A stretch of 64,000 nt of DNA from an uncultured Candidatus Puniceispirillum sp. (lineage in GTDB: Bacteria > Pseudomonadota > Alphaproteobacteria > Puniceispirillales > Puniceispirillaceae). The notes under the pieces were generated by a model that saw only the letters and a list, made by a program, of their open reading frames with translations, did not search any database and was not told the DNA's origin. Location of the stretch: NCBI GenBank assembly GCA_905182545.1, contig CAJJBY010000005.1, positions 1 to 64,000 of the forward strand. The letters are read 5' to 3'. This document shows positions 1-64,000 of the stretch, piece after piece; the first letter of the stretch is position 1; every line of letters begins with the position of its first letter. A program made the translations under genes and the position numbers.

Positions 1-156
1 ATCAATTTTTAAAATCACCAAGACTAGCTTTGTCACACCAGCGCAATTTGTTATCACAGTTTATTGGTGGGTGTTGTTTCAATAAACGGTCAAAAACTTA
101 AAATTGCTGTTGTTGACAAATTCACGAACGAGTTGGCGCGATAATAAACGAACTGA

Positions 157-669
157 CTATCTTTCAAAGTAAATCATTGGATTGGTCTGAAAACTTGAAT
201 TTCTCGCAATTTCCTGCATATCGGGAAGCTCGGTTTGCGTTGCCAGACTCCAACCTGGGCTACCTACTATTGCAACCTCTGAGCGACTTTCATAGTAATA
301 CGCTTTCAAGCTTTTAAGTGTTTCATTGCCGCTATACTCTCGAACGCCATCCGATAATTTCGCACCAAAAATACCGCCAAATTTCCGACGCGTTTTTTTG
401 CTAGCGTAATGAAATCGATAGTACGAGAAGTTAGACAGCAGATCAGTTGAGTCTTCATTAATTTTTTCTTCAATCAGGAACTTAACAACTAACTCAGACG
501 CTCTAACTAACTCTTCGAGTGAAACCTCCTCAAATATTTCAGTCAAGCCGCCAGCAAATTTTCTGCAGGGTTGAGCCAAATCCACCCCATATAAAATGAA
601 GTCGATGACTGATTGTGCAACAACACAATCATAAACCCATACCGGACAGTATTTTTTTGAAAACACCAT
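157..669 (-). CDS. Hypothetical protein, 170 aa
   Basis: I do not recognise this protein. It is predicted soluble, with no signal peptide or membrane segment, and has a basic central patch (residues about 90-100, KKTRRK) followed by a tail rich in aromatic residues. The start is supported by a purine-rich AGGGGG Shine-Dalgarno about 5 bases upstream of the ATG. It stands alone, transcribed away from the Pal-like gene to its right, in an AT-rich stretch that also contains several broken genes, so it is probably accessory DNA. Reading frame and ribosome site make it a believable gene; no function is proposed. Confidence 0.55.
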   Translation of the reverse strand: MVFSKKYCPVWVYDCVVAQSVIDFILYGVDLAQPCRKFAGGLTEIFEEVSLEELVRASELVVKFLIEEKINEDSTDLLSNFSYYRFHYASKKTRRKFGGIFGAKLSDGVREYSGNETLKSLKAYYYESRSEVAIVGSPGWSLATQTELPDMQEIARNSSFQTNPMIYFER

Positions 670-726
670 GCTTCCCCCTACAATGAGGGTGTAAGCACAA
701 AAAAGACAAATTCAACACTTTAATAT

Positions 727-745
727 GCTTATGCTAGGCATAAGC
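727..745. promoter_or_regulatory. Inverted repeat upstream of the Pal-like gene
   Basis: GCTTATGC and GCATAAGC form a perfect 8-base inverted repeat with a 3-base centre. It lies in the divergent gap between the 170-aa unknown gene and the Pal-like lipoprotein gene. It could be an operator for either gene or a small hairpin; there is no following T-run, which argues against a terminator. Confidence 0.3.
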
Positions 746-843
746 GCTCAATATGAGCAGTTACCGAGTTGCCATCTCCCAACGTCCTGTCAGTGTGATG
801 TCCAAGTAAAATAGTCATTTCTAGTAAATTAAGTAGTTTAGAT

Positions 844-1353
844 ATGAATTTCCCTGGCGTCAAAAAACACCTGTTCAGTGTGTCTGTGCTCTTTACTGTA
901 GGCTTGGGTGGATGCTCCAACCCCGGATTGAACGGTGAAACCTCATCAGTTATTGGGCGCGTATCGCAAACCAGCCAATCAGACGCATCGAGTGCGTCAA
1001 AACCCGCTGAACACAATCCGTCTCCGCTCCTCGTGCTGACATATTTTGATTTTGACAGTGCTGCGTTAAGCGCTGGGACGACTATGGTTTTGGACAGCGC
1101 AGTCGCTAAATTTGCGAAAAATCCGTCTGCTCGTGTTGTTATTAGTGGGCACGCTGATGAGAGAGGAACGCGAGAATATAATCTGGGCCTTGGACATCTG
1201 AGGGCATCTGCCGTTGCTGATTACATGCTTGCCAAAGGCATAGACGGCTTAAGAATTAAAAAAGTCTCGTATGGCAAAGAGAGGCCATTGCTCAAAGGCT
1301 CAAATGACGAGGCATGGTCAAAAAACAGGAGGGTTGAAATAAATGATGAATGA
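844..1353 (+). CDS. Peptidoglycan-associated lipoprotein (Pal-like, OmpA C-terminal domain)
   Basis: The 169-aa protein begins with a basic, hydrophobic signal sequence ending in a lipobox LGGC, with the lipidated cysteine at residue 24. A Ser-rich linker is followed by an OmpA/Pal domain (about residues 60-168). The domain opens with YFDFDS and carries the peptidoglycan-binding pattern NLGLGHLRASAV and the closing NRRVEI. Such proteins anchor the outer membrane to peptidoglycan, usually as part of Tol-Pal. Here tolB and ybgF are absent, so this is probably an accessory paralogue and not the housekeeping pal. The start ATG has only a weak ribosome site. Its last codons contain the strong ribosome site of the next gene. 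Confidence 0.8.
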   Translation: MNFPGVKKHLFSVSVLFTVGLGGCSNPGLNGETSSVIGRVSQTSQSDASSASKPAEHNPSPLLVLTYFDFDSAALSAGTTMVLDSAVAKFAKNPSARVVISGHADERGTREYNLGLGHLRASAVADYMLAKGIDGLRIKKVSYGKERPLLKGSNDEAWSKNRRVEINDE

Positions 1354-1630
1354 TTTAACTGCTTTTGACCAGGTGCAACGAAATGACTCAGGTCAGCCTG
1401 AAGCATATAAAACTGACCGTGTAAAAAATCGATTTGATAAAGGTGTGGTTGTTTTCAAAAAAGATACCGGGATGGCTTTTGAAGTTTGCAAAACGTCTCA
1501 TGCAAACGGCATTGAACATTTTAATTTACTATGTACGAAACCGGTTCTAGTGTTTATCTTGTCAAAATTTGCACTTGAAAAAGATTATAGTCTCAATGGC
1601 GATCATCCGAGAAAGTTGGCCTGCGAATAG
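1343..1630 (+). CDS. Hypothetical protein, 95 aa, overlapping the Pal-like gene
   Basis: This 95-aa reading frame starts 11 bases before the end of the Pal-like gene. It is preceded by a near-perfect AGGAGGG Shine-Dalgarno (1327-1333), 9 bases from the ATG, which is the best evidence that it is translated and co-expressed with the lipoprotein. The N-terminal half is charged and the C-terminal half has a hydrophobic stretch (LVFILSKFAL) too short to be a clear membrane helix. I recognise no family. A second ATG directly follows the first and could equally be used. Confidence 0.5.
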   Translation: MMNDLTAFDQVQRNDSGQPEAYKTDRVKNRFDKGVVVFKKDTGMAFEVCKTSHANGIEHFNLLCTKPVLVFILSKFALEKDYSLNGDHPRKLACE

Positions 1631-1762
1631 TCAGGCGATTAAGTGAAATGTTGGCTAAATAGAGAACCGGAACCACTATCAATCATACCCTGAATCTATG
1701 CTTTTTCTTGTTTTGCTGATGTAAAAGTGGTCGGATCAGATATCCAATCGGGGGTAATTATT

Positions 1763-2169
1763 GTGAGCGAGGAAAGTCTTAAGAGAGTGTTTGGCGCCGT
1801 TTGGTCGCGCTTTCTAGAGTTTGAAATAACTCGGAGCAAGTTGATATGTGAGTTTGCAGGCAATCCACTTCTGCTCTTATTCTCCAAGTTGTGGCATATC
1901 ACAATCTTACGTTGGTTCAATCAAATGTGGACAACAAAACTTACAGTGAAATTCGTTCGGCTTGGGAGGTGAGTGATGAGTCCCTAGCGAGTGATTGGCC
2001 CCAAAAACTTTCATTTGCCGCTATTGCAGATATAACCGGCATCGATAAAGAGACAGTGAGGCGCTCCGTGAAAAAACTAGAGGAGCAGGGGTGGGTCGCC
2101 ATCGAACAAAAAACTGGAATTAGCTATAATCCGTCAAAGATTAATCAAGACAAGCTTATTGGTGTTTGA
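1763..2169 (+). pseudogene. Winged-helix transcriptional regulator, frameshifted
   Basis: Two overlapping frames together give one protein of the MarR-like winged-helix type common in alphaproteobacteria. The first frame (GTG at 1763) reads VSEESLKRVFGAVWSRFLEF and on to KLICEFAG. The second begins with ALILQVVAYHNLTL and continues through a helix-turn-helix (AAIADITGIDKETVRRSVKK) to a stop at 2169. The switch lies between about 1852 and 1890 and is equivalent to one missing base. Neither frame alone gives a full domain, so this is either a pseudogene or a sequence error. A GTG at 1891 could in principle start a 92-aa protein holding only the DNA-binding half. The regulated target is unknown. 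Confidence 0.55.
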
Positions 2170-2267
2170 ATGAGTGGGAAGTTACTCATCTTGGCCGTCT
2201 GCTAAAACGCTTAAATGATGCGGACAACGCGGGCTAAAGTTTTTCATCCAATATAAGTTTATGTCGT

Positions 2268-2447
2268 TTAGTTTGCAGGACCTGCATCGTCTCTTTTAAA
2301 AATGACATCCACAACATCGTGAAAACTGTCACCGTCATCTAACTTTACATTGGCAATGAATGAATAAAGGTCCATCGCCACCTCTGTTTGAAGACGTTTG
2401 TCAAAGTCTCTTAGGATGTTAGATTTGAGTTTATCATTGAGATTCAT
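2268..2447 (-). CDS. Small hypothetical protein, 59 aa
   Basis: A 59-codon frame runs on the minus strand from ATG at 2447 to TAA at 2268. The protein begins MNLNDKLKSNILRDFDKR and ends FKRDDAGPAN; it is acidic overall, has no membrane segment, and reads as a compact mostly helical protein with evenly spaced hydrophobic residues. A weak purine-rich sequence (GTAGGCAG) precedes the ATG. It fills an otherwise empty gap between two plus-strand genes. Codon use and composition look protein-like, but at this length chance cannot be excluded. No family recognised. Confidence 0.4.
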   Translation of the reverse strand: MNLNDKLKSNILRDFDKRLQTEVAMDLYSFIANVKLDDGDSFHDVVDVIFKRDDAGPAN

Positions 2448-2495
2448 CTGCCTACAATTACTTAATCGGATGAGAAAGGGTTGAGTTAGTAAAAA

Positions 2496-2699
2496 ATGAA
2501 ACCAAAGAAAAACAGAAGAACAAAGTGGACATCTGAAGAAAGAGAGAGGCTCAAAAATCTATTTGAAGAATTTGATGGTGACATCGTTAAAATTTCAACA
2601 GAACTCCGTAGAGGTGAGAGATCTGTTCGTATGAACCTATTCTTTATGGATCTAATTAGTGAGAGTGAAGTGAATAAAAAACTGATTATAGACCGTTAA
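2496..2699 (+). CDS. Small basic protein with Myb/SANT-like or HTH segment, 67 aa
   Basis: The product is short and highly charged. Residues about 8-45 (RTKWTSEERERLKNLFEEFD, then IVKISTEL and RSVRMNLF) resemble a SANT/Myb-like or GcrA-type helix-turn-helix: a W-T-x-E-E-R-x-R-L opening followed by a second and a recognition helix. It is therefore probably a small DNA-binding protein, but it lacks the zinc cysteines of GcrA and is short for that family. The nearest purine-rich ribosome site (AAAGGG) is far from the ATG. It sits in a block of orphan genes near a tRNA, where such small regulators are common in mobile DNA. Confidence 0.45.
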   Translation: MKPKKNRRTKWTSEERERLKNLFEEFDGDIVKISTELRRGERSVRMNLFFMDLISESEVNKKLIIDR

Positions 2700-2864
2700 A
2701 TGTATCCCACAAAACTGCACACTATTATCAAGTTCGAGAACATCGAAGCCATGCGAGCATTTGGCGCTGACAAGGAATTAACAGAAACCCGCAAGCCAGA
2801 CATAGCTGAGGGAACCAGTATATCCATTTTCGCTAGTGCTGGGGACGGATTGCAACCAACTTAG
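2700..2864 (+). pseudogene. Short ORF, possible remnant of a ferredoxin-like (ABM-type) domain
   Basis: An ATG overlapping the preceding stop codon opens a 54-codon frame ending at TAG 2862-2864. The segment IIKFENIEAMRAFGADKELT followed by ETRKPDIAEGTSIS resembles the first half of an antibiotic-biosynthesis-monooxygenase-like ferredoxin fold (strand, helix, strand). It then stops with no second half. It could be a decayed gene or chance; there is no clear ribosome site. Confidence 0.25.
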
Positions 2865-3179
2865 CCGAGACAAGCGTGCCTATCGGCTATTTCACATCGA
2901 CTCCGCGGTGGTTACGATGAGCTAGAAATACTCAATTACTCAAACCATGCTATTTGAACCCACAGGAACTGGCGTCAAGGAGCATCATAAACCCGCCGAA
3001 AATAATATTTTATAACTCGCAAAAACCAGTTTTGCCAATCGACACTATAACGGTTGTGTTCTCATAGGTAAGAATTCTACAGATTTTGGGCGTGATGTTA
3101 TTATTGGACAACGCAAACCTCTAAGATATCGGAATTGCAGAGGTAAGGGTTGTTTCTAAGATACTGTTGATTGCTCGTA
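2865..3179. other. Gene-free stretch, nothing recognised
   Basis: About 315 AT-rich bases between a short remnant ORF and the end of the PhhB pseudogene. I read all six frames by eye and found stops every few codons, no RNA gene, no inverted repeat of note and no recognisable protein fragment. Confidence 0.4.
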
Positions 3180-3495
3180 TTATTTTAATGCTGTGCTTTT
3201 GGCAAAATTGTCGCATTTTTCAGCCAGAATAACATCAAGATTACTGATGCCGCCTTTGGAATGCGTTGTCCATCGCATCTGCACCTTGTTATAAACATTC
3301 GACCATTCGGGATGATGATCCATCTTATCAGCCGCCAAAGCAACCCGTGCAACAAACCCAAAAGCCGCATTGAAATCGCTAAATTGAAACGTTTTTTCAA
3401 GCCCTATGTGATCGTCACTTGTTCGCCAGCCGTCAAGCGTCCCCTATTGCTTTTTCTATAGCATCCTGATTTAATTTTTCAGCTTTTAGTGCCAT
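3180..3495 (-). pseudogene. phhB: Pterin-4a-carbinolamine dehydratase, frameshifted
   Basis: The C-terminal 80 or so codons give a textbook PCD domain: FNAAFGFVARVALAADKMDH directly followed by HPEWSNVYNKVQ and WTTHSKGG, including the DHHP active-site signature. The enzyme recycles 4a-hydroxytetrahydropterin or serves a related pterin role. The first 17 codons (MALKAEKLNQDAIEKAI) read from ATG at 3495 in another frame. Shortening the CCCC run at 3441-3444 (GGGG on the coding strand) by one base joins the two into one normal-length protein of about 105 aa. A GGGAG ribosome site precedes the ATG. This is either a pseudogene or a homopolymer error. No aromatic amino acid hydroxylase lies nearby. 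Confidence 0.8.
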
Positions 3496-3652
3496 GGATA
3501 GTTCTCCCTTCATTCGATGAATTTCACATGATAGTCAATGGGCTGGGTAATGTGCCAGAAACATTCCAAGAGCGATGCATAGTCGTTTTGTTGGCGCACC
3601 GCGACACACCCAACCCGGCATCAGCCGCTTAATTTCCAATTGATCAAGCCCC

Positions 3653-4207
3653 CTAATTACCCTTAAGGGTGTCAAGACGGCTATCTCGCCCACAGCTAAA
3701 GCGATAATATTTATATTTGAATGACCGCTTTTTATAGAAATCTTGATGCTCTTCTCGGACAGGGTAGAAGACGCTCTCAAGTTCAATTGGCACAACAGAG
3801 TTTTTAGGCGCCAGACGCTCCGCTATCAGGCGTTCAGCGTCTGTCTTATAATAAATTGCAGGGCTGTAGGAGCGGCCACGGTCACAAAACTGGCCTTCAC
3901 CATCTTCATAATCAATTGTTGCATAAACATGCCTCACTAATTTTTCATATGAAATGATCTCAGGGTCGTAGACAACTTGTGCTGCTTCCCGGTGATCACC
4001 CCATCTACCGGGTTCGTATCGAGGGTTCGCCGTTGTACCGCCCGTGAAGCCACTAATAACTTCGTTTACGCCACCAAGCTTTTCTGTGTCGGCTTCAGTG
4101 CACCAAAAACACCCCCCCGAATAGGTAAAGGTTTCAGCGGTTACAGCAGTTGGTGCCATGCTGGAAAAGAAAAAAAGTGCTGCCGCGGCAAGGGTAATGT
4201 TTTTCAT
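3653..4207 (-). CDS. msrA: Peptide methionine-S-sulfoxide reductase with signal peptide
   Basis: The 184-aa protein opens with a Sec signal peptide (residues 1-24, ending AVTA) followed at once by the MsrA active-site motif GGCFWC, with catalytic Cys33. Family features continue with SGFTGG, NPRYEPG, EAAQVVYDPEIISYEKL and a distal pair of cysteines (in GQFCDRG and FSCGRD) that can act as resolving residues. It reduces S-methionine sulfoxide in proteins. The signal peptide places it in the periplasm, unlike the usual cytoplasmic MsrA. Length is normal for the family. It is monocistronic, next to the broken phhB gene. Confidence 0.9.
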   Translation of the reverse strand: MKNITLAAAALFFFSSMAPTAVTAETFTYSGGCFWCTEADTEKLGGVNEVISGFTGGTTANPRYEPGRWGDHREAAQVVYDPEIISYEKLVRHVYATIDYEDGEGQFCDRGRSYSPAIYYKTDAERLIAERLAPKNSVVPIELESVFYPVREEHQDFYKKRSFKYKYYRFSCGRDSRLDTLKGN

Positions 4208-4409
4208 GTCCGTATTATCTCATCAGGTGAGCGTTCAAATATCTGTTGGTAATTTAATGCCGTAACTTAGCATAAGAAGAAATGGGCGCACGATACATAA
4301 TCAGTAATAACTTCACCTTTTCCAAATACCGTGTGTTTTATCCTTCTTCTTTTATCAATAAGACTCGGTTACCCTTTCGCGAATGTAGCGCCGATGAGGA
4401 GGCTCAGAA

Positions 4410-5850
4410 ATGGAAAAAAGGCCCGTTAACCAGCTCATATTAATGACTGACGAACACACGAGGAAAGTTCTTGGTTGTTATGGCAATAAGATTGTCAAAA
4501 CCCCCCATATCGACCGTCTTGCGCGTGAGGGCACATTATTTGAAAACGCATATACAAATGTGCCTATTTGCGTGCCAGCCAGAGCATCCTTTGCAACAGG
4601 AGATTATGCGCATCGTTCGCATCATTGGGACAACGCCACACCCTATTTGGGCACACCTAACTCTTGGGGCAACGAGCTACAAAAAGCCGGTATCACAGTG
4701 GGGTCAATTGGCAAACTACATTACCGGAACTCAGATGACGACGTGGGTTTAGATTTTCAAAAAATACCAATGCATGTAGTCAACGGGACTGGTGATGTTC
4801 TGGGCTGCGTTAGGGAACCTTTACCAAAGCGCTGGAAGTCTTTGTCTATGGCTGAAAAGATTGGCCCGGGGGAGACTGACTACAATATTTATGACCGTCA
4901 GGTAGCAACTGAAGCGATAGAGTGGTTAGCCACGGATGGCAAACAAAAGAAACCTTGGGTGCTGTTTGTATCCATGGTAGCACCCCACTTTCCATTGATC
5001 GCACCGCAAGAATTCTACGATCTCTATGACAAGCTTGATCTGATGCCCACAAAACCCCGGGAATCCCCAGAGCATCCTTGGCATCACGCCATGCGAAATT
5101 GTCAAATCATGGATAACTTTACATCAGAGCGGACAAGGGTTGCGCTGGCATCCTATTACGGGCTTGTGACGTTCATTGATAATTTGATTGGCAAAATTTT
5201 AGGAGCGGTTGAACAAAACGGTCTTAGTGAAAACACGCAGATTTTCTACCTTAGCGATCACGGTGATAATATTGGTGAACGCGACTTTTGGGGCAAATCA
5301 AACTTCTATGAAGAATCTGTTGGCATACCCTGCATTATAAAAGGTCCGGGAATACCCGAGGGAAAAACCCTGAAAACACCAGTTTCCCTGAGTTGATGTC
5401 TACCCAACGATACTAAAAACCGCGGGTATCAACCCAGAGGCAAAGCCGGGTACGTCACTCGTCGATCTGGCAAACGCTGAGGATAATTTTGAGAGATTGG
5501 TTTTTTCTGAATATCACGCCGTGGGATCAGCAACCGGTGCTTTTATGATCCGCAAAGGACAGTGGAAATTGATCTATTATGTATCGATGCAGCCACAATT
5601 ATTCAATTTAGCTGATGACCCTGAAGAATTGCATGATCTTGGTGCCGAGCCAAAGCACGAGGGCATACGCATACAGTTAGAGGTTGAACTCCGGTCAATA
5701 TGTAACCCAGAAGCAGTAGATGCCATGGCTAAGGCTGATCAGATGGCTATCGTGATCGCAAATGGCGGCATAGAGGCCGTTGTCGCAAAAGGCGGGTTTG
5801 GCGCCACGCCTCCTCCCGGAGTTAATGCAGAATTCGCGAACGGGAAATAA
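4410..5850 (+). pseudogene. Sulfatase (choline-sulfatase-like), one-base frameshift
   Basis: The first frame (4410-5396) has the sulfatase metal site (LMTDEHTRKVLGCYG), the formylglycine motif CVPARASFATG, with the cysteine that is modified, and the distal LSDHGDNIGERDFWGKSNF. The frame ends early at TGA 5394-5396. The next frame continues immediately with VDVYPTILKTAGINPEAKPG and GQWKLIYYVSMQPQLFNLAD, a standard sulfatase C-terminus, to TAA at 5850. Removing base 5391 restores one protein of about 480 aa. The best match in layout is the choline-sulfatase/iduronate-sulfatase group, cytoplasmic here as no signal peptide is seen. A GAGG ribosome site precedes the ATG. Substrate is not determinable from sequence alone. 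Confidence 0.8.
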
Positions 5851-5864
5851 CAGATTAGATTGTT

Positions 5865-5930
5865 TGCTTCAGCGCAACCCAACAATTTCTTAACCTGTAT
5901 CGCTGAAAGTTTATTTATGTTTGTTGACAT
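5865..5930 (-). pseudogene. N-terminal remnant of a tyrosine (phage-type) integrase
   Basis: On the minus strand an ATG at 5930 reads MSTNINKLSAIQVKKLLG, which matches the typical opening of tRNA-targeting integrases with a DUF4102 arm (K-L-[TS]-x-x-x-V-K-K-L). The similarity stops after about 22 codons, where the frame runs on meaninglessly across the sulfatase gene tail. It begins about 150 bases from the 3' end of tRNA-Ser and points away from it, exactly where an integrase gene sits in a tRNA-integrated island. The bases between contain GGGAC/GGACG repeats that might be arm sites. The match is short, so the call is moderate. Confidence 0.45.
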
Positions 5931-6080
5931 CTGCCTACGTCCACATTCCGTCCCACATTATATTTTGGATTGGAGTGGATGTCAGCAGACAAAAATAAAA
6001 TACTGTCTTATATAATCCCATATAATCAGCTACTAAAATGGGATTTAAGAATTAATATTAGTTAATAATTTGGGGGATTA

Positions 6081-6170
6081 TGGCGGAGGGACGGGGATTC
6101 GAACCCCGGAGGGGCGTTAACCCCAACACGCTTTCCAGGCGTGCGCCTTAAACCACTCGGCCATCCCTCC
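6081..6170 (-). tRNA. tRNA-Ser (anticodon GGA)
   Basis: The minus strand folds as a class II tRNA. It has a 7-bp acceptor stem (GGAGGGA with TCCCTCC), a D-loop GTGGTTTAAGG, an anticodon stem-loop centred on CTGGAAA with anticodon GGA, a long variable arm, a T-arm GGGTTCGAATCCC, discriminator G and an encoded CCA at 6081-6083. The long variable arm and anticodon assign serine (UCC/UCU codons). Its 3' end faces the decayed accessory block to the left, consistent with use as an integration site. Confidence 0.95.
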
Positions 6171-6458
6171 TGTTATTCTGCTAACAAATAACCGTATAAT
6201 GCGTGTCCATATTTGCTCGCAATTTAACAGGCTTGGCTCATCATGTAAACTAGCCGGAACGGCCTCAAGCAAGCGTTTCCAAGCATCCATCCCAAAATGT
6301 TGGGTCTCAACATTACATACGCTTGCAAGGAGATCGCCAAAATCCAACAGAATCCAACATTTGCCATCACTAGAATGTACAAACCCACTGATAAAAAAAT
6401 ACTACCACTAAATAATTTTCTTGTTTCGCGTCACAGTTATGAACATGATGAGTTAATT

Positions 6459-6830
6459 ATGAGATATTTTCTCCACATTATCGCTATCCTTGCTGGTTTG
6501 GTAGCCTGCTATGCTATTTGGCAAGATCTGACCAGCAGCTACAGCGCCAGCGCGCCGCTTGGCAGATTGTGGTATCTATACAGCCCAACGACATTGCAGG
6601 CCAGCGAGTCCATTATCAGCCGCTATATTGACCCGTGCGGACTGATTGCAGCATTAGATTGTTCACCCTTTTTATGGCACCCAATTATTGCCACCATTTT
6701 AGGCTGGCCAGCCGCCTTGGTTATGATCGGATTCAGCGTAATATTCTGGTGGGTTGGCAGCTTGTTTGGCAGAAATTCAATGCGCCCTAGAAAAGCCGCT
6801 CGCTCACTTAGACGACAGGGTGAAAAATAG
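6459..6830 (+). CDS. Small inner-membrane protein, unknown function, 123 aa
   Basis: Starting at ATG 6459, the protein opens with a membrane helix (YFLHIIAILAGLVACYAIW). A periplasm-sized loop with two cysteines (PCG and DCS) follows, then a second helix (IIATILGWPAALVMIGFSVI and on) and a basic tail (RPRKAARSLRRQ). The in-frame upstream extension to 6297 crosses AT-rich noncoding-looking sequence, so the internal ATG is preferred. The paired loop cysteines recall redox membrane proteins, but no CxxC motif is present and I do not assign a function. It is convergent with lepA. Confidence 0.6.
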   Translation: MRYFLHIIAILAGLVACYAIWQDLTSSYSASAPLGRLWYLYSPTTLQASESIISRYIDPCGLIAALDCSPFLWHPIIATILGWPAALVMIGFSVIFWWVGSLFGRNSMRPRKAARSLRRQGEK

Positions 6831-6929
6831 CCAACAATACCTTGGTCCAAATCAAATCCCGATAAACTTCAAAAAATAACAGCAAATTTCACCGTCACAG
6901 GCCGCACCAAATACAGACAAAAGCCGGCC

Positions 6930-8732
6930 CTAATTATCACCCATTTTCAAAGCTTCGAAAAAGGCGTTCTGCGGAATTTCGACCTTGCCAAATTGACGCA
7001 TCTTCTTTTTGCCCTCTTTTTGCTTATCGAGAAGCTTTTTCTTACGGCTAATATCGCCGCCATAACATTTTGCCGTTACGTCTTTGCGCAGTGCAGCAAT
7101 CGTTTCACGCGCAATGACCTTGCCGCCAATCGCGGCTTGCAGCGCCACTTTGAACATTTGACGTGGCACAAGGTCTTTTAGCCTTATGCAAATTGCGCGG
7201 CCTTTACTTTCAGCCTGATCCCGATGCACAATCATCGACAAGGCATCGACCAGATCGCCATTCACAAGGATTGACACTTTAACAAGATCACCTTCGCGAT
7301 AGCTATCAAGCGCATAATCAAAGCTGGCATATCCGCGGGTGATTGATTTCAAACGGTCATAAAAATCAAAAACAACTTCATTCAACGGCAAACGGTAAAC
7401 GGCCATTGCCCGATTGCCAGCATAGGTAAGGTCGATCTGTTCGCCGCGCCGCTCAGTACAAAGGGTTAGAACTGGCCCTAAAAATTCATCAGGCGTCATG
7501 ATGGTGGCTTTGATCCAAGGTTCTTCGATCGAGGCAAGGCGACTAACCTCGGGCATATCGGCCGGATTGTGCAAATATAGATGTTTTCCATCGGTAAGGG
7601 TCATTTGATAGACAACCGATGGCGCTGTTGAAATCAGCTCAAGATTAAATTCGCGGCTCAATCGCTCGCGGATCACTTCCATATGGAGAAGACCTAAAAA
7701 TCCGCAGCGAAAGCCAAAGCCAAGCGCAGCTGACGTTTCAGCCTCGAATGAAAAAGACGCATCATTAAGCGACAGTTTTTCAAGCGCCTCACGAAGGCCG
7801 CTAAAATCATTTGTATCCACCGGAAACAAGCCGCAGAATACAACCGGAACTGATGGCGCAAATCCGGGCAAGGCTGTGTCGGTCGGGCGGCGTTCTTCGG
7901 TGATCGTATCACCCACTTTTGCATCGGCAACGCGTTTCACGCCAGCATTGATAAAGCCAATTTCACCCGGACCAAGCTGATCAAGCGCAATCGGTTTTGG
8001 CGCGAAAACACCAACACGTTCGATAACATGGGTTGCGCCTGTTGCCATCATACGGATTTTCATGCCCTTTTTCAGCACGCCATGACGTACCCGCACCAAG
8101 GTCATGACACCAAGATAGGCGTCATACCAGCTATCCACCAAAAGCGCCTGCAAGGGGGAATCCTTGTCGCCAACAGGTGGTGGCAATTTCGTGACCAGCG
8201 CTTCAAGAATATCTTCAATACCTGCACCGGTTTTCGCCGATGCCGCAATGGCATCATCAGCAGGCAAACCAATCACTTCTTCGATTTGGGCTTTTACGCG
8301 TTCAGGCTCAGCCGCAGGAAGATCAATCTTATTGAGAACCGGCACAATTTCATGATCGGCATTGATTGCCTGATAGACATTGGCCAGCGTTTGCGCCTCG
8401 ACACCCTGACTGGCATCAACGATGAGCAATGAGCCTTCACAAGCTGCCAATGATCGCGATACCTCATAGCCGAAATCCACATGGCCTGGCGTATCCATCA
8501 AATTCAATACATAGGATTGTCCGTCTTTTGCCTTGTAATCCAGCCGGACGGTTTGCGCCTTGATGGTAATCCCGCGTTCGCGCTCGATATCCATACTATC
8601 CAGCACTTGCTCTTTCATTTCGCGGTCACTTAGCCCACCACAGATCTGAATTAACCGATCGGCAATCGTTGATTTGCCATGATCAATATGGGCAATGATT
8701 GAAAAATTGCGGATTTCGTTGATGTCGATCAT
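6930..8732 (-). CDS. lepA: Elongation factor 4 (LepA), ribosome back-translocase GTPase
   Basis: The product is a full-length 600-aa LepA. It opens with [20 protein letters not shown], which includes the P-loop, and continues with [16 protein letters not shown] and [10 protein letters not shown] as the remaining G motifs. Domain II/III and the LepA-specific C-terminal domain ([20 protein letters not shown] and [13 protein letters not shown]) follow. The protein binds ribosomes and acts on stalled or mistranslocated complexes. The gene is divergent from leuA across a 210-base gap that must carry both promoters. Codon use is typical of the core genome here. Nothing is unusual. Confidence 0.97.
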
Positions 8733-8942
8733 GATTTACTTTGCAATCTGAAACGGGCTGAAATGGCGTTACTTAGCCCATCCTATACAACAATTTCTGG
8801 TGAAATACCGCATCTAATCATAGTTCGGGTTAAAGATTCGCGATCTTTTTCCTGTTTCAACCTGCCGCTTGTGCGTATATTATTCATATTATTCTTTCGG
8901 GATAAGACAGATATTTCAAATTCTTCAGATAAAGAGAAGCTG

Positions 8943-10616
8943 ATGCCAAGCCTGCGTCATGAAAAATACCGCCCATTTATCGGCCCTGATTTAGGTGACC
9001 GTACATGGCCAAGCCAACAAATTAAAACTGCACCAATCTGGTGTTCGGTTGATTTGCGCGATGGCAATCAGGCCTTGATCGAGCCAATGGACAGCGCCCG
9101 CAAAATGGCCATGTTCAGAATGCTTATCGCAATGGGATTTAAAGAAATTGAAGTTGGGTTTCCAGCTGCCTCAGATACTGATTTTAACTTTCTGCGGGAA
9201 TTGATTGAAGGCGGTCATGTTCCGTCTGATGTAACGATTCAGGTTTTGACACAAGCGCGCGAACATTTGATTGATCGCACGATCGAGTCACTTCGCGGCG
9301 CGCCAAATGCCATTTTGCATCTCTATAACTCGACAAGCACATTGCAGCGCCGGGTCGTGTTTAAATCGGATCGCGATGGGGTAAAGCAAATTGCCATTGA
9401 TGGCGCAAAAATGGTTGCCGATCGTCTTGCCAGTTTTGGCGCTGGAAATCTGCGCCTTCAATATAGCCCGGAAAGCTTTACTGGAACCGAGCTTGATTAT
9501 GCGCTTGATGTTTGTGAATCGGTGATGGAGATCTGGCAATCAAGCCCAGAAAACCCAACCATCATCAATCTGCCAGCAACCGTCGAGATGTCGACACCAA
9601 ATATCTATGCGGATCAAATTGAATGGATGGGCCGTCATTTTTCCAAACGGAATTCGGTGATTTTGTCGCTTCACCCGCATAATGACCGCGGCTGTGCTGT
9701 CGCCGCAACCGAACTTGGCCTGATGGCAGGTGCCGACCGTGTTGAAGGCACATTGTTTGGCAATGGCGAGCGTACCGGCAATGTTGATCTGATCACCCTA
9801 GGGCTGAATATGTTTACCCAAGGCGTTGACCCGCATCTGGATTTTTCCGATATCAACGGGCTGATCGAAACCGCCGAATTTTGTAACCAGCTTGTGGTTC
9901 ATGAACGCCACCCCTATGCAGGCAAGCTGGTTCATACTGCCTTTTCAGGAAGCCATCAGGACGCTATTCGCAAAGGCATGGATGCGCTTGCCGAATCCAA
10001 TGACGATGTGTGGGAAGTGCCTTATCTGCCAATTGATCCAGCTGATATCGGACGTACATTCGAGGCCATCATTCGGGTAAATTCTCAATCCGGCAAGGCT
10101 GGTTCAGCCTATCTTCTTGAGGCCGATCACCATATTCGCCTGCCACGCGGTGCCGAGGTTGAATTTTCTGGCATTGTGCAGAACGAGGCCGATACCACCG
10201 GCAAGGAGATCACCAGCCAGCGTATCTGGGAACTGGCCGAAGAGCATTACATCAATCCGCAAGGCCCGTTCAAGCTTGTCAGCTTTGAATCAGGGCGAGC
10301 CAGCCGCGCAAGCGATGCCGAGCGAATTACCGCGACTGTGCTTCATAACGGCAAGGAAGTGGCCATTACCGCCACCGGCAATGGCCCAATTTCGGCTTTT
10401 GTTGATGCGATGCGTGACGAATTCAATCTTGCGTTCCGGCTTGCCGATTTTGGGCAGAACACCCGCTCGGCAACATCAAAAGCCGAAGCTGCTGCCTATG
10501 TTGAACTTGTGGTTGGCGATGATCAATCGGTCTATGGTGTTGGCATTGATACATCAATTACGCTTGCACCGATCCGCGCCGTTGTAAGCGCCATCAACAA
10601 GCTGGCAAGCGCCTAA
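8943..10616 (+). CDS. leuA: 2-isopropylmalate synthase
   Basis: The enzyme condenses acetyl-CoA and 2-ketoisovalerate in the first committed step of leucine synthesis. From ATG 8943 the product is 557 aa and opens with LRHEKYRPFIGPDLGDRTWP, the start typical of the long actinobacterial/alphaproteobacterial LeuA type. It shows the HMGL-like barrel signature SVDLRDGNQALIEPM, the metal-binding HPHNDRG, and a C-terminal allosteric domain ending in APIRAVVSAINKL. The frame is open upstream to 8763, but that 60-residue extension is unlike any LeuA N-terminus. A purine-rich AAGAGAAG lies just before 8943, so I start there. The gene is convergent with the enoyl-CoA hydratase gene. Confidence 0.93.
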   Translation: MPSLRHEKYRPFIGPDLGDRTWPSQQIKTAPIWCSVDLRDGNQALIEPMDSARKMAMFRMLIAMGFKEIEVGFPAASDTDFNFLRELIEGGHVPSDVTIQVLTQAREHLIDRTIESLRGAPNAILHLYNSTSTLQRRVVFKSDRDGVKQIAIDGAKMVADRLASFGAGNLRLQYSPESFTGTELDYALDVCESVMEIWQSSPENPTIINLPATVEMSTPNIYADQIEWMGRHFSKRNSVILSLHPHNDRGCAVAATELGLMAGADRVEGTLFGNGERTGNVDLITLGLNMFTQGVDPHLDFSDINGLIETAEFCNQLVVHERHPYAGKLVHTAFSGSHQDAIRKGMDALAESNDDVWEVPYLPIDPADIGRTFEAIIRVNSQSGKAGSAYLLEADHHIRLPRGAEVEFSGIVQNEADTTGKEITSQRIWELAEEHYINPQGPFKLVSFESGRASRASDAERITATVLHNGKEVAITATGNGPISAFVDAMRDEFNLAFRLADFGQNTRSATSKAEAAAYVELVVGDDQSVYGVGIDTSITLAPIRAVVSAINKLASA

Positions 10617-10634
10617 ATTCCAAGACTAGGAATT
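10616..10634. terminator. Small hairpin between convergent leuA and enoyl-CoA hydratase genes
   Basis: AATTCC and GGAATT form a 6-base stem with a 7-base loop directly at the leuA stop codon, followed by GTTTG. It lies in the 30-base gap between two converging genes and may help end transcription from both sides. The stem is short and AT-rich, so the call is weak. Confidence 0.3.
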
Positions 10635-10645
10635 GTTTGGTGAGG

Positions 10646-11443
10646 CTATCGGCCTTGCCATTGCGGTTTGCGCTTTTCAAGAAAGGCGCGAACCCCTTCG
10701 GCAAAATCGGCGCTTACATAGCTTTTCTCGATCAAATCATCATCATCCGGCAATGGGGCGGCTTGGCGTAAACGCCGCAGCCCCTCAAGACTGGCCTGAA
10801 TGGTCAGCGGCGCCATTTGTTTCATCCGTTCGGCAAGCTGGTTGGCGCGTGCCATCAAACTATCCTGATTGGGTAAAACCTCATGCACAAATCCGCTTGT
10901 CAAAAGCGCCTCAGCATCCAGCAATTCAGCAGTTAAAATCATATGGGCAACGCGTGATTCGCCGAATAATGCCGTTAAACGCCGAAGATTCGATACGGCC
11001 AGGCAATTGCCCAATGTACGGGCAATCGGCATGCCAGCAACCGCCGCCGCGCTGGCAATGCGAACATGCGCTGCTGCTGCAATCACCAGCCCGCCACCCG
11101 TAACCGCGCCATGAAGCGCGGCAATAACCGGAACATGGCAGGATTCGATCTGGCTAATAACGGCTTCGACCGTTGCTTCATAGCGCAACCCATCTTCGGT
11201 CGAGTCAAAAGCGGTGAATTGGCCAATATCAGTGCCCGCGGCAAAGGCTTTATCACCTGCCCCTGCAATGACGATGGCTTTAATATGATCAGCATCATCG
11301 GCAGTGCCTGCAAGGGCGCATAGCTTGGCCAATTCTTCATACATGCCAAAGGTAAGCGCATTGCGTGCCTGCGGCCGGTTCAAGGTCACATGCGCAATGT
11401 CATCGTCAATTCGGACAAGCAGTTCGCCATCAGTGGCAGTCAT
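10646..11443 (-). CDS. Enoyl-CoA hydratase/isomerase family protein
   Basis: This 265-aa crotonase-superfamily protein has the oxyanion-hole segments AFAAGTDIGQF and HGAVTGGGLVIAAAAHVRIA, and the C-terminal helix ending in EGVRAFLEKRKPQW. Members hydrate or isomerise enoyl-CoA esters. The usual hydratase glutamate region reads TGGGLV at the first conserved position, so exact chemistry is uncertain. The gene starts 12 bases after the stop of a truncated TRAP dctM, so it was probably the last gene of a transporter operon that has since been lost. Confidence 0.85.
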   Translation of the reverse strand: MTATDGELLVRIDDDIAHVTLNRPQARNALTFGMYEELAKLCALAGTADDADHIKAIVIAGAGDKAFAAGTDIGQFTAFDSTEDGLRYEATVEAVISQIESCHVPVIAALHGAVTGGGLVIAAAAHVRIASAAAVAGMPIARTLGNCLAVSNLRRLTALFGESRVAHMILTAELLDAEALLTSGFVHEVLPNQDSLMARANQLAERMKQMAPLTIQASLEGLRRLRQAAPLPDDDDLIEKSYVSADFAEGVRAFLEKRKPQWQGR

Positions 11444-11455
11444 GTCAAATTCCTT

Positions 11456-11638
11456 CTAGCGATAGAACAACTCGACCAAGAATATTGGAATGGCCGGAAC
11501 ATAGGTACAGAAAAGAAGCACCCCAACCAAGACAGTAATAAAGGGTAAATTGACCCTTGTCACTTCCCAGATATTCACCCGCGCAATCGAACAGGCGGTA
11601 ATCAAAACCGATGCCACTGAGGGCGCAGACGTATTATG
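11456..11638 (-). pseudogene. C-terminal remnant of a TRAP transporter large permease (DctM)
   Basis: About 60 codons read SVASVLITACSIARVNIWEV, then TRVNLPFITVLVGVLLFCTY, then VPAIPIFLVELFYR and a stop. This is the characteristic last transmembrane pair of DctM/SiaT-type permeases (S-I-A-x-V-x-I-x-x-V-x-R-x-x-L-P-F, then V-P-A). Everything upstream is missing; the homology stops near 11638, where AT-rich unrelated DNA begins. It lies immediately upstream of the enoyl-CoA hydratase gene. It marks the left edge of the inserted cassette described below. Confidence 0.75.
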
Positions 11639-11660
11639 TCGTTGGGGGCAACGGATGGGG

Positions 11661-11945
11661 TTAGTTGATTGCTACGCCGTCCACTTCAGGACGTGTTGGT
11701 GGATGAAATAACCAATTACTAGTAATGCCAAACCTACCAACAAGGATACTCTTAGCAAATATAATGGTGTTTGCACTATTTTGCGTTTCAATTTGACTAA
11801 TCACGAGTGCGAGGATGCTTGCCATCAGAAGCGCTATAATAAAACTAGCCAAATCTGGGCGTTTTCCTGCTAATCAACTTGCAAAATCTATTATACCACC
11901 AGCAACAGCTGCAATTAGTAAAATTACCATCCTAACTCCCCTCAT
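11661..11945 (-). pseudogene. Degenerate small membrane protein (in-frame stop plus frameshift)
   Basis: From ATG 11945 the frame reads a hydrophobic helix (MVILLIAAVAGGIIDFAS), meets an in-frame TGA at 11874-11876 and continues LAGKRPDLASFIIALLMASI. Near the end a one-base shift converts an improbable tail into LVGLALLVIGYFIHQHVLKW, TA and a stop at 11672-11674. Restoring both lesions gives a normal three-helix membrane protein of about 90 aa. Two independent defects argue for real decay. Family unknown. Confidence 0.4.
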
Positions 11946-11981
11946 CTTATAAGCAACAACAGCCTAATCAAACGCCACAAT

Positions 11982-11994
11982 TCTCTTAAAGAGA
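11982..11994. promoter_or_regulatory. 13-base palindrome upstream of the enolase-superfamily gene
   Basis: TCTCTT-A-AAGAGA is a perfect odd palindrome about 210 bases upstream of the first gene of the TRAP cassette. It could be an operator, but its distance from the gene and AT-rich surroundings make this weak. The rest of 11946-12202 shows nothing else I can name. Confidence 0.2.
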
Positions 11995-12202
11995 TTGTCC
12001 ATAAAAATGGGTTTTGCAATAGACTGTTCAAAAAGAAGCTCAAATAATTATTGAAGAGTGAAAAAATAACTACAACACCAAAACACCACACAGTGCATTG
12101 GGCTATCATTCACCATAAACCGAAGCCATCATATCGATAGACCAAAGAAAAATAATGCAATAGCGTTAGAACTAATTTGATCAGGTGAGACTAGGTACTG
12201 CC

Positions 12203-13339
12203 ATGACGACATATCCCAGAATTTGTGGAATTGAAGCAATTCCAATAGAGATAAAGGGCAAAAGAGAGTTTGCGATTTCAGAAGGACAAACAAGAACGCA
12301 CAAATCTGTTATTGTTAGAATTGTCACTGAAGATCCAAATATTGACGGCGTGGCGGAAATCGTTTGCGCACCGCCAGGAAAGCCAGAAGAAATTCAACAC
12401 GAAATATATGGTGCCTTAATAGCTATAATTAAAAGTTCGCTAATTGGCATATCTGCAGAGGATACAGTGTCTGCACAGAGAGTAATTAACGAGCAAATCA
12501 AGGGTAAAGTGTGGACCAAAGGTGGGCTGAATGTCGCATTGAACGATCTTCGAGCAAAAGCTCTCGGAGTTTCGTGCATGTCGATGCTCGGTATACATAG
12601 CGAGGATAACAAAGTTCCAGTTATAGGAACAGTAATTGGAATAATGCACCCAGATCAAATGGCCAAGCGTGCAGAGGAGTTGCTTGCCCTTGGCTTTAGC
12701 ACTTTGAAGATAAAAGTTGGTAAGGATGTTAGTTCAGACTTTGAAAGAGTTAGTTGTGTACGAGAGGCTGTCGGCGACAGTGTCAGCATTCGAGTTGACG
12801 CCAATGATCATTACTCACCGGAAGAAGCTATTAAATTCATAAATAAGATAGAGCACTTAAACATAGAGCATGTTGAGCAGCCTATTTCCAGATACGACAT
12901 TCTGGGGATGAGTGAGGTCAAAAGGTCTGTTCGTGTTCCACTAATGACAGATGACATGGTTTCGACTCCATTCGATGCGATGAATGTTATTCGTCTCAAT
13001 GCAGCTGATCGAGTCAAAGTAAAGGTCACAAAGCACGGCCTCGATGGAGCCATCCAAATAATTTCTATGCTCTCTGCCGCAGGCAAGAGGGCCGTTTTAG
13101 GGCATGTTTTTGAAACAGGCTTAGCCGCGGTTGCCGAAGCACACCTTGCCATGCTTTTTCCGAACATTATTGGTCCACACGAAATTGGATCAATGGAACC
13201 TCTTGGGATCGACGATAATATTCTAGTAGAGAACCCTTATTGTAATCAGGGCTTCATAACAATTCCAAAAGGATTGGGCCTAGGAACAAATGTTAATTGG
13301 GATCGAGTGGAACACTATAGAATAAATTTATCATATTAA
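12203..13339 (+). CDS. Mandelate racemase/muconate lactonizing enzyme family protein (enolase superfamily)
   Basis: The 378-aa product has the N-terminal capping domain and a TIM barrel. Visible catalytic residues are the K-x-K of TLKIKVGKD, the metal ligands in RVDANDHY, HVEQPISRYD and MTDDMV, and the distal lysine of VKVKVTKHG. This set matches the MLE subgroup (cycloisomerase, OSBS or dipeptide-epimerase-like) and not the mandelate racemase His/Asp dyad. The substrate is unknown. The open frame extends to a GTG at 12185, but the ATG at 12203 has an AGG ribosome site and a conventional N-terminus. It heads the cassette with the methyltransferase, TRAP transporter and isomerase, so it probably acts on the imported acid. 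Confidence 0.85.
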   Translation: MTTYPRICGIEAIPIEIKGKREFAISEGQTRTHKSVIVRIVTEDPNIDGVAEIVCAPPGKPEEIQHEIYGALIAIIKSSLIGISAEDTVSAQRVINEQIKGKVWTKGGLNVALNDLRAKALGVSCMSMLGIHSEDNKVPVIGTVIGIMHPDQMAKRAEELLALGFSTLKIKVGKDVSSDFERVSCVREAVGDSVSIRVDANDHYSPEEAIKFINKIEHLNIEHVEQPISRYDILGMSEVKRSVRVPLMTDDMVSTPFDAMNVIRLNAADRVKVKVTKHGLDGAIQIISMLSAAGKRAVLGHVFETGLAAVAEAHLAMLFPNIIGPHEIGSMEPLGIDDNILVENPYCNQGFITIPKGLGLGTNVNWDRVEHYRINLSY

Positions 13340-13351
13340 AAATTTTGGAGA

Positions 13352-14167
13352 ATGGTCATGCATGACCCCAATTTGGCCGCTGCGCAGGCCTACGAAGAAG
13401 CGTTGGTAACAACTTTATTTGGGCCATGGGCAAGGCGTGCTGTAGAGATCGCGAATCCATTACCTGGAGAAATTATACTTGATCTTGCTTGCGGCACAGG
13501 TATTGGACTTAGGCTTATGTCACCGTTAGTTGGCAAATTTGGTAAAATAATTTCAGTTGATAATGACCCTGCGATGGTTAGTGTTGCAAGGCAGCTTTAC
13601 GAAACAATTGATAATAATCATAAAGCGAATACAGAGTGGTTTGATTGTGGGGCAGAATCTTTGGCGTTGGGTCCAAATGTTCTTGATTTGTGCACATTGT
13701 TTCAAGGCCCAAATTTTTTATCAGACCCCCAAAAAGTGCTAAAAGATGTTCTATTTTCGCTTAAACCCAGCGGCCGATTGGTCGGAAGTACTTGGGGGAG
13801 GATAGAAGAAAACAAAGGTCATTACGCCATAGCTACAGCATTGGAGAGGCTTGGCTTCCAACCTGCATTAAAACCATTTTCTTTTGGCGATACTGACAAA
13901 CTAAAGGGCGTATTCACCAGCTCAGGGTTTGTTATTGAGACAATTTTAACAGAGCAAAAAATGATAAATTTTCGTTCAGTGAAAGATTTTGTTTCAGGCG
14001 TCGCTGCTGGAGCTCCAGCCACTAGACATGCCATTTCACAATTAGATGGAAATACTTATGAAACTTTTTTTGAAATGGTAGAAGAACTGCTCTCTGACTA
14101 TTCAAGTACAAACAGTGTGGCATTACCGACGCAGGCACATATTGTGTTGGCCGTGCCAGCAGCGTAA
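13352..14167 (+). CDS. Class I SAM-dependent methyltransferase
   Basis: The protein of 271 aa carries the SAM-binding motif I ILDLACGTGIGL, then ISVDNDPAMVSVARQ as motif II and a post-motif region LDLCTLFQGPNFLSDP. This layout is that of Methyltransf_11/25 enzymes. The substrate is not evident. The ATG is 12 bases after the enolase-superfamily gene with a TTTGGAG ribosome site, so the two are co-transcribed. A second in-frame ATG at 13358 is possible. A methyltransferase in a TRAP uptake cassette is unusual and could modify the transported acid or a breakdown product. Confidence 0.8.
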   Translation: MVMHDPNLAAAQAYEEALVTTLFGPWARRAVEIANPLPGEIILDLACGTGIGLRLMSPLVGKFGKIISVDNDPAMVSVARQLYETIDNNHKANTEWFDCGAESLALGPNVLDLCTLFQGPNFLSDPQKVLKDVLFSLKPSGRLVGSTWGRIEENKGHYAIATALERLGFQPALKPFSFGDTDKLKGVFTSSGFVIETILTEQKMINFRSVKDFVSGVAAGAPATRHAISQLDGNTYETFFEMVEELLSDYSSTNSVALPTQAHIVLAVPAA

Positions 14168-14187
14168 AATCCAGTAACACAACTGCT

Positions 14188-14220
14188 TGACCTGTTGACA
14201 TTATTGTATGCAACAGGTCA
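14188..14220. promoter_or_regulatory. Perfect 10-base inverted repeat upstream of dctP
   Basis: TGACCTGTTG (14188-14197) and CAACAGGTCA (14211-14220) are exact inverted copies 13 bases apart, lying between the methyltransferase stop and the dctP ribosome site. There is no T-run after the second arm. A dimeric regulator operator, or a stem-loop shaping dctP mRNA, both fit. Confidence 0.45.
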
Positions 14221-14259
14221 TGATTTGTGCGCAAAAACAATTTTTGGGAGGAATTGACA

Positions 14260-15249
14260 ATGCGTATAGATAAAAATTTACTTGTGGCATCAGTTTTGAC
14301 TTCGTTCATTTGGGCAACTGGCGCAAACGCAGACGCGCTTAAAATCAAAATGTCTGTTGAAAGCACACCAGGTGCTTCAACTCAATATATGTTGGCTTCG
14401 TTTCGAGATGCTTTAAAGGCAGAAATGGGTGACGCAGTTGAGATTGACTATTTTGATAGCGGCACACTTGGAGACGAGATAGTCCACATGCAGCAGGTTA
14501 GGACTGGTCAGTTAGACGTCATTCCCATCGGCTCTGACGCAGTACAACTTGATAAAAAATTTGCAGTATTTGATATACCCTTTTTGTTCTCTTCAAGGGA
14601 GCAGGTATCAAACCTTTTAGACGGGCCTATCGGCAGCGAATTAGATAAATCATTTCAGAGTAACGCAGGTCTGAAAGTTTTGGGATTTGGGGAAATTGGC
14701 TTTCGCCAAATAACTAATAACGTTCGCCCAATTGTAAAGCCTGATGACCTGAAAGGGCTAAAGCTCAGAACTCCAGGAAGTAAGACACGAATTATGTCGT
14801 TCAAAATGCTCGGCGCCTCCCCAATCAAGATGAACATGGGTGAGATATATTTAGCTCTGCAACAAGGAGTTATTGATGGCCAGGAAAACCCTTATGGGAA
14901 TATCGTCAGCAAATCATGGTATGAGGTTCAAAAATTTATCTCTGTGTCACGTCATGTTTACACGCCAATAACTTTTGTTATGAATCTAAAACGTTATAAC
15001 TCGCTCACTCAAGATCAAAAGGACAAGGTGCACCGCGCTGCTAGAACCGCAGTTCAAATGAGCAGAGATTATGGTGAAAAGAACGATGCCACATTAGAGG
15101 CAAAAATCCGTAAAGAAGCTCCAAATGTCAAGTTTAATAACATTGACGCAGCAGCATTTCAGGCTGCATCGAAACCAATCGCTAAAAAAATTGGTGAGAT
15201 TGCAGGAACGGACTTTACAGCAAAATTTGTTGCTGCCGCAACAAACTAA
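14260..15249 (+). CDS. TRAP transporter solute-binding protein (DctP family)
   Basis: From ATG 14260 (GGGAGG ribosome site 8 bases upstream) the 329-aa protein has a 24-residue signal peptide ending GANA. A DctP fold follows, with signature segments PGASTQYM, DYFDSGTLG, KPDDLKGLKLRTPG, IYLALQQGVIDGQENPYGN and a final helix. It binds an organic acid in the periplasm and hands it to the DctQM permease encoded downstream. DctP proteins usually use a conserved Arg for the carboxylate; KLRTPGS provides it. Ligand is unknown. A strong terminator-like hairpin separates it from dctQ. Confidence 0.93.
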   Translation: MRIDKNLLVASVLTSFIWATGANADALKIKMSVESTPGASTQYMLASFRDALKAEMGDAVEIDYFDSGTLGDEIVHMQQVRTGQLDVIPIGSDAVQLDKKFAVFDIPFLFSSREQVSNLLDGPIGSELDKSFQSNAGLKVLGFGEIGFRQITNNVRPIVKPDDLKGLKLRTPGSKTRIMSFKMLGASPIKMNMGEIYLALQQGVIDGQENPYGNIVSKSWYEVQKFISVSRHVYTPITFVMNLKRYNSLTQDQKDKVHRAARTAVQMSRDYGEKNDATLEAKIRKEAPNVKFNNIDAAAFQAASKPIAKKIGEIAGTDFTAKFVAAATN

Positions 15250-15253
15250 AAAA

Positions 15254-15287
15254 AAGCAGCGCCTTAACAGGCGCTGCTTCCCTTTTT
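15254..15287 (+). terminator. Hairpin terminator/attenuator between dctP and dctQ
   Basis: AAGCAGCGCC and GGCGCTGCTT form a perfect 10-bp GC-rich stem with a 6-base loop (TTAACA), followed by CCCTTTTT. This is a good intrinsic terminator 4 bases after dctP. Because dctQM continue on the same strand without an obvious new promoter, it probably lets only part of the transcripts through, giving more binding protein than permease. Confidence 0.85.
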
Positions 15288-15335
15288 ACAAGCGTTAACG
15301 TTTCTTGAATTTTGACATTAATTTTGGAGCCTTTT

Positions 15336-15902
15336 TTGAAAGATTTGTCTGAAAAAATTGATGCTGCAAACAGAAAAATGGAGCTTCTTGATCCAGATGA
15401 GAGCGCAGGCCTCGCGGACAAATGTGTAAACCGAGTGGTGGAGGCTGTTGGAGTTTCTGTACTTGTTATGATCGTGGTCGTTATTTTTGCCAACGCCTTT
15501 AGCCGCTATGTCCTAAATTATAGCTTTTCTTGGGCTGAAGAGTTGGTTCAGATGTCAATGCCATGGCTTGCCATGACAGGTGTTTTTTTGTCAGTGCGTC
15601 GTGGAACAATGATCAAAATAGACTTTTTTTTCGAAAAAATACCGCTCCGTTATCAGCCAATTATCGCTTACTTTGGTTATTCACTTAACATATTAATTTT
15701 GCTCAGCATGGCGATTGTATCACTTGAGTTTGTATTTCTTTTTGGTGGTGACGAAGCTTTGTATGTTTCTGTCCCTACTGGGTTCTCTACATCTGCATTA
15801 GTTTGGGGCATGGTTGGTGCGGCGATGGCATATTTCGCGGAATTTTTTCGCGTTTGGAAGCTTAGAAATTCTGAAAAAATGTGTGGTGGAGCAAAAAAAT
15901 GA
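15336..15902 (+). CDS. TRAP transporter small permease subunit (DctQ)
   Basis: The 188-aa protein has four membrane helices, with the typical DctQ centre NAFSRYVLNYSFSWAEELVQ and the following WLAMTG. I prefer the TTG at 15336 because GGAG lies 6 bases upstream; an in-frame TTG at 15312 lies too close to the terminator and lacks a ribosome site. Its stop overlaps the dctM start (ATGA), indicating translational coupling. It forms the membrane complex with DctM. Confidence 0.88.
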   Translation: MKDLSEKIDAANRKMELLDPDESAGLADKCVNRVVEAVGVSVLVMIVVVIFANAFSRYVLNYSFSWAEELVQMSMPWLAMTGVFLSVRRGTMIKIDFFFEKIPLRYQPIIAYFGYSLNILILLSMAIVSLEFVFLFGGDEALYVSVPTGFSTSALVWGMVGAAMAYFAEFFRVWKLRNSEKMCGGAKK

Positions 15903-17188
15903 CGCCTTTAATTGGTGCTGGAATCTCAATTTTTGTGATCTGTTTTCTACTTGTGCTAAGAGTTCCAATGTTGGTCTCAGTCATGGCCGGCGTATTCTCC
16001 GGAATATATTTTTCTGATGCTTGGGCGATCAGTTTACCGCAAACAATGATGTCGGGCATGGGAAGGTTTGTTTTGATTGCTTTGCCGCTGTTTGTCTTGG
16101 CTGGAGGGCTTATGAATGCAGGGGGCATTTCGGGCAGATTGTTTGATTTTGCACGTTCTTTGGTTGGTTCTCTAAGGGGAGGGCTTGCCCATGTCAATGT
16201 CGTAACAAGTATGTTTTTTGGCGGGATGATAGGCTCCTCCACAGCTGATTTGGCCGGCACGGGCTCAATAGTCATCCCAGCAATGAAAGAAGCAAAATGG
16301 GGTCGCATTATCTCTGCTGCCCTAACTGCTTCTTCTGCTGGCATTGGCCCGCTGATTCCTCCAAGTTCGCCAATGATACTATATTCAGCCGTAACTGGCG
16401 TTTCACTTGGTGCACTTTTTTTGGCTGGTTTGATTCCTGGCTTGCTTCTTGGCCTTAGTCAAATGCTCGTAGTTGCATATTTGGCGAGGAAAAAGGGTTG
16501 GTTGCCATTTTCAGCTTTCCACCTTGATGATGTATGGCGTTCAGGAAAACGAGCAGTGTTGGCCTTTGGTGTACCGCTTATCATAGTTGGTGGGATGGTT
16601 TTGGGTGTTTTCACACCGTCAGAGGCGGGGGCTTTTGCTGTTGTATATGCATTTTTGATTTCAGCATTTATTTTTAGATCACTAACTTTTTCTGCGCTTT
16701 ACAGAGTTCTAGTAAACTCCGTTCAATTGTCTGGGGAATTGCTAGTTATCGTAGGCCTGTCTTTCGCACTTGGAGCTGGGCTTACTAATGCACATGTTCC
16801 TGACTTTCTTGTAAGAATAATAGACACAGTAGTTTTTGTAGACAGTGAGTATCTGAGGATTTTTGCACTGGTATTGCTTGCCATAGTGGCGGGCATGATA
16901 TTGGACCCACTTATTCCGGTGCTGTTACCTATAATACTTCCAACTCTTTTAGCCTTTGACGTTGATCTGATTCACTTCGGGGTGCTCATGGTGATTACAG
17001 TGGTTATTGGACAGGTTACACCGCCAATGGCTATTGCGCTTATAATCGCTGGTAGGATTGCCGATGTAGACCAAATCCGAGTCCTGAGGGCGAACACACC
17101 ATTTTTTATTGGAATTGTGGTTTTTTTACTAATTTTGATTGCTGTGCCTGGGCTCGCAACATGGCTGCCAGAAATTGCTCGGCAATAG
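15899..17188 (+). CDS. TRAP transporter large permease subunit (DctM)
   Basis: This is a 429-aa, about 12-helix protein. It has the DctM hallmarks GMGRFVLIALPLFVLAGGLM, FGGMIGSSTADLAGTGSI, ASSAGIGPLIPPSSPMILYS, GVFTPSEAGAFAVVYA and the terminal TPPMAIALIIAGRIADV. It carries out Na+-coupled uptake of the ligand delivered by DctP. Start ATG overlaps the dctQ stop and has a GGTGGAG ribosome site. It is complete, unlike the dctM remnant at 11456-11638, to which it is related but not identical. Confidence 0.93.
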   Translation: MTPLIGAGISIFVICFLLVLRVPMLVSVMAGVFSGIYFSDAWAISLPQTMMSGMGRFVLIALPLFVLAGGLMNAGGISGRLFDFARSLVGSLRGGLAHVNVVTSMFFGGMIGSSTADLAGTGSIVIPAMKEAKWGRIISAALTASSAGIGPLIPPSSPMILYSAVTGVSLGALFLAGLIPGLLLGLSQMLVVAYLARKKGWLPFSAFHLDDVWRSGKRAVLAFGVPLIIVGGMVLGVFTPSEAGAFAVVYAFLISAFIFRSLTFSALYRVLVNSVQLSGELLVIVGLSFALGAGLTNAHVPDFLVRIIDTVVFVDSEYLRIFALVLLAIVAGMILDPLIPVLLPIILPTLLAFDVDLIHFGVLMVITVVIGQVTPPMAIALIIAGRIADVDQIRVLRANTPFFIGIVVFLLILIAVPGLATWLPEIARQ

Positions 17189-17213
17189 CCAGCTTATCAG
17201 AGGAGTTTAGTTA

Positions 17214-18014
17214 ATGAAAAATAGAATTGGTGTGGATGTGGGGAGAAAGCTCTCAGTAGAGAATGCGATTGCTTGGGCATCTGAAAATGATGTGAAATAT
17301 ATTGATTGCCAGATTGATGTAGAGCCCAACTCACTTTACTCTTTTGATGGCTCCCGTTGTGAGAATATTAAGCAGGGTTGTGAGTCTAATAATATTGTTT
17401 TGGGCCTTCACACCTTATCATCAGTCAACGTTGCGGAGTTTTCGCCATTTGTTGGCGAAGCCGTCGATACCTATCTCAAAGCATATGTGGATGCGGCAAC
17501 CCGACTAAACGCAGATTGGGTTGTTGTTCATGCAGGTTACCATTTTACTGATGATTACAAGATTCGGCAACAAGCCGCATTGGAACGTTTGCAAAGAATA
17601 GTAGAATATGCTGAAAAAAATGACGTTTTGCTCTTACTTGAAAACACCAATTGGGAACCAGATCGAGCTGAGGTTCATTACTTCAACTACAGTCTTGAAG
17701 AATTAAACTATTTTATGGAGAAGATAGAGTCCCCTCACCTTGGATGGTCATTTACCATAAACCATGCAACTCTCGTTCCTGAGGGAATCGAAGGCTTTGT
17801 CAAGCATGGTCCTACAGACAGACTGGGTGAAGTGCGAATGGCTGACAATAACGGTGAATATGAATTACATATGCAACCGGGCACAGGTATCATCGATTGG
17901 AAAAAAATGTTTAATCGCCTCGAGGCAACAGGGTACGATGGCCATTATATGAATGCATTTGGCTCGCTTGATGATATGCTTATAGGAAGAGAATATCAGG
18001 TTAGTGTAATGTGA
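17214..18014 (+). CDS. Sugar phosphate isomerase/epimerase-like TIM-barrel protein
   Basis: The 266-aa protein belongs to the xylose-isomerase-like TIM-barrel (AP endonuclease 2) fold. Recognisable parts are DWVVVHAGYHF, LLLLENTNWEPDR, a HLGWSFTINHA strand that carries metal or substrate residues, and the end segment GIIDWKKMFNRLEATGYDGH. Such enzymes isomerise or epimerise sugars, inosose or hydroxypyruvate, or have lyase roles. The gene follows dctM by 25 bases with AGAGGAG before its ATG, so it closes the TRAP operon and probably acts on the imported compound. Exact reaction unknown. Confidence 0.75.
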   Translation: MKNRIGVDVGRKLSVENAIAWASENDVKYIDCQIDVEPNSLYSFDGSRCENIKQGCESNNIVLGLHTLSSVNVAEFSPFVGEAVDTYLKAYVDAATRLNADWVVVHAGYHFTDDYKIRQQAALERLQRIVEYAEKNDVLLLLENTNWEPDRAEVHYFNYSLEELNYFMEKIESPHLGWSFTINHATLVPEGIEGFVKHGPTDRLGEVRMADNNGEYELHMQPGTGIIDWKKMFNRLEATGYDGHYMNAFGSLDDMLIGREYQVSVM

Positions 18015-18057
18015 TCTTAATATATAAAAAAGCGCATCTCTTTTTAGCCATGTCAAA

Positions 18058-19315
18058 TCAATTCTTGGTCTTGCTGACTTTAATGGTCTTTATTGAGTTA
18101 CCTCTCCGTTTCACGATCCGAAACCAGGTTTCATGAAAATAGAACTCCTGATCAGAGCTTGGGATTGTCCGGCTTTCAAACAACACTAGTCCAGCCACTG
18201 TTACTGCGTCTTTATCCGGCAAATGCCAGCCCAGGGCGCGGTTTAAGTCACGGACGGTTATATTGCCATCAACCAAGCCATGATCCATCTGCCTGTGCGC
18301 TAAGACCCGCCAAGCCGATATCATGCTCGTCATCAATATCACCGACGATTTCTTCCAAAATATCTTCCAATGTGACAATGCCTCTAAAATCGCCATATTC
18401 ATCGACCACAACAGCAAAATGCTCTCGCCGTGACCGGAATGCCTGAAGCTGGTCAAATAGCGATGTTGTTTCCGGGATGAAATAGGCATCGCTGGCAATA
18501 TTTTGTACAGCTTCAGGTAGGATCATAACAGTTTCCGCTTTGCCAACAGCGCGCAACAAATCTCTCACATGCAGCACCCCAACAATATTATCTGATTTTC
18601 CTGAAAATACCGGGTGCCGTGTATGCGGTGAATTCAGCACATAACGCAAAATATCTTCGGGTTGATCATCAGCATTAATTATGCTTACGGCCGCACGATG
18701 TGTCATAACAGCTTCGACCGAAATATGACTCAGATCAAGAATAGACGAAAGCATGGCTATGTGTTCACGCTCATAAGCATTGTCATCTCTGCCTTGCAAT
18801 TCAATCAACCCCCGTAATTCTTCCTCATGGTTTTCATTAGAATCTGGGTTTGGGCGGATAATTTGGGTGGTCAGTAGATTAATCCCAACCGATAACGGGC
18901 TGAGAGCGCGAACCACCACTTGTAATATTGGGGCAATTCGCAAGGCGTAGCTATCAGCATATTTAAAGGCGTAGGTTTTTGGCAAAACTTCGGCAAACAC
19001 CACAAGCAAAACTGTCATGCCAATCGTTGCCCAGACCAGACCACCTTCACCAAACAAGGCAATAGCAAAGCTCGTAGCGAGGGCCGACCCCAAAACATTG
19101 ACAGCATTATTGCCAATCAGGATAGACCCAATCAGCCCTTCCCGATCGGCGCGCAGCTTTTCGACAACTTTAGCGCGCCTATTGCCTTGATTGGCAAGCT
19201 GGCGCATGCGCGCATCCGACACCGCGGTCAGCGCTGTTTCTGCGCTTGAAAAGAGTGCTGAGGCCACAATCAGCAATACTAAAGTTAGCGCTAACAGCCA
19301 AAGGCTAGACAGCAT
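18058..19315 (-). pseudogene. CorC/HlyC-family CNNM-like membrane protein, one-base frameshift
   Basis: The N-terminal frame (348 aa) contains the DUF21/CNNM membrane domain (SSAETALTAVSDARM, SILIGNNAVNVLGSALATSF), then two CBS domains (AVMTHRAAVS through EYGDFRGIVTLEDILEEIVG). It then ends prematurely. The adjacent frame continues at once with VDGNITVRDLNRALGWHLPD and ends EFYFHETWFRIVKRRG, the CorC_HlyC transporter-associated domain. Deleting one G at about 18273-18274 gives one normal 418-aa protein. Family members are implicated in Mg2+/Co2+ transport. In many alphaproteobacteria this gene follows aroK-aroB, and an aroB fragment indeed lies directly upstream. Confidence 0.85.
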
Positions 19316-19475
19316 CGAATCCTCTCCACCGAAATTTTACCAAAACAGCTTCAGGCACATAACCATGCACAAAAGCATCGCCAACCGCGCGTGCCAGAAC
19401 AAAATGCTTGCCCCCTTTTGCGGGTCTTCTTGTTATCGCTAATATGGCCGAGTAAAACATCAACTAGCGTGAGCC
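19305..19475 (-). pseudogene. aroB: C-terminal remnant of 3-dehydroquinate synthase
   Basis: Between the aminotransferase stop and the corC start the minus strand reads LVDVLLGHISDNKKTRK. After a one-base slip in a C5T4 run (19411-19419) it continues GGKHFVLARAVGDAFV and HGYVPEAVL. This is the conserved AroB tail (D-x-L-L-x-H-M-x-x-D-K-K, then G-x-x-x-F-V-L-A-R-x-I-G-x-A-F-V). The frame stops at 19305-19307, overlapping the corC ATG. The first 85 percent of the gene and all of aroK are missing, apparently replaced by the aminotransferase gene. The shikimate pathway would need another aroB elsewhere. Confidence 0.65.
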
Positions 19476-19477
19476 TT

Positions 19478-20650
19478 TTAGTCGCCTTTCAGCATATTCA
19501 TGGCGGCGTCAACACCACCTTTTTGATGTGGAATATTGGCAAGTGACAATCCCATCTCAACACCACTTAATGTGCCAAGGAGCATAAGGTCATTAAAGTC
19601 ACCCAAATGCCCAATCCGGAACACCTTGCCAGCAAGTTTGGCCAAGCCATTGCCAAGTGACATGTTGAAATTCTTTAAGACGCCCGCGCGGAATGCATCG
19701 GCATCATGCCCATCTGGCAATAAAACCGCGGTCAAGGCGCTCGAATAATCCTTTGGCTCCTGACACAGAACCTCAAGACCCCATGCCTGCACAGCCTTGC
19801 GCGTTGCGGCGGCGTGCCGTTCATGTCGTTTAAACACATTATCCAGCCCTTCTTCATGAAGCATATCAATCGCTTCAGCCAAGCCGTAAAGAAGGTTGGT
19901 TGCCGGGGTGAACGGGAATGCGCCATCCTTATTTGCCGCAATCTGTTCTTCCCAATCCCAGTAGCTGCGGCGCATACCGCCTTTGCTAGCAACGGCTAGC
20001 GCTTTTTCCGACACTGCATTAAAAGAAAGTCCCGGTGGCAGCATCAGGCCTTTTTGTGAGCCAGCCACGGTTACATCGACGCCCCATTCATCATGCCGAA
20101 AATCAATCGAGGCAAGTGACGAAATTGTGTCAGCAAGCAAAAGCGCATTATGACCTGCATTATTCATCGCCAAGCGCACTTCATTAACGCGCGATGTTGA
20201 TCCGGTCGAGGTTTCGTTATGGACAATACAAACCGCCTTGATCTTATTTTCCGTATCAGCGCGAAGCCGGTCTTCCACCTGTTGCGGGTCAACACCGCGG
20301 CGCCAATCGGTTGCCAAAAATTCGGTCTCAAGACCCAAGCGGGACGCCATTTTATGCCAAAGCGAGGCGAAATGCCCCGTTTCAACCATCAGCACTAGAT
20401 CGCCCTCTTGCAAGGTATTCACCAAGGCCGATTCCCATGCGCCCGTGCCTGATGCAGGGTAGATCACCGCATGGCTATCAGTCTTGAAAATCGTTTTCAT
20501 ACCAGCCAGACATTTTGTCCCAATTTCGGCAAACTGCGGGCCGCGATGGTCAATGGTCGGATAGTCCATCGCACGAAGCACCCTATCAGGCACATTTGTA
20601 GGGCCGGGAATTTGGAGGAAATGACGGCCAGCGGCATGGGGTGTAGGCAT
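19478..20650 (-). CDS. Serine-glyoxylate/alanine-glyoxylate type aminotransferase (class V)
   Basis: The 390-aa PLP enzyme starts HFLQIPGPTNVPDRVLRAMD and has YPASGTGAWESALVN, HNETSTGS, ADTISSLASIDF and the PLP lysine in GSQKGLMLPPG. These match the serine-glyoxylate and alanine-glyoxylate aminotransferase group. The reaction converts glyoxylate to glycine, usually with serine giving hydroxypyruvate. I start at ATG 20650, with GGAG upstream; a TTG five codons earlier is also in frame. It is divergent from the FAD/Fe-S dehydrogenase gene across a 130-base gap containing GntR-like operator repeats, so the two are probably co-regulated. Confidence 0.88.
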   Translation of the reverse strand: MPTPHAAGRHFLQIPGPTNVPDRVLRAMDYPTIDHRGPQFAEIGTKCLAGMKTIFKTDSHAVIYPASGTGAWESALVNTLQEGDLVLMVETGHFASLWHKMASRLGLETEFLATDWRRGVDPQQVEDRLRADTENKIKAVCIVHNETSTGSTSRVNEVRLAMNNAGHNALLLADTISSLASIDFRHDEWGVDVTVAGSQKGLMLPPGLSFNAVSEKALAVASKGGMRRSYWDWEEQIAANKDGAFPFTPATNLLYGLAEAIDMLHEEGLDNVFKRHERHAAATRKAVQAWGLEVLCQEPKDYSSALTAVLLPDGHDADAFRAGVLKNFNMSLGNGLAKLAGKVFRIGHLGDFNDLMLLGTLSGVEMGLSLANIPHQKGGVDAAMNMLKGD

Positions 20651-20737
20651 TGAATTGGTCTCCAATCAGATGCGCGGTATCGTTTTTAATTGATAGTATC
20701 TCTACGACCATTAATTTGGTTGAATGTTACTTCTATT

Positions 20738-20769
20738 TTGTATAACAATACAACGAAATTGTATACCAA
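20738..20769. promoter_or_regulatory. Tandem operator-like repeats for the FCD/GntR regulator
   Basis: TTGTAT-AACA-ATACAA (20738-20753) is a perfect 6-base inverted repeat. TTGTATACCAA (20759-20769) repeats the same half-site as a tighter palindrome 5 bases later. FCD-subfamily GntR regulators commonly bind T-x-G-T-x-T-A-C-x-A-type sites. An FCD-type GntR gene lies at the end of the adjoining dehydrogenase gene, so it probably acts here on both divergent transcripts. Confidence 0.5.
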
Positions 20770-20784
20770 AACTTGGAGTAAAAT

Positions 20785-23778
20785 ATGGCTGACGGCAGTG
20801 GCTTCACCGGATTCGAGCGCTTACGGCGATCTATTTCTGGTGAACTGTTTGATGATGGTTTCACGCGCGGTCGTTATGCAACCGATGCGTCGATTTATCA
20901 AATGATGCCGCATGGTGTTGTCGTTCCAAAAACAATTGCTGATATCGAGGCAGCCATTGCCTTTTGTCGTGAACAGGGTATGGCGCTTTTGCCGCGTGGT
21001 GGCGGCACTTCACAATGTGGCCAGACGGTCAATCACGCGCTGGTTCTCGATAACACAAAATACCTTAATTCGATTCTGGAACTCGATGTCGAAAACCGAC
21101 GCTGCATTGTCGAGCCGGGGATCGTTCTTGATGAATTAAACCGTCAGTTAAAACCGCATGGGCTTTGGTTTCCGGTAGATGTTTCAACCTCTAGTCGGGC
21201 AACCATTGGCGGCATGACCGCCAATAACAGCTGTGGTGGCCGATCCATCCGTTATGGCATCATGCGGGATAATGTTTTGGCGATTGATGCCATTCTTGCC
21301 GATGGCACCCATGCGTCATTTGACGCCTATAATCCAGCCGCAGCAAAACCAGTTGGACGGCTTGGCGAAATACTGCCTGACCTTTTGGCGCTTGGTGAGA
21401 CGCATAGCGATGAAATTCTATCCAGCTTTCCAAAGGTGCTTCGCCGTGTTGGCGGCTATAATATGGATTCGCTTATTCCTGACGCAATGGCACTTCGTCC
21501 CGATGGCAAAGCCGGTGACGGTATAAATCTTGCGCATCTTCTGGTTGGGTCGGAAGGCACACTTGCTTATTCAACCGCGATCACGTTGAAATTATCACCC
21601 CTTCCCGCCCGCAAGGTGATGGGGCTGTGCCATTTTCCAACTTTCTACAAAGCCATGGATGCCGCCCAGCATCTTGTGACGCTTGATCCGGTTGCGGTGG
21701 AATTGATTGACAGCACCATGCTTGATCTGGCGCGGTCGATTTCCATTTTCCGGCCGACTGTCGAGACCTATATCAAAGGTGAACCAGCCGCCATTTTGGT
21801 TGTTGAATTTGCCGAGGAAGACCCAGCCGAAAACACCCGCCGTCTTGCCGCGCTGGAAACAATGATGGCTGATCTTGGCTTTGGCTGGGACAAACCCGCT
21901 GCCTTTACCGGCGGCACTGTTATTCTGACCGAAGATGACGATCAGGCTCGGATCAGCGAAATGCGCAAATCTGGCCTGAATATCATGATGTCGATGAAAA
22001 CCGCGGCCAAGCCTGTATCTTTTGTCGAAGATTGCGCTGTCGCGCTTCCCGATCTTGCCGAATATACTGACAAGCTGACGCGTATCTTTACCAAATATAA
22101 CACAACTGGCACATGGTATGCGCATGCATCGGTTGGCTGTCTTCATGTTCGCCCTGTATTGGATATGAAAAATGCCGATGATGTTGCAGCCATGCGGGGC
22201 ATTGCCGAAGATGCCTTCAAACTGGTCAAGGAATATGGCGGCTCGCATTCAGGCGAACATGGTGATGGCATCGCTCGTTCCGAATTTAACGAAGTGATGT
22301 TTGGCACCAAAATGGCGATTTTATTCCGGCAGGTAAAACAGATGTTTGACCCGCAGGATATTTTCAATCCGGGTAAAATCACCAATGCACCAAAGATGGA
22401 TGATCGCTCGCTTTTCCGGTTTTCACCCGGATATAAAATTGATGATTTTCCAACCCGATTGAATTGGGATGCATGGCCTGGTGAGGCTGGTGGCCTGCAA
22501 GGCGCGGTTGAAATGTGCAATAACAACGGGGCGTGCCGCAAATTGGATGGTGGGGTCATGTGCCCGTCTTTCCGCGCAACACGCGATGAGCGCGATTCAA
22601 CAAGAGGGCGTGCAAATAGCCTTCGCCTTGCCCTATCTGGCCAGCTTGGCCCAGCAGCATTGGCCAGTGACGATATGGCAGACACGATGAAGCTTTGCGT
22701 ATCTTGCAAAGCCTGTAAACGCGAATGCCCAACGGGTGTCGATATGGCGCGGATGAAGGTTGAAGTGACCGCGCTTCGCACCGAGGCCAAAGGCCTGTCG
22801 CTTCATGACCGGCTTGTCGCCCATCTTCCCGATTATGCCCCTTATGCGGCAGCGATTGCGCCTTTGATAAGATTGCGTGACATTGTCCCGGGGCTGGCTT
22901 GGCTCAGTGAAAAACTGACTGGCTTTAGCGCCCGCCGCCCCTTACCACGCTGGCAAAGGCGCTGGTTCCGCAATCATGAATTGCCAAACAGCCCTGCCCA
23001 TAAATCATCATCTGCGACAGTCAAACCGCCAGTGTTGCTTTTCATTGATAGCTTTAACCGCTATTTCGAGCCAGAAAATATCCGCGCTGCGGTTCGGGTT
23101 TTGCAGGCGGCTGGATATGATGTCTTTACCCCCATGCCAGTTGGATCCAAACAGCCGCTTTGTTGTGGCCGTACCTTTTTATCCACTGGCATGATTGACC
23201 GCGCCCGTCATGAAGCCAACCGGCTGGTTACCGCAATGGCCCCCTTTGCCAAGCTTGATATCCCGATTGTCGGATTGGAACCATCATGCACCTTGGCGCT
23301 TCGTGATGAAATTCCGGCCTTGTTGAGCAGCAAAGATGCCTTTGCCGTTGCCAATGCAACATTAACTTTTGAAGAATTGTTGGCACGCGACAAACCAAAA
23401 TTGCCCTTAAAAAGTGGAAATGCCAAAGCTCTTCTTCATGGCCATTGTCACCAAAAAGCATTTGATGCTGTGCGCCCGATTGAAGAGGTACTGTCATGGA
23501 TTGACGGCATGGCTGTTGAAAAAATCGAAACAAGCTGTTGCGGCATGGCCGGAGCTTTTGGCTATGGCGCCGACACATTTGACGTGTCGATGAAAATGGC
23601 AAATGCCACGCTTCTTCCCAAAATTCGCGATTCCGCATCTGATACGGTCATTATTGCCGATGGCACATCATGCCGCTGTCAAATCAAGGATGGCACCGCA
23701 CGCGAAGCAAAACATGTCGCGATTATCCTAGACGAACGGATCAAAGCGACTGATAATGATACAAGCAGAAATAACTAA
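20785..23778 (+). CDS. FAD-linked oxidase fused to Fe-S oxidoreductase (D-2-hydroxyacid dehydrogenase type)
   Basis: The 997-aa protein joins a GlcD-like part to a GlcF-like part. Residues about 45-250 are a PCMH FAD domain (LLPRGGGTSQCGQTVNHALV, and further on TIGGMTANNSCGGRSIRYG). An FAD-oxidase C-terminal domain follows (ASVGCLHVRPVLD, GGSHSGEHGDGIARSEF). Around residue 640 is a 4Fe-4S motif CVSCKACKRECPTG, and near the end two CCG domains (CCGRTF, SCCGMAGAFGYG). Such fusions oxidise D-lactate, glycolate or D-2-hydroxyglutarate and pass electrons to quinone; substrate cannot be chosen from sequence. TTGGAG precedes the ATG. It forms an operon with the GntR gene. Confidence 0.9.
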   Translation: MADGSGFTGFERLRRSISGELFDDGFTRGRYATDASIYQMMPHGVVVPKTIADIEAAIAFCREQGMALLPRGGGTSQCGQTVNHALVLDNTKYLNSILELDVENRRCIVEPGIVLDELNRQLKPHGLWFPVDVSTSSRATIGGMTANNSCGGRSIRYGIMRDNVLAIDAILADGTHASFDAYNPAAAKPVGRLGEILPDLLALGETHSDEILSSFPKVLRRVGGYNMDSLIPDAMALRPDGKAGDGINLAHLLVGSEGTLAYSTAITLKLSPLPARKVMGLCHFPTFYKAMDAAQHLVTLDPVAVELIDSTMLDLARSISIFRPTVETYIKGEPAAILVVEFAEEDPAENTRRLAALETMMADLGFGWDKPAAFTGGTVILTEDDDQARISEMRKSGLNIMMSMKTAAKPVSFVEDCAVALPDLAEYTDKLTRIFTKYNTTGTWYAHASVGCLHVRPVLDMKNADDVAAMRGIAEDAFKLVKEYGGSHSGEHGDGIARSEFNEVMFGTKMAILFRQVKQMFDPQDIFNPGKITNAPKMDDRSLFRFSPGYKIDDFPTRLNWDAWPGEAGGLQGAVEMCNNNGACRKLDGGVMCPSFRATRDERDSTRGRANSLRLALSGQLGPAALASDDMADTMKLCVSCKACKRECPTGVDMARMKVEVTALRTEAKGLSLHDRLVAHLPDYAPYAAAIAPLIRLRDIVPGLAWLSEKLTGFSARRPLPRWQRRWFRNHELPNSPAHKSSSATVKPPVLLFIDSFNRYFEPENIRAAVRVLQAAGYDVFTPMPVGSKQPLCCGRTFLSTGMIDRARHEANRLVTAMAPFAKLDIPIVGLEPSCTLALRDEIPALLSSKDAFAVANATLTFEELLARDKPKLPLKSGNAKALLHGHCHQKAFDAVRPIEEVLSWIDGMAVEKIETSCCGMAGAFGYGADTFDVSMKMANATLLPKIRDSASDTVIIADGTSCRCQIKDGTAREAKHVAIILDERIKATDNDTSRNN

Positions 23779-23797
23779 GCTTCAGGATTTAGAATAG

Positions 23798-24460
23798 ATG
23801 GACAGATTACCATCGGCGAAAATCAGAGACTCGCTTGAACAGCGTATTGTCGAAGGCGAGCTTGGCAATGGCAAACGCCTTGATGAAACTGAATTATCCA
23901 GCTTTTACGGCGTATCGCGAACCCCGGTTCGTGAAGCGCTGCAACGGCTAGCCGAATCTGGCCTTGCCGACCATCTGCCGCGCCGTGGCACCTTTGTTCG
24001 CTCGCCAAGCCTTAGCCAGCTTGTTGAAATGTTTGAAGTGATGGCCGAGCTGGAATGTATGGCCATCCGGCTTGCCGCACGCCGCGCCACCGCCAATGAC
24101 ATTGACGCGCTGGAAAAAGACAATGAAACCTGCCGTGCGGCGGTTGCTGCCAATGACACCAAGAAATATTACGAGGTCAATGCCCGCCTTCATGGCCGCA
24201 TTTATCAAATGTCTGGAAATAGCTTTCTAGCCATTGAAGCGCGCCGCCTTCATGATCGTCTTCGCCCTTTCCGCCGCCTGCAATTACGGGTACGCGGCCG
24301 GATGGAGGAATCAATGGCCGAACATGATATCATTCTGGCGGCACTTCGTGATGGCGATGCCGACCTCGCTATGGAAACCATGAAAAAACACATCACCATT
24401 GTTGGTGTCCGGTTTAATGACCTTGTTTCAAGCTTTAACCAAATCATGGGTGATGAGTAA
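23798..24460 (+). CDS. GntR-family transcriptional regulator with FCD domain
   Basis: A 220-aa regulator with an N-terminal winged helix (RIVEGELGNGKRLDETELSS, FYGVSRTPVREALQRLAESG) and an all-helical FCD ligand domain (ECMAIRLAARRA, YYEVNARLHGRIYQMSGNSF, EHDIILAALRDGDADLAMET). FCD members typically sense organic acids such as lactate, glycolate or pyruvate. It starts 19 bases after the dehydrogenase gene and probably controls it through the TTGTAT repeats upstream. Acid-ligand metal histidines (H in NARLHGRI, H in EHDII) are present. Confidence 0.9.
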   Translation: MDRLPSAKIRDSLEQRIVEGELGNGKRLDETELSSFYGVSRTPVREALQRLAESGLADHLPRRGTFVRSPSLSQLVEMFEVMAELECMAIRLAARRATANDIDALEKDNETCRAAVAANDTKKYYEVNARLHGRIYQMSGNSFLAIEARRLHDRLRPFRRLQLRVRGRMEESMAEHDIILAALRDGDADLAMETMKKHITIVGVRFNDLVSSFNQIMGDE

Positions 24461-24640
24461 TCATCTACGCAAGATTAACCGCGCCATAATCGTGCATATC
24501 CCTGCAAATCAAAGTCCCAGAATTGATCTGAACGCGGCCATTTTTGTTGGAAGCCACCAAGGCTTGTGCCATGATTCAGCGAAGATCATTTAGCATGTAA
24601 TGATCGCCGCAAAGGTGATGACCAAAAGGGAGCCAAGCAT

Positions 24641-26443
24641 TTGTCAGATACAAATAAGTTAAATGGCGGGCAAGTGATTATTGATTATCTGATCAAGGAA
24701 AAAGTGCCTTATGTCTTTGGCCTATGCGGCCATGGCAATATCGGTCTGATTGATGCAATGCATGAACGCCAAGATGATATTGGCACAATCTCGGTTCACC
24801 ATGAAAGCGTCGCTGGTTTTATGGCCGATGTCTATTATCGGGTGTCAGGCCAGCCAACAGCGACCTTCACATCATGTGGCCCAGGATCAGCAAATCTGCC
24901 CATCAGCCTTGGCAATGCCTTTTTTGATTCGGTTCCGTTTCTGGCGATTACCGGCAATGTGCCAACAAGCCAGTTTAATCGCGGCGCGTTTCAAGAAACC
25001 TATCGCCATTATCAGGCTGATTTCCCCTCAACCGTACAGGCCTATTGCAAACGCGTCTACCAGCCTACCCGTGGTGAACAGGTTCCGCTTATGATGCGTC
25101 AGGCATGGAAAACCATGACAACTGGACGCCCGGGTCCAGTTGTTCTTGATGTTCCTTTTGATATTTTCAAAGAAGCCGCAGCGAGTGAAACCCCTGATCC
25201 GGCGGCATGGTCATCCAATATTTCATCGCGTTGCGGTGCTGATCCTGATGGCGTAGTCAAGGCCGTCGATATGCTGCTGTCTGCCGAAAAGCCGGTGATT
25301 GTTGTTGGGCAGGGTGTTCGCTATGGTGGCGCGGCAGATGAATTGCTGGCACTGGCGGAACGGCTGCAAATTCCAGTTGCATCATCGGCAAGCGGGCTTG
25401 GTGCCATACCGGTTCAGCATCCCTTATCACTTGGGCTGGTGCAGCGTGGTGGCACTTATCAATCAAACCATGCTTGTCGGCAGGCCGATGTTTTGCTGGC
25501 GCTTGGTGTCAGATTTGATGACCGAACCTCCAGCTCTTGGATTCCCGGCTATTCCTTTACCATCCCGCCAACAAGATTGATCCATGTTGATATTGATCCT
25601 GAAGAAATCGGTCGGAATTATCCGGTTGCACTTGGCCTGATGGCCGATGTGCGCACCTTTCTTCGGCAAGTACTGGCCGAGCTTGACCGCCGCGGCCATA
25701 GCGGCGAGCCAACGGCCGCAAGCCGCAAATGGCTGGCAGCGATTGATGGCTATCGTGCTGAATGGAACGCCTTTACCGCGCCTGGCTATAGTGATGACAG
25801 CAGCCCTATCAATCCACAGCGGGCGGCAGTTGAAATTGACAAAGCGCTTCCCGAAGACGCCATTCTGGTTAGTGATATCGGCGTGCATCACAATTGGTTG
25901 CTACAATTCTGCAACCCAACCCGACCTGATTCATTGATCGGGTCAATGGGGTTTGGCCCGATGGGATTTGGTGTTGCTGGAGTTATGGGTGCCAAGCTGG
26001 CCGCGCCTGACCGGCCTTGTGTTTCGGTTTGCGGCGACGGAGCGTTCTTTATGCATGCCAATGTTCTGGGAACAGCGGTTGAATATAATATTCCAGTTGT
26101 CTGGGTGGTTTGGAATAACTACGCCTATGGCTCGATCCGCGGCTTGCAACGGGGCTATCTTGGTAACCGCGAACTGGCAACCGATTTTCATCATCCCGAT
26201 ACCGGCCTTCCCTATAACCCCGATTTTGCCGCAATGGCCAGATCAGCCGGTGTTGAAGGGGTTAGCATTGACCGTGCTGGCGATCTTGGCGACGCCATTC
26301 TGGCCGGAATCAAAAGCAATCGTCCCTATTTGATCGATGCCAATATCAGCGGCGATTTAAACCCGCCCGGTGCAGGTGTTTGGGAAATCCCAGGCCTTGG
26401 CGTGAATAAACCCGCAATTGGCGAACGCTATATTCCAAAATAG
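24641..26443 (+). CDS. Thiamine diphosphate-dependent enzyme, acetolactate-synthase-like
   Basis: The 600-aa protein has the three-domain ThDP layout: Pyr domain with the catalytic glutamate in VHHESVAGFMADVYYRVSG, a central Rossmann-like domain, and the PP domain with GDGAFFMHANVLG and VVWNNYAYGSIRG. Retention of the glutamate (HHES) argues against a true glyoxylate carboligase, which has valine there. Related groups include acetolactate synthase, oxalyl-CoA decarboxylase and sulfoacetaldehyde acetyltransferase. No regulatory ilvH-type subunit is next to it. The start is TTG with AAGGGAG 8 bases upstream. Position after the hydroxyacid dehydrogenase, aminotransferase and FCD regulator suggests a role in C2/C3 acid metabolism. 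Confidence 0.8.
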   Translation: MSDTNKLNGGQVIIDYLIKEKVPYVFGLCGHGNIGLIDAMHERQDDIGTISVHHESVAGFMADVYYRVSGQPTATFTSCGPGSANLPISLGNAFFDSVPFLAITGNVPTSQFNRGAFQETYRHYQADFPSTVQAYCKRVYQPTRGEQVPLMMRQAWKTMTTGRPGPVVLDVPFDIFKEAAASETPDPAAWSSNISSRCGADPDGVVKAVDMLLSAEKPVIVVGQGVRYGGAADELLALAERLQIPVASSASGLGAIPVQHPLSLGLVQRGGTYQSNHACRQADVLLALGVRFDDRTSSSWIPGYSFTIPPTRLIHVDIDPEEIGRNYPVALGLMADVRTFLRQVLAELDRRGHSGEPTAASRKWLAAIDGYRAEWNAFTAPGYSDDSSPINPQRAAVEIDKALPEDAILVSDIGVHHNWLLQFCNPTRPDSLIGSMGFGPMGFGVAGVMGAKLAAPDRPCVSVCGDGAFFMHANVLGTAVEYNIPVVWVVWNNYAYGSIRGLQRGYLGNRELATDFHHPDTGLPYNPDFAAMARSAGVEGVSIDRAGDLGDAILAGIKSNRPYLIDANISGDLNPPGAGVWEIPGLGVNKPAIGERYIPK

Positions 26444-26521
26444 GAACAAGCCAAAACCAAGCCCATATTACCAGCGTGATGCCACATGATTTTGTGGTTC
26501 ACCCTGTTCCGCCAAAATGAT

Positions 26522-28168
26522 TTATGTGACCGTTTTCGCCTGTTCGCGAAGCACGGTTTTCTGAATCTTGCCTGTCTGGGTTTTTGGTAAGACGGAAAAC
26601 ACAAAATGGCTTGGTAATTTATAGTTTGCCAAATGCTCACGGCAAAAAGCCCGCAAATCATCAATGTCTGGTTGATCCACATTCGGCTTTAAGGTGATGA
26701 AAGCGCATGGCGTCTCGCCCCATTTATCATCAGGGCGGGCAACCACCGCAGCTTCCATAATATCGGGATGCTGGTACAGCGCTTCTTCCACCTCAAGGCT
26801 GGAAATATTTTCACCACCCGAAATGATAATGTCCTTTGATCGATCTTTGACCTCGGCATAGCCATCGGGATGCATCACCGCAAGATCTCCGCTATGAAAC
26901 CAACCGCCAGACGATGCTTTTGCGGTATCTACGGGGTTTTTGAGATAGCCCTTCATAACCGTATTGCCACGAAGCATGATCTCGCCAATGGTTTTGCCAT
27001 CAGCGGGAACTGGTGCCATTGTTTGCGGATCGACCACCCGATAATCGCCAGCCAGAACATGCGGCACGCCTTGACGCGCCATTTTCTGCGCCCGTGCGGC
27101 AAGTGGCAATTCTTCCCATTCCGCCTGCATTTCACAAATCAAAGACGGGCCATAGGATTCGGTCAATCCATAAAGATGGGTGATTTTGAAACCCATCGTT
27201 TCCATATCATCAATTACCTTGCTTGGTGGCGCTGCGCCGCCAGTGGCAATTTGAACCGGAATTGTTTTGGCGGTCTTTGGCTTGGCCTCATCAGGCGCGT
27301 GGATCAACATTGACAGCACAATTGGTGCGGCCGCCATATGGGTTACATTTTCCGCATCGATTAACCGAAACACTTCGGCCGGATCAATCGCCCGCAAACA
27401 AACATGCGTGCCACCAACCGCCGTTACAGCCCATGGATGCGTCCAGCCATTGCAATGAAATAACGGCAAAGTCCAAAGATAGATACTGCTGGTGTTTAGC
27501 CCCATCGCCAGAACATTGCCAAGCGCATTCAATGCTGCCCCGCGATGCGAATAGACAACACCTTTTGGATTGCCTGTTGTTCCCGACGTGTAGCTCAGCG
27601 AAATCGGCATGGTTTCATCTTGCAAATCAAACAGGGGCGTTTCCGCCAAGCCGCCAGCCAGAAAACTTTCATAATCAACATCACCAATCATTCGGCCAAG
27701 ATCGACAGCCGGATCATCAATGCAAATCACCCTGATTTTGCGATCACAGATTGCCATCGCCGCCTCGGCAACATCGGCATATTCGCGGTCAACAAACAGC
27801 ATCTGGCTTTCGCCGTGATCAAGAATGGTTGCAATTGTCTTGGCATCTAGGCGTGTATTGATTGTGTTCAGAACCGCGCCTGTCATCGGCACGGCAAAAT
27901 GCAATTCCAGCATTTCCGGCACATTCGGACATAAGATTGAAACCGTGGTTTGTGGCGCAATGCCAGAACCGATAATTGCCGCGGCAAGCTGTTTGCAACG
28001 CTTGCCAAATTCGGCATAGCTTATCCGCCGCGCACCATAGGCAATGGCCGTTTTTGTCGCAAAAACATAGGCAACACGGTCAATGAAATGCACCGGTGAT
28101 AGCGGCTGCATATCAGCCCCTTGCATATCCAGCACGGCGAATGGTGATCCAGATGACATATCAGACAT
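26522..28168 (-). CDS. Acyl-CoA synthetase (AMP-forming)
   Basis: The 548-aa adenylate-forming ligase shows the P-loop-like SLSYTSGTTGNPKGVVYSHR, GLTESYGP, WFHSGDLAVMHPDGYAEVKD, then DIIISGGENISSLEVEEAL and the catalytic lysine in TQTGKIQKTVL. It resembles the fatty-acyl-CoA synthetases of DmdB/medium-chain type. It activates a carboxylic acid to its CoA ester in the cytoplasm. It lies 25 bases after the acyl-CoA dehydrogenase gene and in the same direction as the SDR gene, forming a beta-oxidation-like operon. DmdB-like activity on methylmercaptopropionate is possible but not shown. Confidence 0.9.
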   Translation of the reverse strand: MSDMSSGSPFAVLDMQGADMQPLSPVHFIDRVAYVFATKTAIAYGARRISYAEFGKRCKQLAAAIIGSGIAPQTTVSILCPNVPEMLELHFAVPMTGAVLNTINTRLDAKTIATILDHGESQMLFVDREYADVAEAAMAICDRKIRVICIDDPAVDLGRMIGDVDYESFLAGGLAETPLFDLQDETMPISLSYTSGTTGNPKGVVYSHRGAALNALGNVLAMGLNTSSIYLWTLPLFHCNGWTHPWAVTAVGGTHVCLRAIDPAEVFRLIDAENVTHMAAAPIVLSMLIHAPDEAKPKTAKTIPVQIATGGAAPPSKVIDDMETMGFKITHLYGLTESYGPSLICEMQAEWEELPLAARAQKMARQGVPHVLAGDYRVVDPQTMAPVPADGKTIGEIMLRGNTVMKGYLKNPVDTAKASSGGWFHSGDLAVMHPDGYAEVKDRSKDIIISGGENISSLEVEEALYQHPDIMEAAVVARPDDKWGETPCAFITLKPNVDQPDIDDLRAFCREHLANYKLPSHFVFSVLPKTQTGKIQKTVLREQAKTVT

Positions 28169-28193
28169 AGCTTAAATCCCCCCTTGATTCAGA

Positions 28194-29402
28194 TTAATCA
28201 TGACCGACACCCCAGCCCCAGAAATCATGATCTGTTTGTTGTAAAAACCGGCTGATAACCATCTGATGCACTTCGGTTGCGCCATCAACAAGCAATGCCT
28301 GACGCCCATAGCGATAGATCCATTCCAAAACCGTATCGGTTGAATAGCCGCGCGCGCCACAAATTTGAATAGCGTCGCTTGTGACCCGATTCAATAATTG
28401 CGAAACATGGATTTTCGCAATTGAAATATCTTGGCGTGCTTTTGAGCCCTGTTCAATCCGCCATGCCGCACGCATCACCATGATCCGGCCAATCTCGATA
28501 TCCATCGCTGCCTGACCAAGCTTCATCTGAATCGACTCACGGTCAATCAGCTTGACGCCAAAACCAGTTCGGTGCGCCGCATAATCAGCCGCAATATCAA
28601 CCGCACGTTTGGCCAGCCCAAGCCAGCGCATGCAATGCGTTAACCGCGCAAGGCCAAGCCGGATTTGTGTCACCTTCAGGCCTTTGCCCTCGCCCATCAG
28701 CACACGGTCATCATCAAGTTCCATGCCATCAAACACCAATTCACAATGGCCGCCATGTTCTTCTGGCCCCATGATGCCGATCCGTCTTTCGATGCGCCAG
28801 CCCGGATCATCACGGTGAAACAAAAAGGCGGTTAACCCGTCACGCGCGCCATCTCCTGTTTTGGCCATCAAAATAAAATGCGCCGCCTCGCCAGCGCCGG
28901 TAATATACCATTTGCGGCCATTGATGACCCATTTGCCATTCACCCGCTTTGCCGTTGTTTGGATCATGCTTGGGTCTGAACCGCCACCGGGCGCAGGTTC
29001 GGTCATGGCAAAGGATGACCGCACATCACCATTGATAATAGGTGTCAGCCAGCGATCTTTTTGCGCTTGGTTGGCAACTTTATTCAGAATATACATATTG
29101 CCGTCATCAGGTGCCGCACAATTGAAGGCAACCGGCCCAAAGATTGAATAATTCATGGCTTCATACAACACCGCCATACCGGTTGGCTCATAACCAAGCC
29201 CGCCCTGCTCACGCGGAATTTGCGGTGCCCATAATCCAGCCGCCTTAACCTTGACACGAAGCGTTTGCAATACCGCCATATCAATATTGCCGTAGGAATC
29301 GTAATTTTTCCGATCAGCTTCAAGCGGCACGATTTCATCGCGGACAAAGGCGCGCAACCGATCGTGATCGGCCTGTAATGCGGCATCAATTGAAAAATCC
29401 AT
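28194..29402 (-). CDS. Acyl-CoA dehydrogenase
   Basis: The 402-aa flavoprotein has the acyl-CoA dehydrogenase three-part fold: an N-terminal helical domain, a beta domain starting SSFAMTEPAPGGGSDPSMIQ and containing GRKWYITGAGEA, and a C-terminal helical domain with GFGVKLIDRESIQMKLGQAA, QICGARGYS and an end helix. It oxidises an acyl-CoA and passes electrons to ETF. It is in an operon with the AMP-forming ligase and SDR genes. The PAPGGGSDP segment with ACAD11-like character fits the phosphotransferase gene of ACAD10 type divergently transcribed nearby. Confidence 0.9.
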   Translation of the reverse strand: MDFSIDAALQADHDRLRAFVRDEIVPLEADRKNYDSYGNIDMAVLQTLRVKVKAAGLWAPQIPREQGGLGYEPTGMAVLYEAMNYSIFGPVAFNCAAPDDGNMYILNKVANQAQKDRWLTPIINGDVRSSFAMTEPAPGGGSDPSMIQTTAKRVNGKWVINGRKWYITGAGEAAHFILMAKTGDGARDGLTAFLFHRDDPGWRIERRIGIMGPEEHGGHCELVFDGMELDDDRVLMGEGKGLKVTQIRLGLARLTHCMRWLGLAKRAVDIAADYAAHRTGFGVKLIDRESIQMKLGQAAMDIEIGRIMVMRAAWRIEQGSKARQDISIAKIHVSQLLNRVTSDAIQICGARGYSTDTVLEWIYRYGRQALLVDGATEVHQMVISRFLQQTDHDFWGWGVGHD

Positions 29403-29487
29403 ATTTTGGCAATCCTATTCTTTTCAAAGCGGTAATTTTTTTAAACTTTATATTTTGGGCTTTATCTCTTTTCGGAGCTGTTTTCGT

Positions 29488-30222
29488 TTACAGGCTGGCA
29501 CTCATGCCGCCATCGATGGTCAGGGTTTCACCCGTCATATAGCTATTGGCTGGGTCTAGCAGAAATAACAAAGCTGGCATCAACTCGGCAGGGCTGGCAA
29601 AACGGTGAAGCGCGGTACGTTTTTGTAGTTTTATGCCAGCATCGCTTGTTAGGAAATCACGGTTTAGATCGGTCATCACATAACCAGGTGCCAGCGCATT
29701 CACCCGAATCTGGTCGCGCGCGAGCTCAATCGCTGCCGAACGTGTCATCTGCATGATTGCCGCCTTGCTGGCCGCATAAATGCCGGTATGCGGCAATGGT
29801 CGATGGCCTAGCACTGATGCGATATTCACAATAACGCCACCGCCAGCCGCCTTTAGCACCGGAACCGCAGCCTGCAATGTCCAAAGACTGCCAAGAAAAT
29901 TCGTGTCAATGACGCGTCTTACATCATCTTCGGCACTGGCATGCAATGCGGCAGTCACAGCGATGCCTGCATTATTCACAAGCCCATCAAACTGACGACT
30001 GGCAAGCCCATCTGCAACCGCATCAATCTTGGCCACATCGGCCAGGATAAGATCATGACCAGTACCGGACAAATCGGCAATCATCGCCGCCAATGCCGCC
30101 TCATCACGGCCAAGCGCAAGAATGATTCCGCCAGCATCGGCAATGGCGTGACAAAACAAAGCGCCAAGGCCGCGCGCAGCGCCAGTGACCACAATCGTCT
30201 TTCCATGAAGTTTTCCGGTCAT
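29488..30222 (-). CDS. Short-chain dehydrogenase/reductase
   Basis: This 244-aa classical SDR shows the cofactor motif VTGAARGLGALFCHAIADAG, the NNAG strand motif, and the catalytic residues in NIASVLGHRP and GIYAASKAA (Ser, Tyr, Lys). It ends with GETLTIDGGMSASL. It oxidises or reduces a hydroxyacyl or similar alcohol with NAD(P). First gene of the operon running leftward through the acyl-CoA dehydrogenase and ligase, so a 3-hydroxyacyl-CoA dehydrogenase role is plausible. Confidence 0.9.
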   Translation of the reverse strand: MTGKLHGKTIVVTGAARGLGALFCHAIADAGGIILALGRDEAALAAMIADLSGTGHDLILADVAKIDAVADGLASRQFDGLVNNAGIAVTAALHASAEDDVRRVIDTNFLGSLWTLQAAVPVLKAAGGGVIVNIASVLGHRPLPHTGIYAASKAAIMQMTRSAAIELARDQIRVNALAPGYVMTDLNRDFLTSDAGIKLQKRTALHRFASPAELMPALLFLLDPANSYMTGETLTIDGGMSASL

Positions 30223-30263
30223 GCATTCTCTCCGAAACCAAAATTTATCATGAATTGACCTGA

Positions 30264-30280
30264 AGTTAAGTTAAAGTGAA
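30264..30280. promoter_or_regulatory. Conserved motif upstream of the SDR operon and APH-like gene
   Basis: Read on the minus strand the site is TTCACTTTAACTTAACT. A closely similar 17-mer (TTTACCTTAACCTAAGT, 13 of 17 identical) lies upstream of another acyl-CoA operon at 41639-41655. It sits in the divergent gap between the SDR operon and the phosphotransferase gene. It recalls sites of MerR-type acyl-CoA catabolism regulators, but no such regulator gene is in the window. Confidence 0.3.
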
Positions 30281-30452
30281 GGGCAATCATAGCAAGCATA
30301 CAAGTTAGCGTCTTTTTCGTTTCATCGCTTGAAACAGCCTAGTAAACTTACGCTAGCTGAGCCAAGATGGTCAAAACAATCTTGCTATCTGCCCCTTTGT
30401 TGACCTTGCAAATTCCAATTTCACTCCATCATTGTTAAATCAGAGCTATGTG

Positions 30453-31526
30453 ATGACGAATTTTACGACCGGCCCCAACAAAGCGCATGATGCGTCACTT
30501 TTATCATCACTGACAGAATGGCTGCAAACCGCAGCCCCGCAAATTGGCGCGCCGATTGATCTGGACAAATTTTCCAGCGGCCAGTCAAACCCAACATACC
30601 GACTGCAAACCGATCTTGGCGAACAGGATGGCCGGTTCGTTCTTCGCACCCAGCCAGCTGGCTTATTGTTGAAATCAGCACATGCGGTTGATCGCGAATT
30701 TCGCGTCATGAAAGCATTGGATAAAACGGCGGTACCGGTCCCGGGGATGATTGCCGCTTGCGATGATCCAGATGTCATTGGCATGAAGTTTTTTGTCATG
30801 CGCGAAATTGAGGGCGACACCCTGTTTGATCCTGCTTTGGCCAGCTATGCTGGTGCCGATCGGCACGCCCTGTTTCATGCCAAAATTGACGTTCTTGCCG
30901 CATTGGCAAAGCTTGACCCGATTGCGCTTGGGCTTGAGGGCTTTGGCAAACCATCAGGCTATATTGATCGCCAGCTTGGCACATGGACGCGCCAATATCA
31001 CGCCAGTGAAACCGAGCCGATTGCCGCGATGGAATTTCTGCTTGCCGAACTGCCAAATTACATTGATGAAGATGTTCCTGGCTTTTGCGTCATCCATGGT
31101 GATTTCCGGCTGGATAATCTGCTGATCCGTGATCAGGTCAAAATTGCTGCCTTGATTGATTGGGAATTAAGCACCCTTGGACCAGCCTTTATTGACCTTA
31201 GCTATTGGTGCGCAATGCTGCGCATGGATGCTAAATGGCCAATTGGCGGGCTTGGCGGTATTGATCGGGCCAGTCTTGGCATTCCAGATGAAGCCGCGCT
31301 GGTTGCCGCCTTTTGCGCCAAAACAGGTCTTGAGCGTCCGGCAAATTGGGATGCGCTAATCGCCTTTCAATGTTTCCGGTTTGCCGCCATATTACAAGGC
31401 GTTCTAAAACGTCACCTTGATGGCAATGCGTCGGCAGATAATGCCGCATTGGTTGGCGGTCAGGCCAAATTAGTGGCCGGTCTTGGTGAAGATATCCTAT
31501 CAGATTATATCGCCAAAAATGGCTGA
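30453..31526 (+). CDS. Phosphotransferase family protein (ACAD10/11 N-terminal type)
   Basis: The protein has the aminoglycoside-phosphotransferase fold: an ATP-binding N-lobe (FSSGQSNPTYRL, VLRTQPAG), a catalytic HGDFRLDNLL and the metal-binding ALIDWELSTLGPAFIDLSYW. The group homologous to the kinase domain of human ACAD10/11 phosphorylates 4-hydroxyacyl-CoAs for beta-oxidation, and its neighbour is an acyl-CoA dehydrogenase, supporting that role. About 357 aa from ATG 30453; an in-frame TTG at 30432 adds seven residues. It is divergent from the SDR operon. Confidence 0.85.
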   Translation: MTNFTTGPNKAHDASLLSSLTEWLQTAAPQIGAPIDLDKFSSGQSNPTYRLQTDLGEQDGRFVLRTQPAGLLLKSAHAVDREFRVMKALDKTAVPVPGMIAACDDPDVIGMKFFVMREIEGDTLFDPALASYAGADRHALFHAKIDVLAALAKLDPIALGLEGFGKPSGYIDRQLGTWTRQYHASETEPIAAMEFLLAELPNYIDEDVPGFCVIHGDFRLDNLLIRDQVKIAALIDWELSTLGPAFIDLSYWCAMLRMDAKWPIGGLGGIDRASLGIPDEAALVAAFCAKTGLERPANWDALIAFQCFRFAAILQGVLKRHLDGNASADNAALVGGQAKLVAGLGEDILSDYIAKNG

Positions 31527-32375
31527 TTACAAACCGCGCGACAAGAATTTCATCCAATTATGAAGCCTCGCCCCATCGTGGTGATTGGCATCGCATAAAC
31601 AATCAACAAGATTGAAATGATGCAGACCGCCGCAACCATGAAACTGAGCCCGATCACCACGTTGGCAAAGCGCCTCTGCCATAATCCATGATTGGTCAAT
31701 CCAGCCAGACGGTTCGGCACCGCCAACCGCAATATAATAGGCAGGCCCAACCGCAGGCATATGGGTTAAACAATTCCATTTATGCGCCTCGTCCATGCTA
31801 AGACGCACATCCTCATTCACCGCCAGTTCCAGCACCAATTCGGTTTCATAAATGCCCGATAGCGCGGCAATCCCCGCAAGCCGGTTCGCTAATTTTGGGT
31901 GATGCGATAGATGAAGCGCAATATGCGCACCAGCCGAATGACCAAACATGATGATCGGCTGATGATGGCCGCCTGCATCAAGCATTTTTATCACCTCGTC
32001 AATGCCAGTGCCAAGATGCGTCATCATCTGGGTCATGCTAACATCGGGGCAAAGCGGGTAATTCATATTAACCAGCCCAAATCCACTTTTTGCCAGATCG
32101 GCCATATGATGATTCATATCGGCCTTATCAAGCGCCCGCCAATAGCCACCATGAAAATTAATGATGATTGGCCGGTCTTTATGCCCCGGATGAAAATCAT
32201 AACGCATCAGATGATGCGGGCCATAGGCAAGATCAAAACGACCGGTTAATTCAGCTTTGCGAACTTCCGATTGATCAGCCCATGCCGCAAGACAAACCGC
32301 CGCCGCATCGCCAACAGCAACGCGCGGATTGAATTGTGATTCCATGCCGTGATCAAGCCAAACCTGCCAGCTCAT
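31527..32375 (-). CDS. Alpha/beta hydrolase, arylformamidase-like
   Basis: A 282-aa alpha/beta hydrolase with the oxyanion motif NFHGGYWRALDKADMNHHM and nucleophile motif FGHSAGAHIALHL. Both are typical of kynurenine formamidase/arylformamidase-type BD-FAE hydrolases. Catalytic Asp/His candidates lie in the C-terminal third (GCGGLHHFNLVD provides the histidine). Its start overlaps the stop of the molybdoenzyme gene by ATGA, so it is co-translated with it. It converges with the phosphotransferase gene with no gap. No other tryptophan catabolism gene is nearby, so the substrate is open. Confidence 0.8.
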   Translation of the reverse strand: MSWQVWLDHGMESQFNPRVAVGDAAAVCLAAWADQSEVRKAELTGRFDLAYGPHHLMRYDFHPGHKDRPIIINFHGGYWRALDKADMNHHMADLAKSGFGLVNMNYPLCPDVSMTQMMTHLGTGIDEVIKMLDAGGHHQPIIMFGHSAGAHIALHLSHHPKLANRLAGIAALSGIYETELVLELAVNEDVRLSMDEAHKWNCLTHMPAVGPAYYIAVGGAEPSGWIDQSWIMAEALCQRGDRAQFHGCGGLHHFNLVDCLCDANHHDGARLHNWMKFLSRGL

Positions 32376-34698
32376 GCTTTTGCCTTTGAATCTTGGCGGC
32401 GCCCATCTTCAATCAGGGGCGGCTTATGCGCTGTCATCGCAACCGCGCCGCCAGTCCATTTTTCCACCTCGACAAGACAAGAATGCGCGGCTGGCCCCTG
32501 CGCCAATTTTGACGTGCCAAGATCCGGCGTCAATACATTGGGATTTCCATGATGACAGCTAAGGCCGGACGCCCCTGACGGATCGGGATCAAACCATGCG
32601 CCAGTGCTGACGATCAGCACCCCCTGCATCACCTCATCACTGACAATCGCCCCGCAAAGACATGATCCACGATCATTATAAAGCCTCACAATATCGCCAT
32701 TTTCAATGGCGCGTTCGGCGGCATCTTGGCGGTTGATCTTGACCGGCTCATGGCCAGCAATTTTCGCAGTCACGGCTTATGTTGCCATGATCAAGCTGCG
32801 AGTGAAGCCGCGCGGTTGGCTGGTTTCCAAGAAGATGTAGCTGCGAGCCACGATCAGGGCTACCAAGCCATTCAGGCGGTTCAAACCAGCATGGATGCGG
32901 CGCACAATCATCATAGTCAAAGCCGGCAATGGCTTGTGAAAATATCTCAATCTTGCCGCTTGGCGTTGCCAATGGAATTGGCCATCGGGTCGGCGCGGAA
33001 ATCGGCAAACATGACATGCGCTGTTTCAGGGGGTGGTAATTTAAACCAGCCATCTTTGCGAAAGGCATCATAGCTTGGCAATTCATGACCTTGCTCGGCT
33101 GATGCCTGTTTGGTGACATCATAAAGCCAGCGCTGCCAATCTTCGGCGGATCGGCCTTCGGTATAGGTGTTTTCGGCACCCATTTTGGCGGCAATGCCGC
33201 AGAAAATTTCAAAATCATCACGCGCATCGCCAACGGGCGCAATCGCCGCCTGCATCGACACGAAATAATTATCCATTGGCGACATGGCGATATCGGTTCG
33301 TTCAAGCGAGGTGGTGCAAGGCAGAATAATATCGGCATGTTTGGCAAGCGCGTTCCAGCACCATTCATGCGCAATGATTGTGTCCGGCTTGCGCCAGCCA
33401 GCCAAAAGCCGCGTCAAATCTTGGTGATGGTGAAACGGATTACCGCCAGCCCAATAGATCATCTTGATATCGGGATAGCGATAGCGCCCGCCATCATAGT
33501 CAAATTCATCACCCGGATGAAGAAGCATATCGGCAATGCGGGCAACAGGGATAAAGGTTTCAACATCATTCTTGCCCTGCGGCACTGCGGCAACCGGCAA
33601 ACGCTGGATATGATTGCCAACCGTATTCACTGCCGAATAGCCAAGCCCAAATCCACCACCAGGCAAACCGATCTGGCCAAGCATGGCCGCAAGCGTAATC
33701 CCCGCCCAAAAAGGCTGTTCCCCATGCGCCTGCCGCGTCAAAGACCAGCTGAATGACAGCATCGTCCGCGATTTTGCCATGCGGCGGGCAAGCGTCTTAA
33801 TTGCCTCGGCATCCATCGCGCAGATGGCACCAGCCCATGAAGCATCTTTGACAATACCGTCACTGGCACCGGTTAGATATTCGGCAAATTGGTCAAAACC
33901 AACACAATAGCGATCAAGAAAGGCTCGGTCATGCAAGCCTTCGTCAAGCAGCACATGGCAAAGCCCAATCATCAGGGCGGCATCACTATTCGGGCGAATC
34001 GACAGCCACGCGGCATCGACATCATCAATCATGTCTGAACGAAGTGGCGAGACTGAGATAAATTCAACACCATTTTTATGCGCTTCTAGAATGGATTCCT
34101 TCTGAATATGACGGCCAAGGCCGCCTTGCCCAATCTGCCCGTTTTTCAGCGCCACCCCCCCAAAGGCAACAAATAGTTGGCAATGATCACGAACCGATGC
34201 CCAGCTTGTCTGATTATAAATATAATCACGGAAACGGCCGATCACATGCGGCACAATCACCTCGGCAGCGGCAAAGCTGTAGGTATTGACCGATTTGGTA
34301 TAGCCACCAACCGAATTTAAAAACCGGTGCAATTGCCCGGGCGCATGGTGAAACCGGCCAGCACTTGCCCAGCCATATGATCCAGCATAAATCGCCTCAT
34401 TCCCATGCGCGGCGATCACACGCTCAAGCTCGGCAGCGACAATCTGATTTGCCTGATCCCAGCTAACCCGCACAAATGGATCAATTCCGCGCCGTTCAGG
34501 TTGGCTTCCCGGCCCTGATTCAAGCCAGCTTTTCCGTATCATCGGCCCTATGATGCGCGATTCATTGTCAATCACATCAACAATGCCTTTGCCAATTTCG
34601 CTTGGGTCAGAATCCTCGGCAAAATGGCTAAGGCCGGTCAAACGGCCATCCTTGACATGGGCGTGATAGGTTCCCCAATGTGCGCTGGTAAGGCTCAT
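32372..34698 (-). pseudogene. Molybdopterin oxidoreductase (biotin/TMAO/DMSO sulfoxide reductase family), two frameshifts
   Basis: Three consecutive frames make one protein of about 775 aa. The first (starting TSAHWGTYHAHV) has AGSYGWASAGRFHHAPGQLH, whose serine ligates molybdenum in the DMSO-reductase family, and WAGGNPFHHHQDLTRLLAGW. The second starts PLATPSGKIEIFSQAIAGFD and includes HLLGNQPTARLHSQLDHGNI. The third reads KIAGHEPVKINRQDAAERAI to the end (dinucleotide-binding domain). Removal of one base near 32976 and one near 32768 restores the frame. No N-terminal Fe-S cysteines or Tat signal are present, as in cytoplasmic BisC-type enzymes. I start at ATG 34698, which has AAGGA upstream. 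Confidence 0.85.
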
Positions 34699-34970
34699 CT
34701 TATCGCATTCCTTGCTGACGTTACTCTGGGCTAGCATAATTACGGGCTGGCATTATCGCGGTACGCCAGCATGGTTTCACTAATCACTATGCTAAAAACA
34801 ATACGCCACTGCTGGTAAAAATCTATCAGAAATCAAACAAGCGCAAAAATGACTTTGCTGGCACTTGTATTCGCCTTGGCAAGATCTGTATTTTTTTGTT
34901 GCCATCGCTGGCAGGAAAACCACATTAATAGATAGCGCATTTATCTTCGTTTTTTCATTACGGCAACCGG

Positions 34971-35792
34971 ATGGCCTTTATGTCAAACCCAGCTTCACCC
35001 GATCTTCCCATTTATGAACTTTATGCCATTCGCTATGCCGCCCGCGATGCGGTACGAAGCGAACATTTTATTGGCGGTGACCCGCATGATGGCCCCATGC
35101 CAATGGATTATTTTGTTTGGCTGGCCAAGTCAGATGATCATATTGTGGTGATTGATACCGGCTTTACCGCCGAAATGGCGATCAAGCGCAAGCGTGATTT
35201 CATTCAATGCCCAATTCAGACTTTGGCTGATTTTGGCATCACCGCCGATGCGGTGGATGATGTTGTTCTAACGCATCTTCACTATGATCATTCGGGCAAT
35301 TTTGACCGGTTTCCGAATGCACAATTCCATCTTCAAGAACAAGAGCTGCAATTTGCCACTGGCCGCTATATGCGATATCCACAATTGCAGCATGCATTTG
35401 AACTGGATGATATTTGCGGCATTGTTCGGCTTAATTACGCGCAAAAGGTCACCTTCTATGATGGTGATGATGATTTATCATCAGGGCTGCGGCTGCATCG
35501 TACAGGCGGCCATTCGGCGGGGTTGCAATTTGTTTCGGTTCACACCAAACGCGGCTGGGTTGTTCTGGCATCGGATGCCAGCCATTATTACGAACATATG
35601 CAGGATTATCGCCCCTTCACCATTGCCTTTCATGTTGGCGAGATGATGGAAAGCTTTGACCGGCTGAAAAAGGTCGCACCAAGCCCCGATCATATCATTC
35701 CAGGACATGATCCAAAGGTGATGGAGCGCTATCCTGCTGTTGCTGGTAAAGAAGGTTTGATGGTTCGCCTTGATGAAATGCCAAAACCGTAA
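34971..35792 (+). CDS. Metallo-beta-lactamase-fold hydrolase (quorum-lactonase-like)
   Basis: The 273-aa product has the metal motif LTHLHYDHSGNFDRF (H-x-H-x-D-H), then GGHSAGLQFV, the bridging aspartate in SDASHYYEH and the final histidine in IPGHDPKVM. The arrangement is that of AHL-lactonase/AttM-like N-acyl-homoserine lactonases and related lactonases. Either a lactone-hydrolysing or another esterase role fits. Starts at 34971 or nine bases later; I keep the first. It is convergent with the SET-domain gene, with only three bases between their stops. Confidence 0.85.
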   Translation: MAFMSNPASPDLPIYELYAIRYAARDAVRSEHFIGGDPHDGPMPMDYFVWLAKSDDHIVVIDTGFTAEMAIKRKRDFIQCPIQTLADFGITADAVDDVVLTHLHYDHSGNFDRFPNAQFHLQEQELQFATGRYMRYPQLQHAFELDDICGIVRLNYAQKVTFYDGDDDLSSGLRLHRTGGHSAGLQFVSVHTKRGWVVLASDASHYYEHMQDYRPFTIAFHVGEMMESFDRLKKVAPSPDHIIPGHDPKVMERYPAVAGKEGLMVRLDEMPKP

Positions 35793-35795
35793 TGA

Positions 35796-36185
35796 TTAGG
35801 TGCGGCTATCCCAATAGTCGCTGCCATAATCATGCAGGATTTCATCACCCGCTTTAATATCGGCAAGCGCGGTAAATTCGACAAAGCGATTATCACCATC
35901 GGCAATTTGCCATTCGGCATTTGGCGGCGCGCCATGATTATAAATCATCCCGCAACCCAAAACGCAAAGATAGTCGGTTTTCACATCGGGGCTTGTGAAC
36001 AGATAATCATTCAGCCGGTTAATTTCCTGCAAATCATCATCATCAATCACAAGATAGAAACAGCGTTCAATAACGCTGTCCTTTGGCAGATCGACACAAG
36101 CAAAAACACCAAGCCCATGAAGCTTTGAGTCACGAACCTCAATCAATGCGGCCTGACCATTGGCTAATTTGGAAGATGATGTCAT
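35796..36185 (-). CDS. SET-domain protein (putative protein-lysine methyltransferase), 129 aa
   Basis: This small protein carries a compact SET domain. It opens with ALIEVRDSKLHGLGVFACVD (the G-x-G SAM strand). The core MIYNHGAPPNAEW corresponds to the N-H-S/C-x-x-P-N motif and ADIKAGDEILHDYGSDYW to the E-[EL]-[LI]-x-x-D-Y tail that places the catalytic tyrosine. It lacks pre- and post-SET domains, as do bacterial and viral small SET proteins. The substrate is unknown. No chromatin-like partner is nearby. It is transcribed alone. Confidence 0.85.
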   Translation of the reverse strand: MTSSSKLANGQAALIEVRDSKLHGLGVFACVDLPKDSVIERCFYLVIDDDDLQEINRLNDYLFTSPDVKTDYLCVLGCGMIYNHGAPPNAEWQIADGDNRFVEFTALADIKAGDEILHDYGSDYWDSRT

Positions 36186-36422
36186 TAAACTGTCTCCTAT
36201 TTGGGCATTGTCTTCATTTGGGCACGATTACGTTATCAATGATCATAAACAGGTTTGACCAAGATCGTCAGTGCCAAATCATCCGGTCATGATGGGCGGT
36301 GGGGGTTTTTGATAATCCTGTTGCCTTGGGCCACTTGACCAGCAAAGATAGACTAAGCGCATGCATGATTTGTCCACTGCGCATTTCAATGTCTTTATTT
36401 ATTTTTACAGAGGCCTATCAAC

Positions 36423-37637
36423 GTGACAGCGCAATCTTCACCAAATACCCCTTTGCTTTTCACCCCAATAAAATTTCGCGGGCTTGAGGTCCGCAACCGC
36501 ATCATGGCATCGCCAATGTGCCAATATCACTCGGATGATGGTGGCCCAAATGATTGGCATATGATGCATCTTGGCAGGCTTGCCATTGGTGGCTGTGGTA
36601 TCGTGTTTGGCGAAGAGACCGCAGTTGAGCCCGATGGCCGCAAAACCCATTCATGTGCTGGCCTTTATAATCAAAGCCATATTGCCGCCTATCGCCGCTT
36701 GACTGATATGATCAAACAGCATGGCGCGGTGCCGGCAATCCAGCTTGGCCATTCGGGTCGCAAGGGATCATGCCATGGCGCGATTGAAGATTGGCGCCCG
36801 CTTACCGCCGAAGATGCCAAAAACGGCTTGCCACCATGGCAAATTATGACACCATCTGCGGCCATAAGCCCGACCCGCCCCATTCCGCCAAAAGAAATGG
36901 ATTATGATGATATCAAGCGGGTTATCGAGGCCTTTCGCACTGCAACAAAGCGAAGCATTGACGCCGGTTATGACATTGTTGAAATCCATGGCGCACATGG
37001 CTATCTCATTCATCAATTCCTGTCCTCATCGGCCAATCAACGTGACGATACCTATGGTGGTTCATTGGAAAACCGTATGCGCTTAGCTGTCGAAGTTGGC
37101 GCGGCAGTTCGTGAAGAATGGCCACAAGACAAACCGGTTTTTTTCCGGCTTTCAGCCGTTGATGGCAAGGGCGGCAGTTGGCGATTGACAGATTCAATTG
37201 CCTTGGCAAAGGCGCTTCGTGTGGTTGATATTGATGTTGTCGATGTATCATCTGGCGGCGTGACCGGATCAAGTGACATGCCGATGGTGCCAAGGATACC
37301 GGCATATCAGGCCAGTTTTTCCGGCCGTATCCGCTATGAAGCCAAGATCAAAACCGTTGCCGTTGGCGGAATCACAACCGCCAAGCAGGCCGAAGATATC
37401 TTGCAGGCAGGGGATGCGGATATTATCGCCATGGCACGAGAATTATTATGGAATGCCGATTGGCCAGCCCATGCGGCTGAGGCACTCGGCGTTGATGACC
37501 CATTTTCCTATTTGCCAACAGGATATGCACATCGCCTTCGTCTTCGCGAAGCGCAAAAGACAATGGATATCAATCAGGATCAAAATCTAATTGCCAAAAG
37601 TCTTCGCTATTTTCTAGATGACAGCACGTCATCCTGA
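36423..37637 (+). CDS. NADH:flavin oxidoreductase, Old Yellow Enzyme family (YqjM type)
   Basis: The 404-aa FMN enzyme starts from GTG 36423 and shows the OYE TIM barrel: NRIMASPMCQYHSDDG (YqjM-type cysteine), QLGHSGRKGSCHGA, the substrate-binding IHGAHGYLIHQFLSSSANQR and DTYGGSLENRMR, and the C-terminal phosphate-binding VGGITT and MARELLWNADWP. It reduces activated alkenes such as enoates or 2-enoyl compounds with NAD(P)H. It ends overlapping the CoA-transferase remnant on the other strand. No paired regulator is visible. Confidence 0.92.
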   Translation: MTAQSSPNTPLLFTPIKFRGLEVRNRIMASPMCQYHSDDGGPNDWHMMHLGRLAIGGCGIVFGEETAVEPDGRKTHSCAGLYNQSHIAAYRRLTDMIKQHGAVPAIQLGHSGRKGSCHGAIEDWRPLTAEDAKNGLPPWQIMTPSAAISPTRPIPPKEMDYDDIKRVIEAFRTATKRSIDAGYDIVEIHGAHGYLIHQFLSSSANQRDDTYGGSLENRMRLAVEVGAAVREEWPQDKPVFFRLSAVDGKGGSWRLTDSIALAKALRVVDIDVVDVSSGGVTGSSDMPMVPRIPAYQASFSGRIRYEAKIKTVAVGGITTAKQAEDILQAGDADIIAMARELLWNADWPAHAAEALGVDDPFSYLPTGYAHRLRLREAQKTMDINQDQNLIAKSLRYFLDDSTSS

Positions 37638-37855
37638 TTATCTATCTGCGGTGAGTCGATCAGTTCGATGCTGCCAGCCTTTTCATCAAAAAGACCTATG
37701 ATGCCATCAGCGAAAAGCTGGTCAATTTCGGCTGGTGAAAAGCCAAGGTTGGCAAGGATCAAACCCGCAGTTGGCCCCATGACCGTATGGCCAAAATCAA
37801 GCACCCGAACACCGATAATGGCAAGGTGCCCGCATTCATGATGCGGCGCTATCAA
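37607..37855 (-). pseudogene. Family III CoA-transferase (CaiB/BaiF) with internal deletion
   Basis: The 82-codon frame joins the extreme N-terminus of a CaiB/BaiF protein (GVRVLDFGHTVMGPTAGLIL) directly to its extreme C-terminus (LANLGFSPAEIDQLFADGII). The roughly 350 residues between them are gone. Both parts contain an I-L-A-x-L-G-like motif in intact family members, which would allow recombination between short direct repeats. The frame remains open, so a short protein could still be made, but it lacks the catalytic aspartate. It overlaps the end of the acyl-CoA synthetase gene by 20 bases. Confidence 0.65.
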
Positions 37856-40007
37856 GCATTGGCTGCAGTTGAATGCGGATCAGCGCATCAAGCATCAAAA
37901 CCCCATCAGCCTGCACCAGCACCGGATTGATTTCCGCTTCGGCAATACGGCGAAGATTGGCGAGCTGTGACAGATTGGCAACCAGATCGGCAAGCGCCTC
38001 CAGATCCCCCTTTGCCGTGCCACGATAACCACGAAGCGCGGCAAACCCTTTGACCTCGTCAATCATTTTGCGCGCCGTTGCAAGGTTAACTGGTGCTGGG
38101 CGAATGCTGACATCTTTGTAAATTTCGGCAAAAATGCCGCCTGCGCCAACGGTAATGATCGGCCCAACAAGATTATCATGCCGCAAACCGACAAGCGCCT
38201 CACCAAGCCCGAATGCCATCTCTTGAAGCAACAGACCTTCAATGTTGGCGGCAGGGAGATGACTTGTCACGGCTTGCCGCATTTGCGCCACCGCCGCATC
38301 AAGCGCATCACCGGTTTCGATTGATAAAACTACTGCGCCGTAATCAGATTTATGCGGCAGATCTGGTGACACAAGCTTGGCGACAAGCGGATAGGCAAGC
38401 CCCGCTTTTGCAACAGATGCAGATGCCGGTTGCGGCTTGATTTCCGGCAATGGCAAAAATAGCTGGCGCGGCCCCTTCAAACCAAGGCTGGTAAAAATCT
38501 GGTTGCCGTCAACTTCATTCAGCACGCCGCCATCACCCCCAATCGCCGCCGCCTTTATCACCGCATCAAGCTGCTGCTGAACATTTTTCAAATCAATTGC
38601 ATCATCGAGATGATCATCCAATGTGCTGGACTGGGCAGCAAGCAATAGCGCAACACTGTCAGCGCAGCTTTCAACACTGCCAAAACACGGAATGCCATTC
38701 GCTTCAAGCATCGCCATTGATTGTTTTGCAATTGGCAGCGGAAAGGCAATGACCGGCGCAGCGGCTGGATTTTCCTCAACCGCATCAATGATTGGCTTTA
38801 CCGCCAGTTCCGGATTGAATTGTGCTGACGACCCAATCGCCACAACCACAATGCCTGTTTCCGGATCATTGATGAGCTGCGTTATCGTTTTTTTCATGAT
38901 GTCATATTGCGCACCAGCAAGCGTTACATCGACAAGCTTACCACTGCCGCACGGAATCTGCTGATCCTTGAAAAATATCGTTGAGGCGGGGCTTAATCCG
39001 GCAAGGTCAACCCCGCGGATACTAAGCTGATCAACAAGCATGGCACCGCCGCCACCGGTTGTGGTGACTACGGTTGCGCGGCGCGGGCGGGATTTCAATT
39101 GCGGCTTTTTCAATAGTAATGCTGGCGCTTCAAACAACGCATCAAACTGGCTGACCTCGGCAATATCATGATGCGCCAGAAAGGCACGAACGGCTTTGGC
39201 TTCTCCAGTCATTGCGCCGGTATGCGACACTGACAAAGCCTGACCATCGCTGGATTTCCCCAGCATATAAGTTACCACCGGCTTGCCAAGGCGATTGGCC
39301 GCTGCGGCAAAAGTGGCGAAAATTTCCGGATTGCGCATGGTTTCAAGAAACAGCACAAAGCCATCAATATGATCATCTTCAACCAATTCAAGGCCAATCG
39401 AACCAACACAAGATTGCGCCTCATTACCAAGCGAGATCAGCGCCGCAAACCCAATATTGCGTTCTTGTCCACGTGAAATCAGCGTGCCAATCAAACTGCC
39501 ACTATGCGATAAAACAGCAAGCCGCCCACGCGGTAACTCATCGGTTTTAAAGGCGGCATTGGTGGTGCAAACAAAACCGTTATTCGTATTCACCACACCC
39601 ATCGAATTTGGCCCAATAAGGACCATATTGGCAGCCTTGGCCTTGGCAACAAGCCGCGCTTGGCGTGCCTTGCCCGCATCGCCAGCCTCGGCAAATCCAT
39701 CAGCAAGAATGGAAACAACCCTTACCCCCGCCACAATGCAATCATCAAGCGCCGCCTCGACCAAATCCGTGCCGATAAGGATATAGGCGTGATCCACCTT
39801 ATCTGGAATGGCCGTTACCGACCGATAGGCTTTTTGACCAAGCACCTCATCATGGCGCGGATTTACAATATAGATGTTACCGGCAAAGCCGTGTTGCTGA
39901 CAAAATTGCAGCGGGCGCGCCGATAGTTTTTTGGCATCCCCCGACACCCCGATCAATGCAACCGATTGCGGCGCAATAAGTGGCTGTGCAAAATCGGTCA
40001 TGATCAT
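37836..40007 (-). CDS. Acyl-CoA synthetase, ADP-forming (acetate-CoA ligase-like)
   Basis: This 723-aa enzyme contains the CoA-binding domain (SVALIGVSGDAKKLSARPLQ and GPNSMGVVNTNNG), a succinyl-CoA-ligase-like domain with the phospho-histidine region LSVSHTGAMTG, and a C-terminal ATP-grasp domain (AYPLVAKLVSPDLPHKSDYG, LLQEMAFGLGEALVGL). It converts an acyl acid or acyl-CoA with CoA and ADP/ATP. Its start overlaps the stop of the acyl-CoA dehydrogenase gene (ATGA), forming a co-translated unit that runs leftward. It may make CoA esters for the same pathway. Confidence 0.9.
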   Translation of the reverse strand: MIMTDFAQPLIAPQSVALIGVSGDAKKLSARPLQFCQQHGFAGNIYIVNPRHDEVLGQKAYRSVTAIPDKVDHAYILIGTDLVEAALDDCIVAGVRVVSILADGFAEAGDAGKARQARLVAKAKAANMVLIGPNSMGVVNTNNGFVCTTNAAFKTDELPRGRLAVLSHSGSLIGTLISRGQERNIGFAALISLGNEAQSCVGSIGLELVEDDHIDGFVLFLETMRNPEIFATFAAAANRLGKPVVTYMLGKSSDGQALSVSHTGAMTGEAKAVRAFLAHHDIAEVSQFDALFEAPALLLKKPQLKSRPRRATVVTTTGGGGAMLVDQLSIRGVDLAGLSPASTIFFKDQQIPCGSGKLVDVTLAGAQYDIMKKTITQLINDPETGIVVVAIGSSAQFNPELAVKPIIDAVEENPAAAPVIAFPLPIAKQSMAMLEANGIPCFGSVESCADSVALLLAAQSSTLDDHLDDAIDLKNVQQQLDAVIKAAAIGGDGGVLNEVDGNQIFTSLGLKGPRQLFLPLPEIKPQPASASVAKAGLAYPLVAKLVSPDLPHKSDYGAVVLSIETGDALDAAVAQMRQAVTSHLPAANIEGLLLQEMAFGLGEALVGLRHDNLVGPIITVGAGGIFAEIYKDVSIRPAPVNLATARKMIDEVKGFAALRGYRGTAKGDLEALADLVANLSQLANLRRIAEAEINPVLVQADGVLMLDALIRIQLQPMLDSAAS

Positions 40008-41173
40008 GCGCCATCTTTTGCCGGTTTGGGCGGGCGCTGTGAAAAGCGGCGTTCAAAAATACCTTCGGCGATCCGGTTTTTCAGAATTTCAGTTGACCCA
40101 CCGGCAATCATCCAGCCGCGCGTGCGGCGCATGCAATATTGAACAATATTATCATCACTAAACCCAAGCGCACCCATGATTTGCAAGGCCTCATTTGCCG
40201 CATAGAAACCAGCATCATTACAAGCCAGTTTTGCCAGCGCCGAATCCTGCGCCGACGGCAGGTCATTATCGGCGCGTGTAACCGCCCGCATCAGCAATAG
40301 CTGTGCTGCCTCAAGCCGCATTTGCATTTCAGCAAATTTCCATTGAAGCCCCTGAAACTCGCAAATATCACGCCCAAACTGGCGGCGCGTTTTGGCATGA
40401 TCACGCGCCTCGTTAAAGGCTTTGCGCCCCACCGCCACCGCGCGCGCTGCATTACCAAGCCGTTCAATATTGAATCCCGAAATCTGTTTTTTAAATCCGC
40501 CTGAACCAAGCAGAATATTGGCTTTGGGAATGCGGCAATTATCGAAATAAAGCGGCGACCATGATTCGCCATTCATATAGCGATAGCCCGGGCCAATTTC
40601 AAAACCGGCGGTGCCTTTTTCAATAAGCGCCGATCCAATGCCCTCGGTTCCGGGGCCAAAGCGAAGATAGATCAAAAACACTTCGGCATCACCACTATTC
40701 GTGCCGAAAACCTTGCTTCCATTGACCAGAAAATCATCACCATCGGGCGTTGCCGATGTTTTCAATTCAGTCACTGACGAGCCAGCATCAGGTTCGGACA
40801 TGCCAACCGACATAACTCCGTTGCCAGCCAGAAGATCAGGTAGAATCCGCGCCAACTGATCGGCGTTTGCATATTCGGCAAAGGTGCGGATTGCGCCAAA
40901 ATTTCCAGCCTGCACAACATCGGCACTTCGCGGACAGACCTCAGCAATGGCCTGAATTGCTAGCACCGCATCGGTTAGGCTTCCGCCAATACCGCCCTTG
41001 GATTCAGGAATGGTGATCCCAAGCAATCCCATTTCGGCGAACCGCGCCGCAATATCCCATAAATAGCCATCGCTATTGGCCCGATCAACCGCACCATCGG
41101 CAAGTTCATTGACGGCAAATCGTTTCACTGAATCATAAAAAATTTGTTGATCCTGCGTCAGTTCAAAATCCAT
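40004..41173 (-). CDS. Acyl-CoA dehydrogenase
   Basis: A 389-aa acyl-CoA dehydrogenase with SVGMSEPDAGSSVTELKTSA, NGSKVFGTNSGDAE, RRQFGRDICEFQGLQWKFAE and a final QIMGALGFSDDNIVQYCMRR containing the conserved glycine-rich flavin contact. It introduces a double bond into an acyl-CoA and uses ETF. It starts one base after the stop of a truncated enoyl-CoA hydratase and overlaps the acyl-CoA synthetase gene. Together they are the remains of a beta-oxidation-type operon. Confidence 0.9.
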   Translation of the reverse strand: MDFELTQDQQIFYDSVKRFAVNELADGAVDRANSDGYLWDIAARFAEMGLLGITIPESKGGIGGSLTDAVLAIQAIAEVCPRSADVVQAGNFGAIRTFAEYANADQLARILPDLLAGNGVMSVGMSEPDAGSSVTELKTSATPDGDDFLVNGSKVFGTNSGDAEVFLIYLRFGPGTEGIGSALIEKGTAGFEIGPGYRYMNGESWSPLYFDNCRIPKANILLGSGGFKKQISGFNIERLGNAARAVAVGRKAFNEARDHAKTRRQFGRDICEFQGLQWKFAEMQMRLEAAQLLLMRAVTRADNDLPSAQDSALAKLACNDAGFYAANEALQIMGALGFSDDNIVQYCMRRTRGWMIAGGSTEILKNRIAEGIFERRFSQRPPKPAKDGA

Positions 41174-41548
41174 CTAGCGATCCTCTGCATGGTTAAAAAT
41201 TGCTGCGCCATTCACCGCCGCTGTAACCGGCTTGTCCATATGATAGATTGTTGAAATCAGCCGATGCGTCTGTTTTTGCCGCTTCCAGCCATTAAACCCA
41301 ACCTTGCCGCGTGGTGCCTCTAACCGTTCGCGCATGCTGCCAATATCACCGCCAGCGCGAAAACTGCTTCCAGCACCGCTTAAAACAACGGCGCCAACAG
41401 CATCATCGGCATTGACCGCTTGCTGCGCATCAATCAGCGCATTGCGCATGGCGCCATTGATGGCATTGCGCTTTTTGGCACGGTTCAGGGTCACAATTGC
41501 CACCTGATCAGGATGGGTTATATGACTAAACGAGTCCGGATTTGTCAT
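41174..41548 (-). pseudogene. Enoyl-CoA hydratase, C-terminal half deleted
   Basis: The frame from ATG 41548 has the crotonase N-terminal half: VAIVTLNRAKKRNAINGAMR, the first oxyanion segment SSFRAGGDIGSMRERL, then MDKPVTAAVNGAA. The second oxyanion segment and the rest should follow. Instead the frame runs IFNHAEDR and stops, one base before the acyl-CoA dehydrogenase ATG. A normal family member is about 260 aa; this one is 124. A deletion removed the C-terminal half without disturbing the downstream gene. Confidence 0.75.
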
Positions 41549-41638
41549 CAGCAGGCTACCTTGATGATTTATTGATTCTAGCGCCATTACAGGCGTCATA
41601 TCGAGGGTCAGTATCGTTAAGTTCAAAGCTATACTCAG

Positions 41639-41655
41639 ACTTAGGTTAAGGTAAA
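41639..41655. promoter_or_regulatory. Conserved motif upstream of the second acyl-CoA operon
   Basis: Read on the minus strand the site is TTTACCTTAACCTAAGT, matching 13 of 17 bases with the motif at 30264-30280. It lies about 90 bases upstream of the enoyl-CoA hydratase start. Together they suggest one regulator for both acyl-CoA dehydrogenase operons. Confidence 0.3.
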
Positions 41656-41770
41656 AAAATGCCCTTGTCATTGATCAGATTTATTTAATAAGAACCATTT
41701 TGGCCTTGCCGCAGCGCCATTCTATTGAAAGATAAATTCAACCTCGCGGCCAGATTCCTGTGGTGCTGAT

Positions 41771-43156
41771 ATGATTCTTATTGAAAAAATTGCCGATTAT
41801 ATTATTCAAGAGCAAACACGCCAATTCGCGCCAAGCACGATTCATCATGCCAAACGCGCAGTGATCGACTGGTTTGCCGCCATGTATCCGGGATCAGTTC
41901 AAGACCCAAACCCGATGTTGCGCGCGGCCTTTATTGAGGCTGGCGACCCCCAACAATCAATTGTGTTCCCAACAGGTGATTATTCGACGATCAAAACTGC
42001 GGCCTTTTTGAATGGTGCTAGCGCCCATACATCTGAATTTGACGATATTTTCCGTGATGGCGGGCTGCATCCGGGCTGCGCAACCATTGCCGCAGCGCTT
42101 GCTGTTGCGCAAAAATATGATTTGTCGGGCGAAATGTTCCTGCGTTCGGTAATCGCCGGATATGAGGTTAGCAGCCGCATCAGCGCCGCGATGGGCCGTG
42201 ACCATTATCGTTTTTGGCATACAACCGCCACCATTGCCACCTTTGGCGCGGCGGCGGCTGCCTGTCTGCTTTTGGGGTTGAACCGCCCCCAAACAGCGCA
42301 TGCGCTGGCAACCTCGGCAACACTTGCCGCTGGACTGCAACAGGCATTCCGGTCGGATGGAATGAGCAAACCGCTCCACGCCGCGCATGCTGCCGAAACC
42401 GGCGTTATGGCCGCCATCGCCGCCAGCAAAGGTGTCACTGGCGCGCTTGATGTTCTTGAAGGGCCTGCTGGTATGGGCGCTGCGATGAGTGGCAATGCTG
42501 ATTGGCGCAAAGCCACTTCTGGCCTTGGCAAAATTTATAATATCGAGGCCATCACCTTTAAAAATCATGGCTGTTGCGGCCATACTTTCGCGGCCATTGA
42601 CGGATTGCTGTTCATCATGCAGGACGCGCAAATCACCGCTAATGACATTGCCAATATTGCTATCGCCACCTATGGCCCAGCGGTTTCAATCACCGACAGG
42701 GTTGATCCCAAAACGCCGCAAGAATGCAAATTTTCGATGCAATATGTCCTTGCCCATGCCGCGCATTACGGCAGCGTTCGTATCGAGGCTTTTGAAGCTG
42801 AACGCATGGCCGATCCGGCGATCCGAGCAATGCTTGGCCAAATTGATCTTGGCATTGATCCGGCGGTTGATGCCGAATTTCCGGCACGCCGCGCAGCGCA
42901 TGTCAGTGTCACCACAAAAGATGGTCGCCAATTGACGCATTACCAGCCAACGCGAAAAGGCGACCCCGATCTGCCCCTGTCAGATGACGAGCTGGACGCG
43001 AAATTTATCGAGCTGGCGAACCCTGTTCTTGGCAATGAACTGACAAACAGCCTTTTACAAAAACTATGGCAGCTTGATGAAATCAGCCTTGCTACTGCGC
43101 TTGACTTTGCGGTGCTGAAGGGGGATCGCACGGCCGGTAAGAATCTGCCCAATTAA
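41771..43156 (+). CDS. MmgE/PrpD family protein (2-methylcitrate dehydratase-like)
   Basis: The 461-aa protein has the MmgE/PrpD helical domain (RAVIDWFAAMYPG, GASAHTSEFDDIFRDGGLHP, GYEVSSRISAAMG) and the lid domain with FKNHGCCGHTFAAIDGLLFI. Family members dehydrate 2-methylcitrate, isomerise or decarboxylate related tricarboxylic acids, for example cis-aconitate decarboxylase. No prpB/prpC genes are near, so a standard methylcitrate cycle is not supported. It is followed after 18 bases by the UbiD gene and probably operates with it. Confidence 0.85.
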   Translation: MILIEKIADYIIQEQTRQFAPSTIHHAKRAVIDWFAAMYPGSVQDPNPMLRAAFIEAGDPQQSIVFPTGDYSTIKTAAFLNGASAHTSEFDDIFRDGGLHPGCATIAAALAVAQKYDLSGEMFLRSVIAGYEVSSRISAAMGRDHYRFWHTTATIATFGAAAAACLLLGLNRPQTAHALATSATLAAGLQQAFRSDGMSKPLHAAHAAETGVMAAIAASKGVTGALDVLEGPAGMGAAMSGNADWRKATSGLGKIYNIEAITFKNHGCCGHTFAAIDGLLFIMQDAQITANDIANIAIATYGPAVSITDRVDPKTPQECKFSMQYVLAHAAHYGSVRIEAFEAERMADPAIRAMLGQIDLGIDPAVDAEFPARRAAHVSVTTKDGRQLTHYQPTRKGDPDLPLSDDELDAKFIELANPVLGNELTNSLLQKLWQLDEISLATALDFAVLKGDRTAGKNLPN

Positions 43157-43174
43157 TTTGCTTTGGAGAGCAAC

Positions 43175-44819
43175 ATGACAAAGACGCCATCCTATAACGA
43201 TCTTCATCAACATATTGCCGCCTTGAAAAAGCAGAATCTGTTGATTGAAGTTGACCGCCAGATCGACAAAGACAGCGAAATGCATGCGCTTGTCCGCTGG
43301 CAGTTTATTGGCGGGATGAAAGAAGAAGACCGCAAGGCCTTTTTATTCACCAATATCGTTGATGGCAAAGGCCGCAAATTTGATATGCCGGTTCTGGTTG
43401 GCGGGCTTGCTGCCAATCGCAGCATCTATAGCGTTGGCATGGGCAGCTCGGTCGAGGGCATTCAGGCCAAATGGGACAATGCCATTTCCAACCCGATTGA
43501 CCCACAATTTGTCGACAATGCGCCTTGCCATGAAATCATTCAAGATGGCGCCAGCCTCAGCCAGCCCGGACATGGGCTTGACGCGCTTCCCGATTCCGGT
43601 TTCAACCCCCGGATTTGACAGCGCCCCAACATTAAGCGCAGGCAATGTCATCACCAAAGACCCTGAAACCGGCGTGCAGAATATGGGCACTTACCGCTGC
43701 GCCTTGAAAGCACCCGACCGGCTGGTGGTTCGCATGGCAACGCGTGTTGGTGGTGCTGGTGGTTATCAGCATTATCAAAAATGCCAGCAAATGGGCATCA
43801 CCGAAATGCCGGTTGCGATTATTCTTGGTTGCCCGCCCTATGTTGCCTTTATGGGGCCGCAAAAATTGCCGCTTGGCGTTGATGAATTTACCGTTGCTGG
43901 TGGTCTTGCCGGCGCGCCCATCAATGTGACAAAAACCAAAAGCATTGATCTGGTGGTGCCCGCCGAAGCCGAGATTGTGATTGAAGGTTTTATCGACACA
44001 ACGCGGGTTGAACCCGAAGGCCCCTTTGGCGAGTCACACGGCCATATTGCGCTTGAAGAATATAATATGCCAATGCGCATTACCGCGATTACCCGCCGTC
44101 AAAAAGCGATCGTTCCATCTTATATAAGTCAGGTAGCACCAAGCGAATCCAGCGTCATCAAACGCGTCGCCTATGAGCCGTTATTCCTGCGCCATCTTCG
44201 TGATGAGAACAATATCAAAGGCGTCAAGAAGGTGTCTCTTCACGAGCCATTGACCGGCTTGCTTCGCGTGACCGTTATCACTTGTGATGCCAATATGCCC
44301 CGAACAGAAATATGGCGCGCCCTTTACAGCGCGGCCGTTTTCAAGGGCGACTGCAGCAAAATCTGTATTGCTGTGAATGAAGATATTGATGTTGATAATG
44401 CCGATGCTCTTTTATGGGCAATGTCCTATCGCACCAACCCGTCCGAAGATATGCAAACCCTGCCTCACCGCAGTCAGGGTCATGGCCCGAAACGCGAACA
44501 TGATGGCGAAGAAGATTCAAGCGTTCTGATTGATGCCACAATGAAATCACCAATGCCGCCATTAGCCTTGCCCGGCAAGGAATATATGGAACGCGCCAAG
44601 GATATTTGGGACGAGCTTGGCTTGCCGCAACTAAATGTTCAAATGCCGTGGCATGGCTATTCGCTTGGTGCATGGCATCAGATCTGGGACGACGCTGGAC
44701 GGCGCGCTGCCGCTGGTGACTATCTGGAAAATGGCCGCATCTCAAAAGAACAAGCCCAAGAAAACCTAAAGCCTGAATCAAGGCTGGATCCCGATACAGG
44801 TCTTCCCATGAAAAAATAG
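43175..44819 (+). pseudogene. UbiD-family decarboxylase, one-base frameshift
   Basis: The first frame (ATG 43175, GGAG upstream) gives the N-terminal UbiD part NDLHQHIAALKKQNLLIEVD to HEIIQDGASLSQPG. The second frame takes over with MGLTRFPIPVSTPGFDSAP, QNMGTYRCALKAPDR, and the prFMN active site EPEGPFGESHGHIALEEYNM. It continues to a full C-terminus, with the catalytic Glu and Arg (in NMGTYR) visible. Dropping one base near 43566-43571 joins them into about 547 aa. UbiD enzymes reversibly decarboxylate aromatic or alpha,beta-unsaturated acids using prenyl-FMN; a ubiX gene is not in the window. Possibly a real pseudogene. Confidence 0.85.
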
Positions 44820-44824
44820 TTGGC

Positions 44825-44947
44825 TCATCACACAGCTCTGATTACGTTGCCGTTTTGACAGAGACAATCAAGGGCTTTGTAGGTGTTACTGGCAGGCTGA
44901 CGTTTATCAATGGCGATAGGATAAAGCCGAACCAGTCCGATTACTGA
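44825..44947 (+). pseudogene. C-terminal remnant of a branched-chain amino acid binding protein (LivK type)
   Basis: The plus strand reads SSDYVAVLTETIKGFVGVTG followed by RLTFINGDRIKPNQSD and a stop. That matches the typical ABC amino-acid binding protein tail (x-x-x-K-x-F-x-G-V-T-G-x-I-x-F-x-x-N-G-D-x-I-K). Nothing upstream continues the similarity. It occupies the gap between UbiD and the next gene and overlaps its 3' end. Short match, moderate confidence. Confidence 0.45.
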
Positions 44948-46053
44948 ACCGTATATTCAGCCAGTTTTTCCATATCAAGATCCATCGCAAGCCCTGCACC
45001 ATCCGGCACTTTCAGACTGCCCGAACTGATATCAAGGTGGGTTTGCGAAACCGTATCTTTCACCTTTAGCGGGCCAACACATTCAAGGCCGGTTAGAATA
45101 TTGCTTGATGATGCGCCAACCATGATTTCGGCCATCGTGCTCATATCCAGACCAAAACCATGCCCCATGACAACTTTTAAACCAGCGGCCTCAGCCGTTG
45201 CCATCATCCGGACTGCAGGCATGATCCCACCTGCTTGCGCAATGCCAAATTTCACAAGATCGGCACAATCAGCCTCGATTACCTTTAACAGGCTGGCATG
45301 ATCGCTAATTGATTCATCGGCCATAACACTAATCCCGCCAACACGCCGGATTTTGGCCAAGCCAGTAAGATCATCGCGCGGCACCGGCTGTTCAAAAAGC
45401 TGCATATCGCAATCTTTGATCGCATCACACAGCCGGATCGCATCTTGAACGCTATATTGTTCATTCGCATCCATGCGCAGATTCATCGCCTCACCAACTG
45501 CAGCGCGAACCGCTTGAACGCGCTGAATATCAGCATCAACATCACCTCCAACTTTGATTTTTAGCGATTGAAACCCAGCCTTAGCCCACCGCGCCGCATC
45601 AAGCGCGGCCTCATCGGCTGGCAGCTCACCAACCCAGCCATTAAAGGCAACATGGTCTGACACAGCACCACCAAGAAAGTCACAAAGCGAAATTCCCAAC
45701 CGCCGGCAAGTCAATTCAATGACCGCCATTTCAACGGCAGCTCGGGCACCAATTTGAATATCTTGCAAACTGCCCATAATGTCCGATAGGCGGTTGATAT
45801 TTGTTGGCGACGTACCAAGAACCGCAGGGGTGATCTTTTCACGAACCGTTGCAGCAATATCTTCGGCTCGATCGGGAAATACCGCCCGCGTCGATGGATC
45901 AACACTGCTAATGCCATACGATCCATCGGATGCGGTAATCTTGACGACAACACCTTTGGTGACATTTTTTGACTTTCCGCCACTCGAAAAAACCGCAACC
46001 AATGGCATTGCCACAACAAATGTTTCAACAGTTTCTATGCGAACAGACTGCAT
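44941..46053 (-). CDS. Mandelate racemase/muconate lactonizing enzyme family protein
   Basis: The 370-aa enolase-superfamily enzyme has K-x-K in FQSLKIKVGGD, metal ligands in NLRMDANEQYS, LFEQPVPRDD and MADESISDH, and the distal lysine in LVKFGIAQAGG. This is the muconate-cycloisomerase/dipeptide-epimerase subgroup. The remainder (GLKVVMGHGFGLDMSTMAEI) supports that. It stands alone on the minus strand, just upstream of the DUF3604 gene in transcription terms, and could be co-expressed with neither UbiD nor PrpD. Substrate unknown; it differs clearly from the other such protein at 12203. Confidence 0.85.
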   Translation of the reverse strand: MQSVRIETVETFVVAMPLVAVFSSGGKSKNVTKGVVVKITASDGSYGISSVDPSTRAVFPDRAEDIAATVREKITPAVLGTSPTNINRLSDIMGSLQDIQIGARAAVEMAVIELTCRRLGISLCDFLGGAVSDHVAFNGWVGELPADEAALDAARWAKAGFQSLKIKVGGDVDADIQRVQAVRAAVGEAMNLRMDANEQYSVQDAIRLCDAIKDCDMQLFEQPVPRDDLTGLAKIRRVGGISVMADESISDHASLLKVIEADCADLVKFGIAQAGGIMPAVRMMATAEAAGLKVVMGHGFGLDMSTMAEIMVGASSSNILTGLECVGPLKVKDTVSQTHLDISSGSLKVPDGAGLAMDLDMEKLAEYTVQ

Positions 46054-46101
46054 TTTATCTTCCTTCTAAAACCGACTTATCAACACCAAATCTGCTGTTA
46101 T

Positions 46102-48294
46102 CTATGGTTTTGCAACATAGATTGGGCTGCTCCATGCCTGATGACCATCTTCTTGTGTTACCCGTACATAAAGGCGCTGCTCGGTTCCGGCGGCAAGCGC
46201 AAAAGATTGTTCACCTGACAGCGACGCGGAGTCCAATATGTCGGGAAGCCGTTCAATATGAAGTCGGATATCCATACCGCCGCAATCAACGGTGATGCCA
46301 TTTTCATCAATATCCGCCACTGATGCTGATATGGACTCAAAATTCGTCAGAACATTGATATGGCTTGCCAGCGCTGCATCATCCAGCCAGAAATCAACCG
46401 ATGATGCGCCGCCAGTTGTCACTGTTTTCCACGCCGCCTCAGTTGCCGAAATCTGCGTGGGCTGGCGATTTGGATTCCAGAAATTGATTGCGTTGATACG
46501 ATCAATTTTGCCGCCAGTAAGATTTGCTGAAACATCCCATTTCACCAAGCGGCCACGCCCACGATAATGCTGGCCAGCACAAGTAACGCGTAACCGGCTT
46601 AGCGCGGCTTGATTATACCAAGGGCGGATGGTTCGCACCAGATCCAGCCCATTGAAAATATCGACACGTTCAATCGGTGCTGTACCGATAATGTCAAAGG
46701 CAAGATCAAGATGGTCAAGGTCAGTGCTAACGATATCGCCAATTTGCAGGGTTTGATCGCCCAAGCGTGCGGTCACATCCATATAGATCCGCGCCCCTGT
46801 TGTTGCATAATGCCGCCGGTTACGAAACGCGTCAAAAAACGTGTCACGATCTAATTGTGGTAAAAGATGGCAGGTTAGACCGCCATAAGAGCCAAATTGA
46901 CTATCCCCCGGATATTCTGCCCCGGGCCGCCCTTTATGTCCGTCGCTTGACCCGACAATGCCAACCCGATAGCCGCACTCAAACGCATCGCGCAAAATCC
47001 ATTCAAAGGTGCCCCATGATGAATGCACCTCAACCGATGGTTCCAATTTTGCATCATGCGCATATTTGATATCGGCATAACGCCCGCCAACATGCGCCAC
47101 AACAATCGCATCTTCGCTTTGCAATTTTTCGATCAGATCGGGTGTCGATAAAACATCATTTTCAGGGAATGTGCGGTCGCTGATCAAGGCGCGGCTTGAC
47201 CGGTAAATCGGGCGGCCTTCATCTCGAAACCACACATTATGATCACCGCCAAGGCCGGTGTTTCCCGACCATTCATAACCTGGCAATGTCAAAAAGCGGT
47301 TGTCTTCATTATATTCGGCTGTCAGCTCGTTCAAATGCTGCCAAAACGCATCGGTAATCTGGAAATCATTTCCCTGATGGCCAGCAATATCGAGAAAGGC
47401 CTTGTTACGGGCAAAGTCAAAATATTCGCGCGCCGTTCCAACGCCGATTGTCTCGCCAGATTGCGCATGCATATCGCTCCAGAAATGCGCCGCACCGGCT
47501 TTGCGGATCACTAGCGGGTTTGCCGTTGCGATCAACCGGTCATTTTCGTCCAGAACGGTAAGATTCAACACACCTAAACTTTCCACCGAAAGCCCTTCAA
47601 TTACAACGCCGAAGTCACCCGCTTTCAGATCAATAATTTCAGCAAGGCCAGTAACGGGCAAATTGGTTTTCAGTTTGATCTTTCCAGTTAAACGGTTTGA
47701 TGGATTGCCCCAGCGGTCATCGCCTTTGATTGACAATCGAAATGCCTGACCCGGCCGCCGCAATGTTGGCAGAACCGCCTTCCAATTCGCCGGGTCACCC
47801 GGCACCATTGAAATGGTTGGGTTTGCCGCGCTTGGCAGCGCAATGAAATCTTGGGTCGCGAACGGATCAACCGTGATCTGAAAGGTAAAGGCTGACTCAC
47901 AAAATGTTTGCAGTAACCAGCCAGGTGATCCTTTGGATTGATCGCCAAAATTAATCACGATCTGGTCGCCCTCGCGCAAAAAGCGCAAACAGCGGATATA
48001 AAGGCTTTTGTTCCAAGGGCGGATGTTTCGGCGTGCCTCCCATGACATTTCAAGAACGGCACCATTGGAGGCCTCAACCGTCGTATATCCGGGCGCTGTG
48101 GGGTCGCTAAACTGGATTGCCGAGCCATCAAAATGGCCCCGAAATCCAATCCGAAGCCCACCTTGATCATCAATGCCAAATTTCCCAGCGGTGTAAATCA
48201 ATTTAAAGCTTTGATATGTGCCAATTTCAAATTGGCCCGATGGCGTCAATGTGGCTTCACCCATCAAATCTTGACGATAATCATTATAAGGCAT
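46102..48294 (-). CDS. DUF3604 family protein (PHP-like metal-dependent hydrolase)
   Basis: The 730-aa protein matches DUF3604. An N-terminal beta-rich part is followed by HFWSDMHAQSGETIGVGTAR, then FLDIAGHQGNDFQITDAFWQ, LTLPGYEWSGNTGLGGDHNV, VVAHVGGRYADIKYAHDA, and VGIVGSSDGHKGRPGAEYPG. These conserved histidines and acids form a PHP-like metal site. A C-terminal domain follows. No signal peptide is seen. The family's substrate is unknown; the PHP relation suggests phosphoester or other hydrolytic chemistry. It is followed downstream by the enolase-superfamily gene 48 bases later, so the pair may form a unit. Confidence 0.75.
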   Translation of the reverse strand: MPYNDYRQDLMGEATLTPSGQFEIGTYQSFKLIYTAGKFGIDDQGGLRIGFRGHFDGSAIQFSDPTAPGYTTVEASNGAVLEMSWEARRNIRPWNKSLYIRCLRFLREGDQIVINFGDQSKGSPGWLLQTFCESAFTFQITVDPFATQDFIALPSAANPTISMVPGDPANWKAVLPTLRRPGQAFRLSIKGDDRWGNPSNRLTGKIKLKTNLPVTGLAEIIDLKAGDFGVVIEGLSVESLGVLNLTVLDENDRLIATANPLVIRKAGAAHFWSDMHAQSGETIGVGTAREYFDFARNKAFLDIAGHQGNDFQITDAFWQHLNELTAEYNEDNRFLTLPGYEWSGNTGLGGDHNVWFRDEGRPIYRSSRALISDRTFPENDVLSTPDLIEKLQSEDAIVVAHVGGRYADIKYAHDAKLEPSVEVHSSWGTFEWILRDAFECGYRVGIVGSSDGHKGRPGAEYPGDSQFGSYGGLTCHLLPQLDRDTFFDAFRNRRHYATTGARIYMDVTARLGDQTLQIGDIVSTDLDHLDLAFDIIGTAPIERVDIFNGLDLVRTIRPWYNQAALSRLRVTCAGQHYRGRGRLVKWDVSANLTGGKIDRINAINFWNPNRQPTQISATEAAWKTVTTGGASSVDFWLDDAALASHINVLTNFESISASVADIDENGITVDCGGMDIRLHIERLPDILDSASLSGEQSFALAAGTEQRLYVRVTQEDGHQAWSSPIYVAKP

Positions 48295-48740
48295 GTCAGG
48301 GCTTTCTTTACGTTATGACGAACAAATTTACAAATGTTGCCGAGGACGGTCGGTTGAATATAGGGATATGATGCAGCTGAATTGAACTATATGAAAAAGC
48401 AAAATAGCCGTCATGAAAAGAAAAACTTTCGGCTTTTCCCTTTTTGATTGTGATGGTTTACTGAAGTAATGGTCAGACAAGCGTGCTGTTGATGGGGCCG
48501 AATTGTCCAAGGCCAGATTCCAAGATGATGAAATCGACCAATTGATTGCAAAAAATGTGATTAGCCAGCCCTAAGGCTAAATCAAAAGGTGATATTTCAG
48601 GCGACAAGCGGCAAGAGCTGGCGTAAATTTGGGCTTGGACAAGCTTCAATCATAGCAAATCACATCAGCCTATTTCCAGTGTCGCCAATTATTGCCTGCC
48701 TTTTAAATATTTACTGCCCACCAACTATTTATAGATCATC
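48295..48740. other. Gene-poor gap with a possible HAD phosphatase remnant
   Basis: Between the DUF3604 start and the MFS start there is no credible gene. At 48413-48469 the plus strand reads MKRKTFGFSLFDCDGLLK and stops, resembling the opening of a HAD hydrolase (hydrophobic strand, F-D-C-D-G). A few weakly coding-like codons follow to about 48573. This could be chance. Promoters for both neighbouring genes must also lie here. Confidence 0.25.
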
Positions 48741-49973
48741 ATGCCTGTTGATTTTTTTGCATTCCTAACCGCACGCGCCGCTGTCAGCCTTGTCACGGCA
48801 ATGCTGACAATTGCGATTGGCTGGCATCTGTATCAAAATAGTGGCGACCCATTTGATCTGGCGCTTGTTGGGCTGATGCAGATCATTCCGATTTTTCTGT
48901 TTTTCTTTGTGACGGGCTGGGCAACCGACAGCTTGCCGCGAAAAACCCTATTAATTATCTGCACCATTACCGAAGCGGTAATTTTGATTGGCATCACCAT
49001 GGCCATGCTTGTCGATGATTTGAATTTAACGGTCATTTTTGCGCTACTATTTGCGCATGGCGGCGTCAAAGCATTCTACACTCCAGCCCAGCAAGCCATC
49101 ATTCCCAATATCGTTCCACCTGCAATGCTATCGCGTGCGGTCGCGCTTAACTCTACCATTGGCAAGGTGTTTGCCACGGCAGGGCCGTTGCTGGCAGGTA
49201 TTCTGATTACGGTGATTGATGTTTATACCTATCTTGTTGCCGCTGGCCTGATGGGGGTCAGCACAATTGCCTATCTATTTTTGCCAAAACTAACCCGGCT
49301 AAAGCCTGTTGGCCGAAGCCTTGATATGGTTCTTGGCGGCGTTGCCTATGTTCGGTCAAATTCAATTGTTCTTGGAGCGATCGCGCTTGATCTGTTCATT
49401 GTTCTTATGGGGTCGGTTGTGACCTTGCTGCCGGTCTATGCTGCTGATATTTTGAGTGTCGGGCCTGAATCACTTGGCGTGTTGCGTGGCATGCCTGCGC
49501 TTGGCGGGGTTGTTGTTGGACTTGGGCTTGCTGCCATGCCGCCGATGCGGCGGTCGGGGCTTTGCCTTTTCGTCGCGCTGCTGGTGTTTGCGGCGTCAAT
49601 TCTGGTTTTTGCGGTTTCGACCATTTTCTGGGTCAGTCTTGTAGCCTTGTTTGTCTATGGCGCAGCCGATATGGTAAGCGTTAATATACGGATGACCCTC
49701 ATTCAATTGGCCACACCCGATCATCTTCGCGGCAGAGTCAGCGCAGTGAATGCCATTTTCATTTCATCATCGAATGAAATGGGTGATGTTCGGGCTGGCA
49801 GCGCAGCCGCACTTCTTGGCCCTGTTACAACCGTTTTTATTGGCGGGTTGGCGGCATTGGGCGTGGCGATTGGCGGCTGGTATATTTTTCCAAAACTACG
49901 CCATCTAGATCGACTAGCCGACCTATGCCCCCCAGACGAACCCAAACTCAAAGGAGATAAAAATGACCGATAA
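48741..49973 (+). CDS. MFS transporter (EntS-like exporter group)
   Basis: A 410-aa MFS protein with about 12 helices of the MFS_3/enterobactin-exporter type: FFAFLTARAAVSLVTAMLTI, GWATDSLPRKTLLIICTITE, FAHGGVKAFYTPAQQAIIPN and GVLRGMPALGGVVVGLGLAA. It ends with QLATPDHLRGRVSAVNAIF. It exports small molecules by H+ antiport; no siderophore biosynthesis gene is near. Its last codons overlap the following GST gene by 11 bases, so both are one transcript. Confidence 0.88.
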   Translation: MPVDFFAFLTARAAVSLVTAMLTIAIGWHLYQNSGDPFDLALVGLMQIIPIFLFFFVTGWATDSLPRKTLLIICTITEAVILIGITMAMLVDDLNLTVIFALLFAHGGVKAFYTPAQQAIIPNIVPPAMLSRAVALNSTIGKVFATAGPLLAGILITVIDVYTYLVAAGLMGVSTIAYLFLPKLTRLKPVGRSLDMVLGGVAYVRSNSIVLGAIALDLFIVLMGSVVTLLPVYAADILSVGPESLGVLRGMPALGGVVVGLGLAAMPPMRRSGLCLFVALLVFAASILVFAVSTIFWVSLVALFVYGAADMVSVNIRMTLIQLATPDHLRGRVSAVNAIFISSSNEMGDVRAGSAAALLGPVTTVFIGGLAALGVAIGGWYIFPKLRHLDRLADLCPPDEPKLKGDKNDR

Positions 49974-50829
49974 TAATCCTTATACCCCACCGGCGGTTTG
50001 GACATGGCAAGCCGAGAATGGTGGCACATTTGCAAATATCAACCGGCCAATCGCAGGCGCAACACATGACAAGCCACTTGCTGTTGGCAAACATCCGCTT
50101 CAGCTTTATTCGCTAGCCACTCCGAATGGCGTAAAAGTAACCGTGATGCTTGAAGAATTATTGGCGCAAAACATCACTGATGCCGAATATGATGCATGGC
50201 TGATCCAGATTCGCGATAGCCATCAATTTGGCAGCGGCTTTGTCGAGATTAACCCAAATTCAAAAATTCCGGCCTTGATGGATCATTCGGTATCGCCACC
50301 ATTGCGCGTGTTTGAATCAGGTAATATTTTGCTCTATCTGGCAGATAAATTTACAACATTGATTCCCCAAGACATTGCTGGCCGAACCGAATGTTTATCA
50401 TGGCTTTTCTGGCAGATGGGAAGCGCACCTTATCTTGGTGGCGGCTTTGGCCATTTCTATGCCTACGCACCAGAAAAACTGCCCTATCCGATTGACCGCT
50501 TTACGATGGAAACCAAACGCCAGCTTGATGTTCTTGATCGCCAGCTTGCCGAACATAGCTATGTCAGTGGCGACGAATACAGCATTGCCGATATTGCGAT
50601 TTGGTCTTGGTATGGGCAATTGGTTCTTGGTCGTCTTTATAATGCAGCTGAATTTCTGGATGTCCAAGCCTATAGCCATGTCATGCGCTGGTCCAAAGCG
50701 ATTGATTCGCGCCCAGCAGTCAAACGTGGTCGCATGGTCAATCGCGTATCTGGCGCGCCAGAAATCCAACTTCATGAACGCCATGACGCCAACGATTTCG
50801 ACAATAAGACACAAGATAAAATTGCCTAG
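49963..50829 (+). CDS. yghU: Glutathione-dependent disulfide-bond oxidoreductase (YghU-type GST)
   Basis: The 288-aa protein has the YghU N-terminal signature (TPPAVWTWQAENGGTFANIN, then GATHDKPLAVGKHPLQLYSL) and the thioredoxin-like GST domain (LATPNGVKVTVMLEELLAQ, ESGNILLYLADKF). A helical C-terminal domain contains DEYSIADIAIWSWYGQLVLG. YghU-type proteins bind two glutathiones and reduce disulfides. RGMVNRVSGAPEIQLHERHD at the end is also typical. Its start overlaps the MFS gene stop; AAAGGAGAT precedes the ATG. Confidence 0.92.
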   Translation: MTDNNPYTPPAVWTWQAENGGTFANINRPIAGATHDKPLAVGKHPLQLYSLATPNGVKVTVMLEELLAQNITDAEYDAWLIQIRDSHQFGSGFVEINPNSKIPALMDHSVSPPLRVFESGNILLYLADKFTTLIPQDIAGRTECLSWLFWQMGSAPYLGGGFGHFYAYAPEKLPYPIDRFTMETKRQLDVLDRQLAEHSYVSGDEYSIADIAIWSWYGQLVLGRLYNAAEFLDVQAYSHVMRWSKAIDSRPAVKRGRMVNRVSGAPEIQLHERHDANDFDNKTQDKIA

Positions 50830-50894
50830 GAAAACACCCTGATTTGCACCGGCTAAACAACCCCAAATTGGATTTTACCAAAGGACAAGACAAC

Positions 50895-51752
50895 ATGAAT
50901 TGGACAGCACGGCGTCGACGGTTTCGGCAGATTTTAGAAGGCAATGACTGCATCACACCAGCAACGGTTTTTGACCCTTTATCGGCGCGTATGGTCGAAG
51001 ACCTTGGCGGCCAGGTTGGCATGCTTGCCGGATCAGTGGCGGCAATGTCGATCCTTGGCGCACCCGATAAAATGCTGATCACCTCGTCAGAATTTGCCGA
51101 TATGGCCTTGCGGATTTGCCGAGCTGGTGATCTGGCGGTTATTGCCGATGCTGATCATGGCTATGGCAATGCAATGAATGTACAGCGCACAATCCGCGAA
51201 CTTGACCATTCTGGCCTTGCCGCAATCACCATTGAAGATACTGATCTGCCCCAGCCTTTTGGATCTGAGGCAACACAGCTTTTGAATATTGATGAGGCTG
51301 TTGGCAAAATGCAGTCGGCTGTGTCGGGGCGTGTTGATGCCGATTTGGTTATTCTGGCGCGTACCAGCGCTGCCACCATTACCGGCCGTGACGATTGCAT
51401 CGCCCGGATCCAGGCTTATGAAAAAACCGGTGTTGACGGCATTACGTTGATCGGTGCCAGATCCCTTGAGGATTTGACCACGCTTTGTGCCGCAACCGAT
51501 CTTCCCATCATGCTTGGCGGCATTGGATCAATTGCGCCAAAAGCCGATGATCTGGCAAAAATGGGCGCGCGCATATGTCTTCGGGGGCATCAACCCTATC
51601 TTGCGTCACTTGCCGCGACCTATAGCGCAATCCAGCAAGTGCTTGGACAGGCAAATCCTGATGATGCACCACCAGTGATCAATTCAGCTATTTTGCGGCA
51701 ATTAACGCGTGAAGACGGTTATGATGAAGATGCTGATCAATATTTGAAATGA
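50895..51752 (+). CDS. Isocitrate lyase/PEP mutase superfamily protein, oxaloacetate decarboxylase-like
   Basis: From ATG 50895 the 285-aa product matches the PA4872-type oxaloacetate decarboxylase group: MNWTARRRRFRQILEGNDCI at the start, AVIADADHGYGNAMNVQRTI as the metal and substrate site, ITIEDTDLPQPFG, and ARTSAATITGRDDCIAR. Some family members cleave or decarboxylate 2-oxo or 3-hydroxy dicarboxylates. An in-frame TTG at 50844 lies in the intergenic gap and is not preferred; a purine-rich AAAGGACAAGA precedes the ATG. It follows yghU by 65 bases. Confidence 0.85.
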   Translation: MNWTARRRRFRQILEGNDCITPATVFDPLSARMVEDLGGQVGMLAGSVAAMSILGAPDKMLITSSEFADMALRICRAGDLAVIADADHGYGNAMNVQRTIRELDHSGLAAITIEDTDLPQPFGSEATQLLNIDEAVGKMQSAVSGRVDADLVILARTSAATITGRDDCIARIQAYEKTGVDGITLIGARSLEDLTTLCAATDLPIMLGGIGSIAPKADDLAKMGARICLRGHQPYLASLAATYSAIQQVLGQANPDDAPPVINSAILRQLTREDGYDEDADQYLK

Positions 51753-51914
51753 GCCACAACCGGCATTTGAAACAATCAACAGCTTTGGACAATAGCTCCT
51801 TTACCATTGGTCAAGATTTGACAAGTTTGTGAAAACTGCCCTAATTGACATAGATGAATTGGCAATGGAAATTGCCGCAAATAGTCACAACAGCATGACG
51901 CAGGAGATGATGAT

Positions 51915-52736
51915 TTGAGCGCCCCTTATTGGACACCATCAGGCGGCCTGCCGCCGCAATCTCAATTATTGTCAGATCGCGCGGTTTTCACCACAGGATA
52001 TGCGGTAATCCCAAAAGGTGTTCTATCGGATATTGTAACAAGCTATCTGCCGTTCTGGAGCAGGACCAGATTATGGGTTCTGGCGCGCCCCATGACTGGC
52101 TTTTCTGAGACCTTTTCACATTATCTGATGGAAATTGAGTCAGGTGGCGGCAGCGACAGGCCAGATGATAATGCCGATGCGCAATCTGTGCTTTTTGTGA
52201 CGAGTGGCTCAATGACCATAACCATTGACGGTACAGCGCACCCCTTAACGACTGGAAGCTATGTCTATCTGCCAGCAGGATATGATTGGGCGATCATAAA
52301 TGATGGTAGCCAAATAGCCAGCTTTCACTGGATTCGCAAACGTTATAACGCGGTTACCGGCATCGACCGTCCCGATGCTTTTGTAACAAGCGATGGTGCC
52401 ATTGATCCGATCGCCATGCCCGATACTGATGGGCGCTGGGCAACTACAAGATTTGTTGATCCGACCGATTTACGCCATGACATGCATGTGAATATCGTGA
52501 CCTTTCAACCGGGCGGCACGATCCCTTTTGCCGAAACGCATGTGATGGAACATGGGCTTTTCGTTCTAAATGGAAAGGCTGTTTATCATTTGAATCAAGA
52601 TTGGGTCGAGGTCGAGGCCGGTGACTATATGTGGCTTCGCGCCTTTTGCCCGCAGGCCTGCTATGCTGGCGGACCCGAACCGTTCCGCTATTTGCTCTAT
52701 AAAGATGTAAACCGGCATATGCCACTAAATATCTAG
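51915..52736 (+). CDS. allE: (S)-ureidoglycine aminohydrolase
   Basis: The 273-aa bicupin matches AllE/YlbA. The N-terminal cupin has LFVTSGSMTITIDGTAHPLT and GSYVYLPAGYDW; the C-terminal cupin has FQPGGTIPFAETHVMEHGLF and VEVEAGDYMWLRAFCPQACY with the Mn-binding Glu/His residues. It releases ammonia from ureidoglycine in allantoin breakdown. The start is TTG with AGGAG 9 bases upstream, since ATGs nearby are out of frame. No allantoinase, allantoate amidohydrolase or ureidoglycolate enzyme is next to it, so its role in purine salvage rests on the family match. Confidence 0.92.
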   Translation: MSAPYWTPSGGLPPQSQLLSDRAVFTTGYAVIPKGVLSDIVTSYLPFWSRTRLWVLARPMTGFSETFSHYLMEIESGGGSDRPDDNADAQSVLFVTSGSMTITIDGTAHPLTTGSYVYLPAGYDWAIINDGSQIASFHWIRKRYNAVTGIDRPDAFVTSDGAIDPIAMPDTDGRWATTRFVDPTDLRHDMHVNIVTFQPGGTIPFAETHVMEHGLFVLNGKAVYHLNQDWVEVEAGDYMWLRAFCPQACYAGGPEPFRYLLYKDVNRHMPLNI

Positions 52737-52985
52737 CCCCTAAGGACACAATCGCGCGTCACGGATATATGCGAATGGCAATATCGCCTTATTATTTTTG
52801 TTAAATAACTTTGCAATAAGACCAAATGTCCAAGTTCGAAACCACAACCAAGACCAATAACCCAGACTGCGGGGTCAAGGAAAGTATTTGGCATCGTTTA
52901 TCATTGGCTTTGCCATTGCGCCGTTCTCCGCCAAAATGGATTGGCTGACCAGCGCTGCATCATAGCGAGAAGGAGAATCAGACTC

Positions 52986-53387
52986 ATGCCCAATCGTGAT
53001 AATTGGGAATTCGTTCACCACAGCGCAGAGAGCGCCACATGGACGCCCGGCCTTCGCAAGATCTTTGACTATCGTGACCTTGGCATCAAGGATGGCACAA
53101 ATGGGGATTTTGTTGCGCATGTGATTCGCCGCAACCAAACTGAAAGTGCCGATGGCGTTCAGTCATGGCATGTTCACGACTGCAACTTCCAGCTTGTTTA
53201 TGTGTTGAATGGCTGGGCCACATTTGAATATGAAGGCGAAGGAGAGCGCACTATCCAAAAAGGTGATACAGTGTTGCAAGTACCGATGATCAAACATCGT
53301 GAAATTGCTTGTTCGGATGATTTTGAAGTTCTGGAAATCGTGTCGCCTGCAGATTTTGCCACCCGGCTTGTTGAGCCGCCTGCCTGA
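52986..53387 (+). CDS. Cupin-domain protein, 133 aa
   Basis: This small single-cupin protein shows QSWHVHDCNFQLVYVLNGWA (first metal motif H-x-H...), and QKGDTVLQVPMIKHREIACS (second motif with G-D and H). The visible metal ligands are H-x-H and the distal H. The start at 52986 has AAGGAGA 8 bases before ATG. Cupins of this type include oxalate decarboxylase-like, auxin-binding-like and unknown enzymes; nothing is proposed. It follows allE in the same direction after 249 bases, and the gap contains no recognised gene. Confidence 0.75.
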   Translation: MPNRDNWEFVHHSAESATWTPGLRKIFDYRDLGIKDGTNGDFVAHVIRRNQTESADGVQSWHVHDCNFQLVYVLNGWATFEYEGEGERTIQKGDTVLQVPMIKHREIACSDDFEVLEIVSPADFATRLVEPPA

Positions 53388-53545
53388 TCAACGCCAGCAA
53401 AAAGTCAAAATGCGATAAAAATGTCGGTTTCCCAGATTTATATTTTATCAAAATTAAATTTGGCGCATTTTTTTGATTTGTCAGCATGCAAGCACCAGCA
53501 AAAATTTGAAAATATTTTTGATGGAAACCAGAGATAGGGCTGATA

Positions 53546-54403
53546 TCACTCGGCCTTGATCGGGTTGGCAAGAATGCCAATGCCCTCAATCTCGATTTCG
53601 ACAAGATCACCATCTTTCATCCAAAGTGGCGGCTTGCGGGCATGACCAACACCTGACGGGGTTCCCATGATAACAAGATCACCCGGCTCAAGCGTGAAGG
53701 CCTTGGTAATATAGACAAGGGTTTCAATGACCGGAAAAATCATCATGTCCGTTGTGCTTGATTGCACAGTTTGACCATTTAACCGACATTCAATTTTTAG
53801 ACCTGTTGCCGCTTTTGGCAATTCGTCTGGCGTAACCATTATGGGGCCAAACGGGCCAGTCTTGTCAAAATTCTTGCCCATCGTCCATTGAATCGTGTGC
53901 CGCTGAAATTCACGAACCGACCCATCATTAAAACAGCTATAGCCAGCAATGGCGTCAAGCGCGTTATCCTCGGTCAGATTTTTGCATTTCTTTCCAATGA
54001 TCACTGCCAATTCAGCTTCATAATCAAGCGTTTCAGAAACGGCGGGGGCAACGATTGGCTGATTAGCCGCGACAAGCGAAGTGGCGCTGCGCATAAAAAT
54101 TGCCGGAAAGGGCTGTTTGTCAAATGGCCCTTCGGCAACATGATCCATATAATTCAACCCAAGACATAATATTTTGCCCGGCCTTGCAACTGGCAGCCCG
54201 ATGGTAATATCCTCAATCTGATGATGGATCGTATCATCAGCCTTGGCCATAAGCGCGGCAATCTGTTCGAGCTGGCATGCCTTTATCACTGCGCCAAGAT
54301 CGCGCGGTGCAGCAGGGTCAAGGCGCGACAAATCAATGACGCCTAGGTCAGTGATGACGCCAATATGTGGTCCATCCACCTCTTCAAATGCAACCAGCCG
54401 CAT
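53546..54403 (-). CDS. Fumarylacetoacetate hydrolase family protein
   Basis: A 285-aa FAH-fold enzyme: KILCLGLNYMDHVAEGPFDK, SETLDYEAELAVIIGKKCKN (the metal-binding E-x-E), AGYSCFNDGSVREFQRHTIQ, and TGPFGPIMVTPDELPKAATG with MGTPSGVGHARKPP near the end. The family includes 2-keto-4-pentenoate hydratases, acylpyruvate hydrolases and oxaloacetate tautomerases. Residues for divalent metal are intact. It is transcribed with the aspartate dehydrogenase gene in the same direction, 66 bases apart, suggesting a shared dicarboxylate-related pathway. Confidence 0.88.
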   Translation of the reverse strand: MRLVAFEEVDGPHIGVITDLGVIDLSRLDPAAPRDLGAVIKACQLEQIAALMAKADDTIHHQIEDITIGLPVARPGKILCLGLNYMDHVAEGPFDKQPFPAIFMRSATSLVAANQPIVAPAVSETLDYEAELAVIIGKKCKNLTEDNALDAIAGYSCFNDGSVREFQRHTIQWTMGKNFDKTGPFGPIMVTPDELPKAATGLKIECRLNGQTVQSSTTDMMIFPVIETLVYITKAFTLEPGDLVIMGTPSGVGHARKPPLWMKDGDLVEIEIEGIGILANPIKAE

Positions 54404-54469
54404 TTCCCTGTTCCTTTATGAAAATCATTTTCTGGATTAAAATTGTTATTTGCGCCTTATCGAAATAGC

Positions 54470-55273
54470 CTAGCTACCAATTTTCATCGGTGCTGTCATG
54501 CCCCGCAAACAGGCAATCACGCTTAAAGCGGTAATCTTGCCGGTTCCTGGATTGCTCTCAGATTGCACATTTTGAATCTGCAGCGTGAATTTTGCACTAT
54601 CAGCATCAACTTCAATTGAATGTGTATTGCGGTCAAGATGCGGGTCGGCCCAAACTTCAAGCTCAGTTGCATCGGCGCCAATACCGGCAAGCCCCAAAGC
54701 GGCCGCCACATTGACATTGGCCGGAAATGCCTTGGCCCCTTCGCGGGCGCTGCCTTTGAAAACCTGAATGGCACCATTCAGCCGATCAAGGCTGATATTA
54801 TTGTCAATGATATGCGGCGCATCTTTTAGCGCATTTGGCGGTTTGCGGGTGATCATGCGAACTGAATGGATGTTCCCTTCAGCCGCGGCACGAACCGCAT
54901 CAAGCCCCAGCAATGCACCTGTCGCAAGAACAAGCTGACCACCATGTTCACGTGCCATCTCTTCAATATCTTCATTCGCAAGAATGCCAGCGCCGCTTAC
55001 CGTCACTAGAATGCGCCCCCGCGAAAAAGCTGCAATGGCAATATCGCGAAACACCGATTTTGGCGCGCAATCAACAATCACATCACAGCAAGCTGCTACC
55101 TCGTCGATTGTCATCAACTCAATCGGTGACGACAGGCCAGCAATGCTGGCAAGCGCCTTGTCACGTCGGCCTGACGCAATTGCCGCCAACGACATGCCGT
55201 TAATGCCCTCATCGAGCGCTTTTGCAACAACATTCCCAATGGTTCCAAGGCCAATAATTCCCACAGATAGCAT
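54470..55273 (-). CDS. Aspartate dehydrogenase
   Basis: The 267-aa protein matches NadX-type L-aspartate dehydrogenases. It has a Rossmann start VGIIGLGTIGNVVAKALDEG, DVIVDCAPKSVFRDIAIAAF, TGALLGLDAVRAAAEGNIHS and FPANVNVAAALGLAGIGAD. It oxidises aspartate to iminosuccinate/oxaloacetate, or the reverse. ATG 55273 has AGGGAAAA upstream; an extra 15 codons to 55318 are possible but lack a ribosome site. No nadA/nadC genes are nearby, so a dicarboxylate catabolic role may fit better than NAD synthesis. Confidence 0.85.
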   Translation of the reverse strand: MLSVGIIGLGTIGNVVAKALDEGINGMSLAAIASGRRDKALASIAGLSSPIELMTIDEVAACCDVIVDCAPKSVFRDIAIAAFSRGRILVTVSGAGILANEDIEEMAREHGGQLVLATGALLGLDAVRAAAEGNIHSVRMITRKPPNALKDAPHIIDNNISLDRLNGAIQVFKGSAREGAKAFPANVNVAAALGLAGIGADATELEVWADPHLDRNTHSIEVDADSAKFTLQIQNVQSESNPGTGKITALSVIACLRGMTAPMKIGS

Positions 55274-55453
55274 ATTTTCCCTATAGCCTTTGGCGCAGTT
55301 GTTAGTAATCAAAAACAAGGATTATTCGATACATTTATATTGACTCGGTGCGTAGAACCTTTGCAACGTTAATTAATGAAAACACATCTAACGCGGCGCC
55401 TATTTTAATTGACATGTTGTCGCTTAAACCAAGCAAGAGGGAGTACTCTTACT

Positions 55454-56434
55454 ATGCTGAATTCAAGACTTTCAATTCTCGGAGCCGTGGCTGCCAGCGT
55501 CATGATGGCGTCATCCGTTGCACAGGCTGGATCCCATTCCGTTCCAAAGCTTCCTTGCGAAACAGCTCAGTTGATCGTGCCTTGGAAGCCCGGTGGCGGC
55601 ACACAAGTTCTTTACGCGCTGGTTGAAAAAACCATCAGCGAAATGGACACACCATATAATCTTAAAGTGGTAACAGTTCCAGGCCAGGGTGGCAACAAAG
55701 GTGCCAAACAGGCAGCCAAAGCAAAGCCTGATGGATGTACGCTCTTTGCTATTCACCAATCAGCCATCACTAGTTTTCTAAATGGAAGGATTGATTTTCA
55801 TTACAATGGCTTTGACGCGGTTGCAAATGTGACCATCACGCCAGATATCATTGGCGCCGCTGGAACTGCTCCTTTTAATTCAATTGAGGAAATGGTTTCA
55901 TATGCAAAGGCCAATCCTGGTCAGGTAACCGCAGGGGCAACGTTTGGCTCAACATCTCACTTCATTTGGTTGCTTTTACAAAAGGCAACTGGCGCAAAAC
56001 TTAAGCTTGTTCCATATGACGGCACTGCTGAACGTATGAACGCTCTTCTATCTGGTGCTATTACACTAGGAGCGGTAAACGTTGCCTCTGGCATCAAACA
56101 TTTGGAAGCAGGAACGATCAAGGCATTAGCTATTGCCAATGATAGTCGTGATCCCCAGCTACCGAATACGCCGACCCTCAAAGAACGGGGCATTGATATG
56201 AGCTTTGCTCTTGAGCGTGGTGTTATGGCCCCAAAAGGCACGCCAAAAGAAATCATTGATATGTGGTCTGGCATTATCAAACAAGCAGTTGATAACCCAA
56301 GCTTGCAAAAGGCAATGGCAGCAAAAGGCACTGGACTGCGTTATCAGGGACCAGAGGAGTTCACAGCTTACTCACAAGACCTTTTTAAAGCGTATGAGGC
56401 GGTAGCCATCGAAATCGGTATGTACAAAAAATAA
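55454..56434 (+). CDS. tctC: Tripartite tricarboxylate transporter substrate-binding protein (TctC type)
   Basis: From ATG 55454 (AGAGGGAG upstream) the 326-aa protein has a signal peptide (AAVAA-like end around ASSVAQAGSH) and the Bug/TctC fold: LIVPWKPGGGTQVLYALVEK, VPGQGGNKGAKQAAKAKPDG, GTAPFNSIEEMVSYAKANPG and GLRYQGPEEFTAYSQDLFKA. It binds a carboxylate in the periplasm for the TctAB permease encoded after it. The start of a hydrophobic N-terminal run is in keeping with export. A strong hairpin separates it from tctB. Confidence 0.9.
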   Translation: MLNSRLSILGAVAASVMMASSVAQAGSHSVPKLPCETAQLIVPWKPGGGTQVLYALVEKTISEMDTPYNLKVVTVPGQGGNKGAKQAAKAKPDGCTLFAIHQSAITSFLNGRIDFHYNGFDAVANVTITPDIIGAAGTAPFNSIEEMVSYAKANPGQVTAGATFGSTSHFIWLLLQKATGAKLKLVPYDGTAERMNALLSGAITLGAVNVASGIKHLEAGTIKALAIANDSRDPQLPNTPTLKERGIDMSFALERGVMAPKGTPKEIIDMWSGIIKQAVDNPSLQKAMAAKGTGLRYQGPEEFTAYSQDLFKAYEAVAIEIGMYKK

Positions 56435-56478
56435 GATTTCCTTTTGCAAGTATTTAGCTTGCCTCACTAACGAAAATA

Positions 56479-56510
56479 GGCTGGCAACTTAGTGTTGCCA
56501 GCCAGCCTTT
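56479..56510 (+). terminator. Hairpin terminator/attenuator between tctC and tctB
   Basis: GGCTGGCAAC and GTTGCCAGCC form a perfect 10-bp stem with a 5-base loop (TTAGT), followed by AGCCTTTATT. It lies in the 110-base gap after tctC. Transcription of tctBA must read through or begin afterwards, so it should lower permease expression relative to the binding protein, as between dctP and dctQ. Confidence 0.75.
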
Positions 56511-56544
56511 ATTGCCTTTCCTTTTTAACTTGAGCGTTACAAAA

Positions 56545-57024
56545 ATGTCATTCAATCGGGATAGCTTAGTAGCCCTTAGTCTAATACTGGCAAGTGGTAG
56601 CCTTATGCTTGCCAGCTTGGAAATTCGCGAACCTGACTATGGTGTTTTATCACCCGCAGCTTGGCCAAGGCTCATACTCATAATTCTTGGTGGCTTGAGT
56701 GTTGTTTACCTACTGCAGTCCATTCGGATGCCAAAAAAAAATAAAGATGATGTGCCGCGAAAGTCCATCGGCGAATTTATTTTATATTGGCGAAATGTGA
56801 TTGCTGTTTTCTCGATTTTTGCTCTTTATCTAATTGCGCTTCCTTATCTGGGCATGCTGATTGGCAACATTTTATTTAGCTTTATCCTTCTAACTGTTCT
56901 GGGTGGCTGGCGTGGAATTTTAATGCATTTGTTGGTTGCGCTGGGGGCTTCTGGAGGCATGTGGCTTTTATTCACCTTCGCGTTGGAAGTGTTTTTGCCA
57001 CGCGGATCTCTGACAGGATTATAA
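56545..57024 (+). CDS. tctB: TctB-type small permease subunit
   Basis: The 159-aa protein has four hydrophobic segments: LALSLILASGSLMLASLEIR-like start, PRLILIILGGLSVVYLLQSI, NVIAVFSIFALYLIALPYLG and LMHLLVALGASGGMWLLFTF. This matches TctB of tripartite tricarboxylate transporters. ATG 56545 is preferred; an upstream in-frame ATG at 56512 lies inside the terminator tail. It is eight bases ahead of tctA and probably translated with it. Confidence 0.85.
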   Translation: MSFNRDSLVALSLILASGSLMLASLEIREPDYGVLSPAAWPRLILIILGGLSVVYLLQSIRMPKKNKDDVPRKSIGEFILYWRNVIAVFSIFALYLIALPYLGMLIGNILFSFILLTVLGGWRGILMHLLVALGASGGMWLLFTFALEVFLPRGSLTGL

Positions 57025-57031
57025 ACTTCAA

Positions 57032-58675
57032 ATGGATATTTTTCTTGAAGCTCTTCTGAACATCATCGACCCAGTAACTTTAATTTATATGATTATTGGT
57101 GTTGGAGCTGGGTTAATGGCTGGCTCCATTCCAGGCTTCACAATTGCAATGGCGATAGTTTTAACGCTGCCATTTACTTTTTCCATGCCGCCTGCACAAG
57201 GGCTTGCAACAATGATCTCCGTTTTGGTAGGCGGCCTTTCTGGAGGCCTTATGTCTGGTATCCTAACCGGCATTCCAGGAACACCATCTTCAGTAGCAAC
57301 AACTTTTGATGGTTTCCCCATGGCGCGCGCCGGGGAACCTGGCCTAGCTCTTGGCATTGGCGTATGGTCTTCTTTTTGCGGCGGCATTATATCAGCTATC
57401 CTTTTGGTATTATTTGCCCCTCAACTTGCGATGGTCGGCTTAGAATTCCAGCCTTGGGATTTTTTTATGCTCGTCATGTTTGCCTTGACTGTAACCGCCT
57501 CACTAGCTGGTGAGCATCTAGTGAAGGGGCTGATTGCCGGTGCTGCAGGTTTATTTATTCGGACTGTGGGTGAAGATGATGCTGTTGGTGTTGGGCGATT
57601 TGATTTCGGCTCCGACTATCTTTTAACTGGTTTTGACTTTATTGCAGTGCTGATTGGATTGTTTGCCTTTTCTCAACTACTATCTGATCTGCGCAATCCC
57701 GTGACTGCACGTAACGCGCTCAGCGACCGAAAACAAGTTAGAGTTAAAATAGAACATCGCCGCGCAATCGGTATTTTGCTTAAAAATTGGACAGTCGTAA
57801 TCCGTTCAGCATTGATTGGAATGTTTACAGGGATTCTTCCTGGCGCAGGCGGCTCTATCGCTAACATTCTTTCCTATGATCAGGCCAAAAAAGCTGCAAA
57901 GGATGATTCAAAGTTTGGTAAGGGAGACCCACGCGGAATCATTGCACCAGAAGCATCAAATAATGCTGTTGAGGGGGGAGCCTTGACCCCTCTTATGGCT
58001 CTTGGCATTCCTGGTGATATCACTGCTGCAATCATGCTTGGAGCTTTGCTCATGCATGACATTGTACCAGGTCCAACCTTCATAAAAGATGAACCAGCAC
58101 TTGCTTATTCCATCTACATCGCTTTCTTCTTAGCAAGCTTTATCATGATTGGCATGCAGTCGGGTGTGCTCCGCGTTTTTGTTCTGGTCACAAGGATAAA
58201 AACCTACGTGCTCGCAACAGTAATTTTGACCTTTGCAACCATTGGCGTATTCGCGCTGCATAATTCAATTGAAGATATCTGGACCTTGTTCTTCTTTGGC
58301 ATTCTCGGGTTCATAATGCGCCAATTTGGGTTTCCGTTGGCACCAATGATTCTTGGTGTTGTTCTTGGCAACATTGCTGAATTGAATTTGGCTCGAGCTT
58401 TAGCGATTGATTCCGACCCTATGCTGTTCTTTGTTCGGCCTTGGTCATTATTTTTTGCTATTATTGCCGTATTCTCAATGGTTTTTCCGATCTATCAAAA
58501 ACACCGTGAAACTGGATCAGTGCTTGAGCGTTTTTTTTCGCCATTAGTGCTCCTCTGCCTATCGCTACCGCTCTTCATGATGGGCGGCTTTTTGCGGACA
58601 ACCCTAGCGGTTGCAGCAATCGCCATTAGTAGCTTTATACTCTGGCGCCGATTTGGCAGTGGATGGAAAGCTTAA
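57032..58675 (+). CDS. tctA: TctA-type large permease subunit
   Basis: The 547-aa membrane protein carries the TctA hallmarks GLMAGSIPGFTIAMAIVLTL, GILTGIPGTPSSVATTFDGF, GMFTGILPGAGGSIANILSY and NNAVEGGALTPLMALGIPGD, with about 11-12 helices. It is a secondary importer of tri- or dicarboxylates supplied by TctC. The gene starts 7 bases after tctB. A PrpF-type tautomerase lies just beyond on the opposite strand, hinting at a tricarboxylate of the aconitate or oxalomesaconate kind as cargo, which is inference. Confidence 0.92.
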   Translation: MDIFLEALLNIIDPVTLIYMIIGVGAGLMAGSIPGFTIAMAIVLTLPFTFSMPPAQGLATMISVLVGGLSGGLMSGILTGIPGTPSSVATTFDGFPMARAGEPGLALGIGVWSSFCGGIISAILLVLFAPQLAMVGLEFQPWDFFMLVMFALTVTASLAGEHLVKGLIAGAAGLFIRTVGEDDAVGVGRFDFGSDYLLTGFDFIAVLIGLFAFSQLLSDLRNPVTARNALSDRKQVRVKIEHRRAIGILLKNWTVVIRSALIGMFTGILPGAGGSIANILSYDQAKKAAKDDSKFGKGDPRGIIAPEASNNAVEGGALTPLMALGIPGDITAAIMLGALLMHDIVPGPTFIKDEPALAYSIYIAFFLASFIMIGMQSGVLRVFVLVTRIKTYVLATVILTFATIGVFALHNSIEDIWTLFFFGILGFIMRQFGFPLAPMILGVVLGNIAELNLARALAIDSDPMLFFVRPWSLFFAIIAVFSMVFPIYQKHRETGSVLERFFSPLVLLCLSLPLFMMGGFLRTTLAVAAIAISSFILWRRFGSGWKA

Positions 58676-58679
58676 ACGC

Positions 58680-58718
58680 GCCAGCCAAACATGAAATATA
58701 GCGTTAGATTTGGCTGGC
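58680..58718 (+). terminator. Hairpin at the end of the tctCBA unit
   Basis: GCCAGCCAAA and TTTGGCTGGC form a perfect 10-bp stem, 19-base loop, after the tctA stop. The tail TTAGC lacks a long T-run, so termination efficiency is uncertain; position between converging genes fits. Confidence 0.5.
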
Positions 58719-58801
58719 TTAGCAAGGTAGGGTCATTTCCATAATCACGCCTAAAAAGACGCATTAGAAAATGCTTGGCCCTGCAGGCTTTTAACCAATC
58801 G

Positions 58802-59875
58802 TCAGTTGGAGACGAATAGCTGTCCTGACGCTAGTTTGCGTGCAGTGCGCACTAGCCCGGCGGATCTCAAATCAAGGCCGTTGTCAGTGAGATCATAATC
58901 GACAAGCACATCGATCGTTCCAGATGGATGCTCGATGGTAACCTTCGCTGGATTAGCACTTGGCCGCGTTAATAGCCCATCAGCAATAGTGCCCGGTGTA
59001 ATGGCACAAGACGCCAAACATTGTGCGCCAGTTACCGCCATCGTTGGGTGCGCCTGCCATGGCATAAAATAACGGGCAGCAATGGTGCCGCCAACTTTTG
59101 CAGGCGCAAACACCGCAAATTTTGGTATAACAGATTTGCCCACATCACCCATGCCCATCGCCTTGCCGGCAGTAAGTCTTATTGCTTCCATCTTTGCCAT
59201 AAAATCTTTATTGGCGTTGAGCTCAGCAACGGACTCATATCCGGAAAGCCCAAATGCATCGGCGCGCGCGCAAACAATTGGCATTGCTACATCCATACAG
59301 GTCACTTCAACATCATCAAATTGATCGCGAAGATTACCCGTTGGCAGCAATTTACCAGTGGCCGCACCGACAACATCCATGAACTGAAGGTCAATCCGCG
59401 CCGCGGTTCCAGGCACACCATCAATCGCGGTGTCGCCATCATAGCGCACAACACCGCTCGGCGTTTGCACCCTTGCCACGACCAAAGCGCCTGTATTGAC
59501 AAGCTTGATCCGCACTTCAGTAACCGAATCAGTGGCTGGCATAAGCCCCATTTCAATCGCGGCTGGACCAACTCCCGATAGAATATTGCCGCAGGTTGGT
59601 TTGAAATCGACAAGCTGTTCCAAAATCGAAACCTGCGCAAATAAATAATCAATATCAGCCGCCTCATCGGCAGATCGTGACAGCATCGCAACCTTGTTGG
59701 TCACAGCATTGCCGCCACCAATACCATCAATATTCAATGGATGACCCGCGCCAACCGCCTGAAGCAGGATTTTGGCAATCTCATCACGATTAGATGGCAA
59801 ATCAGCCGCATTAAAATATGGGCCGCGCGACGTGCCACCACGCATAAACAGAAATGGAATTTCACGCTGAGCCAA
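58802..59875 (-). CDS. PrpF family protein, 4-oxalomesaconate tautomerase-like
   Basis: A 357-aa diaminopimelate-epimerase-fold protein of the PrpF/GalD group: FLFMRGGTSRGPYFNAADLP, DGIGGGNAVTNKVAMLSRS, KPTCGNILSGVGPAAIEMGL, GMGDVGKSVIPKFAVFAPAK and PWQAHPTMAVTGAQCLASCA. Members isomerise 4-oxalomesaconate or methylaconitate-like double-bond isomers. Other gallate genes are absent, so use of an imported tricarboxylate by TctABC is as likely. It converges with tctA and is divergent from the downstream dehydrogenase. Confidence 0.85.
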   Translation of the reverse strand: MAQREIPFLFMRGGTSRGPYFNAADLPSNRDEIAKILLQAVGAGHPLNIDGIGGGNAVTNKVAMLSRSADEAADIDYLFAQVSILEQLVDFKPTCGNILSGVGPAAIEMGLMPATDSVTEVRIKLVNTGALVVARVQTPSGVVRYDGDTAIDGVPGTAARIDLQFMDVVGAATGKLLPTGNLRDQFDDVEVTCMDVAMPIVCARADAFGLSGYESVAELNANKDFMAKMEAIRLTAGKAMGMGDVGKSVIPKFAVFAPAKVGGTIAARYFMPWQAHPTMAVTGAQCLASCAITPGTIADGLLTRPSANPAKVTIEHPSGTIDVLVDYDLTDNGLDLRSAGLVRTARKLASGQLFVSN

Positions 59876-60013
59876 TTGAAGGATCCTTTACCAAATATAT
59901 TTGTGGAATGCTGGCAGCCGATCCTGTTGCAAAACAATGACAAACAAAAAAAGGCCAGCAAGATTATTATGCTGAATGAAAACGCTAATGCAGAATCCGC
60001 GCGCTGGCAACTG

Positions 60014-60061
60014 CCGCCATATATACAAGGTAAAATTTCTGTATAGACTGATAGATGGCGG
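60014..60061. promoter_or_regulatory. Nested inverted repeats in the PrpF/dehydrogenase divergent region
   Basis: CCGCCAT (60014-60020) and ATGGCGG (60055-60061) are inverted copies; within them TATACA and TGTATA form a second pair about 12 bases apart. They lie in the gap between two divergent genes, where an operator is expected. The nested arrangement could also be a stem-loop. Confidence 0.3.
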
Positions 60062-60109
60062 TTTCATCTCGGCACCGCCACCGGTCATCTTTCTAAGGGA
60101 TAAAATGCG

Positions 60110-61006
60110 ATGCGTAACAGCGGTATTGGGTTTATTGGCCTCGGCCAAATGGGGCTTGGCATGGCCAATAATCTGGCAAAAATCGCTACGCCATTTTATG
60201 CCTATGACGCGGTGCCAGCCGCCACTGACCGGCTGGACGGGGATGATGTCCTCATTGCCAGCACGCTCGGCAATCTGGCTGCGACTTGTCATCTCATATT
60301 CCTATGCCTTCCGTCTGCCAAAGAGGTGAATGAGGTAATCTTCGGCGCTGGTGGTATTGCTGAATCGGCGCAAGGTGATCTTGCCATTATCGACACTTCA
60401 ACAATTGACCGTCTTGAGGCCATTGCCATACATGATAAATTGGTAAGCCGCGGCATTACCTATGCTGATTGTCCAATTTCTGGCCTTCCCTTTCGCGCCA
60501 CAGAAGGTACATTGACCCTCATGTTTGGCGGCAGCAAACTGTTGTTTGATCGCGCCAAGCCACAGCTTGATGCCATGGGCGAATTTATCGTCTATTGCGG
60601 CGAAAGCGGCGCTGGCCAGATGATGAAAGCGGTCAATAACATCATCTATGATATCAATATTGTCGCGCTATGCGAGGTATTGCCGCTGGCTGTTGCTGGC
60701 GGCCTTTCAACCGAGGCCTTGACCCAAGTTGTGACAACCGCCAGCGCCCGCAGCTTTGCTGGTGATCATTTTGTGCCACGCATGTTGTCGCGCCAGTTCG
60801 ACAATGATTTTCCAATGGAAGATGCCTATAAAGATATTTTGAATGTCCAGCGCATTGCCATTGAAAAACGCGCCATGACCCCGTTGGTGAATGCAATGAC
60901 AAGCAGCTATCAAAATGCCATCGCCTCTGGGTATGGCCGCGAGCCAAAAAGCGCCATTATCAAAATTTATGAAAAGGCGCTTGGCACCGAATTTAGCGAC
61001 CAGTAA
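60110..61006 (+). CDS. NAD(P)-dependent 3-hydroxyisobutyrate dehydrogenase-family protein
   Basis: The 298-aa protein has the beta-hydroxyacid dehydrogenase fold: IGFIGLGQMGLGMANNLAKI, IDTSTIDRLEAIA, DCPISGLPFRATEGTLTLMF with the substrate glycines, and GAGQMMKAVNNIIYDINIVA with the catalytic lysine. It reduces or oxidises a 3-hydroxy acid, such as tartronate semialdehyde or 3-hydroxyisobutyrate. ATG 60110 follows GGGATAA. Its neighbour PrpF suggests a shared catabolic pathway from an imported acid. Confidence 0.88.
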   Translation: MRNSGIGFIGLGQMGLGMANNLAKIATPFYAYDAVPAATDRLDGDDVLIASTLGNLAATCHLIFLCLPSAKEVNEVIFGAGGIAESAQGDLAIIDTSTIDRLEAIAIHDKLVSRGITYADCPISGLPFRATEGTLTLMFGGSKLLFDRAKPQLDAMGEFIVYCGESGAGQMMKAVNNIIYDINIVALCEVLPLAVAGGLSTEALTQVVTTASARSFAGDHFVPRMLSRQFDNDFPMEDAYKDILNVQRIAIEKRAMTPLVNAMTSSYQNAIASGYGREPKSAIIKIYEKALGTEFSDQ

Positions 61007-61100
61007 ACCAACAAATATTCGTTGTGATAATTTAAGCATAACGGTTGATTTGGTGATTTTTTCATAGTAAATATAAAAAATCACACACCTAGGAACGCCA

Positions 61101-61808
61101 ATGCCAATCTATTCAGAATCTTTCGCCGCTGCCTTTGGCCTCTTGGCCAGCTCGGATCAAGATCTGATGGAAATTCTGGCGCTTTCCATCAATGTCAGCT
61201 TGGCGTCACTGGTTTTGTCTTGCGTGATTGGTCTTCCAATTGGCGCGTTTCTGGCCATGCGTCATTTCCCGATGCGCGATTTTCTGGTTGGTGTCTTCAA
61301 TGCTATGATGGGATTGCCACCGGTGGTTGTGGGGCTGTTGGTTTATTTGCATTTATCCAGATCAGGGCCATTTGGCTGGCTTGGGCTGCTATACACGCCG
61401 CAGGCAATGGTGATCGCACAGATGATTTTGATCACCCCGATCATCATCGCGCTATCCTGTCAGGTTCTTGAGGATCTACACGAAGATTACAAAGATTTTT
61501 TTGATAGTCTTGTCGTGCCAAAACGAACCGCGCTTTTGGCCTATATCATTGATGCGCGCTATTCGCTTATGACGGTCATTCTGGCCGGATTTGGCCGCGC
61601 CATATCCGAAGTTGGCGCAGTGATTATTGTTGGCGGCAATATTGATCATCTCACCCGCGTGATGACAACGGCGATTGCGCTTGAAACCTCAAAAGGCGAG
61701 CTGGCGATGGCCTTGGCGCTTGGCTTTATTCTATTGGCGATTTCGCTTGCGGTGAATTTTCTGGTGCAATGGTTAAAAGCATCGGCAAGGCGGCGTGCCT
61801 ATGTCTAA
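61101..61808 (+). CDS. tupB: Tungstate ABC transporter permease
   Basis: The 235-aa permease has five or six helices with the signature VSLASLVLSCVIGLPIGAFL, NAMMGLPPVVVGLLVYLHLS, and the EAA-like loop FGRAISEVGAVIIVGGNIDH. It pairs with TupC for tungstate (or molybdate) import. ATG 61101 has AGGA upstream. The stop overlaps the tupC start. Here the permease gene is first and the binding protein gene last, the opposite of the usual tupABC order. Confidence 0.85.
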   Translation: MPIYSESFAAAFGLLASSDQDLMEILALSINVSLASLVLSCVIGLPIGAFLAMRHFPMRDFLVGVFNAMMGLPPVVVGLLVYLHLSRSGPFGWLGLLYTPQAMVIAQMILITPIIIALSCQVLEDLHEDYKDFFDSLVVPKRTALLAYIIDARYSLMTVILAGFGRAISEVGAVIIVGGNIDHLTRVMTTAIALETSKGELAMALALGFILLAISLAVNFLVQWLKASARRRAYV

Positions 61809-62535
61809 TCAAACCGGAATGGTGCAGCGCGGGCTGATGCCAATCACCGTCCAGAACATCACCCTAACGCTGAATGAACGTATGTTAATTGATGATCTGT
61901 CTTGCATCATCAAATCGGACGGCATGAGCGTCATTATGGGACCAAATGGCGCTGGAAAAAGCCTTTTCATGCGCTGCCTTCACGGGCTGGCAAAGCCTGA
62001 TATGGGGCAAATCCTCTATGCTGATACGCCGCTTGATCCTTTGATAAGGCAACAGCAATCATTGGTCTTTCAAACCCCAACCATCTTGCGTCGGACAGTT
62101 TTGGCAAATTTGCTGTTTGTGGCACGCCAACGCGGCATTGATGATCCGAAAATATCAATGGATTATCTGGCGCAATTACAGCTCGATCATCTGGCCCAGC
62201 ATCCGGCACGGCTTTTATCTGGCGGCGAAAAACAAAGGCTTGCCTTGGCGCGGGCATTGATCATCAATCCGGCAATCCTGTTTCTGGACGAAGCAACCTC
62301 AAATCTAGATCCGGCATCGATTGAAACGATTGAAACCAATCTGCAATCAGTTAGCAAACAAGGCATGAAAATTATCCTTGTGACGCATGACATCGGACAA
62401 GCCAAGCGGCTTGCCGACGATGTTCTGTTTTTGCATCACGGCAAATTGGCCGAACATAGTCCCGCCAAATCTTTCTTTCAAAAACCAAAATCAGGCGCCG
62501 CCAAAGCCTATCTGGCTGGCAAGCTGGTTTTATAA
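61801..62535 (+). CDS. tupC: Tungstate ABC transporter ATP-binding protein
   Basis: From ATG 61801, overlapping the tupB stop, the 244-aa ATPase has Walker A MGPNGAGKSLFMRCL, a Q-loop (LVFQTPTILRRTVLANLLFV), signature LLSGGEKQRLALARALI, Walker B ILFLDEATSNLDPASIETIE and the switch histidine in ILVTHDIGQAKRLAD. It powers the TupB permease. An in-frame GTG six bases earlier is also possible. It is directly followed by tupA, confirming one operon. Confidence 0.9.
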   Translation: MSNQTGMVQRGLMPITVQNITLTLNERMLIDDLSCIIKSDGMSVIMGPNGAGKSLFMRCLHGLAKPDMGQILYADTPLDPLIRQQQSLVFQTPTILRRTVLANLLFVARQRGIDDPKISMDYLAQLQLDHLAQHPARLLSGGEKQRLALARALIINPAILFLDEATSNLDPASIETIETNLQSVSKQGMKIILVTHDIGQAKRLADDVLFLHHGKLAEHSPAKSFFQKPKSGAAKAYLAGKLVL

Positions 62536-62570
62536 CCGCCCGATAGACGGCGTCTGCCAAAGGAGCCTTT

Positions 62571-63377
62571 ATGAAATTTGCAATTTTGTTTGCTGCTGGA
62601 GCCGCCTGCCTTGCCACCGCCGCAATGGCCGATAGTACGATTCTTGTTCAATCAACAACATCGACAAAAAACGCCGGTCTTTATGATTATATTCTGCCAA
62701 TGGTCAAAGCCGATACCGGCATCACAGTGAATGTGGTTGCTGTTGGAACCGGTGCGGCAATTAAGAATGCGATGAATTGTGATGGCGATGTCCTTTTGGT
62801 GCATAGCCGGAAACGCGAAAATCAGTTCGTTGCCGCTGGCTATGCCAAGCAACGTTATGATGTCATGTATAATGATTTTGTGGTGATTGGCCCGGCAAAT
62901 GACCCGGCAGGCATTGATGGTGCCAAGGATATAACCGCCGCGATGGTAAAAATCGCCGTTTCGAAATCAAAATTTGCATCACGCGGGGATGATTCTGGAA
63001 CGCATAGCAAGGAAAAATCCTTATGGGCAATGGCAAAGGTTGATCAGGCGGCAAGTTCAGGTGACTGGTACCGCGAAACCGGCTCGGGAATGGGGGCAAC
63101 CTTGAATACCGCTGTTGGCATGGGCGCCTATGCTTTGAGTGACCGCGCCTCATGGGGCGCACATGCGAATAAGGCAGATTTCAAAATCATGGTCGAAGGC
63201 GATCAACGCCTTTTCAATCCCTATGGTGTCATGCTTGTTGATTCGCAAAAATGCCCAACTGTCAGGTCAAAGGAAGGTCAGATATTTATCGATTGGCTGA
63301 TTTCGGCAAAGGGCCAAGCCGCCATTGCCAGTTTCAAATTAGAAGGGAAACAGCTGTTTTTTCCAAACGCAGAGTAG
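62571..63377 (+). CDS. tupA: Tungstate-binding periplasmic protein
   Basis: The 268-aa protein has a 20-residue signal peptide (ending ATAAMA) and the TupA start STILVQSTTSTKNAGLYDYI, whose T-T-S segment binds the oxyanion. SRGDDSGTHSKEKSLWAMAK and ETGSGMGATLNTAVGMGAY also match. It delivers tungstate to TupBC. A tungstate supply would serve a tungsten or molybdenum enzyme; the nearest molybdoenzyme gene here (32372) is frameshifted. AAGGAG precedes the ATG. Confidence 0.9.
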   Translation: MKFAILFAAGAACLATAAMADSTILVQSTTSTKNAGLYDYILPMVKADTGITVNVVAVGTGAAIKNAMNCDGDVLLVHSRKRENQFVAAGYAKQRYDVMYNDFVVIGPANDPAGIDGAKDITAAMVKIAVSKSKFASRGDDSGTHSKEKSLWAMAKVDQAASSGDWYRETGSGMGATLNTAVGMGAYALSDRASWGAHANKADFKIMVEGDQRLFNPYGVMLVDSQKCPTVRSKEGQIFIDWLISAKGQAAIASFKLEGKQLFFPNAE

Positions 63378-63385
63378 ATTTCCGA

Positions 63386-64000
63386 TTACGGCACAAGAAG
63401 AATCTTGCCAATATGATCGCTTGATTCCATCAAACGATGCGCTGCGGCTGCCTCGGCAAATGAATAGGTTGCATATGTTTCTGGTGTGATGGTTAGGTCT
63501 GTGAATTTTGGCCACACATGCTCCTCTAACGATCGGCAGATTGCAGATTTTTCAGCGATAGACCGTGGCCGCAATCGCGCGCCTGTCACGGTAAGATGCT
63601 TGCTATGGATCTGGCCAAAATCGATTTCGGCTATTCTCCCACCGCGAAGATTGATGATCATCAGCCGCCCACCATGGGCAAGAAGCTTGACCTCTTTTGG
63701 TAAATAATCACCGCCAATAATATCAATGATAACATCAACACCGCGACCGTCGGTCAGGTTACGTGCCACGTCCAGAAAATCGTCATTTTTATAATTGATC
63801 GCAGCGTCAGCGCCAAATCTACGAATTGCCGCACATTTGGTTTCATTCCGCGCAGTGGCAAAAACTGTGGCACCAAATGCCTTTGCAATTTTGATCGCAG
63901 CAAAGCCAATACCGCTTGTACCACCTTGAACCAAAACGGTTTCACCGGCTTGAAGCTGGCAACGATCCATCATATTCGTCCAGACTGTGCAGAAAACCTC
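63386..64000 (-). CDS. NADPH:quinone oxidoreductase/zinc-type alcohol dehydrogenase family, partial
   Basis: The C-terminal 205 codons of an MDR-superfamily protein are present; the start lies beyond the right window edge. Just inside the edge it reads EVFCTVWTNMMD, the usual PIG3-like segment, then the NADPH motif LVQGGTSGIGFAAIKIAKAF, IIDIIGGDYLPKEVKLLAHG and the end YSFAEAAAAHRLMESSDHIG. The group reduces quinones or enones and has no catalytic zinc site in this part. It runs opposite to tupA, 9 bases away. Confidence 0.88.
   Translation of the reverse strand, partial: EVFCTVWTNMMDRCQLQAGETVLVQGGTSGIGFAAIKIAKAFGATVFATARNETKCAAIRRFGADAAINYKNDDFLDVARNLTDGRGVDVIIDIIGGDYLPKEVKLLAHGGRLMIINLRGGRIAEIDFGQIHSKHLTVTGARLRPRSIAEKSAICRSLEEHVWPKFTDLTITPETYATYSFAEAAAAHRLMESSDHIGKILLVP

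Follow-up and report, generated by a model that had tools for sequence, protein, structure and literature searches.

A broken aroB–corC fragment, probably carried in with a TRAP transporter cluster from a related species, in an uncultured Candidatus Puniceispirillum genome

Results

The window, which is the whole stretch of 64,000 nucleotides that was analyzed (contig CAJJBY010000005.1 of assembly GCA_905182545.1, here C5), contains a site bounded on the left by a gene of the enoyl-CoA hydratase family (10646–11443, minus strand) and on the right by a class V aminotransferase gene (19478–20665, minus strand), whose place is conserved among congeners. Adjacent to the hydratase gene lies dctM′ (11456–11635, minus strand), approximately the last 55–59 codons of an older TRAP operon; 50 of 59 residues are identical to DctM of the congener G003, and DNA homology with G003 stops at position 11625. 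The presence of this tail indicates that a TRAP operon once occupied the site. A presumably acquired cluster (12185–18014, plus strand) encodes an enolase-superfamily enzyme, a methyltransferase, DctP, DctQ, DctM, and a TIM-barrel isomerase, with a G+C content of 42.7% versus 50–51% for the flanks. Pfam scans of four of the cluster products revealed no integrase or transposase; DctQ and DctM were named from the ORF listing alone and were judged in this respect from ORF lists. The left spacer of the site (11640–12184, about 0.5 kb) has a G+C content of 38.6% and no assigned gene. Neither this spacer (taken as 11600–12184) nor the corresponding spacer of the congener G002 (locus L072, 5941–6480) matches any of the other loci compared.

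Between the isomerase and aminotransferase genes is a 1.37 kb fragment, aroB′–corC′ (18097–19469, 47.9% G+C), with aroB′ at one end. The fragment is collinear with the 3′ end of aroB plus corC of G002, with 84% nucleotide identity. The corC′ portion (18097–19315, minus strand) retains CNNM, CBS, and CorC_HlyC domains, but it carries a frameshift near 18275 and has lost approximately 11 of the native last codons. Pfam places CNNM and CBS in the frame 18269–19315 and CorC_HlyC in the frame 18058–18498. Native C-termini read LRLWA(K/S) or IRLWAK in eight native loci from seven genomes (L038 and L012 both belong to G004), and the end that replaces them in the window reads KTIKVSKTKN. The isomerase end meets the 3′ end of corC′ in a junction at 18015–18106, with no strand assigned, and a tail similar to this KTIKV replacement occurs on contig C2 of G002.

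The aroB′ portion (19305–19469, minus strand) covers roughly the final 54 codons of the 3-dehydroquinate synthase gene and contains indels that break the frame. When the minus-strand frame 19305–19463 (52 amino acids) is compared with the C-terminus of AroB from G002, 25 of 41 residues are identical (E 2e-14); the match to the genome's own AroB is weaker (15 of 33 residues, E 1e-7). At the DNA level, the 3′ end of G002 aroB aligns to 19305–19469 with 80% identity over 167 alignment columns (blastn E 9e-37), and the global score of 205.5 compares with 40.5 for the best of 300 mononucleotide shuffles. This alignment contains three indels, one of 1 nt and two of 2 nt, and approximately 18 further AroB-like codons lie upstream of the frame 19305–19463 in a different frame. 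A Pfam scan of the window fragment returned no match at E 0.1, which is expected because the piece is so short; the full-length AroB on contig C7 of the same genome has PF01761 and PF24621, both of which are missing from the window fragment. The end of aroB overlaps the start of corC, as it does in the native locus. The AroB tail at 19305–19469 is a genuine, broken gene fragment, combining above-chance homology to the AroB C-terminus with a disrupted reading frame. The original prediction that an AroB tail stands in the native position ahead of corC is borne out by the alignments with the AroB C-termini of G002 and of the genome itself.

It had also been proposed that aroK and aroB were lost from this genome or relocated, and a whole-genome search for other copies had been called for. 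The genome comprises 2.0 Mb in 13 contigs and is 98.4% complete. Genome-wide, one AroB-family match and one shikimate kinase match were found, both without stops and adjacent to each other on C7. They are followed there by a full corC, with neighbors that agree with those of G002 in the ORF lists, and the aroK–aroB–corC region of C7 is 92.6–95.3% identical to the four closest relatives. The claim of loss or relocation therefore falls. The native Puniceispirillum locus has the same gene order and the same aroB/corC overlap as the window piece, but it is full length and intact elsewhere in the genome, whereas the piece is not. Because an intact aroK–aroB–corC exists elsewhere and both genes of the piece are cut and frameshifted, aroB′–corC′ has no shikimate role here, and it is most likely now decaying.

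The hydratase–aminotransferase site was compared in 10 congeners (a further genome, G010, lacks this aminotransferase). A TRAP operon occupies the site in three, a short spacer of 8–98 bp in six, and the acquired cluster in one (loci L073–L078 and L080–L082). The order in G003 is hydratase, dctM, dctQ, dctP (run of N), and aminotransferase; in G012 and G007, the dctP/dctQ side is visible up to the contig ends. The 8–98 bp lie between aligned flanks in G004, G006, G008, G009, G013, and G014. The short spacers of G008 and G004 keep dctM end sequence, which indicates that the TRAP operon was lost in these genomes. The congeners that have both flanks on one contig carry the aminotransferase gene beside the same hydratase gene with no aroB between them, so that the proposed replacement of the aroB body by the aminotransferase gene is contradicted. 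This is one Puniceispirillum site at which closely related species have kept, lost, or exchanged TRAP transporter genes.

Of 16 genomes of the genus, two have the isomerase: G000, which carries the window, and G002. Contig C2 of G002 contains the same cluster with the same aminotransferase gene adjoining, in inverted orientation, with 79% nucleotide identity over window positions 12197–18151. The contig begins with 69 bp identical to the native corC end of G002, followed by a similar replacement tail and then the isomerase gene. Only these 69 bp of the second corC copy are visible because the contig ends there, and the hydratase contig of G002 (C34) stops just beyond the hydratase gene. The occurrence of the corC/isomerase junction in two separate assemblies argues against a chimera. 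The low-G+C TRAP cluster of G002 spans positions 1–6467 of locus L072, where the contig ends inside the second corC copy.

The relationships of corC′ suggest where the fragment originated. The corC′ product is 90% identical in amino acid sequence to that of G002, versus 81% (76% in nucleotides) to that of the C7 copy in its own genome. When 41 genomes were searched with corC′, two long copies of this kind were found only in G000 (100% and 81%). A third match, in G015, was rejected as a single corC split across two contig ends. A 51-residue piece that is 53% identical to corC′ lies at a contig start in G012 (C26, 4–156), besides the main corC of that genome. The corC tree of 19 sequences covered the window copy, the C7 copy, 13 congeners (G012 as a partial sequence), and four family outgroups; G011, which has no such copy, G015, whose copy is split, and other family and order members fall outside it. 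The tree joins the window corC′ with G002 with an ultrafast bootstrap of 100, and the C7 copy groups with G003, G005, G007, G008, and G012. These data indicate that the aroB′–corC′ piece is a newcomer derived from the aroB–corC of another lineage. The window and G002 genes differ at 23, 18, and 116 sites in codon positions 1, 2, and 3, respectively, and at 35 amino acids over 347 codons; G002 and G001 differ at 22, 9, and 130 sites and at 17 amino acids. This substitution pattern fits a copy that was long constrained and relaxed later.

Discussion

Our analysis makes it very likely that a cluster from a G002-like Puniceispirillum species (SAR116) arrived at the site of an older TRAP operon, carrying with it 1.37 kb of the aroB–corC of the donor lineage. 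In the donor, a G002-like lineage, the cluster would have adjoined a corC–aroB copy. The incoming DNA, probably a single segment comprising the aroB′–corC′ flank and the cluster, would have been placed at the former position of the older operon, with the enoyl-CoA hydratase gene on one side and the aminotransferase gene on the other, and aroB would have been cut where the incoming DNA ended. By eye, a few bases at about 19461–19469 are common to the window, the aroB side, and the spacer of relatives, and recombination via microhomology at the aroB′ end is possible. The older operon would have been lost in the same event or earlier; its absence from most congeners makes deletion ahead of the cluster's arrival possible. 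For the reversed cluster of G002, an additional inversion or an independent insertion has to be assumed. With only 79% identity between the cluster and that of G002, either the transfer took place some time ago or the donor belonged to another species. The scrap of a housekeeping locus would thus record where the acquired cluster came from.

The donor search covered genomes that have the isomerase (52–72% identical) and were also searched for corC. None of these genomes has the cluster beside a complete aroB–corC; the isomerase and corC lie on different contigs in five of five (G016, G018, G019, G022, and G024), and the donor arrangement is therefore unseen. G042, G044, G047, G048, and G052 also have the isomerase and lay outside the corC search. 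The isomerase had no match in a scan of viral contigs.

Replacement flexible genomic islands are known in aquatic prokaryotes, as described in the available part of Lopez-Perez et al. (2014, PMC4033161). The likeness to such islands, as that part presents them, is that related genomes carry different genes at a single chromosomal position, and the relatives compared here do so between one pair of flanking genes. The site holds one of two distinct TRAP systems or is empty. The islands in that part of the text typically encode exposed cell structures and are exchanged through homologous recombination, whereas the window cluster is a transporter cluster with a remnant of a core locus unrelated to it at one edge. 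The available part of PMC8547437 makes no mention of aroB, TRAP, flexible, or genomic island. A literature search over titles and abstract openings returned nothing on the aroB′–corC′ fragment or the site, which is weak evidence of absence.

The aroB′–corC′ piece could also be retained as a homology arm that aids recombination of the cluster between congeners, an idea that overlaps with arrival from a G002-like species and is not exclusive of it. Such an arm would assist transfer and inversion of the TRAP cluster among Puniceispirillum species, and gene conversion from native corC would keep it fresh in some of them, such as G002. The corC-tail/isomerase junction is indeed present in two species, and the G002 copy matches native corC at all 69 visible bp, the pattern expected from recent copying or gene conversion. 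However, neither known copy of the cluster lies at the native aroB–corC, the window copy is decaying, and the isomerase is confined to 2 of 16 genus genomes. We consider this role, in retention as in the movement and reversal of the cluster, to be improbable.

Duplication of the genome's own aroB–corC followed by decay would account for two copies in one genome. However, the window copy is 84% identical in nucleotides to G002 versus 76% to the C7 copy, and the tree joins it to G002 with a support of 100; these identities and the tree lead us to reject own-genome duplication, which is very improbable.

There is a similarly small chance that C5 was binned in error from another SAR116 organism. 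The estimated contamination of the genome is 4.48%, which is compatible with such an error, but in the stretches compared, the flanks on C5 and the aroK–aroB–corC region on C7 show similar levels of identity to each of the relatives, whether close or distant. Over aligned lengths of 2.4–16 kb, the identities of the C5 right flank and the C7 region, respectively, are 91.0 and 92.6% for G003, 93.6 and 95.0% for G007, 95.3 and 95.3% for G008, and 93.5 and 95.0% for G012. The corresponding values are 80.3 and 79.7% for G004, 80.5 and 79.5% for G009, 73.7 and 72.7% for G002, and 75.4 and 75.1% for G013. The C5 left flank is 92% identical to G003 and G008 and 79% identical to G004. The agreement between C5 and C7 does not support contamination, which appears unlikely as the source of the contig.

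The least credible reading, that the native aroKB locus once stood at the window site and was then displaced by relocation or loss, draws on the native aroB–corC order and overlap kept in the remnant, but it is rejected on the intact aroK–aroB of C7 in its native context, the lack of aroB at this site in congeners, and a corC′ phylogeny that belongs to another lineage. Arrival of a foreign cluster with its aroB–corC flank is probably a case of ordinary genome turnover rather than loss of the shikimate pathway, and this distinction prevents a false claim of such a loss.

Elsewhere in the window, a gene at 4410–5850 (plus strand), which we take to be sulfatase-like, is divided between two frames, 4410–5396 and 5497–5850. 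Its DNA aligns to G004 as one stretch over 4428–5835, and the gene may be frameshifted here.
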